Shown here piece by piece: positions 1 through 64,000 of a stretch of 64,000 nucleotides of DNA (positions are counted from its first letter, which is position 1; each line of letters opens with the position of its first letter). The notes beneath the pieces were generated by a model that did no database searches, was not told the origin of the DNA, and saw only the letters and a list, made by a program, of their open reading frames with translations. Origin of the DNA: Stictocephala bisonia (taxonomy: Eukaryota > Arthropoda > Insecta > Hemiptera > Membracidae); contig JAQJVL010000280.1 in assembly GCA_035578905.1 (NCBI GenBank), forward strand, positions 1,116,001 through 1,180,000. The letters run 5' to 3'. A program made the position numbers and the translations under genes.

Positions 1-576
1 ATATCTCAATCTTTGCATGAAAGTCATTGGCAAAATATTTACTATCAAGATTATAAATATCTATTCAAAGTTACAATTTAAATCATAAACATTAATAAAC
101 GTACATTCTGGAGTACTGTAATTTTAAATAATATTTCTTTTTATTTTATACTAATTATATTATGAATTAAATACAATATGAGTTTGAATATTAAGATAGA
201 TAACTGAAACAGCCTACATATATGTTGGTTTGCTCAGATTATTAGTGGGTGAGAAGCTTGTATGTCAACGGGTGTGTGGCATTGTTTGGCCAAGGCCAGC
301 TAGCTAGAAAGAGAATTGTTAATGTTGGTAAACAAAATTAGTATGCCAGCCTCTTTAAACAGTGAATTTATTTAACTATTCATTTTTATGTTTATCTAAC
401 AAAGTTAAAAATTAGACAACTCTTCATAATTGAAAAAAACACACAAACTGTTTATAAAGTTTAGTTATTTTTGACCAATTAATTAGAAAATATTCAATCG
501 CTTTTTAGTTTTATTCATTTATTCCATTCTTCTGGACAAGTCGACATTTTAAGCTATACATATATTGCATTCTATA
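1..576. other. AT-rich intronic or intergenic DNA, no gene seen
   Basis: No ORF with family resemblance, RNA gene or clear repeat was recognised. The stretch lies downstream of the last visible SORD exon, so it is probably intron of that minus-strand gene. Confidence 0.5.
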
Positions 577-648
577 GGCCTTTTGCTAGTCTAATGGTTA
601 GCCCTTCTGCTTCATATGCAGAGGGGTACAAATTCCGGGACATCCACT
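577..648 (+). repeat. tRNA-like sequence, probable SINE head
   Basis: A cloverleaf-like stretch: a TAGTCTAATGG box A-like D arm, a 5-bp anticodon stem TCTGC/GCAGA closing a 7-base loop TTCATAT (anticodon position CAT), and a degenerate box B, GGTACAAATTCC. The acceptor stem does not pair well and there is no CCA context, so this is more likely a tRNA-derived SINE head or tRNA pseudogene than a functional tRNA. It is unlike the two SINE families found elsewhere in the window. Confidence 0.4.
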
Positions 649-1547
649 TAAATTTGCTTTATGGGTATGAACTATTGTTGCTTAACAACTCTAGTACTGA
701 TACTCTCATTTAGATAGACTAAGGGGAAAAAAATCTAATATATTTCCCTTTCTGAATTATTTTTTTTTAGTTATTCCTCAATCTCCCATATATAGTGTGA
801 GAAGAATCTTGACATATATAGTGTGGCCAGGGTCTACATGAAGAATCTTGACATTTAAAATTGTCTTTTTTAAAGATTTTGCATTATTTTTGTGCAATAC
901 TAAGCCTATAATAACGACCTTTTCTTCAATTTCTCTCTTAAATAAGATAATTGGAGAACATTGTTATCATGACTTCTTATGTCTAAGCGTTCTGCTGTGT
1001 TCCTTTTTGAATGCTTTTAATGTGAAGGATGTATTATGTTCCCATTGTCAAAATATGTTACCTCCAAAATATCGCTACTACTGAGTATAATGTATGCTGT
1101 CTTTTTTAAACTACATATTATGTGTTCTTTAACTTGTGATAACTTTCTTTAAAATTGTTAAAATAAATTATAAATAATTTATAATTATTAATCTCTGCCT
1201 TGTTCAAGAATATTATAGATTACAAAATTATCGGGATCTAATATACTTAGCGAAATTGTTACACTATTTTGAGGATTAAGTACAATTAACAAACAGTAAG
1301 AATGTCAGTCTTTGTTTAACACACTAAACAAATCAGCTGTTCCACTGTGTTTAACTTCTCCCATAAAAATAGATGAATGTTTGGGAAAAACCCATAAATA
1401 TTTTGCCTGAACAAAAAGGCTATGCTAAGTGATACTTTTAAACAACTTGGAAGTAAATTGTTTGCTTTGTTACTCTGGTGGTTCAAGACTGACAGAATTT
1501 ATGAACTGTGTAGTAAAAATTTCAATTAAAAAAATTATATCTACTTA

Positions 1548-1890
1548 AAGACTAGGGGATAACCCTGTAATCTTTATAGGGAACTCTACTACAGCCCCAT
1601 TTGTAGACATAATTAATATAATCTAATTATTTTTCATATGATTCAGGTGAAAAATATATATAACTTGATACCTCATTTGAGTGGATTAAGTTGGAATCAT
1701 ACAATTTAAAAACAATCTTTGTTTTTGGGCCCCCGGTACCTCAAATTCAGTTATAACATAAATATTTGTAATGCATACACAAATCAAGTTTTGAAAAGTT
1801 TACTCAAGTTTATTATAATTTCCCCTAAGAAATACATTGGAACCATTCTGGAGCCAAAAAAGGCTGCAATCTTGTTTATGAGTCAGGTTT
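1548..1890 (+). repeat. Uncharacterised dispersed repeat R1, short copy
   Basis: Begins ACTAGGGGATAACCCTGTAA and contains blocks such as GGGCCCCCGGTACCTCAAATT, TAAGAAATACATTGG and AGCCAAAAAAGGCT. The same blocks occur in the same order in the longer copy at 15165-16055. No coding potential is seen and I cannot assign it to a known superfamily. Confidence 0.5.
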
Positions 1891-1988
1891 TGTGAGTTGT
1901 CCTAGAGGTTCAAGATTTTGTTCCCACGTTAAATGTTTAGCCAACAAATCTAACTAATTTAATTATTTAAAATGATTGAAGCTTATAC

Positions 1989-2148
1989 TTGAAACAAAAG
2001 TCAGCAGCATGGGTGTAAAAACGAGACAGATTTCCATGAACAGGCGGTGTTGCACAAAAAACCATGTCTTCACAAAGATTGTAGCGACCCCCTTTGCAGT
2101 ACTGGCACAAACGGCATGGTACACCAGGCTCCACTGCCACTCGATCAC
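1989..2148 (-). CDS. SORD: Sorbitol dehydrogenase exon 4 (internal)
   Basis: A 160-nt exon encoding part of the catalytic GroES-like domain of a medium-chain, zinc-dependent polyol dehydrogenase (sorbitol to fructose, NAD-dependent, cytosolic). It begins in the [12 protein letters not shown] motif, continues through the CQYC...RYNLC cysteine cluster (structural-zinc loop of the MDR family) and ends in the conserved [16 protein letters not shown] ... HAADFCFK block. The acceptor is TTTGCCAG and the donor AA|GTATAAG. It enters completing a codon begun in exon 3 (two bases) and leaves in phase 2. Residue identity to animal SORD is high by eye. The Rossmann-fold half of the protein must lie in exons beyond the left edge. 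Confidence 0.92.
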
Positions 2149-2859
2149 CTGGCAAAGTAAAACAGTTAACAAAATAAGTCTTAAAGTATCTGCACCTTTT
2201 AAAATATTTCACTCTTTTTAATATTAGTTCAATGCGTCTACTTCTCATGAAGTTATACTAATTGATTTAATTTAATTATTGAATGGCTTATTTTGTAACT
2301 TATGCACTTCCCCTTCTCAATGAATTTTGTTATTTACTAATGTACTTAAAAAATTAAGCTTGTTAGTTGGGAAAAATATAAAACATGACTTTTAAAACAG
2401 TTTCAGTATCAAAATCTCAATATCAAAAATAAATATTATTTCAATTCTAAATAATAGTGTTTAAATTGTTTAAAGTTGGAACATTATTTTTGCGTTAGGC
2501 CAACGCCATCACTTGATTTGCTCGTCTTACCTCACTCTTGACATTTTGTTATTTATTTTCATACTACATACTTACATTGTTAAAAAATAATCTCTTATAT
2601 CAAAGTTGTACTGTCCTAAGCTCTCTCAGAAAACATTATATTTAGATTTTAAAGCAAAACTTTGCATTGATAAGATTGTAAAGCAAGAATAGCAAACAAA
2701 CAAATTTTAACTTAAGTTTGAAAAATCAGTAAAATTACTAATTGTATATTACATTATTTGCAGAAACACAAAAGGTTTTATTAAACACAAGTCTCTTGAT
2801 ATCCTTAAAAGAGATCTGAAATATAATTGAAAAAATAAGTAAATAGTTTCATATTAAAT

Positions 2860-3490
2860 AAAGAAAAAACTAAAATCATGTAGTTTAAATTAAGAGAGAT
2901 GTCTTTAAATGTTGAAATCAGTACCATGTATAACATTACAGTTTTAGGGATTCATTTAGATTCTGGAATTAAGTGGTATAAGCACATTGATTTTTTAAAT
3001 CATAAACCTAATTCAACATGATATGGATTAAGTTTAGTAGAGGAGGTCACATCCTTTCATGTATGTTTAACTGTACTTTGCTTATGTGTATTCCTTACTT
3101 AGTTATGTGATAATTCTTGGTGGGCAACTGCTGACACAACAAAAAAATTGAAAAGTCAAAATTTCTTTTAGAACACTTCAACGCTGTAGTTTTAAAACTA
3201 CCCTGCAGACCTCTAATCAAAAATATTTAAATTCTTACACTTCCCTAAATATTCATTTTTGAGATTTAAAAATTAGTTTATAACAATCCAGGTGCTTTTC
3301 AAAATTATATGCTAAATCATTAGTACAATACAAGAAATAAAAATCATATTACAATTTTCCACACATGAGCTAAACAAATTTGAAAGAGGCCCACATTACA
3401 TGGGTGTAAAAGCATACAACAAACTCTATTCTTTAAAATCATAAAAACCTGTTAAATATAAATCACAGTTGAAAGGCATTTTGCTCCATA
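2860..3490 (+). pseudogene. Degenerate LINE reverse transcriptase 3' remnant
   Basis: Conceptual translation in broken frames gives typical LINE RT thumb and C-terminal blocks: LNKEKTKIM, then LGIHLDSGIKWYKHIDFLNHK, and near the end YNTRNKN...KRPTLHGCKAYNKLYSLK, which is the usual terminal block of CR1/Jockey-group ORF2. There are many stops and frameshifts. No endonuclease or RT palm is present, so the copy is 5'-truncated. It abuts the inverted-repeat element starting at 3491. Confidence 0.7.
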
Positions 3491-4354
3491 AATAGGGTTG
3501 CCATCAATTTTCATAGTAAAATACGGACACCAGATTTAGTTGGGGGTCTGGCAAGGGGGGGTGAAAATCATCTTTTATGGTGTGTGATTTGGGTTGTTTA
3601 GTTGGAAAAATAATACTTTTTGATATATAATAATAATAATAATAATACCATATATAATACTGTATTATATTAAAACTATATTTTAATTTGAGAATTCAAA
3701 GTAATACAATATTAACAAACAATACTCTAAATAAGTCATTCATTAACTTTAAACTAAGTCAGCAGAACTAAATAAACTGTCCTAAATCTCCTTGAAAATG
3801 TTTAGGTATCACTCGGACTAGTTTAAATGGTACTGGCTGAAGTCTGAAACCAGTCATACTTTTCTGAAGATATTGCCTTTATAAGTAAAGAACTATTGTT
3901 TTTAATGGCTTCAAAAATTCAGTATGTGACATCTCATTATTAACTTTTATGCTCAGAATAGCTTTGACCTTCTCCACTACTATTCTGACAGTCTGTTACG
4001 ATCAGGAGTCCAGACATTTTTCATAAGTAAACAAACTTTTCCAGCTGGTACGGAAGCACCGGGTAGAAAAAGAACGAACTCCAACTCTTTCAAAATATTT
4101 ACATGTATTTTCCTTGAAAGTAAGGGGAGGGAGGTGTTTGATGGTCTGTAAGTCATCATACAACACACAGCCTCTCGCGATTGTTGATTGACGATTGCCC
4201 AAAGTACTTTTAATACATGTTGGTCTTTTTACAGTATCAACAAAACGAAAAATACGGATATCTACCCGGATGTTTCTTTGTACGGTATGGACACGGACAC
4301 TGAGTGTAAAATACAAACCATCCGTACAAAATACGGATATATGGCAACCCTATT
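3491..4354. mobile_element. Non-autonomous DNA element, 14-bp terminal inverted repeats
   Basis: The ends are AATAGGGTTGCCAT (3491-3504) and its exact reverse complement ATGGCAACCCTATT (4341-4354). A second inverted pair around AAAATACGGACAC / GTCCGTACAAAATA lies just inside. No transposase fragment is visible in the 864-bp interior, and the short ORFs there are not family-like. The superfamily is uncertain: ends of this kind occur in hAT-like elements, but I see no clean target duplication. Confidence 0.6.
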
Positions 4355-4898
4355 GCATAGTAATACAAAGCATATTTCTCTTTTGAAGACATTTACTGAT
4401 AACCAAAATGTTTAGTTTCCCTCTATAATTTTAATAAACGTTTAAATGAGCTGGAATTGCTTGTAGTAGTTACTGAGCCACTGTTTTATTTTGTATAGTA
4501 GACCATCATTTTATTTTGAATATTAAATATACTATAATTATAACAATGTACCTGTTTGCTAGTAACTTATGTAATGTATAACACAAATTTAATTTACAAT
4601 ACATTTTTGTTTATTGCCCATTGCCTCATAAGCAACCAGAATAAAATCTTAAATGAGAACATAGTTCAATATGTGCATCAAATTAAAGGTCTTATTAGGA
4701 CAGGAGAATACAACACCACAGAGCTGACCTCATAATGAAGTTAAACTGACCTCATAAAAAGGTGGCAGTTTAAATGTACAACTTTGATCCTGATAAACTC
4801 TGAACTTTGAAATCAGAGTGACGTTGATCATTGAGAATTTCATAATTTCAAACTGTTAGTATATTTAAATAACTATTTATTCATTTTTACACATTTTT

Positions 4899-5005
4899 AG
4901 GTTAGGTTAAAGGCACTAGGCCAGGAATTAGTATATTGGGGAGATAGGACATCAGCAAACTTACCTTAGAAGACAAGTTCACCAACACCAGAGTAGTAAT
5001 AACAA
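4899..5005 (+). repeat. Dispersed repeat R2, copy 1
   Basis: About 105 bp shared with 6572-6662, 8796-8850 (inverted) and both arms of the palindrome at 34437-34616. Diagnostic blocks are GGTTAGGTTAAAGGCACTAG, GAGATAGGACATCAGCAAAC and AAGACAAGTTCACCAACA. No coding potential is seen. Confidence 0.65.
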
Positions 5006-6247
5006 ACACAAAATTCATTTTCACACAGTAATTTTTATAGATTCAAAGATGAAATTCTGCATCAAATTGGAAGATTTTATAAATTTAGTTCATAATTGAA
5101 TCAAAAAGTCTCATGTGCTTGCTTATGTTGTTGATACAGCTTAGGAATTGAAATGGCCATGACCTAGTAGCAGATTGACCTAACTCTCTGCCATAAATTA
5201 TCTCTTCATTGACCGAGTTCCATTGAAGACGGATCTATTTATAGGCAGTTGAAACTAAACAAAACTAATAGAGCGTACAGTTTAATATTGTACTGAAAAT
5301 TATTTTAGAAATTTATTTTCTTTTGAATAAAACATTTTACCTCAGTTTTAAGCGTTATTCTGAATCTTTCAAAAATTTGTTTCTAATATTCACCTAAATC
5401 TTTCCTAAGCTATAGTATTGTTGATGATGGATAACATATTTTGTTTTCAAATTTATTCAATCCCATAGCAATCTTTGTTTTATTCAATCATTCCAGTATC
5501 CTGAACTTCCATAAGTAATAAATTTATTGTAATTTGTCCTTTTCTAGCTAAAATACTATAACAGTATTTATACTTTTATACTAACTATATAAAAGGTCAA
5601 GCTTTGTCATTTTATAATACTGTATCAGTTCAAATTAAAATTAAATTCATAGTCATAATGTCTCATTTGATATATTCTTCAAGTGCAAAGCCTCAATGTT
5701 ACAAAACTGTGTGTCTTACAAAAGACACTTAGTTAAAAAAAAATGTGTACAGTAAAGCACAATCACTGCTTGACAAAATAGTGTTTGATTATTGAAAGTA
5801 TTTTTTTACTGTGTATAAGGGCCATAAAAAAATTGAGAGAAAATTTTGATTCAATAAAATTTGTTTGGAGTTCAAAGGCTCCAACAAGTGGGTTTTTGGC
5901 GACTCTCCTATACACCCACGTAGGTGATGGCCTCAAAGGGCTACAATGGCCCTTTTCCAAGTTACGTCTTTTTTTCGAGAATCCAAGATAAACGTATCAC
6001 AAATTATGAACTGATAAACATTTTAGATCACTATATCTCTACTGATAGCATATAAGTTTCTGCGTATTTCTTCTTATCAGTATACATAAGAACTGTTTTC
6101 TAGTTATATAGAAGTGCTATATTTCATTGCTTATTGACATGAGTAATAAATTATTATGTATTAAAATAAAATTGGCAGAATTGACAATGTCAGTTTTTAT
6201 GAATATGATTTACAAGATCCAGGAGACTTACAATTGGTGTAACTTGC

Positions 6248-6412
6248 CTGGTTTCAAGTGTTTCACTTGCTTGCCAACCCTGGCAACAGTGCCGCTAGCT
6301 TCATGTCCCATGATCATAGGCTCTCGGAGGATGAAGTCTCCACAGCGGCCATGGACCCAGTAATGCACATCAGATCCACATATACCAACACAGGCCATCT
6401 CCAGCAGGACCT
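6248..6412 (-). CDS. SORD: Sorbitol dehydrogenase exon 3 (internal)
   Basis: A 165-nt exon encoding the N-terminal catalytic core: [19 protein letters not shown] (Cys of the catalytic zinc site) followed by the [16 protein letters not shown] block, whose GHE supplies the catalytic-zinc His and Glu. It enters by completing the GAG codon opened in exon 2 (acceptor TGTGCAG|AG) and leaves after CCA G. The donor is not GT. The sequence G|GCAAGT is needed to keep the invariant KPG|DR junction with exon 4, so the next intron is a GC-AG intron. A GT placement here would insert or lose residues in an invariant block. Confidence 0.92.
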
Positions 6413-6571
6413 CTGCACAGAATAGACTCACCACTTTTAGTCTAGTAGGCAATAAGTCCTACTGTTATGGCACTATATAATTTTTTCCTGCAAATCTCTG
6501 GACAATGAAAAGCAAGTTTAAGTATTGACGATGAAATAATAATAACTAAATATTTGCAAATTTTAGATTAG

Positions 6572-6662
6572 GTTAATGTCACTATGCCACAAATTAGTAT
6601 ATTAGGGGAGAAATTAGCAAATTTACCTAAGAAGACAAGTCCACTAACATCTTACAGTAGTA
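6572..6662 (+). repeat. Dispersed repeat R2, copy 2
   Basis: Diverged copy of the R2 family: TTAGGTTAATGTCACTATGC, AATTAGTATATTAGGGGAGA, AAGACAAGTCCACTAACATC. It lies in SORD intron 2, just upstream (in gene sense) of exon 3. Confidence 0.6.
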
Positions 6663-7940
6663 AACAAATACAGAAACAACACATTTTTAATACATTTTCA
6701 GTGCAACTGGCACTTTTCTCAGGTGAAACAAGTAAACGTCACACAACATAAATTATTATAATAAAATTACAAAACGCGAAATATTATGGTGACTAATTTC
6801 AGTAAACCTTGTTTACCTTCTTCACAGAGATGTACCCAGGATCTAATTTCAGGGATTGTCCAATCAGGGGTGTGAAGTAATGGAATATATTAAAAAAATA
6901 AAAACTGTATTTAAGTGTGTTTTTTAAATTTTAATTCTAAAGAGTAATGGATTCAACTTGCCTTATTTTTATGAAATGAATTATTTATAACGTAAAACAA
7001 TTTTATTATTGCATATTAAGCTACATAAGTAAGATTCTACTTGAATATCTAAAACCTTCTCTGGTGAAACTTTTAGTTAACCACAGTGAGGCATTAAAAT
7101 TGCTAAAACTGTGAGCATATCACTTCTCTTGTTTCTTAAAAGTTCTTGACTGTCTTCATGGTCAGAAAAGACTCGTCATCTGTGCATGTTGAAAGTAAAA
7201 AATTGAAAACAAAATTAACCACTAACATGAAGTTACCACAAACCAGAGATATATTGAAAAAAGATTAAGAATTTTTTATTATTATTTTGATAAACTTAAA
7301 ATATGAATGTTTTCTTTTAATTATCAAGAAAATTGTCTAAATATAGTCTACACTGATACTGAAGATTTTATGTTCTGTGAATGCCTTGCCAAGTACTAAT
7401 ATTTTTGTGAACTACGCATTGTATATATAAATTCATGATAAATGGCCAGCGGATAGCCATGCATGACAGATTATGTCCCCCACCATGCACATGGATCTAC
7501 TAGCACTATAGACCTTCCTTTACAAATTGATTCAATTTTCCACAGTGTTTACTTTGGATTTGCTATTTTGTTTTTAGATCAATTGAGTTGTAAGTATTAT
7601 TCTTAATGGTTTAAATGATAGATTAATTGCCAGTTTCACCAACTTTTGTTAAATTTAGACTAACCGTAGTTAAAATGTATTACCATCATTGATACTAATT
7701 TGTTTCATTATTAAATTTATCGATTAATTTAACACTAAGAATTATTACCAAGGAAACATTTATTCGAGATCAGATGGGCAATTATTATGATTGGTTGTCG
7801 TTGAATATTTCAGAAGAACAAGCTGACTTGATTGTCTTGTTTGTTTGCATTGCTTACGTTATGCAGGTGAAGCTGGAATATTCCAAATGATTATAATAAT
7901 GAAATAGTAACAGTGATTTATTATAAATCCAATAGTTCCC
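6663..7940. other. SORD intron 2, no further feature recognised
   Basis: AT-rich DNA without a recognisable gene, RNA or terminal inverted repeat. Confidence 0.45.
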
Positions 7941-8254
7941 AACTACGAAGGATGGAATTAGCACACCAATGGATAACAAAATCCTGTAACCCACCTAATC
8001 TGAACATAAGATAGACCACTTCCCCTCAACCCCTTCCCCATCAGCAAACTTCATATACATATATATAAAACATAAGATAGACCACTTCCCCTCAACCCCT
8101 TCCCCATCAGCAAAGGAGGGGGGGGGGAGTTCATATATATATGAAGTTTGTTGATGGGGAAGGGGTTGAGGGGAGGTGGTCTATCTTATGTTCAGATTAG
8201 GTGGGTCACGGGATTTTGTTATCCATTGGTGTGCTAATTCCATCCTTCGTAGTT
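7941..8254. repeat. Long fold-back hairpin with internal duplication
   Basis: The left arm (from AACTACGAAGGATGGAATTA at 7941) is the near-perfect reverse complement of the right arm ending at 8254. Each arm is about 115-120 bp. Near the centre, the block ACATAAGATAGACCACTTCC ... CCATCAGCAA occurs twice in direct orientation on the left side, separated by ATATATA-type sequence, and a G run interrupts the tip. This is a fold-back or MITE-like insertion with no coding content. Confidence 0.75.
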
Positions 8255-8369
8255 ACTAACTGAAATCCATCCATCCATACTAACTGAAATACTGCATCTA
8301 TATCTGAGTGTTGCTCTATGGATGTACAACCCCCACCACAGCCACCTACCCAGCAATAGTTGAAGCCAT

Positions 8370-8400
8370 TTCTCTCTCTCTCTCTCTCTTTCTCTATCTC
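8370..8400. repeat. (TC)n microsatellite
   Basis: Pyrimidine tract TCTCTCTC... interrupted by a few Ts. Its reverse complement accounts for an acidic/basic shadow ORF across the region. Confidence 0.6.
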
Positions 8401-8619
8401 ACTTGCTCGACACGAAGCCACTTTGTCAACAAAAGGCAAAAGCAAATGAATAGACAAATATGTGCCTGACAGATGCTCACTTCAGTTGTTTAAAAAAAAA
8501 AACTTGAACATGTTCAGGGAGTATCCGAACAATCTCCCTGGGTATGTCCCTGCTTCCTCAGACCAAAAGAATCCACAAAAGAATTTTTTGCATATATGAA
8601 CGCCATTTACATTTCAAGA

Positions 8620-8710
8620 GCATACACCCACCCATAACATGACCACTCGCCCATACACAAATGGTAGTATTGATTGACCTACCCACCCACATATAAACGA
8701 ACAATACTAT
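8620..8710. repeat. CCCACC-rich minisatellite, partial array
   Basis: Degenerate units of the same kind as the array at 10515-10800: ACCCACCCATAACATGACCA, ACCTACCCACCCACATATAA and an AATACTATTG tail. Two to three units are visible. Confidence 0.5.
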
Positions 8711-8795
8711 TGAAGTTTGAAGTAACTCACCTGATTAAAGCACAAGCGGCACTAAGAATTTGTGAAAAATGTTGTTTGTATATTTTGTTTACTAC

Positions 8796-8850
8796 AGTAA
8801 GTTGTTAGTGGACTTGTATTCTTAGGTAAATTTGCTGATGTGTTAGAAAA
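8796..8850 (-). repeat. Dispersed repeat R2, copy 3 (fragment)
   Basis: Reverse-oriented fragment: TTAGTGGACTTGTATTCTTA then GGTAAATTTGCTGATGTG, matching the reverse complement of copies at 4899 and 6572. Confidence 0.6.
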
Positions 8851-9009
8851 ACGAAGATTTCATCTATATATTTTTGTAAACTTGTGGATTAAGATTGACA
8901 AAAACAATTTCTGTAGTCTTGTAACATTCATATTATAGGCTACCCTGCTAAGTTTTATGGTTTATTTATTTATTATATGAGGTAAAGTCAAAAAGTTCCC
9001 GGAATAGGT

Positions 9010-10300
9010 TGAAATATATTTACTGGACAAAGATATAAACTTACAAACCTATTTTACTTCAAAATATTCTCCTCTGTTATGTATCCACAATGTTACATTA
9101 TGTTATCACTAACTAACCATATTAATTATTAAATGTCTTTGATAAATAGTTTTAACTCTTATGCTGTATGTAGTGATGCCATACCATTAATAAAGCGACG
9201 CTATTGGCTGTCCTGTCTCATGCCACTTCCAAAATCCGTACTTCCAACGTTCCCGCCCAGATTATACACACAGAGCTAACCATTAACCATTGCCAGTAGT
9301 AATGTCTAAACAAACAGTCTTTTAATTTCAGATCCATCGACCTAATATAATTATAGTGTAATAGTAAATACATTACACTCCTATTACAACAATACACTTG
9401 TCCCTATGATCATTTAGATGTTCAAAACACTTCTGACGCTTATTTAAAAAAATATATTTCAATACTTTTATTGCATTTTTTTATAGCTTTAGCACCTGCA
9501 AATTGTTTTCAATATGTGAACAGGACGAAATCGGCCGGCGTTGGGCCAGGCGAGTGGGGAGGGTGTTCTGGTGTGGTAATGCGGAGCTTGACTAGGTAGT
9601 TACGTATTTAGAGGGATCGATGTGCAGGGGTATTGTCAGGCAGCAAAATGCAATTGTTTTCTGCTTATTTTTCAGGCAATTTTCTCCTAATGGCATCTCG
9701 TAAGTGCGTAAGAACTTTTGTGTTGAAAAATTTACTTCATATGCGACTTCATCAATCGTTATTCTTCAGTTTGCATGGACAGTTTGCCGAACTCGCTCAA
9801 TGTTGTCATCTGTGGTTGTAGTCAAAGGGCGTCCACTTCAATGTTAATGTGACTTTCACAAAAATGCTTGTGCCATTCGTAAAAATGGCTTTTCTTCATC
9901 ACCTCAACTCCATATGCATGTTCGAACATTTTAAGTGTCTTAGAAGATGATTTTTGAGGTAGAACACAAAATTTAATTTTTATTTTTTTATTTATTTATT
10001 CATAAGATGCTGATCATCAAGATATGGGCGAATATGGATTTCGAATGAGTGTGATGAGTGTAGATGAGCGAATGTAGTCATTGTTACAAACTAAGGCCGA
10101 CTATTCCTTAGAAAGTGTCATTAATTAATAGCCCAATGACAAATGAACAGCCGGAAGTTATCAGCTGATTCTTCTCAAAATGTGTTATGACTCTGATTGG
10201 GATCGAACTGACAACCTTTAGCTTTTGAAGCTGGGATTGAACCAACTATGCTACCAACCAATAATGTGTTTTAGCTGTTCTTTAAATCGATTTTCAAAAA
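9010..10300 (-). pseudogene. mariner transposase remnant split by a SINE
   Basis: Minus-strand translation shows the mariner helix-turn-helix start (KEQLKHI, then after the SINE IKFCVLPQKSSSKTLKMFEH, then MKKSHFYEWHKHF). It continues with EFGKLSMQTEE-like and LMKSHM-like blocks in shifted frames, and ends with a GEYFE block close to the left TIR, where mariner proteins normally end. Stops and frameshifts throughout exclude activity, and the DD34D catalytic blocks are not readable. Confidence 0.7.
9975..10260 (-). mobile_element. SINE-A copy 1 (tRNA-derived)
   Basis: On the minus strand the element has a tRNA-like head (GGTAGCATAGTTGGTTCAAT box A region, TTCGATCCC box B), a body including TCATTTGTCATTGGGCTATT and GGAATAGTCGGCCTTAGTTT, and an AATAAATAAATAAA tail. 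Further copies lie at 34699-34975 and 50244-50534. The RNA polymerase III-type internal promoter is recognisable. It is inserted between the first residues and the HTH of the mariner transposase. Confidence 0.8.
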
Positions 10301-10514
10301 GCGACAATGTAAACACGCAAATACATTGAAAATCTCTCTCCACAGGGAAACAATAGCCGCTGGGCAATACTAGCACTACTCATATCCTTCTCCAGGAATA
10401 GTACTAACTGATAGACAGCGACATTCCCACCGGCAACGACGCTGTGTGTCTCTGGACTTCAGGAACTTTTTGACTATACCTTGTATACATCACATCTTTT
10501 ATAAGCTCCCTACA

Positions 10515-10800
10515 CGAACAGTACTATTGACGAACCCGCCCACCAATACACAACACGTACAGTAGTAATGTCCCACCCACCCACTCATACACGTACAGTG
10601 GTAATTTCCCACCCGCCCACTCCTCCAGGTACAGTGGTAATGACCCACCTGCCCACCCATACAGGTACAGTACTATTGACCCACCAGCCCACCCATACAG
10701 TACACTGTGGGTCAGGACCACAGTACGTGTATGCGTGGGTAGGTGGGTCAATTCCACCATTTATGTATGGGTGGGTGGGTGGGAATCTATTGTATGTATA
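10515..10800. repeat. 36-bp minisatellite with inverted half
   Basis: Four to five direct units of 36 bp, for example TCCCACCCACCCACTCATAC plus ACGTACAGTGGTAATT, up to about 10700. Then similar units occur in inverted orientation (GTGGGTCAGGACCACAGTAC, GGTGGGTGGGTGGGAATC). The unit is a multiple of 3, so both strands carry long repetitive shadow ORFs that are not genes. Confidence 0.75.
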
Positions 10801-11707
10801 GGTTATTGTATCTTTGTTCACTCTGACAACAGAGAATCTAATTTAACTTAAGATAAAAATCTAGTTTTTATTAACAACACACATCTTTTCTAGGAAAGTG
10901 AAATTATTCTGGAGTCTGTTCCAAAGAGTACTGATAGTTACAGCAAAGATTACCTAAACTAATTGCTGCATGCACTGTGTATGTTGAGTTTGTGTCTTAA
11001 TTGAAACATTTTTATCTAATTAAATCACTGTTATATCTTTCATTTAAAAGGTATGTGCTACATCAAATTAACTTAATCAGCCTAAATATGAAAATAGGTT
11101 TTTCAAACTAAAAAAAGTGTGATTATTCTGACAAGATTTGTCATTTTTGTTCAGAAACATTTATTAGTGCATCACTTTGTGGAGTAATATGTAGAAGCAA
11201 ATTTGGATGATATTAACTTAAAAGTGCCTATGTTACACCCTCTCACACCCTACAGATAAATTAAAGGATTTTCATTAATTACAAAACAGTGTCTTTAATA
11301 TGAGACAATGGGTTCAGATAGCTGCTGTTATTTTAGGAGTATACAGTTGCTAAGCTTTTCTGAGCTTTGATGATTTCCGATAACTAGTAATGCTATATTA
11401 TTTTCTATGAGGCCAAAGTGTGATAATCATACAGAAAAAAATGTAAATACAACTAATTTCTGATTTGGATTATATTCAGATGTTTTAGCCTTATAATTAA
11501 AATGATATTTAGAAATATTGCAGGATAATGCAGCTTAGCAACTAAAACAAAGAATACCCTAACAAACAAATGTACACCAATCATACCACAGATAAGCCTT
11601 TGAACCATTCTTGCAAATACATTCTGGTCAAACTCTCCCTCCACCATTATACAAAAAAGTAAGAATAACAAAACTTAGTTAAGGTACTAGTTTGTTGAAC
11701 TGCTTAC

Positions 11708-11741
11708 CGTCATCTTTAGGTTCTGGAATCGGCCGTTGTTC
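11708..11741 (-). CDS. SORD: Sorbitol dehydrogenase exon 2 (34-nt microexon)
   Basis: This microexon encodes EQRPIPEPKDD plus the first base of the next codon. The segment precedes EVLLEM in animal SORD proteins and joins directly to the end of exon 1 (...VNDIQL). Splice sites are the acceptor TTTTAG|GAAC and the donor G|GTAAG, both in agreement with the phases of exons 1 and 3 (0 in, 1 out). It is too short for ORF finding and was located by matching the missing protein segment. Confidence 0.88.
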
Positions 11742-12408
11742 CTAAAATTGATAAAAATCATTATAATAAACTTGGTACATCTATTTAAAGTTTATATATC
11801 TTTGTGATTTACAAAAATTTTGCTTTGTGGGTACTTACTAATAGTTTAACAGTTTGTTTATTTTGAAATTACTTTATTAGTGCTTTCATTTAGTATCATT
11901 TTAGTTTGTTAACTTATTTTTAATTGTTCTTACAGTATTGTTTTATTATTAACATTTTTTGAAATAGACAATAGACAAATTTCTTTATTCATTTCAAAAT
12001 ATTGGTACATAAGTACATTGAATAGTGTCACTTTTAATAATATTCCTTAGGCTAAATTGTTTACAGATGTCTTTTTGTAAAATTAGGAACAAGGCAATTC
12101 CAAAGCTATATCAATTTCTTCCAAAGAATACAATGCTAAGTCTGCTAAATATTTCTTTAATTTTATTTTAAATTTATTACAATCAATTTCCTTTTTATGT
12201 TTTCTGGAATTTTTCCTAAGAATTTGAGTCCTGCGTATGTGGTTTTATTTTTAAATAATTCTAATCTATGAGACTGAGAAAAAATATGATTTTTTTTCCT
12301 GGTATTATATTTATGTGGTTGGGAATTTGGACTCTTATCTAATTGATTATATTTAACAAACATTATTGTATCTAATACATAGAGCCCGTATACTGTTAAA
12401 ATATTTAA

Positions 12409-13872
12409 CTATTTAAAATAATTTTTGACTGAATCATGGTAATTTAGATTTAATATAATCCTTACTGCCTTTTTTTGCACCTTAAGAATTTCATTTAAAT
12501 TTTCTTTTTTTGTGGCACCGTATAAAGATATTCCATAAGCAATGTGAGACTGAATGTGAGAATAGTATATAATTTTTAAACTTTCAGTATTACATAAAGC
12601 AGACATTTTTCTGATTGCAAACAAACCAGAATTAATTTTATTCAAAACAGACTTTACATGACTGTCCCATGACAAATTACTGTCAACCAGAAGACCCAAA
12701 AATTTAATTTGATCAATATTTTCAATGCTTTCATCGTTAATTATAATGTTTGGGTTTATAACTTGCCTGGATTGTTTTGTTCTAAAATTTACAAATTTAG
12801 TTTTATCAGCGTTTAAATTTAAATTATGTTTGTAAAAAAAGTCATGTAAGTTTGCTAGTTCTATTGTTGCAAAAATTTCTATTTCTTCTTCTGTGTTTCC
12901 CGATACTTTTAAATTTGAATCATCAGCATAAAGGCATAAAGATGTAGTTGGAGAAAAATTTAGACACTCTTTTATGTGTTTCAAATAACAAAGGAAAAGT
13001 AAATGCCCCAGAACTGACCCTTGGGGTACTCCACATTTAACAGGGTTCAATTTAGATTTATACTTAACAATTTGTTTATTTAATGTAATATTATTAATCT
13101 GTACAAACTGTTCCCTGTTTGATAGATAAGATTGAAACCATTTTAACGAAACATTTTTTACACCCAAGTCTTCTAGTTTTAGTAATAACAATCCATGGTC
13201 TACTGCGTCAAAAGCCTTTGACAAGTCCATGAATACTCCAACTACTTTCTCACCTTTATCTATTGATTCTATTATGGAATCAATCAAGCAGACTGCTGAT
13301 GTAATTGTGGATTTTTGTTTTCTGAATCCATGCTGTATATCATCAAAATAATTGTTGTTTTCCAAAAAATTTATTAATTTATTATAAACTACTTTTTCAA
13401 AAATTTTGGAGACTGAAGGTAATAATGAAATTGGCCAGTAGTTATTTATATCCAAGGGGTCAAATTTTTTATAAATTGGTATAATTTTGGCGACTTTTAG
13501 TTGTCTAGGGAAAGTGCCACAAACAAAAGAAGAATTTATCAAATGAGTTAAAATTTTACTGAGTTGTTGTTTAACCACTTTGATTATTGTCATCGGTATA
13601 TCATCGTAACCACATGAAGATTTATTTTTAAAGGAATCAAAAATTTCTTTTACTTCTTCTGTGTTTGTTTCTGACAAGAAAAATAATTTTCTACAATTAA
13701 AACTAGGTAGACTGGGCATATCAATATTATTTGAAATTTTATTTTTGGTAGAATTTTGATGCCTATCTTTATTTTTTATTGTATCCACAAAATAGTTATT
13801 AAAAATGTTGCTGATTTCAAGAGGATTATCAACAATATTATTTTCTACTTTGAGTTTGATGTTATCATTCAA
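12409..13872 (-). pseudogene. LINE ORF2, reverse transcriptase domain
   Basis: A 487-residue open block with the ordered RT motifs: IIPIYKK...[51 protein letters not shown] and LYADDSNLK (catalytic YADD intact), then the thumb FLGLLVDSNLSWDSHV and YGISLYGAT. It is part of a longer ORF2 broken from the endonuclease part near 13880-14120 and from the C-terminal block near 12400. It retains a surprisingly long open frame, so the copy is relatively young. The broken frames and missing 5' end make it a dead copy. Confidence 0.85.
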
Positions 13873-14123
13873 AAATTATTGTTCTCCCTTACAAACAACT
13901 TCAGAATTAATAATATTCCAAGTAGTTTTGTTTAAAATATCAGATTTTTTAATTTTGTTATTGAAAAATTCTTTTTTAGTTGATAACAATTTTTTCTTAA
14001 ATAATTTGTTTTTGGATCTAAATAATTTGAAGTGGTCTAAACTATTTGTGGACCTTACCCTTTTACAGAATTGTATAATTTCCCTTTTCTCCTATTTCAG
14101 TGTTTGGTTGATCCATTTGTTTC

Positions 14124-14890
14124 CTATGTTTCTAATTTTAAAATGTTTTGTGGGAAAAGCCAAATTGTAGTAGTAGTTAAAAATTTCAATAAAGTTACTG
14201 TATTTTCATTAACAGGGGAGTTATAGACAGAATGCCATGATTCTCCCTCAAGCAGTTGAATGAAATATTCCTTATTTTCTTTACTCATGTCCCTCCTAAC
14301 ATCAATCAAATAGTTGTTGTTTGTAGATTGTTTTAAATTTAAATTTAAAAGCTCTAAAATTTGACCATCATGGTCGGACAATGAAGTAATTATGCCACTT
14401 ACTAAAGTTTTATTCTTATTTAAACTAGTTAAAAAGTTATCAATGGCCGAAATTGATCCTTGATATATTCGTGTTGGAAAATCAACTAAATAGTTCATGT
14501 TAAAATTTTTGAGGACAGATTTTAGTTTGAAGTGTGGCTTATCATTTTTTAAAACATCAATATTGATATCTCCAGCAAGTATAACATTTGATGTTTTATC
14601 AAGCAATTTACCAATGAGAATACTCAATCTATCTAAAAATAAATTTACATCGGAGATCTATATAACCCTACCAAAATAAATTTAAACTTTCCCACATTGA
14701 ACATTGTAGCACAGAATTCAAACTTCTTTTCTTCTCTGATACTTTCTACATCAGCAAGAGCCACCTCTGCCCACTTCATATGCTCTTTACTCAAGATCAT
14801 GACTCCTCCTTTGTTACAATTTGTAAGGCAAAAATAGGAGTTAATTTTATAACTATTTATATGAAGTCTATTAATTTCGTGATTTTTCAT
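14124..14890 (-). pseudogene. LINE ORF2, APE endonuclease fragment
   Basis: Two frames carry the endonuclease. The block at 14890-14645 has CNKGGVMIL and a FILVGLYRSPM block (the Y-R-S-P motif). The block at 14627-14124 has ILAGDINID and SLSDHDGQI (the GDxN and SDH motifs of the AP-endonuclease fold). The N-terminal Asn and Glu motifs are missing, so the fragment is truncated at its 5' end. Confidence 0.75.
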
Positions 14891-14899
14891 ATCATGCTA

Positions 14900-15135
14900 C
14901 TCTATTCAACATAGAGGACTCTATAAAACATATTCAATCTTGAACTCTAAGTAATTTCATACCTATATGGTATATATGTATGTTTTTGTTTAACTTTTCT
15001 ATTCTTGTTTTACAGTTTTCTATAAATGTTAATTTTTCCAATACTGTATAATTTTTTTAACTATGTTTTTGAGGTTAAATGTAAGAAAGGACTATATGAG
15101 GTCCTAATTTTTGCCTTAATAAATAATTATTTTCA
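14900..15135 (+). repeat. LINE 3' UTR fragment (plus strand)
   Basis: Ends with a small hairpin (AGGACTATATGAGGTCCT), then CTTAATAAATAATTATTTTC and a CATTCAT tail, as in the 3' ends of insect LINEs. No coding part remains. It sits head to head with the truncated 5' end of the minus-strand LINE. Confidence 0.5.
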
Positions 15136-15164
15136 TTCATACTTAACAGATTATGCATTATAAA

Positions 15165-16055
15165 TTAAAAAAGTTACTAGGGGTAACCCCTGTACACTTC
15201 AAGTGATGACCCCGTCACTAGCTACGCTCATAAAGGAAGCTCCGGCCTTCGGCCTCACCTGGAAACTCAGCCTTTTGCCCCTTTGTAGTACTCAGCCTGT
15301 GCCCCCCAAGGTGCTCTGTTAAAGGCCCCTTTGTGGAACTCGGCTTACGGCCTCACCAAGGCACTCTGCTACAGTCCCATTTTTGGGTCTTGGCAGGTCA
15401 CCTCTTGAGGGATTCTTAGCCAATTTGACCATGAATTTTGGTTTTAGGGGCAGTGGAGCCCATAAAAATAGTCTTTTCTAAAATCTGATGGTATATTAGT
15501 AATCAATTTAAGAATACCTTTAATTTGATACTCCACTTGGGTATATTAGTTTAACATTACCAAATTTTGGAACATATTTTTTTATTTGGGGGGCAGAGCA
15601 CTTAAACATTGTATTTTACAAAATACAATGATATAATGTGATTTGGGAAATAAATACCAATAGTTTGACACCCCACTGGTGCGGTTTATATTAATATTAT
15701 CAATTTTTGCCTATGCTCCTTATTAATTGCCCTTTTTGAAATCTGATGGTATATTTGGATTCAAGAGAAAAATAGCTTTAATTTGATAACCCACTTGAGT
15801 AGATAACATCATTATTAAAAAATTGTATATTTAAAAAAAAATTAGTTTTTGGGCCTCCAATACCCCAAATTTTAAGTTTTTATGCTGAAGTTCTAAGGTG
15901 TGTGTTTGTTACATGCATAGAACTTTGAAGGTTTTAAACTTTTACTTGAGATTTTCTTCAAGTTACGTCAGAAATACTATTTTTTTGTGATTTTCCCATA
16001 AGAAATACATTGGGGCAGTTTTGGGAGTAAAAAAAGGCTACCATTTCAAAACTAT
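15165..16055 (+). repeat. Uncharacterised dispersed repeat R1, long copy
   Basis: Starts ACTAGGGGTAACCCCTGTAC, a near palindrome, and ends with the AAGAAATACATTGGGGCAGT and AAAAAAAGGCTACC blocks shared with 1548-1890. Between them is a GC-rich insert (15215-15410) with about three degenerate copies of an ACTCGGCTTACGGCCTCACC-type unit, which is out of character with the AT-rich surroundings. A palindrome-like TCCGGCCTTCGGCC lies in it. No ORF is supported. Confidence 0.5.
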
Positions 16056-16185
16056 GAGGAATTTTTCAAAATCCCTTTTTATTGCACGCCTATTAATTAA
16101 TATAGGTCCAATCATTCTACAAAATATCAGCCTCGGAGGTTTAGCAGTTTTTTGAGAAATAGTGATCAGAGTCAGTGGTATTTGG

Positions 16186-16188
<3 letters not shown>

Positions 16189-16246
<58 letters not shown>
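16189..16246. repeat. (TA)n microsatellite
   Basis: About 28 uninterrupted TA units, which can extrude as a cruciform. Confidence 0.95.
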
Positions 16247-16249
<3 letters not shown>

Positions 16250-16821
16250 CATTTTTTTTTGTTTGATCTCTATTTGCAACTAGTGAGAGCAAATTTTCCT
16301 TTGGTGTGTTATTAATAAATTGGACAAAATAAGTCGAATAGTTTTAGTGAAAATTACTAGGTTGGAATCATATTTATGCAGAGTTTTAACTATTTACGTG
16401 ATTTTCGTTTTAAAAGTTTTAATGCATTTATCCAGTGTCCAATGCTTGAGATGCTTGGGTGCAAAATTAATTTTGTAATAAGATTAAGTCAACAATTGTT
16501 TTTTATTTATTTATTTCCATGCTTTAATACAGGTTTACACCCAATTACATTAAAGCAGTTAAAGACATTAACTTGTATTAACATATAGTGGGACTTAAAC
16601 CATGACACAAATGTTTAAATACAAAAACTGTCCAAGGCCTGTAAACGCGCCATTAACAAAAACACTCAAAAAGGAACATCCATATGACAATAAACGTTTG
16701 TTTTAAATGATAAGTTCACTTATGAAGAAATATAAATACTGTAACATATAAATAACAAATCATTCCAACAATAAAAAAGAAAAAAAAATATATATATATG
16801 ACATAAACTATGAATAATTAA

Positions 16822-19522
16822 CCTTCCGTCGGGCGCATCACGGAGTTTACCTCCGTGTGGCTAAATATTTCTAAATTCAAATTATCACTTGCGGTCTGCA
16901 GCACCATCCGTTGGTGTACTTCACAAGCTCCCTTCCAAGAATTATTTGTCACAACCGCCACCCCTTTACACAGTCTGGTTTAGCCTTAGTCGAGTATCGC
17001 GCAGCTACCTGGAGGTTGCTTCCTTGTGCGCCTTGCCGCGTTACTGTCCATCCGGAGTCTACTTCCGTGTGCGCCCTACTGTGTTTGTAAAATCCGGAAC
17101 TTTCTCCAAAGTGCATGTTATGGTGTGAAGTAAAATATTAGACATTGTATATATTTTGTACAAAGGATTTGACCATTTTTTATTAGTTTGTTGCTGTATA
17201 TAGTTTTTTTTGCTTTAAATATAGTTTTTTTTTGCTGCAAATAGTGTGTATATATTTTATAATGGATGCCTTAGAGGAAGAGAGACTACAAAGACTTCTT
17301 ATGAGTGTGGAAAGAGAGGAGATGGAGGTTGTAAAACAAAAACCTACCGGTTCATTTGTCAGGCAACTGTTTGCAGGCGATAATGAAGAAGATGTCAATA
17401 TAGATGGTTCTGAAGATGATGAAATGGAATACGCTGAAGATAATGCGCAGATTGAAGAGGAAGAGTCAACAGAAAATAATTTAAATAATTATAGCGACTT
17501 TGATGATTTAGAAAATCTGCCTCTCGCAATCAGAAAGAAGAACGATATAGTTCAAAGAATTGATGGAAGAATTGCTTACATAAGTAAGAGCAGAGATTTG
17601 CTTTGGGATGCACAACCAAAACGTTCAAGAAACCAAGGTAGGAATATTTTAAGAATAAGAATGAACTGTGTAGAGAACATTGCTAAAAATGCTAAAACAC
17701 CTGTTGAAGTATGGTCGTTATTTTTTACTGATGAAATGGTAAATTGCATAGTAGAAAATACAAATATTTGGATTCGTGCTAACAGAGATAATTTTAGTAG
17801 AGAAGAGATGCGAAAGAAACAACAGCTCAAGAGATGAGAGCGGTTTTTGGAATATTGTATATGGCAGGAGTGATGAGATCATTGCACCAAATTCTAGAAG
17901 ACCTCTGGTCGACTGATGGCTTTGGAGTTGAGTTTTTCGGTGCGCAATGTCCCTGAAAAGATTTAAATACTTACTGCGTGCGACAAGATTTGATGAAATC
18001 AACACCAGAGGAGACAGAATGATTTTGGACAAGCTAGCTCCTATCAGAGACCTCTTTGAAGATTTTGTGGAAAACTGCGAAAAAAACTATAGACTCAGTG
18101 AGTTTGTCACAATCGACGAAATGCTGGAGTCATTTCGCGGAAGGTGCAGCTTCCACCAATTTATAAAAAGCAAACCAGCCAAATATGGACTGAAAGTGTA
18201 TGCTTTAACTTGTGCTAGGTCATTTTACACTTCAAAACTTGAGGTCTATACAGGTACCCAGCCAGAAGGTACCTGTATACACACATTCCAAGTTAATAAC
18301 TCGGGAAAATGTGTTGTTGAACGAATGGTTGCAGGAATATCTGGTTCTGGAAGAAACGTGACAGTAGACAATTTTTTTGCGTCAGTTCCACTTTGTGTTG
18401 ATCTACTATGGTTGGAACTTTGAGAAAAAACAAGAAAGAAATTCCCAACTTGTTTTTGAACATCAAAGACCGGAAAGTAGGAAGCTCAATTTTTGCTTTC
18501 AAAGAAGAATGCACTATAGTGTCCTATGTCTCCAGTAAAAAAAAAATGTAATACTACTATCGTCAATGCACGACGACGACGACCTTGATCAGGATCCCAA
18601 TTCACCAACTTTTCAGAAACCTGATATAATACTTTTCTACAACTCCAGCAAAGGTGGACTGGATACAGTAGATAAGTATAAGGAGTCATATTCTACTGCT
18701 AGGATATGCAAAAGATGGTCAATGAGACTATTTTACACGCTGTTGGATGTTGGAGCATTGAACAGCTTCATCATCTTGAAGCAAAACTGTGAAGAACAAA
18801 ATATGAAGAGAAGAAAATTTTTGATGCAGCTGGCTAAAGATCTTTGTAAGGATTACATGCAATCAAGGCTATCAATAAAAAGTACTCCTACGTTTGCCAA
18901 GAAAAGAATTTGTGACCTCATGGATATAGAACCTCCACAAAAGCGAATCGTTCCACCAACGGATGATGTTACATCATCAAGATGTTTCAAATGCGACTGG
19001 AAAAAAAATATACTTTCCAAAACAAGATGTTGCAAATGTAAATTTTTCATGTGCCGTGAACATACAGCCCCACCAAAATGTGTCGAGTGTGTCGAAAACA
19101 TTACAGATCCAGAGGAGGAGAATGGTGATGAGTAATTCAAGTATGTAATGAACAATGTTATTTTGAGGAAATAATTCTGAAACTTATAACTAATTGTTTT
19201 AGTATATATTTGTAATGACTAGTAATAATATTTTTTATGATTTTAATATTTTAAAAGTATTATTGTTTACATAAACTTATAACTATTTTGGAGAATTAAC
19301 TTTTTTGACAATATATATACATAATTATATTAATTAAAGTATAAAAGGGATAATTCCTATCAATTCATGATTTATTTGTAATACTACACTTATTATACAA
19401 TTTAAGTACAATAAAATTCATTTATAACAATAATATGAATTTTTTTCATTAATTTTTCTATCCCGAAGGTTACCTCCGTGTGCGCCCTCTCACGTTATGG
19501 AACGAATGCGCCCGACGGAAGG
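16822..19522 (+). mobile_element. piggyBac element, full length but defective
   Basis: Perfect 17-bp terminal inverted repeats, CCTTCCGTCGGGCGCAT (16822-16838) and its reverse complement (19506-19522), are flanked by TTAA duplications (16818-16821 and 19523-19526). Subterminal ACCTCCGTGTG motifs occur near both ends. It contains one transposase gene broken by frameshifts. The length of 2701 bp is typical of an autonomous piggyBac element. Confidence 0.95.
17262..19135 (+). pseudogene. piggyBac transposase, frameshifted
   Basis: The start ATG at 17262 opens MDALEEERLQRLL, with an acidic N-terminal region (to about residue 90), and the frame runs to 17837. Coding then continues in other frames at 17834-17946 (GILYMAGVMRS), 17947-18423 and 18420-18545, and finally 18566-19135, so at least three or four indels exist. 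Catalytic aspartate blocks are readable: TIDEMLESFRGRCSF, NVTVDNFFASVP and SKGGLDTVDKY. The C-terminus has a cysteine-rich zinc-binding domain (CFKCDWKKN...CCKCKFFMCREH...CVEC), normal for this family. Intact ends with a broken gene mean it could move only if a related transposase is supplied in trans. Confidence 0.93.
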
Positions 19523-20263
19523 TTAACAAGGATAAAATACTATATAATAAACAAACATATAAAGTAAACGAGAGCAACAGTAATAATAAAAAGCAATAAC
19601 AAAGGTACAACAATATGAATATAATTTTAAAATGCTATATTTCTCATTTTAACAATAATTTACATTTCTTTTTAAATATGCCAGCCTTATCATGGATTAT
19701 GTCAATATTCTCCCCACAGAAAGCATTAGGTTGTAATCCCTCACCATCCGAAGAAAATGCGAGGACACATGCACAACCATACGAACGTGTGGTAAGTCAA
19801 ATAGCAGCATATTTCTGCTGTTAAAAGCAGGGATCCTAAAAGACATCTGCCCTATCTCATCCCTCCTCAGGCGTAGACTTTCAAACCCAAATAGATTCAA
19901 TAATTCACTGTACGGAACCAAATAAGTATAAACATTGAAGCACTTGAAATAAAGATATCTTAAAAATCTGTTGTGGATTCTTTCAATTCCATCGTTTTTA
20001 AATAAATTAATGGGATTCCTACTATAACAGCATTTTCCAGTCTTGACCTGACCAATGCCTTATACAAAAATATTAGCGTCGTTATTTCATTTTGTTGTTT
20101 TCCCCCCATTTATGAATGCTATCAAGAGCTTCTTGAAGTCTCACAGCATAACAGTAGCCTGTTATGTAGTGAAATAGCTTCAAGTCATCTGCAAATAATA
20201 ATGGCTTCGAGTGGACCATATGTTTGCACAAGTCATTAATCATGATCGTGAACAAACAAGGTC

Positions 20264-20653
20264 CTAAGTTCGACCTTGGGGAACTCCTGACTGGACAGTA
20301 AATTTTTCTGATAAATGTCCCTTATAAAACACATATTGCTTCCTATTTATTGAATAAAACCTAAAAAAGTGGATCAAGATATCTGATAATCCAAAATAAT
20401 GCAATTTCCTAAGTAAAATTAAATGATCCACTTTGTCAAATGCCTTGGCCAGGTCAAGGAATAAAGCATCTGTATAGGTGTTTCTATCCAAACCCGAGGA
20501 AATGTAATGTGTGAAGGATAGTAAATTTGTGTTAATGGACCGCGCTGGAACAAACCCATGCTGATTAGGCGAAAGATGTTTCTTAAAATGCTTAAATATT
20601 GGTTTCTGGATAATTATCTGAAACACTTTAGCCGGAACAGACAAAACAGCCAC
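20264..20653 (-). pseudogene. LINE reverse transcriptase fragment
   Basis: RT palm blocks: LSPNQHGFVPARSINTNLL, LFLDLAKAFDKVDH and VQSGVPQG. It is cut off just after GVPQG. A frame-broken continuation to about 20090 and a C-terminal block at 19921-19697 (LFGFESLRLRRDE...) follow. No YADD box is readable in frame. The copy is 5'-truncated close to 20690. Confidence 0.8.
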
Positions 20654-20699
20654 CAGTCTATAATTTCCAATCTGAGCAATTCACACTCAACAACATTTC

Positions 20700-22400
20700 A
20701 AAAACTGATTTATTTATAAACTAAATATTACAAAACTTTTAATTCCAGAAGTATTGTATGTTTCATTAATTAAAACTTTTTTATTTTAACTGAGCTTGTT
20801 TTTATTTTAATTTAAAACCAGACAGTAAATATTTTTAAGATGCATGAAACTCGTATATAGAGATTCAGACTGCTGAGAAGCTGCTAATATGACAATTATT
20901 TTATATTATAAACTGATTATACTTATATGTCACTTATTTAATTATTCAATGTTTTTCAATTGTTTAAAAAAATATGTTATACTAATAACATAATAAAAAA
21001 AACTATGTCACATAATGCTCCATATTTTAAATATTTAATAAAAATATTCAGATCAACATTTAAATTAAATACATAGTATTTAAACTTTAAAAACCAGGCG
21101 AAATCACAATAAGGCTCAATTGAACCCATTCTCACAAAATAGGTTCTGACCTGGTGAGAACGGGAGAGTGACATGGCTGCCAATCTCGTAAAAAAAGCAG
21201 CCATGGCCAACCAAGGTGGCCATCCGACCTTACGGGTCATTAGCAGGAGTTTGACTGCTGAGCTGATGTAGAAACAAGTGTGGCCAACTGTACTAGACAC
21301 CTGATCTGAGAGAACATTTTTTAACAGACAGTTCAAAGGGTTAAGTTTTGTCCCATAAACAATTAGTCTTTAAGCAAGTCTTTTAGTCTATTTGTCTTTT
21401 AGAGAGATTTGTTAAGGGTATATTGATCAAGTGATGACAGCTGTCAAGTGTAGTGTCAGTTTTATTCGTTAACTACTTATTATTTCAAGTAACTTAAACT
21501 TAAAAGTATTTATAAAGTTTCAGGTAACTACGTAGAACGCTAAAAGATTGTAAACTTTATTTTCTTTAAAGTAGTAATCATAAAAATATAAAAATCCAGT
21601 TACTTACTCTAGCAGCTTTGAGAAGCACATGCTTTTTGCTCCAGTAAAAATTTGCCAATTGAAGCAACTTAACATTATATTAAAACTAATTTAATTAATT
21701 TTGGAGTTTAAATTTTAATATTTGTTGAATGGTTAACAATGAAAAATAAATAATTTTAATAAATACAAGAGTCTACTAGACAGGAAATGAATTAATTGAC
21801 TGAACACCTGCTGCTGAGTACTGTGGTTCGTTCCTGTTTAAGATTGCTGCTTCTCTCACTGAACTTTGCAACAGCTATTTGTTTCCAGCTGTCAATCTTT
21901 AAATGTAAACAGCTGATTTATTTTGACACAATCAGAAATGTTACTGATTGTTGGTCCTTGTTATTTTGTTTAACTTTTTAATGTGGACAATACACATTTG
22001 GAGGCAGTAATAATTATATGTGTATTAGGGAAACATTTAACATACAACTTAAGAAAAGGAAGCAATAATTTGCAATAAACAAAAGCAACAACATTAATCT
22101 AATTAATTATTAAATACTGTATTGAATTTCTGATGCTGCACTTGATAAATTGTGTATGAATATTTTAAAATGACAAACACTACTACCATATATTTTAATA
22201 AAGACAATAATAAACAATAAATAAAGACAAAAACTACACTACAAAGACAATAGTGTACTTAATGTAGTTAGTGTAGTTATTGTTGATATTATTGTTATTA
22301 TAATAATAATAATAGATAAATAGTAAATAAACATTTGAAGAACCTATCATTTTTATGCATGAAGCCTCTCTGCACTTCATTTTTGTACCTGAGTACCTAC
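20700..22400. other. No gene recognised
   Basis: AT-rich DNA. The stretch 21110-21320 is more GC-rich and contains short inverted repeats (GCAGCCATGGCC / GGTGGCC), possibly the end of an unrecognised element, but I cannot define it. Confidence 0.4.
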
Positions 22401-22439
22401 TATACATTGGCTATCACGTGAAAATAACTGTTCTCTATT

Positions 22440-22728
22440 ATGATTGCGTCCAAATTTTCTGTGGGAGATAAAATGTTTGCAAAGTTGAAATGGTACCAGC
22501 ATTGGCCTGCAATAATTGAGTCAATTGACGACAATAGTGAAATAATCAAATACAATGTTAAGTTTTACGGATGTGACGATGAAAGAGCTACCATTAAACA
22601 ACTGGATATTTTTCCCTATCTTGAAAATAAAAGTAAATATGGCGTGCTAAAAAAACAAAATACGCCAGAAGAATAAGAATTTTAACAAAGCTCTAAAAGA
22701 AATAGAAGCTTCTTTCATTAGAAACTCT
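22440..22728 (+). pseudogene. LINE ORF1, PWWP domain
   Basis: The reading frame starts at ATG 22440. Residues 7 onward match the PWWP fold as seen in HDGF/LEDGF-like proteins: VGDKMFAKLKWYQHWPAIIE (the P-W-W-P variant here is YQHWPA), then YNVKFYG, a DIFPYLENKSKYG block, and after a one-base shift in an A run near 22650 the C-terminal helix FNKALKEIE. PWWP domains bind methylated histone H3K36 nucleosomes and DNA. In this element it would be the N-terminal module of ORF1. The first in-frame stop is at 22674, but the adjacent frame is open to 23190, so the stop reflects an indel. Confidence 0.8.
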
Positions 22729-23735
22729 TCAATAAGTTGTGAGAGTAGTAAACCTGGTAATGAAAGTAACACTTCTGGGACTGTCTCAACACCTGACAAA
22801 ATACTTAGGCCTACCCCAACACCTGCAGCTACCAGCAGTCCCAAAAGCCCTAATGTAAACGGGAAGCCTGAGAGTGATATTTTGTCTAAGGTTACTTGTA
22901 CACTCGAGTTAACAGAGAAAGATAGAATCAATAATAAATCCAATCTGCTTTCTGACTTTTTAGGACCTAACTGGCTCAGTGATGATACCATTCATAAATA
23001 TTTTGAATTACTGAATGATAAGCTCAATGGTAACAATATTTTATGTTTGAACCCTACTATTTGCTATGCCCTAAAAACACTGAAGGACTATACTTTTCTC
23101 TTGGAACCTCTTGGACTTCGAAAATTCAATTATATAATCTTTCCTGTAAATGACTGTGATGAGGCTTCATTCGCTGGTGGATCTCACTAGAGCCTACTTG
23201 TTTTTGATAGAGATACACATATTTTTTATCATTATGACTCAAGTAAGAGTTATAATGCTAAAAGTGCCAAACTCAATTCCATGAAGATCCACAATTATTT
23301 TACCGACACTGACCTGACTACTCCTGTGTTTATGAGAAGAAGGCTCCACAACAACTGAACAATTATGACTGTGGCGTACATCTGCTAATCACAGCTGAAT
23401 GGATTATTAATCAAGTGCTTAGGCTAAAAGTATCTTGTTTAAAGGATGTCAATCTGTTGTTCCCCCTGTGTAAATCCAGTTTGATAACAAAGAGAAGTAA
23501 CATCGCCTATGTAATAAATAATAAACTAACAATCTCCATAGATTTTGTAGAATCACTTTTTTATTTTAAATTATGCACTCAACAGTTAACTGCTCCATCC
23601 TTAACTGAAACTAACAGAAACAATGTCACATCATCACATAGTAGTGTAAAACCCTTACAACAATGGCAAACAACTAAGAGTAAATTGTCTAACCAACCTC
23701 AAGGCATTGTCAGGATTTACTTTGTCTCTTTCTAA
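22684..23735 (+). pseudogene. LINE ORF1, Ulp1/SENP-like cysteine protease
   Basis: After a Ser/Pro-rich linker (TSGTVSTPDK...TPAATSSPKSP), the frame holds WLSDDTIHKYFELLN, the usual start of a C48 protease domain. It then has the catalytic-His block GGSH followed by a TAG in place of the expected Trp codon and SLLVFDRD, the Asp block FYHYDS, and after a one-base shift near 23350 QLNNYDCGVHLL, with the oxyanion Gln and catalytic Cys. All of His, Asp, Gln and Cys are present. Family role: cleavage of SUMO/NEDD8-type conjugates. Relatives of NEDP1/SENP8 size seem closest, but that is by eye. Confidence 0.8.
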
Positions 23736-23877
23736 TAAGTACCAGCCATTGACCACTGAAGACTCCAAAGATGTCCCAGATAAGGACAATGCCAACCCTG
23801 AAGACAATGTTAACAGCTCTCAGAAGTCTGATAAAATTAATACAGTTTCCCTCCATCCTAAAAGTGGCAGTAAAAGT

Positions 23878-24520
23878 GTCAAAAGTCAAAAGTCAAAAGT
23901 CAAAATCATCTTTATTAACTCATTCCTTAAGAATAGTTACAGCGTCAATGATAAAACTAACTAAACTAATAAATTAAACCTGTTAAATCAAAAACAATGA
24001 ATACAAGCAAGATTCATATTTGTCAACAATAAGACTAATAAGTTAAACCCATTAATAACAATTAATACAAGCAAGACTCAAAATTGTCATTAATAAAAAG
24101 GTAAAATGTGATAAAAGCTTAAATTTTATGATACTTCAAAATGTGTTCTGTAGAAATTCATCAATGCTGTAAAAGGGATGGTCCATGAGCCAGGTATTCA
24201 GTGCTGTCTTCAATGTGTTTCCAGTTTTTGATCTTAAATTTGGAGGTAGGCAGTTGTAAAATTTTCTTTCCATATATGTCGGTTTTTTCCCATATAAGGT
24301 GAGATGATGTCGTGGAAGGGGGTACATTGCTGAATTTCTTGTATTGTGATTATGAATGTCTTGCAGTCCTTCTGGGTTCTCTTTGTCAATGTATAAAACC
24401 AACTCCTGGATGTAAAGAGCTACAACTGTTAGGATTTTAAGGGTTTTGTAAACTTCTCTGCAACTGTCAAGTGTGTTCCAAAACAAAAAACTAATGGACA
24501 ACAGATTTGCCATAGTGAAG
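23878..24520 (-). mobile_element. Nested LINE 3' end (minus) inside the composite LINE
   Basis: On the minus strand, 24513-24136 encodes the LINE terminal block DIHNHNTRNSAMYPLPRHHL...FYNCLPPNLRSKTGN...FYSIDEFLQNTF. The 3' terminus is AATAAAGATGATTTTGACTT followed by TTTTGAC repeats (about four units at 23878-23905), the kind of microsatellite tail left by CR1/L2-group LINEs. Host LINE coding resumes at about 24520 in a compatible sense. Confidence 0.8.
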
Positions 24521-25095
24521 GTAAAGGAAGAAAGCTAAAAGTATCCATGTTCTCAGACAGTCAAGGAAGAGATGTTGCACATCAAATCACAGAAATTAAT
24601 CGAAATAGGGTAAAGGCCGTGGGAAATGTTCTGAGTGGTGCACGTCTTGTCCAGGTAGCAGAGCATGCAGTGCAGGCTAATGATGACTGTATCGTCATTC
24701 TTGGTGGCACTAATGACTCCACAGAGTACAATTTCTGAGAGATTTACTCATCATTAGAAAGCAAGCTGGTTGCTATAAACAAAAACAAGCCACTGGTATT
24801 ATCAACAATAGTAAGAAGTTATGATTTACATGAGACACACTATATTCATCATAAAATTGATCTCACAAACAATTACATTAGAGCACTAACAGATCGGCAT
24901 GACTCTATTTACATTAGAGTACTAACAGATCGGCATGACTCTATTTACCTGTTGGATCTGGATGTGCTTTCAAGATTCTATTTCACCCGACAAGGCTTCC
25001 ATTTAAATCACAGAGGAAAAACAAAAGTTGCATATCTTATCAGTAAAATTCTACATCAAATTTTTAAGGAATTAGATGTTGTTATCACTTGTGGA
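24520..25095 (+). pseudogene. LINE ORF1, SGNH/GDSL-type esterase domain
   Basis: Block I is MFSDSQGRDVAHQI (Ser in the nucleophile position of the GDS motif), block III is VILGGTNDS (Gly and Asn of the oxyanion hole), and the C-terminal block is FYFTRQGFHLNHRGK (catalytic His with the usual LINE-esterase TRxGxHLN context). A TGA interrupts at 24736, and a 37-bp tandem duplication (24876-24949) repeats the IRALTDRHDSIY segment. Esterase domains of this family are known in ORF1 of CR1-like LINEs. Confidence 0.8.
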
Positions 25096-25966
25096 AAACA
25101 ACCAATACAAATTATAGAGTGTAATATGAGAGAAAAATACAAGAATTTCGAGATGAAAAACTGACTGCCTTTGCGCATTGTATCTCGGCAGACCTGCATG
25201 ATAACAAAAACATGAGTGCTGGGGTTGCAAAGGACTTTGCTGATTGCTTTGGGAAGCCGGTTTCTTCTGATTACGTTGCATCTCATTTAACCTCTCAGAA
25301 TAAAGATATTGGTTCAACTATATATGGTTTAGTTACTAAAGCCAATTACTATGCAAAACCCAACATACTTAATTACAACTTTCAAAGTAGGGGACTGAAA
25401 CGGCTCATTTGCTCTCGATGGGCTGCACAAGGAACCGCATTCCTCTCCAACTTTTTGCTGCAAATATAGTCAACTTTCAACTGAAACTTGGAGCAACAGT
25501 GCAAATAGTGACATATGAAGAGTCAACTCGTGGGATACTAAGTAATGGGCTATCCCTCCCTGTTTTCATTATAACTTTACAACTTGAAATAACATCTCTT
25601 CAAAAACACCTGTTGACTCTTTTCATTGCTGACCCTGATAAGAATACAAATCCAACTGCTGCCCCCTGTGAGCCTGCAGAGACTTCTGCTGCAAGCTTTG
25701 CTGGGACCTCCTCCGAGACTCCTGTTGCAGCCTCTGACAGGGCTCCTGCTGAGGCTCGTACTGCGACTCCTGCTGCGACTTTTGCTGTGACTCCTGCTGT
25801 AGTCTCTGCTGAGACTCTTGCCGAGACTCCAGCTTGGAGGTTGGAGCAACCTCAACCTCAATCTATACCTACAATTGTAAACTCACCAGGATGCCTTGGG
25901 AATGATGTGACAAGTGAGTCTCTGGTGTCAAGTGAATTTTCTGGTTGTCAAGAAAAGTGTATTTAG
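25096..25966 (+). pseudogene. LINE ORF1, macro domain and Ala/Pro-rich linker
   Basis: The macro fold can be read through two frameshifts: first strand IQIIECNMREKY; then FAHCISADLHDNKNMSAGVA (compare the AHCIS...MGAGIA block of TARG1/OARD1); FADCFGKP; STIYGLVTKANYYAKPN; GLKRLICS; MGCTRNRIPLQLFAANI (the G-C/I-G-x-D-R block); and TVQIVTYEE as the last strand. Such domains bind or hydrolyse ADP-ribose on proteins. The SGNH frame joins directly to the first strand, so both were in one ORF. A low-complexity A-E-T-P linker (about residues encoded at 25640-25860) follows before the endonuclease. Confidence 0.78.
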
Positions 25967-26660
25967 TAATATAGTTCAATCTGCAGTGATCCCTCAGCTA
26001 TTAGGTTTTTGTGAGACTGATGCTTTGAATATATTGTTCTTGAATATTCAGGGTATCAGTTTTACAAAAAACAACATCTTAGAAACCTTCCTAATTAACA
26101 TTAATATTTACATAGTATGCTTATCTGAGCATTGGCAATCAGATGAGGGTATTAACCAAACATTTCCTGAAAATTTCATTTGTGCTGGCGCTTACTGTAG
26201 ATCTGAACATATCAGAGGTGGCACATCCGTTTTTGTACATGATAAATATCAATCTAGGTTGTGTGATGTTAGTAGATTTTGTAAAGAGTTCACTTTTGAA
26301 GCATCTGTTGTTTTCATAGATGACATTAAATTGATTGTTGTATCTGTGTACCACTCACCAAATGGTGATGCTCATGATTTTTTTAGCTATACTTGAACAG
26401 TTTTTATATTTTATTACCAAATGGTCTAACTACAATATTGTTCTAGGTGGAGATTTTAATGATAAATTTAATGTTCAATTAAAACTAAAACAGTAAAAGA
26501 ATGTTTAAATCTTTTTAAACAAAACAACTTTTATCATTTAAATGACAAACCCACAAGAGGTGATAAATGCCTAGACAATGTTTTTGTTTGTAAAAGACAG
26601 GCCACGATTTCTCTTTTAAATATCATCCCCTTTCCATATTCAGATCATAGAGGGATAGTT
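25967..26660 (+). pseudogene. LINE ORF2, APE endonuclease
   Basis: All expected motifs of the exonuclease-endonuclease-phosphatase fold are visible in order: LFLNIQGI (Asn), VCLSEHW (Glu), RGGTSVFV, VSVYHSPNG, then after a frameshift near 26395 LGGDFND (Asp/Asn), LDNVF, and PYSDHRGI (Asp-His). This is the target-nicking enzyme for target-primed reverse transcription. The domain begins only about 15 codons after the Ala/Pro-rich linker ORF overlaps it, so ORF1/ORF2 separation is tight. Confidence 0.85.
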
Positions 26661-26666
26661 ATTGAT

Positions 26667-28798
26667 ATGTGTCTAGCTAAAAACTCCTCTAAACAAATAG
26701 AATTTTCTAATACTTCTGCAGAATTAACATTTCACTTTCCTACTAAAAATATAAATAATCTATGTCTAAACTTAGCTTCTTACGATTGGCAAAATCTCTT
26801 AATAAAACTTGATGACAAGGATCCTGAGAACATGTTTAGTTATATGTTTAATATTCTAATTTATAACTTAAACTATTTTAAGGTTTTAAGGAAAAACAAA
26901 TATAGTGAGTCAAAAAGTAAAACTAAGTTTAAACAAGAGTGGTACACTTTTGAATTAGCTTCAATGAAAAAAAGACTTTTAGCTTTATATAACTTGAAAA
27001 GTAGCAATGGTCATACCTGTAATTTAGATCTAAACTTAGCATACAATAGATTAAAATGTCAGTACACTAATTCAATAAGAGAAGCAAAACTAGCATATAA
27101 TGTTCATTATATTGAAAATAGTAGTGATAAATGCAAAGCAGCATGGGATCTCATTAAGAAAAATAATATTTCTTCTGGTAAAGTCACTTGTAAAATAGAA
27201 CCTGATGTTCTTAACAATTATTTTACTTACTGTATATGTGACATAAAAAACAAATTGAATAATCCCAAACCATCCAGTTGTTATTTAGAGAACATAAATG
27301 GGAATGTTAATAATAATAATGTTACATTTAGTTGGGAAAATATCACACATAATAAACTAATTTCTGCTGCACATAGCAACAATGTATACGGTATTTCAAA
27401 TAACCTACTCAAAAGTATTGTTTACAGTCTTGATGTACCTCTTTCAAGTTGTATCAACCTTCTGTTAAGAGAAGGAGTATTTCCAGACTTATTGAAGGTA
27501 TCTCGTGTTTGTCCGGTTTATAAGAAGGGTCACAAAGATCTACCTCATAGTTTTCGCCCCATATCAGTCATTCCAGTAATAGGCAAGTTTATTGAAGTTT
27601 ATGAACAAGTCAGCGAATATTTTGAAACAAATAACTTATTTAACATATCCCAATTCGGTTTTAGGAAGGGAATGTCCACAATTGATGCTCTTGACAATCT
27701 CATTAGGCAAAACAAAACCTTTGCTCAGGGAACCTTCTGTGACCTGAGCAAGGCATTTAATTGTGTTGATTTTAACATTCTCATTAACAAGTTGAACCTA
27801 TATGGATTTCATGGCTCTTCCTTAAAATTCTTTTTTTCATATTTAAAGAACCGTAATCAAATTGTTAGCATCAATGGGAAGTCATCCCAAGTTAAAGACG
27901 TTAACTGGGGTGTTCCTCAAGGATCAGTCCTTGGACCTTCTCTATTTTAAATTTATATTAATGACTTACCTCTGGCAGTAAATACTAAAACTTTCTCTAC
28001 GCGGATGATACAACTTTTTTTCATATAAGTCATAACCCTAATGAATTGGAGAAATTAGCAGATCAGACAATGCAAAACGCATCTAATTGGTTTCATTCAA
28101 ACGGATTTTTGTTAAATAAGGAAAAAACTCAGAATATACTTTTTACACTAAAAAATAACTTCACTCAAACAAACAATAAAATAACATCAGCTAAATTTGT
28201 AGGTCTTCATGTCGATAATCAATTATCCTGGAACTTGCACTTTGACCATCTGTCTTCCAGACTATCCCGGGTTATTTATCTTCTAAAACGTCTCACTGAT
28301 CAATTTCCGAAAAATTATCTTAGAACAGCGTACTTTGCCTATTTCCAATCAGTAATGAGATATGGTCTGATTTTCTGGGGTGGGAGTGGTAGAATAAATG
28401 AAATTTTACTTCTTCAAAAGAAGGCTTTAAGAGCCATGAATGGGTCTAACCCAAGAGAACACTGCAAACCTCTTTTCATTGACTGGCATATTCAAACAGT
28501 AGTAAATTTATTTATTTTTGATCTCATTAACTATATTCTAAAAAATCCAGAATATTTAAAATTTAACAGTCATGATCACAACACTCGATTTAAAAATAAT
28601 GCAATGATAGAATCCCACCGTCTTAGTAAAACCAGTAATAGTCATATTATTTTATCAGTAAAAATATACAATGTTCTAAAAGAGCCCATCAATGCTTATC
28701 CTGAAAATGTTTTTTATTTTTGTTCTATAATTTGGCTACTTGAGAACCCTTTTTATAACCTGGATGACTTTCTTAACACTGGAAATGTATTGTTATAA
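26667..28798 (+). pseudogene. LINE ORF2, reverse transcriptase and C-terminal block
   Basis: The first frame (26667-27950) has a pre-RT region, then [44 protein letters not shown] and [14 protein letters not shown], followed by a premature TAA at 27948. The catalytic box reads L-Y-A-D-D-T-T in a shifted frame near 27993-28013. The second frame (28046-28798) has the thumb KFVGLHVDNQLSWNLHFDH and YGLIFWGG, and the terminal block HDHNTRFKN...FYNLDDFLN. The catalytic Asp pair survives, but the frameshift and stop abolish expression. Confidence 0.88.
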
Positions 28799-29103
28799 TA
28801 GGATTTTTTATCTTTTATTTTATTATTTTATTTTAATTTTTTTATTTCATTTTATTGTAATTTTTTCTCTCTTATTTTTTATTTATTATTTTTTTTACTG
28901 AGCCTTGCTGCTTTTAATATTGTAACTTTCATTATCACAACCTATGTATCTGAATTGTATCTTTGTACCTTAGTTCTTGTTAGAACAGTTCTCTTTTTTA
29001 GAAATAGGAGCCTTTGACAAGGTTCTTGTTACTGCTATTTTGTCATTGTCAATGATATGTAATGTATTCTTACGACAAATAAAGATTTATTATCATCATT
29101 ATT

Positions 29104-30000
29104 TATTTATAATTTTTTTCAATTTAACCTTTGAGTTTCTAATGTTTTTGCTATTATGTTAATAGGAAATCTTGTAGGATGTTGTAAGAAGAGATTCATA
29201 GGTTATCACTGTGAACTCCTTGCAATGTACATTAAACAGATTTCATTATATACGTAAATATTAGTAATTTGCAACAAATCCAAATTTGTATGACAAAATT
29301 TAAATGTTGTTAAGACTATCATTTTTATTCTTACATTTTCTTGTTGAGATGTATCTACTTAGATTACAAAAGTTATCATTTATTTTAAATTCTGTTACTC
29401 TAAACATACTTGAATAATTTAAATAAATCCCTGTATTTTATTATTTTTAAACATTTGGACCATTATCCATACTGATATTTCATGATTTAATAATATATTT
29501 ATATTTGTAAATTGTTACATGCTATATAAGCAGTGACTTTTCCTTTGTATGCTATAAGGATGGAATTTTTTATGAACATAAATTATTCAAATAATATCCC
29601 TACTTAAATAATTTATAGGGATTTTTATAAAAAATGGGTTTTTTAAATAAACATTATCCAGTAAGTATCTGAAATCATAAGTAGAAACCTTTACATTTTT
29701 TTTTATAGAAAATAATATTAATATAAAAATATTTTGTACAAATTGGTACATTCTCTAATAAGTACTATGACTATTGAACACATTTATATGTTGAAATCAT
29801 CATAAAAGTATCTGAATGTAAAATAGATTATTTTATAAATTTTTTTAATTGTCACAAAAGTATTAGTCAAAAATACATGAACTTTAAAATTAAAAAAATT
29901 TTATTCTTTATGAAGTCTTTTTATAAATAGATCATTTGCTTAAACAACATATACTAAATTAAGAAAACGACAAAAATAATTAGTTATTACATAAGCCCCT
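29104..30000. other. AT-rich DNA, no gene recognised
   Basis: About 900 bp with only short shadow ORFs. No terminal repeats or RNA genes were identified. Confidence 0.5.
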
Positions 30001-30015
30001 TACTCTTTGGTTTTT

Positions 30016-30136
30016 TGGGGGGCTGTTACTTTGGGGGGGCTGTTACTTTGGGGGGCTGTTACTTGGGGGGGGGGGCTGTTACTTGGGGGGGGCTGTTACT
30101 TTGGGGGGGCTGTTACTTTGGGGGGGCTGTTACTTT
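30016..30136 (+). repeat. G-run tandem repeat, potential G-quadruplex
   Basis: About seven units of GGGGGGCTGTTACTTTG with G runs of 6-10, ending in GGCTGTTACTTTCAGG. The G runs are separated by 11-12 bases, so intramolecular quadruplexes need long loops, but adjacent strands can pair. Unit-length variation is mostly in the G run. Confidence 0.85.
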
Positions 30137-30879
30137 CAGGCAATTATAGGTTATTTTAATTTTGGGACATCTTGTCAGAGATAAATGCCATTATTTTAAG
30201 ACTGATTTTTCATATATTTGTATTTCAAATACTGATACACATACATTTATTACAATACTGATCCTAAGATTATTTTAAAACCTACAAGTTTCGATTTGCT
30301 TTATTCTTTTCAATATTTAAACTGACTATATTTTTTTAGATTAGTTTAAAATATGAAACAAACGAATATCAAGTTCTTTTATTTGAAAATTTTACTTATT
30401 TTAAAAAACTTGTAACATTGTCAATTTTGATGGCTAAGTATTAAGATAGAATTATAGTACCATAGTAGTAGTTACATTTGCTTCACGTATGACCTATACA
30501 TTGTACAGTGTACTTTTTTGATCAACAGATTTTTTAATTTGATTTTTTCATTAGAAAAGAATAAATTATTTGTTTTTAACTATAAATCAATCTTTTAATT
30601 CTTTGACGATTCCCCGTCCAAGGGATATTACCTTTTGGATGTATTGTGATGTAGAAAAAAAGGACATATTCTTTATACAGTAGACAGTTGTAGATACATA
30701 ATGAATATATAGTAAATATATTATGTTGTTTAATTTATAACCATATTATGCTTATAATATTAATTCATTAAAACTGACAATTATATACAGTAAACACTTG
30801 TCGATGTCTAAGAAATATTATAGTAATTAATGATTTTTAAGAATTCTATAGGCCTACAATGAAATGTCTTGTTCAAAAC

Positions 30880-31475
30880 TTCAACACACTAAAGGCCTTT
30901 ATTGGAAGCAGAAAATAATTTTTTATAATCACACAGGTGCATAACCCAGGTCAAAAGACATATAAGCTTGAAGAGTCCATTATATGCCACATGGAGAGCA
31001 TCTTGCTCTAACTCACTAAGCAGTTAAAACAGTGACATTGGATATCCTACAACCATATCTTCGCAACTCTTAGTGGAATTGATAAACGTAGAGCTTCTCT
31101 TAGAGTATCAAGAGAACTAATTTGGAACAAAAAAGTATATTCTTCAGAGAGATAAGATGGTAATTTTGATCAGATGATAACATGCAAAAATGCAAGAACA
31201 TTGTATTGGTTAAGATTCCTTGTTTCAAAGCAAGTAGCTGCTCAAGATATGGAGTGACATAAGTTGAAAATGGAACAGATGTAATAATTCTGCACACGTT
31301 GCAGTCTCTCCGAGAGCTCAACAGTAATATCGTTAGTGACTACATCACAGTAGTTGAAGTGAGGTAACACCAGAGTCTTCACCACCACGACTTTAACATT
31401 AAATGGAATAAAGCAAATCGACTTTAACATTAAATGGAATAAAGCAAATCGCTTTAAACTGATAAACAACCAGTA
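30880..31475 (-). pseudogene. LINE reverse transcriptase C-terminal remnant
   Basis: Minus-strand frames read VVVKTLVLPHFNYCDVV, LSERLQRVQNYYI, then VTPYLEQLLALKQGI, the post-RT region of Jockey/R1-like LINEs. A 31-bp tandem duplication at 31390-31452 (GACTTTAACATTAAATGGAA core) interrupts it. RT palm and endonuclease are absent. Confidence 0.7.
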
Positions 31476-31479
31476 CTGA

Positions 31480-32071
31480 TAAGTTATCAGACCCTAAAAG
31501 TAGAATAAACTACCTCAATATAAACAATTCTATGCCAAGGACGATGCTGTGCAAACACATACAGTCGCCTCTATTTATTGTTGTTCTGGAGAATCTTATT
31601 CAAGAATAGGAAAGTTTTTACTTACAAAAATTAAAACTTACATTTATTTTTAATGTTTATATGTATTATAGACCTATTTTAGTTCTATATGTGTGTGTAC
31701 AATTTTATGTTATACATTATTATTTTACTGTTATTAATCTATATTAGTAAGAATCTCAGATGACAAAAAATTAGAAACTAACACTATCAACTATTTATTT
31801 TAGGACGATATTTTAACAATTTCATCAAGAATACTCGTAAATAATCATGAAGCTTGTCCATGATCATATTATTTTATAAAAATTTGATATTTTGATTTTT
31901 AACACTTTTTCAGGACATTTTTTGCACACTCAAACGATAAAATATTTCAAAATGAGTGAAACAATTAAAAAGTAATTGAAAAACTTATAAAAAGTTACTT
32001 TTATATTTCATTGTATTTCCGTTTTGTTAATAACCCTTTTTTTTCTTTAATACTTATATTTTTATTTAGTT
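31480..32071. other. AT-rich DNA, no feature recognised
   Basis: No ORF, RNA gene or defined repeat was supported here. Confidence 0.5.
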
Positions 32072-32079
32072 GTTTAAAC

Positions 32080-33091
32080 CAGCAGTTCTCAATCTTTTAC
32101 CAGTTGTGTACACATTACCAATTAAAAAATAATAAATTGTACCCCTTGACTATACTCTAGTCACTAGATAATTTTGAGTAGCTAGATTTTGGGTAGAACT
32201 AGAACTAGAACACGACCTGAATCAACATAATTCATTTAGACAACATCATTATATTAAAGAGCGTCTAAATAGTTATCAACAAATATTTTTAGGATACTTT
32301 TTTTAAACTGTAGACATGTATTACAATGAGCAAATGTTTTAGCAATAAAGTAGGCAATTTTAAAAATATTAATCAGACTTAGATAAGGTTTATAATAACT
32401 CCAGTATCATATTAAATATAATTTACTACTTAAAAACAACATAAAATTATTAAATATGCCCGTGCATGATAGCAGAATTTAAAATTATATTTAAATGAAA
32501 CAATTAGAATTTTCACCGCGGATAGAAACTTTACTTGGAAAGATCTTAAGCTGTGACAGTAATTGTCTTTAAGAGGCATCGTTTAAAGTAAAATAACTAA
32601 CAATGAACATTGATAGTGTTTCCTCAACTAAAACAAAGTTGTTGTTATAAGAAACAGAACAGAATACATAGAACACGAGTATGAGTACAGAAGCAGTCCC
32701 TTTACATTTGTTTTGAGTACAGTTTCTGTATCGAGTCCATTATATTGATCTGATTGGCAGACTATCAAAATATAACTAAGCCAATGCTTAGTTCAACTTG
32801 TACCAGATTTTATTCGAATTTGAGTGCAAACAACCTTTCCTCCCTATGGTATCCATGTAAACTACCCAAGTACTTTTGAACTCAGGACGACTGAAAACTG
32901 ACTCAAATCCATACAAGTACTGTCTTGACTCGAATACACCAAGTATGTACCACTTGACTTGTCCTATCAATAACTCATATCAACAGTGATTGAAAAGGTT
33001 AGTCACGCTATCCTTTTAAACCTGAAATTTATGAATTGTATACCTTGGGTTTTGGAGTACACCAGAAGGTACCAAAGTTTGAGAACCGCTG
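32080..33091. mobile_element. Non-autonomous hAT element
   Basis: The ends CAGCAGTTCTCAATCTTTTA (from 32080) and, at the right, reverse complement CAGCGGTTCTCAAACTTTGG (to 33091) fit the CAGNGGTTCTCAAACT consensus of hAT elements. An exact 8-bp target duplication, GTTTAAAC, flanks it (32072-32079 and 33092-33099). The interior of about 1 kb has no recognisable transposase. Confidence 0.92.
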
Positions 33092-33229
33092 GTTTAAACG
33101 ATCATGATTTAAAGAAATAATATTAGCCTCTCAATTTTATTCTTAGTTAAGATAAACAATTCATCCAATAACAATGGTATTCAGTTATATTTTTACTCGG
33201 TGGGAAAGTCTTAATTTAGGAACACGGTT

Positions 33230-34045
33230 AGTACAAATACCGGTCATAAGCGCAGCTAAACGCCTCCATATACAGGGTGAGTCATTTAAGGTGTCCTAAA
33301 TGGATAACGGAAGAACAGTGTGAGCTATAACAAAACTAATTATTTAGTAAATTTCCTACAAAATGACATGCCACATGATAATATTTGATCAATCTTTCCT
33401 ACCCCCAAAATATAAATATTTTGAAAAAGCTCAAAAGTTGGCAACTCGAAATTCTTAAATGGAAAGGTATGTCATGTACCTCATTTTGCAGGTCTTTTAA
33501 AAATAAAACTTTTTATGTTGAAACCATTTGTCCATTTCTAACCATTTTGGAATTAGAGCTAAAAAAACTGTTATTTTAACAAATGTTCAATGCTGAAATT
33601 GTATACTTTTTTGTATAAATAAAAATATGAATTTATAATAATACTTACAAAATCTAAATAATATAAGCTGAAGCAATGTCCACTAGATAGTTTTACATTC
33701 ACTAACAGAATAATTAAGATTTGCAATAAAAACTATTCTACTACAAGAAATGTCTAACTGAAGGAAGATATTGGAATAATTTGTAGACATATAGAGTGTT
33801 CAAATAGACTAATTCTGAAAAATGTGATAGTAAACTGAGGTCCTGTTGTGGGTATTTTATGACATTTTACACAGCTTAAATTAGTTAAAAATCTGGACAA
33901 AAGGAATATTCCTTCAGTGTTCTTCGAAAGTGCTAATTATTAATGACCACTAATCATTCCACTGGAGGTTAATTGATACCTTTCAATTAACCTCTAACAA
34001 TGTCCTTGTTGGTTTTTATTAATAACTAAAGTAATTATGACTATT
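33230..34045. other. Mostly featureless AT-rich DNA
   Basis: One possible transposon end, ACAGGGTGAGTCATTTAAGG at 33272, is seen without a matching partner nearby. No gene is supported. Confidence 0.4.
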
Positions 34046-34047
34046 AT

Positions 34048-34121
34048 GAAACTCTTTAAAGCTAAGCTACTGCCATACAATATATCTTTAAAGCTAAGCT
34101 ACTGCCATACAATATATCTTT
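34048..34121. repeat. Tandem duplication, about 37-bp unit
   Basis: Two copies of CTTTAAAGCTAAGCTACTGC + CATACAATATAT in direct tandem. Confidence 0.85.
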
Positions 34122-34436
34122 CTGGTAAAGGTGATTAATGGTCATCATTTAAGTTACCAAAATTTAATATTAAGTTTTAAATTGATTTAATTAGTTGTAT
34201 TTAGTAACATATCTAATAATGATATTAATCATACAAAATATATAGTCAAAATATTAAAATTGCATAATATTTAAATATGAAAAGAGCTTGGAAAATGTAA
34301 AAATTCAGTAAACCCTCGATTTAACGTACTCCAATTTAACAGACAGCTTACAGCTGCATTACAGTATCCAAAATTGTATATATTACAGGATTAGGGTTAT
34401 TAAGGAATTTTTATAGAAAAATTGTAATTTATAAAA

Positions 34437-34616
34437 TGTATATTAGAGAGATAGGACATCAGCAAACTTACCTTAAAAGACAAGTTCACTAACATCACTT
34501 GTCTTCACTAGATGTTAGTGAACTTGTCTTTTAAGGTAAGTTTGCTGATGTCCTATCTCTCTAATATACTAATTCCTGGCCTAGTGCCCTTTAACCTAAC
34601 CTAAAATTTATAAAAT
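34437..34616. repeat. Palindromic dimer of repeat R2
   Basis: A plus-oriented R2 segment (GAGATAGGACATCAGCAAAC...) is followed, after a spacer of about 14 bp, by its reverse complement, giving arms of about 55-60 bp with very few mismatches. The right arm continues for the full R2 length, to the CCTAGTGCC and AACCTAACCT end near 34605. The left arm is shorter. Confidence 0.85.
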
Positions 34617-34698
34617 GTGTAGGTTAATCACTTTTACACAATATTTATTTGTATATTTTAATAATCTTTGAAATAACATTAAAGATTTTTAATACAGT

Positions 34699-34975
34699 AA
34701 GTAGCATAGTTGGTTAAAGCCCAGCTTCATAAGCTAAAGGTTCTCAGTTCCATCCCAATCAGTCATAACAAATTTTGAGAGGGATCAGATCAGCTGATTG
34801 ACCACTGGCTGTTCATTTGTCATTGAGCAATTAATTATTGACACTTTCTAAGAAATAGTCAGCCTTAGTTTGTAACAATAACTACATTCGCTCTTCTACA
34901 CATCACATTCATTCAAAATCCATATTCATTCATATATTGAAGACTGGTGTCATAAAAATAAATGAAATATAATAA
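34699..34975 (+). mobile_element. SINE-A copy 2
   Basis: Head GTAGCATAGTTGGTTAAAGC, box B-like TTCCATCCC, body TTCATTTGTCATTGAGCAAT and AATAGTCAGCCTTAGTTTGT, and tail ATAAAAATAAATGAAATAT. It is colinear with 50244-50534 and the reverse complement of 9975-10260. Confidence 0.85.
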
Positions 34976-35221
34976 ACAAGCTTTGAAATCTTTAAGAGGA
35001 TATCCTGTTACACTAAATCAAATATTTGTACACACTCTTCTAGAGCAACTATTTAATAATATTAACAATAACAACAATATTAAAGTTTAATCAACAGTGA
35101 AAATAAACTTTTAAATTTGCATAGAAAAATTTAATTCAAAATAACACCACATGATAACACTCAATCTACAATTTGCTGGCTTAAATTCAAAACACTTTAG
35201 CATACAAATGAAGGTACTCAC

Positions 35222-35272
35222 CAATTGAATGTCATTGACTTTGTACAAAACAGCTGTGAGGTTGTCATCCAT
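35222..35272 (-). CDS. SORD: Sorbitol dehydrogenase exon 1, start codon
   Basis: The ATG at 35272 opens MDDNLTAVLYKVNDIQL, the canonical N-terminus of insect SORD. The 17 codons end at CAATTG|GTGAGT, a strong donor in phase 0 that joins to EQRPIPEPKDD of exon 2, 23.5 kb away. The second in-frame Met option is absent and the upstream bases AATT precede the ATG, so this start is preferred. Upstream sequence to about 35470 is presumably 5' UTR and promoter. I see no convincing TATA box there. The visible gene therefore spans more than 33 kb, mostly of transposon-filled intron. Confidence 0.9.
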
Positions 35273-35560
35273 AATTGGTTGTTGACACTTGCTTCACAGA
35301 TGACTTTCTGGGCTTTAACTACCACTTCTTATCACTTTTACTGTTATCTCACTTCTGCCACAAGTTAACAATGGTTGGTGGGGGTTATCATAAGTTGATA
35401 ACTTTCACAGTGTAAGCACTTGTGGTTGCTACTGGACTGGTGTGGTGTCAGACAGTATCAATCAATAAGTGAAGTGAAAGTGACCTAATGAGAGCTTGGG
35501 GAATAACCTGCTGGCCTAGCTAACTCATTCTACTTTTAGTTGAATAATTATTGTTTTATG
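35273..35560 (-). promoter_or_regulatory. Presumed SORD 5' UTR and proximal promoter
   Basis: The region is placed only by its position upstream of the SORD start codon. It is less AT-rich than its surroundings and lacks an obvious TATA box. No initiator or transcription start can be fixed from sequence alone. Confidence 0.3.
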
Positions 35561-35659
35561 AATTTACGTTTTGGACAATAAAGTCTTACTTTATTGGGGC
35601 ATTTTAATTTTTATCATGTTAAGTTGTTTATGTATAAGACAGTTGGACCGCCCAGTTAC

Positions 35660-36075
35660 TGGACCCCTTACGTACCAGATTGCAAATAACAAAAAACAGT
35701 CATTTAAGCATGCAAATAAGATTATTTAATAAGTTACCAGAAAGTGCCTGGACAGTTGACTTTAACTTTTTAGAAATATATTGGATAGTTGGTTTAAAGA
35801 TAATTGTTTTTATTCTATTGAACAATATCTGGCTGTGATATTAGTACTTTGCAGTTTTAATTTTAATGTGTTTTAATTTGTTTATATAGCATTGATGTTT
35901 ATATTTGCTCAACTATATCCTGTAGTTGTTTATTATGTTTGTAATTGTCATCATAATATATTTTATCACATACTTCATCTATTATGTTGATAATGAATGT
36001 ATTTGCTACTGATAATGTAATTATTGACAAAGCCTATTGTACAACAGTTTGTATTTAACGGCCAATAAACATCTT
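35660..36075 (+). pseudogene. LINE 3' remnant
   Basis: Broken frames give KHANKII...[12 protein letters not shown] and [19 protein letters not shown], the terminal ORF2 block (compare FYSIDEFLQNTF at 24140). It is followed by a 3' UTR ending CGGCCAATAAACATCTTGAA. Confidence 0.6.
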
Positions 36076-37089
36076 GAATATTAAAGTTTAATAATTTTTC
36101 TTAAAAAAAACCAGTATTAAAAATTTTGAAGCAAAAATATACACAATAAAAATTATAAATAAAACCATCAAATATTATATATAGTGGAGAACGAATAAAA
36201 GTGTTGGACTAATTTTTCTTGCATAAATGAGCATTGACAATATATACAAGGCATTCTCACTATTCATAGAAGCCTCAGAACACTTCCCAATGCCATACAC
36301 ATATAAGAGTCAACCTTTTGTATCCTATTTTGATGGCATAATATTCTTTTAATCAAGTTTGAAAATCAACAATATCCATTTAAATTCTGACATCTATTTC
36401 AAATTTAAATCTTTGCTCACAAAATCCCTAAAATTGTTGAAAAGATTTTTACTGATTTTATCTATCTAAAAATGTCTCATATAGTAACAATTTAAAAAAA
36501 TAATCTGAATACATGGACATACGAAATAATATAACTACAACGAACCATAACTTTTAATTTGTATTGTTCGTGTGTTCATCAACTTGTGATAGAATTTAGA
36601 AAGGCCGTTTTCTAATAAGTATTAGAGTAAAAACACCACAAGGGTTGATTAGCTAAATTTGTAGGTTGGAAATTGTGTATGGATTAATTACACAGAATAT
36701 ACCAAAGCAACATTATACCTTAGAGTCATACTAAAATATTTTATTTTGGAAATAACCTATACAAATATTAACCTTAGAGAATGGTTAAGTGTGCAATTTG
36801 AATCTTTTGAGATGAATTAAAAATAAATGGTTTAACATGCAGACCTATGTTTTAAGAAGATTTCTAAGTAATTCAAAGATATTAAAAGGACTGGGTTGGC
36901 ATGTTCATAATACCAACTAGTGAATGGCATACACTTAGCCACAGTCCTCTTGAAGTAGTAATAATAAAACGATTCACCAATTCAAGATGGCTCACTGTTA
37001 AACTTCACTGTGATAGTCTCCATAAAAAGTGAGTTTTTATAGTGTTTTTAGGCATGGAAGCTAGCAGAATTTAGAAAACTCAACATTTT

Positions 37090-37440
37090 TAAGGACATCT
37101 TTGCAGAAGACCAGACGAGATAGAATCAGAAATACAGACATAAGAGACTAGTTTAGGTGTAATAGAACAGTTGAAGAAAAGATCAGAATGGCAAGGCTAG
37201 GATGGTTTGGACATGGAAGGAAGAGTGGCAAAAATGTGGTTGGAAAGAGATGTTGATGGCAAGAGAAGAGTTGGGAGACTATGAAAGAAATGGATGGACG
37301 TCATAAAGGAAGACATAATACTCAAAGGACAGCAGTTACAACAAATTGAGAATGACAAATTATACATGGATAGAGAAGATAGAAGAGGCTTGTCAGCTCA
37401 CCCGGGAGACTAGAGCTGCTAAACTGATGATGATGATTGA
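37090..37440 (+). pseudogene. RTE-type LINE 3' end
   Basis: Reads TRRDRIRNTDIRD, then EEKIRMARLGWFGHGRKS and a W-x-D-V-I-K-E-D segment in shifted frames, the characteristic C-terminus of RTE-clade ORF2. It ends with a GATGATGATGATT tail at about 37428-37440, as RTE elements have short tandem 3' tails. Confidence 0.8.
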
Positions 37441-38694
37441 TTCTGCTTTTTTTCTCCTAAACGTAATTATCCTGTTTTTTAATGGCAAACAAATGTTATT
37501 TTTATATTACATACAATCAAATTAACAACAAAACATATTGCTGTTAGAAAAGTTTGCTTCGGATTGCTTAGTTTTGATCATTTTGTTAAATAGTAATGCA
37601 TTTTGAATTAAAAAAATGTGAAGCCTCAAAAAAGTGTTGTGCTATTGATCATTATAGAAGACAAAAAGGTGAAAAATCACACTTTATTTTTAAGTAGTTA
37701 TTATATTTACAAACATAACATTTGTATTATCACACATGACAACATCACAAATATTATAGATACAATCAACTTCTTACAGATAAGCAAACATTAAATGAGG
37801 TTCAGTCTTGTAAGCTTAGAAGATACTATGTTGTAAAGTTGATAACTTCTTGTGGGCAAGATTGTCATTTAGATATTGCTTAGTTGAAATTTAACTTAAA
37901 GTATTGGAATCAATTAAAAAAACTATTATAACATTCAGCATCCATGTGTCCTGGTAGTTTGTAAACATTTGTATTAAAATAATTAGTTCCTGAAAATTTG
38001 AACTTGTTTCACTTGGTAGTATGTCTATTATCAATTAATTAAGAAACTATTATGTGTATAACAGAGCCCTCATTTAGATTTATACATGTAAACTAATTGG
38101 TAGCTTTTAAATATTTTAAGACAGCATTTTTTTAAATTCATTTAACAAATGAAGTGACATTTGATCAGGACCAATTAAATCCCAATAGAGAGGATATAGC
38201 AAATCAACTAACAAAAAAAAAAAAAAAAAAAAAAAACAAGATTGGACCATTTTTTACCTCAAAGGGAGAGTGAGTGTAAACAATTATATTAATACATTTG
38301 GTATTTACAAGTCTGTGATTGATGACTGCTGGCTGGAACACAGACTTCAGGCACTGAGCCTCTCAATTTTGTCAAAAAAAAAAAAAAAGTGATTGTGTTG
38401 GTTTTAATTTAATTTTATTTAATATAAAAAAATGTTTTCAACTCTAAAAGTGTACAATAAACACACAAGCAGTAACCAATCAACAATTATTAATGTATAT
38501 TTTGTAACAAATTATTTTAAACAATTATGGTTTTCACAACATAAATAAGTTATTCAAACTAACTAATATTGCTATAACATTTTCTTTCAAACTTAAAGGC
38601 AATGATAGGAACTTGGGGGCATTCTGATAAAAAAAACTCAATTTATACTAATGTACAACCTGTTTATCCACATTCTTTTATCACTCATTATTAA
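37441..38694. other. AT-rich DNA with poly(A) tracts
   Basis: A 24-base A run at 38213-38236 and another of about 15 at 38374-38388 probably mark 3' ends of old retroposed sequence, but no coding part is recognisable. Confidence 0.4.
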
Positions 38695-39030
38695 GGGGCA
38701 CTCATAATTGTAGAGATATGCGTTAGTATGAGGGTTGAACGAGTGTAGATAAACGAGAGTAATCACTGTTCTAACTAAGGTCGACTGTTCCTTATAAAGT
38801 CATTTATTAATAACTCAATAGTCATTGTAACTAAGGAATTTACAGCTTTAAATAGAATACCAACATAGTATTGATTTAACTAACGGAAAAGTCTTATACT
38901 CAGTTCTCTTCCCTATACAACATACGGGTCCTGATTACCACCCATCAAATACACCCCAGACGTCTCGTGAAGGGTCCATGTTAACACCAATGTGCAGATG
39001 CTGTGTAAGGATTTTGAGGACAGCTTCAGA
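38695..39030 (-). mobile_element. SINE-B copy 1
   Basis: Colinear with the reverse complement of 51126-51570: GTCTGGGGTGTATTTGATGG, GGTGGTAATCAGGACC, AAGCTGTAAATTCCTTAGTT and GGAACAGTCGACCTTAGTTA on the minus strand. The 3' portion resembles SINE-A (AATAGTCGGCCTTAGTTTGT), so the two families share a tail. Confidence 0.75.
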
Positions 39031-41339
39031 AATTAAGCTTATACTGATCCAATATTCACAACAACAAAAAAATTTTAACAAATAAACAATCACTACAGAT
39101 TAAATTGTAAAGATAAGCTATTTAAACAAGAATACAATATGTTCCCTGGTTATTTATGGTATACCTACTAAACAAATCTCGAAATCATGAAAATGTAAAA
39201 CTAAAGAGACATACGAAGCAGTTGAAACCTTTTATGATACTTAGTAATGATAATCGTATAAAAGTGCAAACAAGTTGGTGGTGAACACAATGACCAAAAA
39301 TACTTGAAAATACTGGCTTTGGAAATACTTGTGATACATGAGTAAATATGTCAAATGAATGGAATTTAATTTTTTTCAAGCAGTGTATAGCAAGTTATTA
39401 TACAGTACCATTTATCATAAATATTCAGGTTTAAATTAATTTTCTAATTAAAAATCAGGTATTTATAGTGAAAATCCAGAGAAACTAACGGTGCAGTCTA
39501 GCAATAACTGGAAAAAACTGATTGCTTATTTACAGCATGAAACTATTATAGGGCCTACCAATTTTAACATGATTAACAACCACTTTTAGTCATAGCTAAT
39601 CTGGATAGCAATAATGTACTGTAATTTTGAATTGGGAAGAAATTTTTGACCTTCGGACAAAATAAGCTTTGTTCTTAAAATGACTATTAAACTTAAGTGG
39701 CATGTAGTTTCCGATGACTTTTAAAATCATCCAACTTAAAAGTTTTTCAACAAAATGTGATAAAGTTTTTAAACATTTTTTGTTTTTCAATGCTTTAATG
39801 TAGTGATGTGTTGATGCCAACTTTTTTTATTGTTGATACTGATACCAGTAAATCAACTCCCGATTGTTGTCAAAAATAAAATCTAAACAAATGTTTACAC
39901 AATTAGTTTTGATATTTAAGGTATATTCAATCCTCAATACAGATTACCTGCCTTAAGAATCGATGTTTGATATCGACACATCTCTAATCTCATGATTAAA
40001 ATAATACTGTGTTGTCTCTAGTCTTTGTATTATTCTTTAAGTGTTTTGATAATACCTGCATAATTAATCAAACAATAACACTAAACTGATTAATGATGTT
40101 ATGTAATTAAAAATTAATGTAACTACTATTTACATTAAAATGTACAGTAACTTTCATCAAAATAATTTGCCTGACTCAAAGTATGGAATTGTAGGCTGAC
40201 TTTTAAATACTACAATACACAATTCTTTGCCATATATCTCTAGTTTCAACTCATATACTTGATTTGCAGGTGTTAAAAATAATCAAATGCACATTTAGAT
40301 TAGGTTCGTTCAAACATGTTTAAAAGGCCTTTAAATCAAATACCTAAGATATCTAAAACAAATATACCTAAAAAGTAAATTTAAGTTAAATTCAATTATT
40401 TAATATACCCAACATTAAAATGAATCACAATTTTAGAACTGTTTGAATGTGTTTACACACATACTTATACAAGCATAAATAGACTTATGTTTACTATAAC
40501 ACAAACAAAAAAGTTTTGCATAACATGAAAAAAATCAAATATATGAAAAAGAGTGTTACCTATTTCACTAACACTTATTTTAACACACAGAACTTTCACT
40601 GTTCACTTAAAAAACACATTAAACAATTTTAAAATCAGACACAATTTCTTACAAAATATAAAGCAGAGTTGAAAAATGGAACAAATGACTTGATTGACCA
40701 AACCCAACTAAATTGCTGTTCATATTCCTGTTATAAATATAATAGAATGTGTACTACTGACTAACCAATTGACTTCATACTGTACCTACTTTATGTTGCT
40801 GTCATCATTAGGCAAAGTGTCTTGGACAGTAGGGTGAATAACCCTTTAGAGTCACCTTTTATTTTCCAAATCCCCCTCCCACCCAAAAATCGACTCTGTG
40901 AGTCAACTCATTTCTATAAAATGTCTTAGTTACTTTACTGACACCATTACCTTTCCCACTCAAACCAGTTGTTTACCGTTCCCGTGTGTTATTTCTATAC
41001 CATTATAAATTGTTAGGGATTTGGATGTGGCTACCTGGTCTTGTATTCTACTGTATTGCCTTAGTAAAACTGTTAAAACATAAGAGTTACTAAATAAGTA
41101 AGGTAGTTTGGCTTACCATTGTAATGATCTAGCTATGTTAAAATTGCATATACATTCTTTGTTTAGAAAATTAATAGTGTAAATATGTACTATTAAGACG
41201 TTCTCCATTCTTTATAGACTGATTGTTTCTAATAGTTTGAAAATTGTCTTATTTATCATGATTTTACCACTAATATTACCTTAAATTTTTAACCTAGTAT
41301 AACACTTTTGTCTTAGGCAAACTAGATTTTTAAATTTCA
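39031..41339. other. AT-rich DNA, no gene recognised
   Basis: About 2.3 kb read in both strands without family-like ORFs, RNA genes or matched terminal repeats. Confidence 0.5.
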
Positions 41340-41359
41340 GCGTGTGTGTGTGTGTGTGT
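41340..41359. repeat. (GT)n microsatellite
   Basis: Nine or ten GT units. Confidence 0.9.
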
Positions 41360-41979
41360 ATTGCAAGAATTCGTAAAGTTATATGCAAAATAAATCAATT
41401 CAATTTCAATTGCTCAATCTAGAAAATAAATATTACAAAAAATTGTTCTAGTTTAATACAAAATTAGTTCAATTTGTTCTTTATCATAAATAAATACAAA
41501 ACAATTCATACCAAACCAATAACAATTTTAAGTTGAATATAATGTTTCAGCTATTAAAAAAATGAAAACTGGTATAACTATAAAGCAATACAAGCATTTT
41601 AATTAAACAGAGATAAGAAAGAACAATGCAAAATAGGCAGCAAGTGACCAACCATTTAATTTTAAAACAGCTGCCTAACCCAGGAAGAAGCAAGCTGGGT
41701 CTAAAGGGGGAATACCATTTGTTGTAGTGAGCCGAATAACTTAGAAAGCAGAAAGGATACAAGAGAGTTGGATGGATGTAGAATGAAAAATATTGCTTAA
41801 CGCTCTTCAATAACTCACTGTCTTCGCCTCTTGCACTTAACTAAAAAAGTGGCACTATCAGCTCTCGCCGAGAAACTCTTCAGCTAACAACTCCTGACTC
41901 AATCGACTCACCTACTGAGCCCCTCAAAAGTAACAACTTACACACTCTTTATCTTAGTACTTAGGCTTAAGCGGCTGGT

Positions 41980-43020
41980 GTCATAACTAGAATCTACACT
42001 TTCCGGTGACAACCACAACGAGGTACTATCTACAATATTTACAAGATAACCAGATGTTTTGCCCTACTGTGATGTGGGATCCTCACTGGTTCCTCTGAGA
42101 CTGAGATTGGCGAATAACCTTCCAGCTTTTATACAGGTGGTGGGATGGGGACTGGATTGGCAGGTATGCTGGTGAGGGGGGGGGCATGACCCCCATGACC
42201 TACGGTTATTGGCCGAAGAAAATCAATTTGGTTGACTCTTCCATTTTATTTCAATTTACTTAAAATGGGTTCCCTGTATTTGGAAGCCTTATACTACCAT
42301 TCTTATTGAAATTATTTCTTCTTTCATATATTTCTATAGCTTCCCTTACAATTCTTGGGTAGTAATATGGGATGTTGGCAAAGACTTTAGTTTGGTCAAA
42401 TAAATTGTCATGATTAGTTTTTGTGCTATGTTCAGCAACTGCAGACTTTTCCGTATCTTCATTCTTAGTATGCATTATATGTTCCTTAATACTTGCGGAA
42501 ATTAACCTGTTGGTTTCTCCTATGTAGACTGACCCGCAACTACAAGGTATTTCATATACTCCAGGCATAGTTAATGGAATTTTATCTTTGACTGGCCTCA
42601 GAAAGTTCTTTAATTTATTTGGTGGCTTATAGTTTTTATATTTTGTTTATTTAATATCCTGCCAATCTTTTCCGTTGTTCCCTTTATGTAAGGAAGATAT
42701 ACCTTTTTTGAGGTATCCTCATCTTCTCTTGTATCTATTCTATTTTCTTGTTCTTTCCTCTTCAGCTGTTTTCCAATAGTATTATTGATTGATTTCTCTA
42801 ACAGAATAGCCATTATGTTTTAATGTTGAATGTAATATTTGCCTTTCTTTCTTCCATCTGGAAGGTCATAAATAAAAATAAAATAAAAGCTGGAAGGTCA
42901 TTTGCCGATCTCAGTCTCAGAGAAACCACCACTGAGGAGTATGGGAGAAACGTTTGGTTATTTTTTAAATATTGTAGATTAGTATAGTACGCGCGCTGAA
43001 GGTCCGGCCTCCTGGCTGGC
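41980..43020 (-). mobile_element. Penelope-like element fragment with inverted flanks
   Basis: Minus-strand coding for the 3' part of a Penelope-like ORF (42868-42260) lies between inverted repeats of about 95 bp: 42040-42138 and 42884-42978 (shared AGCTGGAAGGT, GATCTCAGTCTCAGAG and AAATATTGTAGAT blocks). Beyond each arm, sequence continues into blocks also found at 44495-44610. The RT core is missing. Penelope elements often form such pseudo-LTR and inverted arrangements through truncated tandem insertion. Confidence 0.75.
42260..42868 (-). pseudogene. Penelope ORF 3' part: linker and GIY-YIG endonuclease
   Basis: Segments in broken frames: STLKHNGYSVREI, then KVYLPYIKGTTEKIGRILNK (the linker block typical of Penelope after the RT), and 42568-42260 with VYEIPCSCGSVYIGETNR (the GIY-YIG motif as VYE...VYIG, followed by the Arg), AVAEHSTKTNH and YPRIVREAIEIYERRNNFN (the catalytic Glu region). 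The final -LPNTGNPF end is normal for the family. This endonuclease nicks the integration target. Confidence 0.85.
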
Positions 43021-43360
43021 CTACTAGTCATATAAAAACATCGACTCTGAGCGAGGCGGTCACAGACAGATCGTAAAGGGTGATTGTTTACGCATTTACG
43101 GAGAATTTGTATTTTGGTATCTCTTATAATTAGACCAGTATTTTAAAATAAAAACATCAAATAGGTAAGAGTTAACAAACTTTCAAAGAAACAACAAACA
43201 AACGTATATCAATAAAAACTATTAAATATATCATAAAAAATTATAAATCAGTTAGTAACTTTAATTGAAATTAAGTAACTACGAAATATATACTTCTTAC
43301 TGTAACTAAGAAAAATATTTCTGTGATTTCTCGTATCGTTAAAATACATATAATTTTTAT

Positions 43361-43747
43361 TTAAATTGGTTTCAAATAAAAATGACGAGTTGGGAGCGAC
43401 TCGTCAGTTTTATAAAACTCATGGACGGTTTTTCTAACGATACATTTGTCGAAATCGTCTAGTTCTGTCGCTGTTGTTTTTCTCTTGTATTTTTTGGGAG
43501 TTGTGAACGAACACTCTCCTTCCGCTGAAGTGTCCAATAAACACTTTTCAGGCCGAATTTCCTTTATAAGGGGTTTTGAAATGCTACATGCAACTGCAGT
43601 TCGTTCTAACGATTTTTTTACGGGGATTCGTTGTTCATCTCTTAATTTGGCCTCATTCGCCATGAACTCACTTACTCTCCAAATAATTTCCTTAGCCTGA
43701 CTTCTAGTAGTTTTTCCTTGGGCTACTTTAGGAATAAAGCGAGCCAT
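43361..43747 (-). CDS. Hypothetical protein, HTH-like N-terminal region of a TE-related gene
   Basis: A 128-residue frame from ATG 43747 (MARFIPKVAQGKTTRSQAKE). The middle part has TTPKKYKRK followed by ELDDFDKCIVRKTVHEFYKT. The DFDKC...VHEFY block resembles the N-terminal DNA-binding part of a widespread arthropod gene family related to DDE_3/IS630-Tc1 transposases. Here the frame stops right after DESLPT, where those proteins continue, and no endonuclease domain follows. It is either an N-terminal exon or a truncated copy, and a TTAA-flanked MITE lies just upstream. Similarity is from memory of the family. Confidence 0.45.
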   Translation of the reverse strand: MARFIPKVAQGKTTRSQAKEIIWRVSEFMANEAKLRDEQRIPVKKSLERTAVACSISKPLIKEIRPEKCLLDTSAEGECSFTTPKKYKRKTTATELDDFDKCIVRKTVHEFYKTDESLPTRHFYLKPI

Positions 43748-43815
43748 AGTTGAGGCAGGAACCACTAAAGGAATAAACTATTTAGGATTTACGTTCACTA
43801 ATTTTACAACCTTAA

Positions 43816-44227
43816 GAGTCTGCAGAGGCTGTCGGCCATGTTGGTTTAAATCTCATTAGAACGATGTTTTTTTTCGAACCGGACAAATGATCACGTGTGT
43901 CAAAATTTAACAGTTATTTTTAAACGGTCCTTTCCAAACAAATTGCATTTGATCAAGAGTGAAATTACTCATTGAACTGCTTTGTGGATTCATAATTAGT
44001 TTAATAGAATAAATATAAAAATTATTTCGTTTGAAGTTTTTATTTTCACCTATTTTTCAAAACTAGACGTATGTATTCATAATATCAAAAGCAAACCCAA
44101 TTCGCAATATGATAGCATTTTAAATGACACCTCATACACAACGTTTGGTAAATAAATAATGATAAAAATATGGATTCAAAATAACGTTGTTTTTATGAGA
44201 ATTAAACCAGTATGGCTCTGCAGACTC
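43816..44227. mobile_element. piggyBac-like MITE, 412 bp
   Basis: The 12-bp inverted ends GAGTCTGCAGAG / CTCTGCAGACTC are flanked by TTAA on both sides (43812-43815 and 44228-44231). Similarity of the ends extends to CCATNNTGGTTTAA.TCTCAT, with an 8-bp gap in one arm. No coding content is seen. TTAA duplication points to piggyBac mobilisation. Confidence 0.85.
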
Positions 44228-44494
44228 TTAACACACTTAAGGAAGAAAACTGACTTATTACACTACAGTAGTTAGATAAAAACAAACATATAACCAACTA
44301 AATAATTGTTTATCGTACACTTGAGTAAACATTCCTAACACGCTAAACCACAAGCAAATATATCGCACACAGTCTGGAAACGTACTGAATGTGCATCCGT
44401 AGATAACAATTAACGTAACTTATTTTAGAAGCAAGCGTGGGAAAGTCTGACAGTAGCGAATGTTTCCAGGACTGCAGGCATATTGGGCCCTCCA

Positions 44495-44610
44495 CCTGTC
44501 TCCTCTCTATCACCGCTCGGCGGGCTCGAGGCCGGACCTTCGCCGCGCGGTCTATACCTTGATACGGTTGTCACCGGAAAATATAGATTCTAGTTACTCA
44601 CTTTTCACTA
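44495..44610 (-). repeat. Penelope-associated flank, third copy
   Basis: The minus strand carries GTATAGACCGCGCGGCGAAG then GTCCGGCCTC, matching 42977-43008. The adjacent plus-strand GGTTGTCACCGGAAAATATA matches the reverse complement of 41990-42025. The copy therefore links sequences that lie on opposite sides of the Penelope fragment. Confidence 0.6.
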
Positions 44611-46230
44611 CTCACTCTAGTGCCTGTCAATAGTTCACAATTCTAAACAATTTTAAAGTGTACCAACTTATTTACTTTGATTTCTTTCATTTTTATTATT
44701 TTTTGCCCAACTTGGCCAATTGTACTCGGAAGAAGATCCTGCCTAAATTACTGCTTAACTTTGAGGGCGTCTAAAGAAAGGTGAACGGAAAACAATTGTC
44801 ACTAACTTTTTTGCTTGAGACTTAATCAATCGTCATGAAAATAAAAATTTATATCCTAAATAAAATCAACATCTTAAAACTAAAATAATATTCTTGTACT
44901 TTCCTATATAGTACTTATACTTAGCAATACACAGATTTTGCCAAAAAATTATAACTTATTTGTCAAAATCTAATAAATTAATTCTCCAGCAGTTATTTAC
45001 GTTGCAAAACACACTTTATTAACATTAGCCTTATGAATCAAGCAAGTTATTTTGTATTTTACAGACTTTTAATTGCTAAGCAAGATTAACAATAACAACT
45101 AATCTAATAAAGCTATCAAATAAGACTAAACTACGTTAATTTACAAATAATCTTTAAAATGAGGTATTTTGTTTGTCAATAGTTCTAAAAATGGTACTAT
45201 AATAACATATGCACAGATTGTCGTTGAAATTCATTGCATAACTCACAGTCAAAGTTGTTAAAACACATAATACTACCTTACTGCTAAAATCACGTTAGTC
45301 TATTAATATTCACATAACTGAACAAATATGTTTAACAAATGTCAAAACTTAACTCAAATTGTACTGATTAATTAAAATTGATTATCTTAATGGTTCTAAC
45401 AAAATAAGATGCTTACTTAAATTTGTTATGTGCAGAAAAAACAAGTGAAACTGTTACAATAAGTCTTTATCATGGTAATCGGTAACATTTAAATCAAAGA
45501 ACAAAGGACTCAAAGCTATTACAGCTGATATTGCTGATAATTCATTAGACGAGAATAAATTTGATATCAAGATAAAATTTGAAAGATTACAAAATTACTT
45601 AACAGCTCTTAAAATAAATCTGCACTAATAAATGTAAACGGAAATACTGCAAGGGCAGAGGATTGGGTGTAACGTGGTTTGTCATGTGTCCCACTAAACT
45701 TCTCTTAACCACTGTTCAGTTTTTACACGACATTCATGGTATTCATAGATCAGTTAGTACCAAAGGAATATATAATACTATTAAGAAGACCAAGTGTTGT
45801 TAACAGAAAAATTATTATATTTTCCGTCCTTGTTTGTGTGGTAAAGAAAACACAAAGTTTGTAGATGATAGTGATAGAATGCATGTAAATAAAGTTGTTT
45901 TAATTATAAGGGTTATTGATGCTTCCCTGGATCTGTTAATGTTGTCTTCTTTTATACAGCAGATTGTTATATATTGCAGATTTAATTTATACCCCAAACA
46001 TGTTATACCCGGTACTCATTGTGTACATTCAAACTGTACAATAAGTATTATTACAAAAATATACATGATTAAATTTAAAAATGATAGGTTCAAACAGCAT
46101 CAGCCGATTAAAATATCTGTATCATAATACATTTCAATTAATACTATAGGTACAACACATAAATACTGAATTATCATTATGACTCCCCCTTACTGTATCA
46201 ATTCTATGTAAAAGACAATATATAAACCAA
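44611..46230. other. AT-rich DNA, no gene recognised
   Basis: The 97-residue frame at 45834-46127 (CGKENTKFVDDSDRMH...) has no family resemblance I can name and lies in a stretch with many stops. I do not call it a gene. Confidence 0.4.
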
Positions 46231-46238
46231 AAAGCCGT

Positions 46239-46331
46239 CTAGATCCCAGAACTGTGCGGATATCTTCTGAGGTTCTGGCCAAACATCGACATGTTACCTC
46301 TGTTGGCAATGATGGTTAGCTGCAATAGTTC
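46239..46331 (-). CDS. Possible small terminal exon, unidentified
   Basis: A good acceptor (TTTGCAG|GAA) opens 30 codons, ELLQLTIIANRGNMSMFGQN..., ending at TAG (46239-46241), with higher GC than the flanks. No partner exon was found and no family is recognised, so this may be chance or an old pseudoexon. It lies upstream (in the minus sense) of the SORD start codon, so it cannot belong to SORD. Confidence 0.2.
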   Translation of the reverse strand, partial: ELLQLTIIANRGNMSMFGQNLRRYPHSSGI

Positions 46332-46927
46332 CTGCAAAGATTGGACACTATATATTACACCATACAATTCAAAATAAAGTATTGTCTTAGATGATCTAAT
46401 ATTACATGAAAATAATTACAGAAAACAGAATGGTGATCTTAAATTGGTTATGTTTATAGACAGTTTATTTTAATTTGATATTTAATTACTAAGCGCAAAT
46501 TTTGATATAAACTTCACGATTGGTTTATAGTTTTATTTAATGAAATTAAGTTACTTGAACAATGACTGATATCCAAATTAAATTTAATTCACTATTGGTG
46601 AATAAGGCACAACCTATCTGCACAAATCTTTCAAATCAGTTTTTGATACATCAGTAATTAAATTATAAATCACATAATAAAATGTTTGGTTGTCAATGTT
46701 TTATGCAATAACTACAACCATGTTCCAAATGACCCAATGAGTTTTACCATCATCTTAGGGCTCTCTTTGGTCCCCTTGAATGCTACAGTGCCAATGTAAA
46801 TGACTCCACAATTTAGTCTAAAAGTGTGAGAGCCACTGTGAGCGAGTTGTGTATTTTATTTATTGCCACAAATTTACTATATACTACTATCGATACTTGT
46901 CACTAAAATTATATTTCATTATTACTC

Positions 46928-46985
46928 ATTATTCATCTCTAAGACGCCGATCGTAGAGATATGGGCGAATATGAGGCATGGATGA
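46928..46985 (-). repeat. SINE tail fragment
   Basis: The minus strand matches the end of the SINE-A and SINE-B bodies: CATATTCGCCCATATCTCTA, then GATCGGCGTCTTA. Confidence 0.6.
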
Positions 46986-47706
46986 CTTTTCTGTTCTAAA
47001 AGATTCAAAGTATTAATTTATGGTTATTGTTTGCCATGGAATGTATACAGCTGACGTACTAAGCAATAAATAACACATACTTTTGGACTTTTTTGGAGGC
47101 AAGTCTTATAGTTTCGTGCGATTTTACAATATTTTGCAGAGTTATATCATATTAATTTACTATACGATGTATCTCAATTTATATTTTTATTATTATTATT
47201 GTCATTACAGTACCAAATATGAATTGCCAAATTTGTGTTTTACAATCTATATATGAAAGTGAAAAATTTCTTATGAACTAAACATGGATCTCGAAAACTT
47301 AGCTCCTAATGATATTTAGATATGGTTTACATGCTGTATTTTTTAATTTTCTTGTTTGTGTTTTTTATGTAAATTGTAGTTTCAATAATTGTTTTTTTTT
47401 TTAGTGTGAATATGTAATAGATCCAAAAACATTTTGAAATAAAAAGTTGTAATAAATTAATTGTTGTGATATAAACAAATACAAATTGGGTAAAAAGCCA
47501 GAATTTTCTTGCGTCTGAAGGAAATTTCATGCCGTACGTTGGCAATGGTCACGTGACAACGATTAATGTAAAAGAGCGGCTGTCAGTTTACGTTTAGCCA
47601 TCTTTGTTTATACACAACACTCTCTCGATTGCCCGTATTTACCATAGTAAGTGTAGTGAACTAAAATGAAATGAAAGTGTAGTGTAGTGTATAGTGTAGT
47701 TCATTT

Positions 47707-47886
47707 AGTAGCAATTTAAATTCTGCCAAAAAGCTCTTTACGGAGAAATTAAAATTTTTTGAGGCTAATTTTTTTGTAGCTGAGTGAACATAACAATGTA
47801 GGGGGTTTGAATGTGGCATACATGTACTTGCTAATGCAAGATTAATCGATGATAGCTTTTGTACTAAAGTTGAGTCAAGTTGTACC
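47707..47886 (+). repeat. Direct repeat of the LINE protease segment
   Basis: About 180 bp, roughly 90 percent identical by eye to 49329-49507, including TAGGGGGTTTGAATGTGGCA. It carries the Cys-block part of the Ulp1-like domain but sits upstream of the apparent 5' UTR. Confidence 0.85.
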
Positions 47887-48440
47887 GGGTTGGTAGGCCT
47901 GGTCCTACACTTCAGGCTGAGAAGAACATCGCTTGTTTTAATTAACTCTTAGTGCTGATCTAGGAATGTGTTCTTAGTTTGAACCAGTCGATCTAAGTGT
48001 TGGAGTATGCGTCCGTGTGACCGTGGCATCGAACCGCTCTAGACTGTGTGTAAGTAGTCTACCTACTAAATAAAAGGGTCGCCTTTGTCAATGAGAACGT
48101 TCTGGTTCCGCACTGACAACCATTCGTGCCAGAGTTCGCGCACGTGCACTAATAACTCGTTGCAGGCTGCCAGCTGCACTGAAATTCCCTCTGACTAACT
48201 GGCTACCCAGCATCTGATTGACAAGGGGTAAAAAATACAGCATTTTGATTGCGCCTGACGTTCACTTGAATGCAACCTATTTACAGGATGTTGTGTATAT
48301 TGCCATGACTTGATTACTGGGGCACTACACACTTAATCACTGTGACTTTAACTGAAGAGTCGATTTGGATAGTTGACATCCTAATTAAATGACTATTAGA
48401 CTTTCATAACTAGTCTTAAGTACAGTTATCAGTTATAAAC

Positions 48441-48780
48441 ATGGTTGTAACTCGAGCTAAGCTAGCTACTGATAAACTAGACAATGTGCTAAATGTGGCA
48501 TTTAATCTAGATGACACCTCTGCAGATATTGTATCTGAACTTTGTTTAAAATGGAAATAATTAGAGGCAAACTATCCTGATTTAAATTTACAAGAGCTGG
48601 AAATGTGTGTCTCACAGCTCATTAGGAAACTTAATGAAGCCAATGGGAATATTTCTCACCTTGAAACTTTGGTTGAAGCTGACAAAAGTGAGATCCTGGT
48701 TTTATAATCTAAGTTAAATAAAGTAATAGTGGAAAAAAGATGTTTTGAATGCCTCTCTACATGCCCAGGTAATTGTTACT
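48441..48780 (+). pseudogene. LINE ORF1 N-terminal coiled-coil region
   Basis: From ATG 48441: MVVTRAKLATDKLDNVLNVA, then an in-frame TAA at 48558, then LNLQELEMCVSQLIRKLNEA and HLETLVEADKSEIL. The heptad-like spacing of Leu/Ile with charged residues suggests a coiled coil for ORF1 multimerisation. Later parts (48840-48990) continue similar residues in shifted frames (VETLNLKINVCKK...SLVSQLK). Confidence 0.55.
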
Positions 48781-48999
48781 GAGAAAAGAGACTCTATTCG
48801 TTGTGAAAATATACAACAAAATCTAGTTTAAGTTCATGTAATAGTAAAATAAGTAGAAGGGAAAAGCAAAATATTTCCTTACAAGCTCATCTCTCAGAGA
48901 TAAATACTCTGGTTGAAACTCTTAATCTAAAAATAAATGTTTGTAAGAAAAAAAAAATATAGTTAGCTAAGAAGGTAGATAGTTTAGTTTCTCAACTCA

Positions 49000-49860
49000 A
49001 ATGCACTAGTGACTACGCCTGGCAAGAGGGCCGCTGGGTTGATGACAGAATTTTGGATTCATATTTTGAAATATTTAATGTTAATAACAATCGGAAAACA
49101 TGCTCGAAAACCTAGTTTGTGTGGCCCACTGTGACACAATTGCTTAGGCACGGTAGTTCTTCCTAAGTGCAGCTACAACTAAACGAACTTACTTTTAATA
49201 CTTTTGACTATGTCTTTATGTGTATAAATAACAATGGAGTGGAGCTCAAGTCAGACAACGGCTCGTATTGGAGCTTGTTGTTTATTGATCTTAAAGCTGA
49301 GAGTGGCTATCGCTTTGATTCTCTTGGAAGTAGCAATTTTAATGCTGCCAAAAAGCTATTTACAAAGAAATTACAATTTTTGAGGCTAATTTTTTTGTAG
49401 CTGAGTGTACACAACAAAGTAGGGGGTTTGAATGTGGCATACATGTACTTGTTAATGCAATATTAATTGATGATAGCTTTTGTACTGAAGTTGAGTCAAG
49501 TTGTACCTCCTTCAAGGATTGGCTAAGTGTCTCTTGGGTAGTAGGTGCACCCCTATTAAACAGAGATAATGTTTGCGAAAATAAACCTGACAATCATGTA
49601 ATAAGTCTAAATAAAGAAGGTACTATTGAAAAAGATAGTCATACTGGAGACAAAAATGTTAACCATAATAGTATTAATTTAGTTTTAGAAGAAAATAGTA
49701 TTAAGAAAAATAACCAGTTGTTAAAAGTGGATTCCAAGTCTAAAGGCAAACGTAACCATAGACCAACAACCCCAAAAAAGACTACTTTTGTTCATGAAAA
49801 TCCATATAATGTACTAAATGGTTTAATGGGGCCGGTAAAGACAAATGTTACTCTAGCTAT
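49000..49860 (+). pseudogene. LINE ORF1 Ulp1-like protease
   Basis: WVDDRILDSYFEIFN matches the entry block WLSDDTIHKYFELLN of the other LINE. It is followed by FDYVFMCINNN, then SDNGSYWSLLFIDLK, where the catalytic His is replaced by Tyr, YRFDSLGSSN (Asp block), and after a frameshift near 49385 QQSRGFECGIHVLVNA (oxyanion Gln and catalytic Cys). A long charged linker (NSIKKNN...SKGKRNHRPTTPKK) leads to the esterase. Loss of the His would inactivate the protease, although Tyr from His can be one mutation (CAC to TAC). Confidence 0.75.
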
Positions 49861-50034
49861 ATTGTAAAAACTGTCTCAGGAAACTGGAAAGAAAACAACC
49901 AATGTAAAAACAAAGAGTTGAATTCTAAGATAAGGCCTTATAATACTCCAGTGTTTACAACAAAACAACCTGATTTTGAGGGTAGTTGTGCAACTGGGGA
50001 GCAAACTCAAACAATTTCGAACACAGCCGTTGAT

Positions 50035-50965
50035 GGTTGTCTTTCTAAAAATGTTTTGGTGATTGGAGACTCCTTGTTGAGGTATGCTGGAAGTCTCTGT
50101 GCCAAGAATGGCGCTATCGTGGACATGCATCCTGGGGCAAAAATAATGGATATAAAGCAAAATCAACCAAAAATTATATATATATATCCATATTGGTACC
50201 AACAATCTAATTAATGGTTATAATGGTGGTGCTGGTTATTATTGGTCGGTAGCGTAGTTGGTTCAATCCCAGCTTCATGTGCTAAAGGTTCTCAATTCGA
50301 TCCCAATCAAAGTCAATACATTTTGAGAAGGATCAGCTGATAATCACCGGCTGTTCATTTGTCATTGGGCTATTAATTAATGACACTTTCTAAGGAATAG
50401 TCGGCCTTAGTTTGTAACAATGACTACATTCGCTCATCTAAACTCCTAACACTCATTCGAAATCCATATTCACCCATATCTTGATGATCAGCGTCTTATG
50501 AATAAATAAAAATAAATAAATAAAAAAATAAATAATGGGGGCTGGAGGAAGAAACAAACCCTGCATATCATGGCTGACTTGTGTGTGCAACAAGGCGTCT
50601 CTTTCCTGAGTCAAAAGTCATCTTAAGTGATGTATTGCACAGAAGGGACATAATAGATTCATCCCTTGCACTCTTCAACGACCAACTCTAGATCATGTGC
50701 AATAACTTCGGAGTTGAGTTTGCCGTAGCAAATCAATCTGTTAAAAAACATCACCTAACCTGTGACGGACGTAACTTGGGCTGGACAGGAAATTGCCTTC
50801 TAGGCAGGTTCATCTTTCAACAGGTACAAAAGGCAATGTTTATCGTTGCCATGCCGGTTGAGCAGTCTGTGGTTCTTCCATCATCCTCCATCCCAAAAAG
50901 CCCTACATCCACAACTGCCAAACTGTTGGGAAACAGTGTCATGGCATTGCCCCCTTTACCAGATT
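50035..50965 (+). pseudogene. LINE ORF1 SGNH esterase, split by SINE-A
   Basis: Block I is NVLVIGDSLLRYAG (GDS nucleophile), with IVDMHPGAKIMDIKQ, then block III GTNNLINGYNGG with one shift near 50180. The SINE at 50244-50534 interrupts the GGAGYY/NGGWRK sequence, after which IMADL and the C-terminal HLTCDGRNLGWTGN region follow. The terminal His of the usual HLN block is not clear. The 84-residue 3' part runs directly toward the endonuclease, and no macro domain is visible here. Confidence 0.78.
50244..50534 (+). mobile_element. SINE-A copy 3
   Basis: Head GGTCGGTAGCGTAGTTGGTT, box B AATTCGATCCC, body TTCATTTGTCATTGGGCTAT, tail AATAAATAAAAATAAATAAA. The longest tail and good conservation suggest the youngest copy in the window. 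Confidence 0.9.
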
Positions 50966-52125
50966 AGGTCATGTAAATTTTCGCTCGCTTAACACCGGAT
51001 TTAGTGAGCTTGGCGCTGTAGCTGAAGACTTTGATTTTTTAGGAATCTCAGAAACTTGGTTGACTCCGGATATGTCTTCAGAATGTTACAGTTTGAAAGG
51101 CTATTCTCTCTTACGTAGTGATAGAACAAGTCGGCACTGGTAGCGCAGTGCTGTAACCCAGCTACATGGGGACAAAGTGTTTGGGAGATTGTAGGCGATA
51201 GGTTGGATGCTCGGTCCTCTTAATACCGGCAAGGCGTCCGCTTAATGGTTGCTATCGGCATGGACACTACTAGAGAAGTCTGGGGTGTCCATGTTGGGTG
51301 GTAATCATTGTGCGGATGTTGTGTGGGTGAGATAACAGAGTATCAGGCTTGTCAATTAGCTGAAAATCAGACCAGCACTATTTGGTTCGGATTCCATGTA
51401 AAGCTATAGGTCCCTTAGTTACCCTGGCTGTTGGGCTATTAATAAATTGCCCTTTCTGAGGAACAGTTGAACTCAGTTAGTAACCAGACTACACTCATAT
51501 AACCATTCATATTAACCTTAAAATACCAACAACGTTGTGACGGCGTCTCATATGTAAGAATAAGAATAAGTGGGGATCGAGACCCTTCGACTGATGGGGG
51601 TGTTGCACTTTATTTCAAAAGAAAATTTGATATAAAGCGTATCTATCTTGATAGTATAGAAAATCGTTTAGAATATGTTTGTTGTGTTGAGAGCACATGG
51701 TTTGCGCTTATGTATTTGTGTGGTTTATAAATCCCCCAATGTTACTTTTTCATGTTTTATTAGTCTTTTCAATGCACTTTTTATTGATATGCTTTCTGAG
51801 GTTGAAGAGGTTGTGTTGGTTGGAGACACAAATATTAATCTTTCAGAATGCACCAAACCCGAATTCAAATTCCTCACAAACCTCTTAGAATCTTTAAACC
51901 TTGTTCAGTTCATACCCACGTGACGGACAAAAAGGCGCTGATTGACCATATTATCATGAGCAAATCTTTGAGTTACATAAATGTTGGTGTGATCAACACA
52001 TCTACTATCTTTAACTGTCCAGGCAGGCTTATCACGGACTACAAACTTGTGTTCTGTGACTGTCCCTGTAAAGTCAAAAGGAGAGTCAAGGAGAAATTTG
52101 TAACTTTCAGGGATTTCTCTTAAGT
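50966..52125 (+). pseudogene. LINE APE endonuclease, split by SINE-B
   Basis: HVNFRSLNTGFSELG (Asn block), DFLGISETWLT (Glu block) and YSLLRSDR precede the SINE. After it come DGGVALYFKRKF, ICVVYKSPNVTF and VVLVGDTNINLSE (Asp/Asn block). The SDH-equivalent is seen weakly in GRLITDYKLVF (TDY). Frame changes lie around 51690 and 51900. Confidence 0.8.
51126..51570 (+). mobile_element. SINE-B copy 2
   Basis: A tRNA-like start GTCGGCACTGGTAGCGCAGT (box A region) is followed by GGTTGGATGCTCGGTCC, then GTCTGGGGTGTCCATGTTGG and a 3' part shared with 38695-39030. It lacks the long AATAAA tail of SINE-A and ends in TAAGAATAAGAATAAG. It interrupts the endonuclease coding sequence. Confidence 0.8.
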
Positions 52126-52157
52126 TAAATCTCGACAGGTTTACATCGGAGCTCTGT

Positions 52158-54124
52158 GTGGTTGACTGGGACAGAATAAAACTTCATAATGGGGTGGATG
52201 AGGCAATAGAAATCTTAGCTACTGATATTTTGCGAGTTTTTGATCTGTGTGCGCCGCTTGTTACCAAGCGTGTAACTCAAAATACAGCACCTTGGCGGAA
52301 GTATGAAATAAAAAACCTGACACAGATCAAAGATAAGTTAAAAAAGTGCTTTACTTCCAGTAAAAGTATACTCGCCAAAGAAGCATATTGCAAGGCACGG
52401 AATAACCTCAACTATGCGTTTCGAAAAGCAAAGAAAGATTATTTTGCAGAAAGGCTGAATTGTAAGGCTTCTAAATCCTTCTGGGCAACACTGCATGCTG
52501 TTGAGGTAACCGGGAATTATTTTAGCGAATTTGGAATACAAAAGTATAAAGTACCCAATGATATAAATCGCTACTTTGCTGCTATGGGTAGTAGACACAA
52601 GTAAGTGTAGAGAGGCTTGCCTTTTACAAAAATACAACAAGTGACAGAGTAAAAACAAGTTTTCAGTTTTGCAAAGTGAGTGAGAGCGAGGTGAAGGATA
52701 TAACAAATAAGATTTCAACAACTGCCTTTGGGTTGGATGGAAGTTCTATCCAAATGGTAAGAGCTGTCAGTCCATCACCCATATAATCAATCTTTCTCTC
52801 CTCAGTGGCCATTTCCCTTCTGTCTGGAAAAAGAGCCTTGCTATATCCCTGCCAAAGATTAATAGTCCTTCTTGTTTATCTGATTTACAGCCCATCTTCA
52901 TATTATCAGCAATGTCGAAAATATTGGAGAGGATTGTTTGTAATCAAGTTTGTTTCCTTCTTGGACTGTAACAACATCTTGCCTGACAGCCAGTCAGGTT
53001 TCAGAAAGGGCATGAGCACCACATCAGCTTTACTGAATCTAAGTGACAAACTGTTTTAATCTAAGAACAAGGCCTCTGTGGTAATCTGGCCTCTCTTGAC
53101 TTTTCCCTTGCATTCGAATCCGTCAATATAGAAATTTTTCTTGCTAAGATGAACTATTATGGGTTTGGTAGTGATGTGGTTTGATTCGTACTTGTCTGGG
53201 AGAACTCAGGTCACTAAAGTAAATAATAATTTCTCGGATGTCACTTATAGTGTCTCAGGGATGCCTCGGGGCTGCTGTCTGGGCCCCATTATGTTTCTTT
53301 TATATACAGCAGATCTTGAATCTGTACTAACTAAACTCATTGTTCTCTATACTCGTATGCAGACGATACTCAGCTGGTACTATCATACCATCCTTCCAAT
53401 GTAGCCTTGGCTGTTCAGCAAATGAAAGCGGAACTGTTGTAGGTCAAGCTTTGGGCGGATGACCACGGTCTTAAATTAAATCCTAATAAATGCTCTATTG
53501 TTCATTTCCAACCTCCTGCAGTACAGAATATCATGAAGGATGGTATGATTCACTGTATCTGTCTTTGGGTGGGGAACCTTTGACGGTATCCGAGAGTGTA
53601 AAGATTCTAGACGTAATATTAGACACACGATTAACCTTTTCCTTTCATGTTAAAAATGTGACCGCAGCACAATGTGCAGGTTGAGAGTTTTATTTAGGCT
53701 TAGGGGGTTGCTCCAAGAGCAACCCAAGCTACAAATAGTCAACGGTATTATTTTCCCAGCAATGTGGTATGCGCTTCCAGTCTTCGGAAGTAAGTTATCC
53801 CTTGAAAACACTGTCTCGCTCCAAAGACTGCAAAACTTAGCCATTAGGTTTGTGTATGGTCTCAGAAAATATGACCATTTCAGTCAAGCTCGAGTAAAAG
53901 CAAAAACACTTTAAATAAAGCATATATTTAGTTTGGAAGTGGCTTGTTTAGTCCACAAGATTCTGCTATCTGATACACCCACTTATTTGAGGAACATACT
54001 TCAGGATTGTTCAGAGGTTAGAGAACGTTACACGCGCCAGGACAGCATGCTAGAGGTATCCAAAGTCAGACTCGAGGTGGGAAGGAATGCTTTTTTTTAT
54101 TTTGCTTCCCTTTTTTACTTGTAA
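52158..54124 (+). pseudogene. LINE reverse transcriptase, frameshifted
   Basis: The pre-RT block MVDWDRIKLHN...APWRKYEIKNLTQIKDKL runs to 52604. RT blocks in several frames follow: SLPKINSPSCLSDLQPI-like, [59 protein letters not shown] (GVPQGS changed to GMPRGC), and Y-A-D-D-T-Q-L at 53357-53377 in a shifted frame. Then come the thumb VKILDVILDTRLTF, a post-RT LQRLQNLAIRFVYGLRKYDH and the 3' LRNILQDCSEVRERYTRQ block. At least five frame breaks make it a dead copy. Confidence 0.85.
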
Positions 54125-54360
54125 TTAAGATTTACAACAGAATTCAACAGAATTTCAAAGCACTCAGCTATGTATCTTTCAAAAATAAACTTAAGCTACA
54201 TTTGGAATATGATTATTTTAAAATGTAAGTTGTGTAAAATATATTTTGTTTTGTGATTTTAGCCTAGTCCTTGGCAATATACAAGTAATTTTTGTATGAC
54301 TTGAGTATTTTTTTAAAACAACTGTATGTTGAAAAGCGCTCCAAATAAAGACGTTATTTA

Positions 54361-55915
54361 TTCATATATAATATATTTAAGTGCATTTTAGTGGAAGTGA
54401 CAGTGCATAAAAAGAAATTAGTTTTAGGCATTGTTCAACAAGTCCTACCACTAATCAGCATTAAATTATTTTTATATAAAAGCACTAGCACTTCAAAATC
54501 ATAATAATAACAATCCTACATACAAATAATGCAATATAGGACTAAAAACAGGCTGGAGAACTAAGAGTGAGTAATATATTTAATTTGTTTAGTGTATTTT
54601 AATTTTACAACCATGTATATATTTATGTAGGTACTAGCCTGAACATTAATTTTTCTACCCAATTTGTACAAATAGGACAGGTAAAAATATGGTATTAGTT
54701 TAGCATTCTCATAATAATCTATGATATTGAAAAGAAAAATAATATGACGCTTTTATTTTATTTATCAACAACAATATAACGTAGTATATTATTATCCTAC
54801 GTCAAAACTTTATTTTTGTCACGAATATAATTATTTTATATTTCTATTCAGAAATATCTGTTTTATCAGTTTTTGTTTTCAGAAAAAATCCTTATACAAT
54901 TTTAATAATTTTTACTATGATTACAACATGCACAATATTTCAAGAGCCGTTTACACAACTAGCACACACTGACTTTTGGTGTTATAAATTTTATCCTTTT
55001 TGGAATATATTCATATATTTTACATTTTCTTGTAGCTAATAGAAAGTACATGTAGCAAAAAATTATACATACCCCTTATTTATGGATTGTTATGTAATTT
55101 TTCACAGAATTTTTTGTTTCCGTGAAATTTTTATTTTCCACTACATTCTAAAAATATAAAACTTTGTATAATGAGTACAATATGACTATTTTTCCTACAC
55201 AACTATTTCTTGTCTATTCAATGGTAATTTTCTAGAATTTTTACATGTACTATTTGACTAACTACAATGATCATACTGTAACTTTGCACATTTTTTTCAT
55301 TTTTGCGTTGTAAAAAAACAATTAAAAAAAAAAAAATAGTAGTTTATATAATATGTAACAAAAAATTACTATAGTGCACAAAATAATAAACAATTTGGCT
55401 ATCTTGGAATTATTTACAAACACTTTTTAGTGCTCCTAAGGAGGGTTATAAGTTATAATTAACGTACAACATTTTAAAATTGTTCAATCTTTTCTAGACA
55501 ATATTTACTTTATTATTTTTTTGTAAGTGTTGATCGTACTATATGAAAGTACAGTTCTTGAGAAGAAAAAGTAAATGATAAAATTGACATTTGGAGCACA
55601 TTTAGTATTTTTTAATGATTTTTACAAAAAAAGCTTGCAAAGCGCTGAAAAGAAGCACTTTGCAGTTGGGAGTTCATAATGGGTCACCTAGTATTCACCA
55701 TCTAGGGTTAAGCTAATTATTTTGCTATTTACATATGTATAATGAGACATTTATCCAGAATCAAGTTTCTTTATGGTCATGTCACAAAAGTATTTCTAAT
55801 GAAAGGCAATGAGTAAAGCACAAAGCCATTGTTAGGCGTGGGCCATAGTCAGGATCAAATCAAATCACTTTGTACACTAATTGTGAGTCAACTGTTGACT
55901 TAATGACAAATTATT
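54361..55915. other. AT-rich DNA, old LINE tail near 55870
   Basis: No gene is seen. CAGGATCAAATCAAATCACTTTG at 55850-55873 is the reverse complement of the GTGATTTGATTTGATCC-type microsatellite end of a LINE and is the only feature recognised. Confidence 0.4.
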
Positions 55916-56117
55916 TTAACACCTTTACCGAAACACCGGTGTGTGAGGCCCACTGAGAAATTTAATGTACGTGCATTGGCAACCCTGCGCCTCATATAAC
56001 GGTTCCCTCCACAGTAGCTGTCACCGAACCCTCCCCCTCCCTCAAGATCCTGCCGGTGTTCAGTTTAACTCAGGTGACCTTGAGCTATTGATCGTTAACG
56101 GAAAGTCTGCCGGTCCG

Positions 56118-56880
56118 CTAGACCACGTGTTTCGGTCACTGTCTTTTTGTTTGGTGCCTCCAAGACCGTATGTTTCTTTTAACGTTTGTTAGTTTTGATG
56201 GAGAAAGTGACTGTATATAAGTGTACAGTGTTTTAGGTTTTAAGTTATAAAATGTCTTTACCGTCAACTAGTAAAGATATACGAAGTGACGATCCTAGGT
56301 CCAGTGAACAAATATTACAATTTTTGCGTGAACTGGAAAACAGAGAAAGCGATGATGAGGTTGATGATTCTGATCAGGACCCAGACTACTCTCCAAATGA
56401 AAGTGACCGATCCACAGATGACGAAGAAGCTATTTCTGAAGAAGAATTATTAGAAAATGAAGACTGCTTTGTCGTAGAAAATTATAACTATGATGAAGAA
56501 GACGAGTTCTTTTGGGGAAAAGATGAAACTGTTTGGATGAAAAAAGAACCTCCGACACAGAGAAGGACACCACATACCAATATTATATTGGGACCTTTGC
56601 CTGGACTTACAGTGAGAGAAGCCGGAACTTTTTATTTTCAGATGAACAACCCTAATAATTACTTACCTATTCCAGCTACTACAATATGTTTTATGTAACT
56701 AAACCTCTTTAGGGTCTCCTAGACCGTGTGTTTCTGTTGATGGTTGATTGATTTGAGGCCTCATAGACCGGGTGTTTCTAATAACGCCACAACAATTGAG
56801 GCCTCTCAGACCGGGTGTTTCTATTAAAGCCAAAAAAATTCAGGTCTCACAGACCGGGTGTTTCTTTAAACGTATTTTAA
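56118..56880 (+). repeat. Subterminal AGACCG...GTTTC repeats, ~43-bp period
   Basis: Core AGACC(G/A)NGTGTTTC starts at 56120 and 56163 on the left, then 56721, 56765, 56808 and 56851 on the right. The intervals are 43, then 44, 43 and 43 bp. An inverted relative, GAAACACCGGTGTGTGAGGC, lies directly at the left terminus (55932-55951). These are probable transposase-binding sites. Confidence 0.75.
56252..56698 (+). CDS. Truncated piggyBac transposase N-terminus
   Basis: A 148-residue open frame from ATG 56252: MSLPSTSKDIRSDDPRSSEQ followed by a strongly acidic, Ser/Asp-rich region (about residues 30-95) and WMKKEPPTQRRTPHTNII, which resembles the entry to the catalytic domain of piggyBac transposases (GPLPGLTVREA). 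The DDE core and Cys-rich tail are deleted and the frame stops after ATTICFM. It may act as a DNA-independent fragment or be inert, and the frame itself is intact. Confidence 0.75.
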   Translation: MSLPSTSKDIRSDDPRSSEQILQFLRELENRESDDEVDDSDQDPDYSPNESDRSTDDEEAISEEELLENEDCFVVENYNYDEEDEFFWGKDETVWMKKEPPTQRRTPHTNIILGPLPGLTVREAGTFYFQMNNPNNYLPIPATTICFM

Positions 56881-57498
56881 ATTGTTGTTTAATTTAAAAA
56901 AAATTAAATGTTTCGGTAAAGGTGTTAAATAAAAAATGTTATTCAACTCAATATTTAAAAATTTCCCACTCTTAAGTTTTCCTGACCAAAGCATAAAAAT
57001 GTTTCTCGCATCTTGACTTTTCTATATCGTTAATTTTATAAGGAATCTTTCCATTAAGGTTTAGGCCTACTCTACATTACATAATTACCAAATTTTGATG
57101 TCATTATGTTTATTATGAAACACATATTGCAATGAAATATCATTTAATGCCTTAATAAAACAGAGATACTGCAAAAAATATGGCCTGCTTGAAAAAGGCC
57201 AGAGGTCAAAGCCTTCTATCTGTTCATCACAGCATGAGGTGAAATTGCACAACCCTTGTATTCTGTGGTGCTGCTCTTTATGCCTGATTACTGTTCATGA
57301 CAAAATTTATGAAAATCTTTTTTATACTTGTATCATTGTAAAACTTTCAGAAATTGATTGCGATTTTCACAATTTTACTGAATAAATTTGCTATGACATC
57401 TTTTTATTAGAAAAATAAAAAAACAATTGATTCTTTCTTAACAAAGCTCGTATACTTTAAAAATATAATACAGAGTACAATGATTTAAAAGTACTTAC

Positions 57499-58018
57499 TT
57501 CAGCAACAGTGTGTTCGGAATTAGTAGATGATGAATCCCATGTTGGGGTGTCAAAACATGATGGTAGCTCCTGGCAATGGTTCAGTTGAGGGTGTTTGGA
57601 TGGACTTAACTGAGGAGTAGTTTCAGTCTCTTTGTTAGGGAAGAGCTGAGATTTAGAGTTATCAAACAACACTACAGGATTCCACACAAACTCTGGCATA
57701 GCATCTGGCATTGCTTCTGCTGAAACTTTAGGACTTAATGGTATGGAGCTCTTTTTAAAATGGTTCACTTTTGATGTTTGCCAATCAGTTGAATCAACAC
57801 CAAGTGGATCCTCATCTAAAATTACAGCTGTGTTATGGTTCTCCTTTTCTGTATGTGTTTCTCTGTAAAGTTTGTTGTAATTGTAATCCAGTCTTGGCGT
57901 ATTTAGAGCATCACAGCCTGGTAAGTTACTATCTGATAAGAGATATTCCAATGTTTGCTGTTTCAAGGTAGGTGGGATTTTTGATTTTGTAAGGCTGTTA
58001 TGCTGTAACGACGAATCA
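57499..58018 (-). CDS. Internal exon of an unidentified gene
   Basis: A 520-nt exon with acceptor TTTTCACAG|T and donor GAA|GTAAGT, open throughout (173 codons, ending in phase 0). The product is polar and low in structure, rich in Ser, Thr, Pro and Asn, with stretches such as TLEYLLSDSNLPG, FVWNPVVLFDNSKSQLFP and SSTNSEHTVAE. It joins in phase to the exon at 63679-63792. I see no domain. The disordered, phosphosite-like composition would suit a nuclear or scaffold protein, but this is only composition. A LINE and two DNA-transposon remnants fill the neighbouring intron. Confidence 0.65.
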
Positions 58019-58149
58019 CTGTGAAAACAAAAATAAATGTTTTTTAGAGGGTTAGAATTTGTGTATTTTAATTAAGTACATTGTCTGAGTGACTATTATG
58101 CAATACACTACATACTCCCAAGGGTTTTATCAGATAATCAATAAGAATC

Positions 58150-58360
58150 CCTTCAAAATCAAATCAAAAATCACTTTATTTCCACCAGAGTATAAAATAA
58201 AATAAACATATCGTATATAAAGAAAATACAAAATATACTTCACTAACCAAGTTTTTAAGCAAAATATCACATATATTTCATAATTTACAACATCATAAAA
58301 AATAGCTAAAATAACCACTCAAAAATAAAACACAATGTAAAATAATTAAGTCTTATCAAT
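58150..58360 (-). repeat. LINE 3' end fragment
   Basis: The minus strand ends GGTGGAAATAAAGTGATTTT then TGATTTGATTTTG, a LINE tail with short tandem repeats. The Tigger-type element begins immediately at 58362, so it probably inserted into this LINE. Confidence 0.5.
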
Positions 58361-58361
58361 A

Positions 58362-59256
58362 CAGTGGACTTCCGATTATCGGCGATAATGGGTGGCAGAA
58401 CGATCGCCGATAATCGATTTCCCCGTTAATCCAAAAATAGCCTAAAATGACCTTGTGATCTAAAATGATCCGTTTTAAAATAACCAGTATCTAAAAACTA
58501 TGTAAATTTACGCTAATACAAACAAATTGGGACCGGATCCTGTTCGGAATCTCGGGGTTTGTGAGAGTGAGTGTGTCTGTAGTAGAAATACACACAGACA
58601 CACACGCTCAGTGAGCAAGGGTCAGCCAGTGTATTAATGGAATGTGAGGAGAGAGCAAAAAACAGCTACTGCGTACTGTATTACAGTACAACAACACCCT
58701 AATGGTAGGTTGCGGCCTTTTATTTAGTTTTACAATCTTCGTTTGACAAGGGTCTGACAGCTAGGCTATACTTTACTGCTAACAACAAACAGATGGCTCC
58801 CAGCCTGTATTATTTCCCTTGCATAGTTGTTTTGTTCACATTCACACACAATGCACTAAGAAAAATACAAAATGTAGTAACGTAAACACAAAAATGCACT
58901 AAAAAAAACACTGTACACCAACTCACGTATGTCAACTCGTGAACGAAAACAAACTCACAGTGAAAATAGAATAAAAACAGCGCACTGAACTGAGCAATAT
59001 TGTTTACGTGTGTGACAAAGCAAGCGAACTTGACCGCAAATAACCTGGTTATGTGCCAAGGTCAGCCACTTCTACAGGGTGTCCATGCGTAAACGATCGC
59101 TATAGATAGTGCGCGCATGGATGAGCCTGCCTCGTCTTATTATTGCGTAGTGTTTTACATTTTTCTAAAGCGGTTTTTAATTTAATTTTTTTATTTGGCC
59201 ATCCCCGTTAATCCACAACACCGATAATCCGCTCGCCGATAATCGGGAGTCTACTG
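58362..59256. mobile_element. pogo/Tigger-type non-autonomous element, 895 bp
   Basis: Inverted ends CAGTGGACTTCCGATTATCG (left) and reverse complement CAGTAGACTCCCGATTATCG (right), flanked by TA on both sides (58360-58361 and 59257-59258). Additional CGATAATC and CCCCGTTAATCCA motifs lie inside both ends. No transposase was found. The TIR type matches pogo/Tigger elements of the Tc1/mariner superfamily. Confidence 0.9.
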
Positions 59257-60412
59257 TAGTTATTTTAGAAACTGAATCCGAAAGTAGAAAAAAAAGATAA
59301 ACAAACATTTTGCCTGGTTATAAAAATGACATTTATGAAGGGAAATGAGCCTACATGGGCATCAGAGGCCTGTGCGTAGGCTCAAGTTGTTTGTAATTAA
59401 ATTTAAGTGTTCCATATAACCTGTGAAATTACGAAGTTTAATTAATAAAACTAATATGTTAATTTGGAATAAACTATTTATGTGATATTATATTAAATAC
59501 TTAATCAAAAATTAAAATTTACGTTAGAAAATAATACAAATTTAACGAGAATAAAACTGTAGATAATGTGCCGATGTGTTAAATATGAAATGGGGAGGGG
59601 AGGAGGAGAAAAGGTCATGACCGCCTACAATCAGCAGAGATAAGGGACTCGGTCTCCTCGTCACTGAGTAGATGCAACCACGATTTAAGTCTTTTCTTAA
59701 ATACTGTAATCGACTTGGAATCAAATAGCGTATAACTTATAAATTGAGTGTGAAAGTTTCTGAACAGGACGTGAGCAATGTAAAAAGTATTTGTTGTTGA
59801 AAGAGATTTGTACTGATTGATTGTTATAATTCCTACTTTGTTTGCATATCTTGTGTTGTGTATGTGATCAATGGTGGAAAACAGTAAACCAAAGTGCTTA
59901 AAAATGTAAATGAATAAATCCTTAATAGATAGTTTTTTGTTAAGAAGAATTCTTGTTTCTCGAAATAGTAAATCAGAGGAATATCTTCAACATTTCATAA
60001 ACCCAGCTTTTAGAATGGACCTATGAACCACATTCAGACCTTCACGATGTGAGCTATATGATCCCCCCCAAACAACAATACCATAAGAAAGAATTGATTG
60101 CACATACGCAAAATATGCTAATTTTATTTCATTGAAATTAAGAACACTACTTAACTGTTTAAAAGCAAAAATAAATTTTCTGGCTTTGCTTTTTCAGAAA
60201 TTTATATGATCTATCCATTTCATAAGTGGTTTTAAGGTGGTTTTGGCAACTATGTATAACTAAATCCCTCAAAGTGTAGTCTCAAAGGTGCTAGGGAAAT
60301 TGGCAACAATTTTGTTTTAGAAATATTAAGTGATAAAATATTTTGGTCTAGCCATTTTTTTTTTACTATTTTAAGATCCAATAGAGCTTTATTACGAATA
60401 CTTTCCCATGAC

Positions 60413-61339
60413 TTATCTTTGATTAAAATTAAAGTATAATGCAAAAAGAAATAATTTTCCGTTAATATTTAATTTAGAAATGTTGTTAATGTATATTAAA
60501 AATAATATTGGTCCCAATGTACTACCCTGAACCACACCGTAATCAACAGTAAGCTCATCACTGTTTATACTGCAAATTGTCACCACCTGGCGTCGACCAG
60601 TCAGATAAGTTTTAAACCTGTCTAGTGCATTTCCCGATACACATATTATTGATAATTTAGAGATTAGTTTACTTCTATTTACGCTGTCAAAAGCTTTTTT
60701 CAAATCTAAAAATATTAAGAGAGAACGTGCATTGTCCCAGAGGGAATTACAAATTTTTTTGCTAACTTCGAAAAAAACATCTGAAACATTCTTATCTGTT
60801 CTGAACAAAAATTGACAATCTCCCAAGATATCATTTTGGGGAAGATCATTTACTAATTGTTCTTTTACTATCCTCTCAAGCACCTTGGATAACAGACTCA
60901 AAAGCAAGAGTGGCCTGAAATTATTTTTCTCAGAATATGAGTTAGATTTATAGAGAGGGAAAACTTTCGCTAATTTAAAACTGTCAGGAAAAATTACACT
61001 TGCCAAGTTGAGATTAATTAAATGTAATAATGGCTTAGAGAAGATATGTATGTTATCTTTAAGAGTGGAAGCGGAGACAGTATCAAATCCGGGCGCAGAC
61101 CTACCCCATAGAGTTGAAACATGTCGAATAACGTCATGCTCAGTCACTGTATGAAGTGTGAACACTGTAGGTTGCCTGTAATCTGCGTCATTGATGATAA
61201 GTAAACCACTACTGTCATTAGAACTATCCAGGGAACGTCCAAAAGAAACAAAAAAAGCTTTAAAGTAGTTTGCTACTTCTTTGCAAACACTATGAGTAAT
61301 GCTAAATACATTAGAACGGTATTTCAGAATGGAGGACAA
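60413..61339 (-). pseudogene. LINE reverse transcriptase, catalytic box lost
   Basis: A 308-residue frame with RT blocks GRSAPGFDTVSASTLKDNI, LAKVFPLYKS...NNFRPLLLLSLLSKVLERIV, LLIFLDLKKAFDSVN, VVQGSTLGPILFLIYINN and GKLFLFAL. In place of the expected F-A-D-D box the sequence continues F-A-L-Y and then shifts frame, so the catalytic Asp pair has been deleted. The thumb continues in another frame at 60444-60250 (WLDQNILSLNISKTKLLPI). Confidence 0.85.
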
Positions 61340-61554
61340 ATCCTTTTTATTATTTATCCCTGTTAGTTCATTGATGACTATCCAAAATCGTTTGAGGTCA
61401 TTCTGAAATTGGTTTAATTTAGATCTGTAATAATTACATTTAGAATATTTAATTGAATTAGCAATAAATTGTCTTAATGCAGAATAATTATTTTTTATCT
61501 TAATGTTAAAAGGTTGGTTTTTTTAACATTTTTACTTAACACTATATAGTAGAT

Positions 61555-61986
61555 TTACCTTTGTGATCCGTCAAGTAATCCAACATCCAACATAAACATG
61601 AAATTTTTACTTACTTTATCTCTTTCTCTAATTAATTTTATTAAATCATTTGATATCCATGGCTTCAATTTCTTAAATCTAGGTGTTTCTTTTCTGTCTA
61701 CTTTTGAGTCTTCAATTAAATCAGATATTATTTTTTTTAAATCAGATACACAAGAACTTAAATTTAGATTCAACAACACTGAAGCCCAATCAACCTGAGC
61801 AAGACTATAAGACAACCGTTTAGTGTCCACCACCCGAAGTGTTGTATTGTTGAACGTAGCCGACAGTGTCATAGCGGAGAAAGTAATAGTAAGGCCAATA
61901 CTATAGTGATCAGTTATTTCTGTTTGTAATACAGCTGTATTACGTAATTCATGTCTTTGTATCTTATAAAAATATGATATAAGCAT
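61555..61986 (-). pseudogene. LINE endonuclease C-terminal and pre-RT part
   Basis: ITDHYSIGLTI is the terminal D-H block of the APE endonuclease. It is followed by the pre-RT region VDWASVLLNLNLSS...FKKLKPWISNDLIKLIRERDK, which closely parallels the W-I-T/S-x-x-L/I block of insect LINEs. The 5' truncation point is near 61990. Confidence 0.8.
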
Positions 61987-61990
61987 GTCC

Positions 61991-63678
61991 CACTATTGCT
62001 TTGAACCCTAGTAGGCTTCTCTATACATTGGATAAGACTACTAAAAGATTTTCAAAATAAAGAATAATTCGATGCTTATGAAAGCTTATATATAACAAAA
62101 TTCACAGAAATTCTTGTTAATAACGAGCCAGGAACAATTGAAAACTCACCACTATTATTTTTAATTTATACAATTTATATATATATTATTATTATTTTCT
62201 TACTTAAATTATTCCATATATTTTATTTTTATTTTACTATGTGTTTTTAAAATCAATCAAATGTAAACAATATTAATTTAGTTTGTGTGTTTGAAGATGG
62301 TTACTTTGTTACTGAAAGGCCTTACGAAATTAAAAAATTATTTACTAGAGTGTTTGTTTCATCTTATAACGTTAAATTATTGACGAATATCTTGGGGAAC
62401 TGTGATAGAGCTAACATTTTTACAGAAAGTTTTAAAGCTTTCCAGGAAAATTGACATTGATAGCTCAAAGAATAAAGTGATTTTTTTCAAAGAAAGCAAT
62501 TTAATAGTGATTGTTCAGGCTGACGAGATTCAGACATGTTCAGTTTCTCAGACATGTCAAGTCAATTTTCATAATCAGAATAGTTTATTCCTAAATCCTA
62601 GCATAGAATACTCTCTCACAGTTAGTTGCTTTTTGTGTCCTTTTTAGCTCTTTTCCACCTCTTTCAACTGAGGTTATATAAGAAAATTGATCTGGGAATC
62701 TCACCTTGTTTTTATTTGCCGGTGTCGTCATACATTACAAAACACTCCACATGTATGAATTCTCAACTCGATTTAAGATTTCTTCTCGAGAGAATAATGT
62801 TCCTGTGTTTTTGCACTTGGTGTGTACTATTGTGGTTGTGTGGTTCATATCATGATTGACAACCCTCAAATTGGATAATTTGAATCTGTCTTAATACTAG
62901 GTGATTTTTATAAAAATGTATTCACCATTAGTTTGTTTGGAAAAATTCCATGCAGTCATGTTTCCACAACAGTTGTCAAAATCAGATTGTTTCTTTAAAT
63001 AAGGTAATAAAATCACTAGTCAGTCTTAGAATAGGTTTCTTTTATTTTTTCTGCTTTCAGATACTGTGGATAGGCACATGTTTTATCCATTAAATCTTCT
63101 GTTTTCTATTGAATTGTTAATTATATATGAACCATCATTTTGAGAACCTTTTAACTATCAACTTAAGTTTATTGAATTTATATATACATTTTACTGATTA
63201 ACATGAAATATTCTTTTTTATATAAGTGACCTCAAGACATTAAATTTCATGAGATTCATTAAATAAAAGAAAAAATTGATTAAGGAATTTTTTCCAATTC
63301 AAGATCTGTAATATAAAAAGCCATAATTAAGTCAGTCTTAAAAATGGCTTATTATGTGGTCTTAATAGCACTGTATCAAAAAAAGATGATGGAATGATGG
63401 TACTAATATTTTAACCATCATTTATATTTAATTTGAAGTCGTTACTGTATACAAAATCCAAGGTAAATAATTAATCATATTGATAAAATGTTAAACAAGA
63501 CCAAAGCACAAAACTAAAACTTTCCAGGCAAGTAAAGCATTTGAAAATTTCTCAAAGCTAGAGAGATTATCTTAAGGAAAATGTTGGTAACTAGATAAAT
63601 GGATAATTTGCTGTATGACTACTATTATTACTATTATAGATGAATTAAAAATACAGAACAAAAAGAATCTGTACTTAC
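61991..63678. other. Intron DNA, weak unassigned frames
   Basis: Broken plus-strand frames at 62290-62870 (such as VCVFEDGYFVTERPYEIKK and FLFAGVVIHYKTLHMYEFS) look coding-like but match no family I can name. They may be an old pseudogene or element. Confidence 0.3.
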
Positions 63679-63792
63679 AATTCTGCACATTTCTCTTTCA
63701 TGCTTGAAAGTAATTTTTCTAATTCAGAGGGACGTTGCCGCTTGAATGAGTTCAATGTGTTTCGCCAAGGTGGAGGTTCCAGCTGATATTTC
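63679..63792 (-). CDS. Internal exon of the same unidentified gene
   Basis: A 114-nt exon with acceptor CCAATCAG|G and donor TT|GTAAGT, encoding KYQLEPPPWRNTLNSFKRQR followed by PSELEKLLSSMKEKCAE. It enters needing one base to complete a codon and leaves with two, which fits the single leading base of the exon at 57499-58018. Five clustered Pro/Trp residues and a probable short helix (ELEKLLSSMKEK) are visible. No family is recognised. The gene's 5' exons lie beyond the right edge. Confidence 0.65.
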
Positions 63793-64000
63793 CTGATTGG
63801 AATGCAATATTTATTAACAATTCTTACACATTTTTAATCTATACCTTGCTTTTAATTCATATTTCGCCACTGAAGTTGGCATATGATTTTGTTAGAAAAA
63901 AGGATAGCCACTAAAAAAATTTGGTAAATGGGCTTGTCCTGTCTTTCTGATTTCTACCTAGTTTCTTCTTTCCTTTTTTTGGAAAAACCATAGATATGTT

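What the first reader, a model, noticed from the sequence alone, without database searches (positions are those of the whole stretch)
22400..29103. LINE whose ORF1 carried PWWP, Ulp1-like protease, SGNH esterase and macro domains
Seen in the sequence: four readable non-RT domains in one orientation, ahead of a full APE-RT set and a LINE-type 3' end. Established: CR1-like LINE ORF1s may hold an esterase and a PHD finger, and ORF1 proteins act in RNA binding and nuclear delivery. Inference: PWWP could replace PHD as chromatin reader, and the protease and macro domain could strip SUMO/NEDD8-like and ADP-ribose marks, which are both used against or around DNA nicks. I do not know a described LINE with this full set.
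Basis: partly seen in the sequence, partly recalled or inferred. Interest (0 to 1): 0.95.

Follow-up and report, generated by a model that had tools for sequence, protein, structure and literature searches.

The report
LINE with built-in chromatin-mark toolkit
A broken copy of a LINE jumping gene carries, beside its DNA-cutting and copying enzymes, four extra protein modules: a PWWP domain that likely docks on chromatin, a protease predicted to remove NEDD8- or SUMO-like tags, an esterase-like domain, and a macro domain predicted to remove ADP-ribose; six related unbroken proteins keep the same set in the same order, so such elements would likely edit host marks where they insert.

Summary
Window 22440-25534 (+) encodes, in order, PWWP, Ulp1-type protease, SGNH and macro domains, then APE endonuclease and reverse transcriptase (25974-28798). 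The copy is dead: frameshifts, stops, and another LINE's 3' end nested inside. Profiles built without the window hit all four modules, plus strand only; shuffled and reversed controls gave nothing. Of 39 related ORF1 proteins, 6 have all four modules in this order, one from the leafhopper Homalodisca. Protease, macro and most SGNH active-site residues are conserved. Folds match SENP8/DEN1, TARG1 and HDGF/LEDGF-type PWWP. N-terminal modules vary: PWWP, MBD, FLYWCH, none. One host copy elsewhere has macro, endonuclease and RT in the same order and strand. I saw no LINE ORF1 with macro or PWWP in the listings of my literature searches; Ulp1 is known in NeSL/Utopia LINEs, esterase in CR1/L2. Function is inferred: chromatin docking and stripping of NEDD8-like and ADP-ribose marks at insertion. 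New variant of a known kind, high interest. The genome-wide census failed (tool busy).

The parts
22440..22673 (+). PWWP domain, HDGF/LEDGF type
   Evidence: Pfam PF00855 E 1.8e-9; PDB 6kco E 1.3e-12, PSIP1 (LEDGF) 3zeh E 7e-12; 18 of the 20 listed chains are 6kco, PSIP1 or HDGF-family
22888..23528 (+). Ulp1/C48 protease domain, SENP8/DEN1-like; one in-frame stop (23188) and one frameshift
   Evidence: PDB SENP8 2bkq E 2e-18 on the X-joined piece; family profile pieces E 2.8e-26, 2.1e-14, 3.7e-10; start and end mapped by hand from the profile match
23881..24535 (-). nested, 5'-truncated 3' end of a different LINE (approximate ends)
   Evidence: ORF 24136-24513 minus; tblastn of ORF2 relatives 24118-24534 minus; a 10-nt match with one mismatch at 23871 and 24536 could be a target-site duplication, its chance level was not assessed
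24523..25060 (+). SGNH (GDSL) hydrolase-like domain; one in-frame stop and a 36-nt tandem duplication (approximate ends)
   Evidence: PF13472 E 3.4e-5, below cut-off; profile pieces E 2e-17 and 3.5e-26; duplication
25094..25534 (+). macro domain, TARG1/OARD1-like; frameshifts; the catalytic Asp position reads Asn in this copy (approximate ends)
   Evidence: profile pieces E 1.2e-32 and 7.1e-10; profile of 8 relatives vs OARD1 E 1.9e-14; residue count
25535..25966 (+). low-complexity C-terminal tail of ORF1
   Evidence: open frame 25391-25963; the tail of P0003 (798-906) has pLDDT under 50
25974..26660 (+). APE-type endonuclease domain of ORF2, frameshifted
   Evidence: tblastn with ORF2 relatives begins at 25974; intact relatives P0007 (PF03372 E 3e-7, above cut-off) and P0008 (PF14529 E 7.2e-6, just below cut-off)
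26667..28798 (+). reverse transcriptase and C-terminal part of ORF2, frameshift near 27950-28046
   Evidence: RVT_1 E 3.7e-14 on 26667-27947; relative P0007 60% identical over 99% of the ORF2 query
28799..29103 (+). 3' UTR and ATT/ATC tail of the LINE
   Evidence: sequence read directly; exact end not fixed

Best explanation
This is a dead copy of an APE-type LINE whose ORF1 carries PWWP, SENP8-type protease, SGNH and TARG1-type macro domains, and the protein would likely tether the element's RNA-protein particle to marked chromatin and strip NEDD8-like tags and ADP-ribose around the nick that starts reverse transcription. Shown here: the four domains, their order, their predicted folds in an intact relative, conservation of most catalytic residues, and their place upstream of endonuclease-RT. 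Inferred: (1) PWWP, or MBD or FLYWCH in sister elements, brings the particle to a chosen chromatin state, as the PHD finger is proposed to do in other LINEs; (2) when the endonuclease nicks DNA, host PARPs would modify DNA ends, histones and element proteins, and the macro domain would hydrolyse those adducts so that target-primed reverse transcription is not blocked; (3) the protease would remove NEDD8- or SUMO-like tags from element proteins or local chromatin and spare them from turnover; (4) the SGNH domain would serve particle assembly or binding more than turnover, because its third triad residue is replaced in nearly all rows. Steps 2 and 3 are the least certain.
Against: No activity, binding or transposition was measured. 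PWWP is absent from 28 of 39 relatives and Ulp1 from 11 of 39, so neither is needed by every element (some absences may be mis-called starts). The SGNH block-V Asp is present in only 1 of 39 rows, which speaks against ordinary esterase chemistry. Best match to SENP8 does not prove NEDD8 as substrate: NopD (solved with SUMO and with ubiquitin) and SENP chains also score. The window's own macro has Asn for the catalytic Asp, so this copy could not work even if translated. The contig-length test is significant only for contigs of 5000 bases or more (2 seen, 0.05 expected, p 0.0008); over all lengths it is not (2 seen, 1.1 expected, p 0.31); it used the 120 ORF2 proteins listed of 958 found. Neither C276 nor C3936 nor C5100 shows all four modules.
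Confidence: 0.5

Rival explanations
1. The protease and macro domain act as counter-defence: they free ORF1p and ORF2p from antiviral-type ADP-ribosylation and ubiquitin-like tags in the cytoplasm or nucleus, much as viral macrodomains and isopeptidases do, without a special role at the nick.
For: Catalytic residues conserved; viral macrodomains counter host ADP-ribosylation in mammals (PMC12632316, seen as search listing and start of abstract).
Against: The macro domain is of the TARG1 class (OARD1 is the only macro protein among 9 PDB hits up to E 10) and N-terminal modules are chromatin-reader types in part of the family, which points to a nuclear site of action; nothing here separates the two roles.
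Confidence: 0.25
2. The Ulp1-type domain is a processing protease that cuts ORF1p itself, and the macro and SGNH domains are RNA or ligand binding scaffolds that replace the usual RNA-binding ORF1.
For: No RRM or CCHC knuckle was among the 12 families found in 37 ORF1 proteins, so some other part must bind RNA; TARG1 binds ribosomes and rRNA-processing proteins (PMC7050489, passages); the SGNH Asp is replaced in 37 rows and gapped in 1 of 39.
Against: Macro Lys is invariant in 40 of 40 and Asp in 39 of 40, more than a binding scaffold would need; 10 of 39 relatives have SGNH+macro without Ulp1 and would need no cleavage.
Confidence: 0.15
3. The upstream domains are captured host cDNA or chance nesting of a host gene beside an ordinary LINE.
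For: The region is TE-rich with nested insertions, and database names call relatives SENP8 or PSIP1.
Against: Same order in 6 relatives with open frames, clusters of 9, 5, 5 and 4 member sequences in Homalodisca (P0001, P0003, P0152, P0154), other copies in the host genome upstream of EN-RT pieces on the same strand.
Confidence: 0.03

Closest known systems
CR1/L2-lineage LINEs with esterase or PHD ORF1 (Kapitonov and Jurka 2003, title seen in reference lists only; Metcalfe and Casane 2014, PMC4120745, abstract, Results part 1 of 2 and Discussion read)
   Same: APE-RT ORF2, SGNH domain in ORF1, modular ORF1 with a chromatin-reader module in some members
   Different: Table 1 of PMC4120745 lists PHD, RRM, CCHC, Tnp22, coiled coil, zipper/finger and esterase only, and its text finds the esterase only in two vertebrate subgroups; no PWWP, MBD, FLYWCH, Ulp1 or macro
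NeSL and Utopia LINEs of nematodes (PMC4640811, passages)
   Same: Ulp1-like cysteine protease encoded by a LINE
   Different: restriction-like endonuclease, one protein with N-terminal protease; the words PHD, esterase and macro and PWWP do not occur in the paper
Ginger1, Mutator and other DNA transposons with Ulp1, OTU or PHD (PMC2836005, passages)
   Same: mobile element carrying a ubiquitin-like protease and sometimes a PHD finger
   Different: DNA transposons with a transposase, not reverse transcriptase
Jockey-like LINEs of Hemiptera with a virus-like helicase in ORF1 (PMC5563155, passages)
   Same: extra enzyme in ORF1 of an insect LINE, including Homalodisca vitripennis
   Different: helicase; the words PWWP and SENP8 do not occur in the paper
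SENP8/DEN1, TARG1/OARD1 and HDGF/LEDGF host proteins
   Same: fold, catalytic or motif residues
   Different: fused in one element-encoded protein; no LEDGF integrase-binding domain was among the Pfam hits of 37 relatives; that each host protein is a separate gene is recalled

Membership tests
APE-type LINE (non-LTR retrotransposon) | APE endonuclease plus RT in one ORF, ORF1 upstream on the same strand | tested here: met
   window and C5100 copy
APE-type LINE (non-LTR retrotransposon) | target-site duplication around the copy | tested here: inconclusive
   best flanking match 12 nt with one mismatch, AT-rich
CR1/L2/Jockey superfamily | RT placed with reference clades | not tested
   no named reference RTs at hand; no RNase H domain in the 5 ORF2 relatives scanned (P0007, P0008, P0014, P0029, P0065), which fits it
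CR1-like esterase/PHD ORF1 | SGNH domain with Ser, Asp, His triad | tested here: inconclusive
   Ser, Asn, His 39 of 39, Asp in 1 of 39; ZfL2-1 triad is S143, D279, H282 (PMC3905857, passages)
CR1-like esterase/PHD ORF1 | PHD finger | tested here: not met
   no PHD family among the 12 families hit by 37 ORF1 proteins at E 0.01
NeSL/Utopia Ulp1 LINEs | restriction-like endonuclease downstream of RT | tested here: not met
   APE-type EN upstream of RT; no other nuclease family in the 5 ORF2 relatives scanned
SENP8/DEN1 peptidase (C48) | His, Asp, Gln, Cys catalytic set and DEN1 fold | tested here: met
SENP8/DEN1 peptidase (C48) | NEDD8 specificity | not testable with these tools
   needs enzyme assay
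TARG1/OARD1 (ALC1-like macro) | macro fold with catalytic Lys84 and acidic residue 125 | tested here: met
HDGF/LEDGF PWWP | PWWP closest to HDGF/PSIP1-type chains | tested here: met
   the top chain is 6kco, called LD23804p and Shuguo, the next 17 are PSIP1 or HDGF-family

The most novel reading that the evidence does not exclude
A LINE lineage runs its own read-and-erase kit: a swappable chromatin reader (PWWP, MBD or FLYWCH) picks the target chromatin, while a constant TARG1-like and mostly SENP8-like enzyme core cleans ADP-ribose and NEDD8-type marks off the nick so that target-primed reverse transcription can finish.
Probability: 0.35. Interest if true: 0.93.

Novelty: new variant of a known kind. 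Interest (0 to 1): 0.82.

Why it matters
How LINEs choose target chromatin and how they survive the host's repair signals at the nick are open questions, studied mainly on human L1, whose ORF proteins lack such domains (recalled). Here the relevant activities appear to be encoded by the element itself, in separable modules with known catalytic residues, and the reader module changes between sister elements. Domain mutants and insertion maps could therefore test targeting and the PARP/NEDD8 question directly. In practice, public records already list such proteins of a leafhopper as SENP8 and as PC4 and SFRS1-interacting protein (P0003, P0152), names that hide element ORFs.

Tried and rejected
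Captured host cDNA or chance nesting: rejected (see rivals). Contig-length coincidence as sole proof of linkage: too weak over all lengths. Target-site duplications: inconclusive. RT clade by solved structures or NCBIfam: uninformative. Pfam as a detector of the macro domain: it missed it in the window and in all 37 relatives scanned. VIA-align 2 listed no PWWP or LINE-esterase chain among its 50 rows; absence there means nothing, since long models let one domain fill the list. The second structure-prediction job was not used.

Literature: ten searches were made. Eight asked for relatives of this architecture, two for mechanism. In the listings I saw no LINE with macro, PWWP or MBD in ORF1. 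I looked at titles, counts and abstract starts only, and the lists were cut: one search listed 19 of 20, 15 of 46, 10 of 8104, 10 of 21 (also 45: 12 of 49, 77: 10 of 56). MBD was sought only as methyl-CpG, FLYWCH not at all. Subscription papers and Repbase reports are not held. So this is no proof of absence from print. Kapitonov and Jurka 2003 could not be read.
Full report
What was checked. The finding claims four non-RT domains ahead of an APE-RT set. Read frame by frame, the region holds open pieces that shift frame several times. Pfam finds PWWP in 22428-22673 (E 1.8e-9), the C-terminal part of Peptidase_C48 in 23313-23732 (6.6e-5) and RVT_1 in 26667-27947 (3.7e-14); it finds nothing for the macro piece. 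With breaks written as X, C48 gets 2.1e-5 and GDSL_2 3.4e-5, the latter under its cut-off. The best solved relative of the protease piece is SENP8/DEN1 (E 2e-18), of the PWWP piece a PWWP chain of entry 6kco, then PSIP1/HDGF-family chains (18 chains, E 1.3e-12 to 4.5e-10). The macro piece alone only hints at OARD1/TARG1 (E 0.21-0.49).

Relatives. A search with the X-joined ORF1 gave 6 proteins; only the 7994 candidates sharing most words were scored. P0003 (906 aa, Homalodisca vitripennis, named SENP8 by its source) covers 98% of the query with PWWP and C48. A search with the SGNH-macro part of P0002 gave 35, of which 33 were new. Together that is 39 ORF1 proteins. Because the second search selects for SGNH and macro, only the presence of the N-terminal modules is free to vary. 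The census: 6 with PWWP, Ulp1, SGNH, macro in that order (P0003, P0004, P0127, P0129, P0130, P0133); 21 with Ulp1, SGNH, macro and no PWWP, among them 2 with MBD (P0132, P0135) and 1 with FLYWCH (P0143); 1 permuted, FLYWCH-macro-Ulp1-SGNH (P0153); 5 with PWWP, SGNH, macro; 5 with SGNH and macro only; 1 with three dsRNA-binding motifs and macro (P0159). MBD is well above its Pfam cut-off; both FLYWCH hits are just under theirs. Some missing N-termini may be mis-called starts. The organisms named for these 39 are Homalodisca vitripennis and Graphocephala atropunctata, both leafhoppers (the second recalled as such); most records are unnamed.

Chance. Profiles seeded only from these relatives were run over all 1927 six-frame pieces of the window. 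They hit 22428-25963 for all four modules, a second Ulp1 locus near 47.8-49.9 kb, and nothing on the minus strand. Three block-shuffled windows and one reversed window gave no hit.

Function-bearing residues. On alignments that count the window as one row: Ulp1 His and Asp in 28 of 29 (P0128 lacks the part), Gln and Cys in 29 of 29; SGNH Ser, Asn and the block-V His in 39 of 39, but the block-V Asp in 1 of 39 (33 His, 3 Gln, 1 Phe, 1 gap); macro Lys in 40 of 40 and Asp in 39 of 40, the exception being the window, which has Asn. The macro profile of 8 of the sequences matches OARD1 at E 1.9e-14 and no other macro chain up to E 10; its Lys and Asp align with the OARD1 residues that, counted along the chain, are 84 and 125. 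K84A of TARG1 fails to rescue bacteria from DNA ADP-ribosylation (PMC8501950, passages); PMC7050489 (passages) names Lys84 and prints its partner as Glu125.

Linkage to the LINE. In the window ORF1 relatives align up to 25798 and ORF2 relatives from 25974. A second LINE in the window, 47.7-54.1 kb plus strand, has Ulp1 (partly duplicated) upstream of endonuclease-RT pieces. In the host genome (1.68 Gb, 11105 contigs) I took 20 stretches around hand-picked RVT_1 hits, 20 of the 150 scored. None of these 20 RT loci had a module hit directly upstream on its own strand, which suggests that other LINEs here lack the kit. But 3 of the 20 stretches carried stray pieces of the family. Extended, C5100 shows macro 10868-10332, EN 9970-9350 and the C-terminal half of RT 7784-6960, all minus, with a piece of another LINE on the plus strand overlapping; its SGNH, Ulp1 and PWWP were not found. 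C276 shows Ulp1, SGNH and, farther on, an RT piece, minus; C3936 shows Ulp1 and SGNH, plus. Indirectly, P0002 and P0014 share contig length 6226, P0148 and P0029 share 5756: for contigs of 5000 bases or more 2 matches against 0.05 expected (p 0.0008), over all lengths 2 against 1.1 (p 0.31); 38 ORF1 and 115 ORF2 contig lengths were compared, the latter from the 120 proteins listed of 958.

Trees. On SGNH+macro, the window joins P0127 and P0001 (99/98). The two MBD proteins sit in one supported group of four with the PWWP proteins P0130 and P0133, so reader modules have been exchanged or replaced; the six labels need 15 changes, against a least possible of 5 and a shuffled mean of 19.5 (as low in 1 of 200 shuffles), so they are clustered but change often. 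The ORF2 tree puts the window beside P0007, with P0014 in the same supported group of 19 and P0029 outside it, in broad agreement with the ORF1 tree.

Reading. Shown: a LINE lineage with a modular ORF1 that joins chromatin-reader-type modules to a SENP8-type protease, an SGNH domain and a TARG1-type macro domain. Inferred: docking on marked chromatin and removal of NEDD8-like and ADP-ribose marks at insertion. PARP1 is found with nuclear human L1 and its association drops in endonuclease and RT mutants (PMC5821459, passages), which makes ADP-ribosylation at LINE nicks plausible. Not shown: any activity, any target preference, the RT clade, the host species.

Known and new. Esterase, PHD, RRM, CCHC and L1-type ORF1s are catalogued for 448 Jockey-superfamily elements (PMC4120745, abstract, Results part 1 of 2 and Discussion read). 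Ulp1 is known in NeSL/Utopia LINEs with another endonuclease (PMC4640811, passages) and in DNA transposons (PMC2836005, passages). A viral-type helicase is known in ORF1 of hemipteran Jockey-like LINEs (PMC5563155, passages). I saw no LINE ORF1 with PWWP, MBD or macro in the listings of my searches; their limits are given under Tried and rejected.

Noticed in passing
window 47722-54118 (+): A second, decayed LINE with a coiled-coil-type N-terminus (as in P0136), Ulp1 protease (C-terminal part duplicated at 47722-47886) and endonuclease-RT pieces; an SGNH-like stretch near 49918-50214 was not confirmed by Pfam or by my SGNH profile.
   Followed up: partly
window 12166-14941 (-), 59669-61597 (-): Two further LINE ORF2 regions, distantly related to this one; no hit to the four modules anywhere on the minus strand.
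   Followed up: partly
window 17232-19135 (+): Open frames that read like a piggyBac-type transposase (by eye, from memory; no search made).
   Followed up: no
window 30000-30142: Minisatellite of a G-run plus CTGTTACTTT unit, period about 17, about 900 bases after the LINE's end.
   Followed up: no
protein P0159 (Graphocephala atropunctata): Three dsRNA-binding motifs followed by the same macro domain and no SGNH: another ORF1 variant, or a host dsRNA-binding gene fused to an element macro domain.
   Followed up: partly
protein P0153: Permuted order FLYWCH-macro-Ulp1-SGNH, which suggests the modules can be reshuffled as units.
   Followed up: partly
proteins P0003, P0152 (Homalodisca vitripennis): Element ORF1 proteins carry the host gene names SENP8 and PC4 and SFRS1-interacting protein in public records.
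   Followed up: partly
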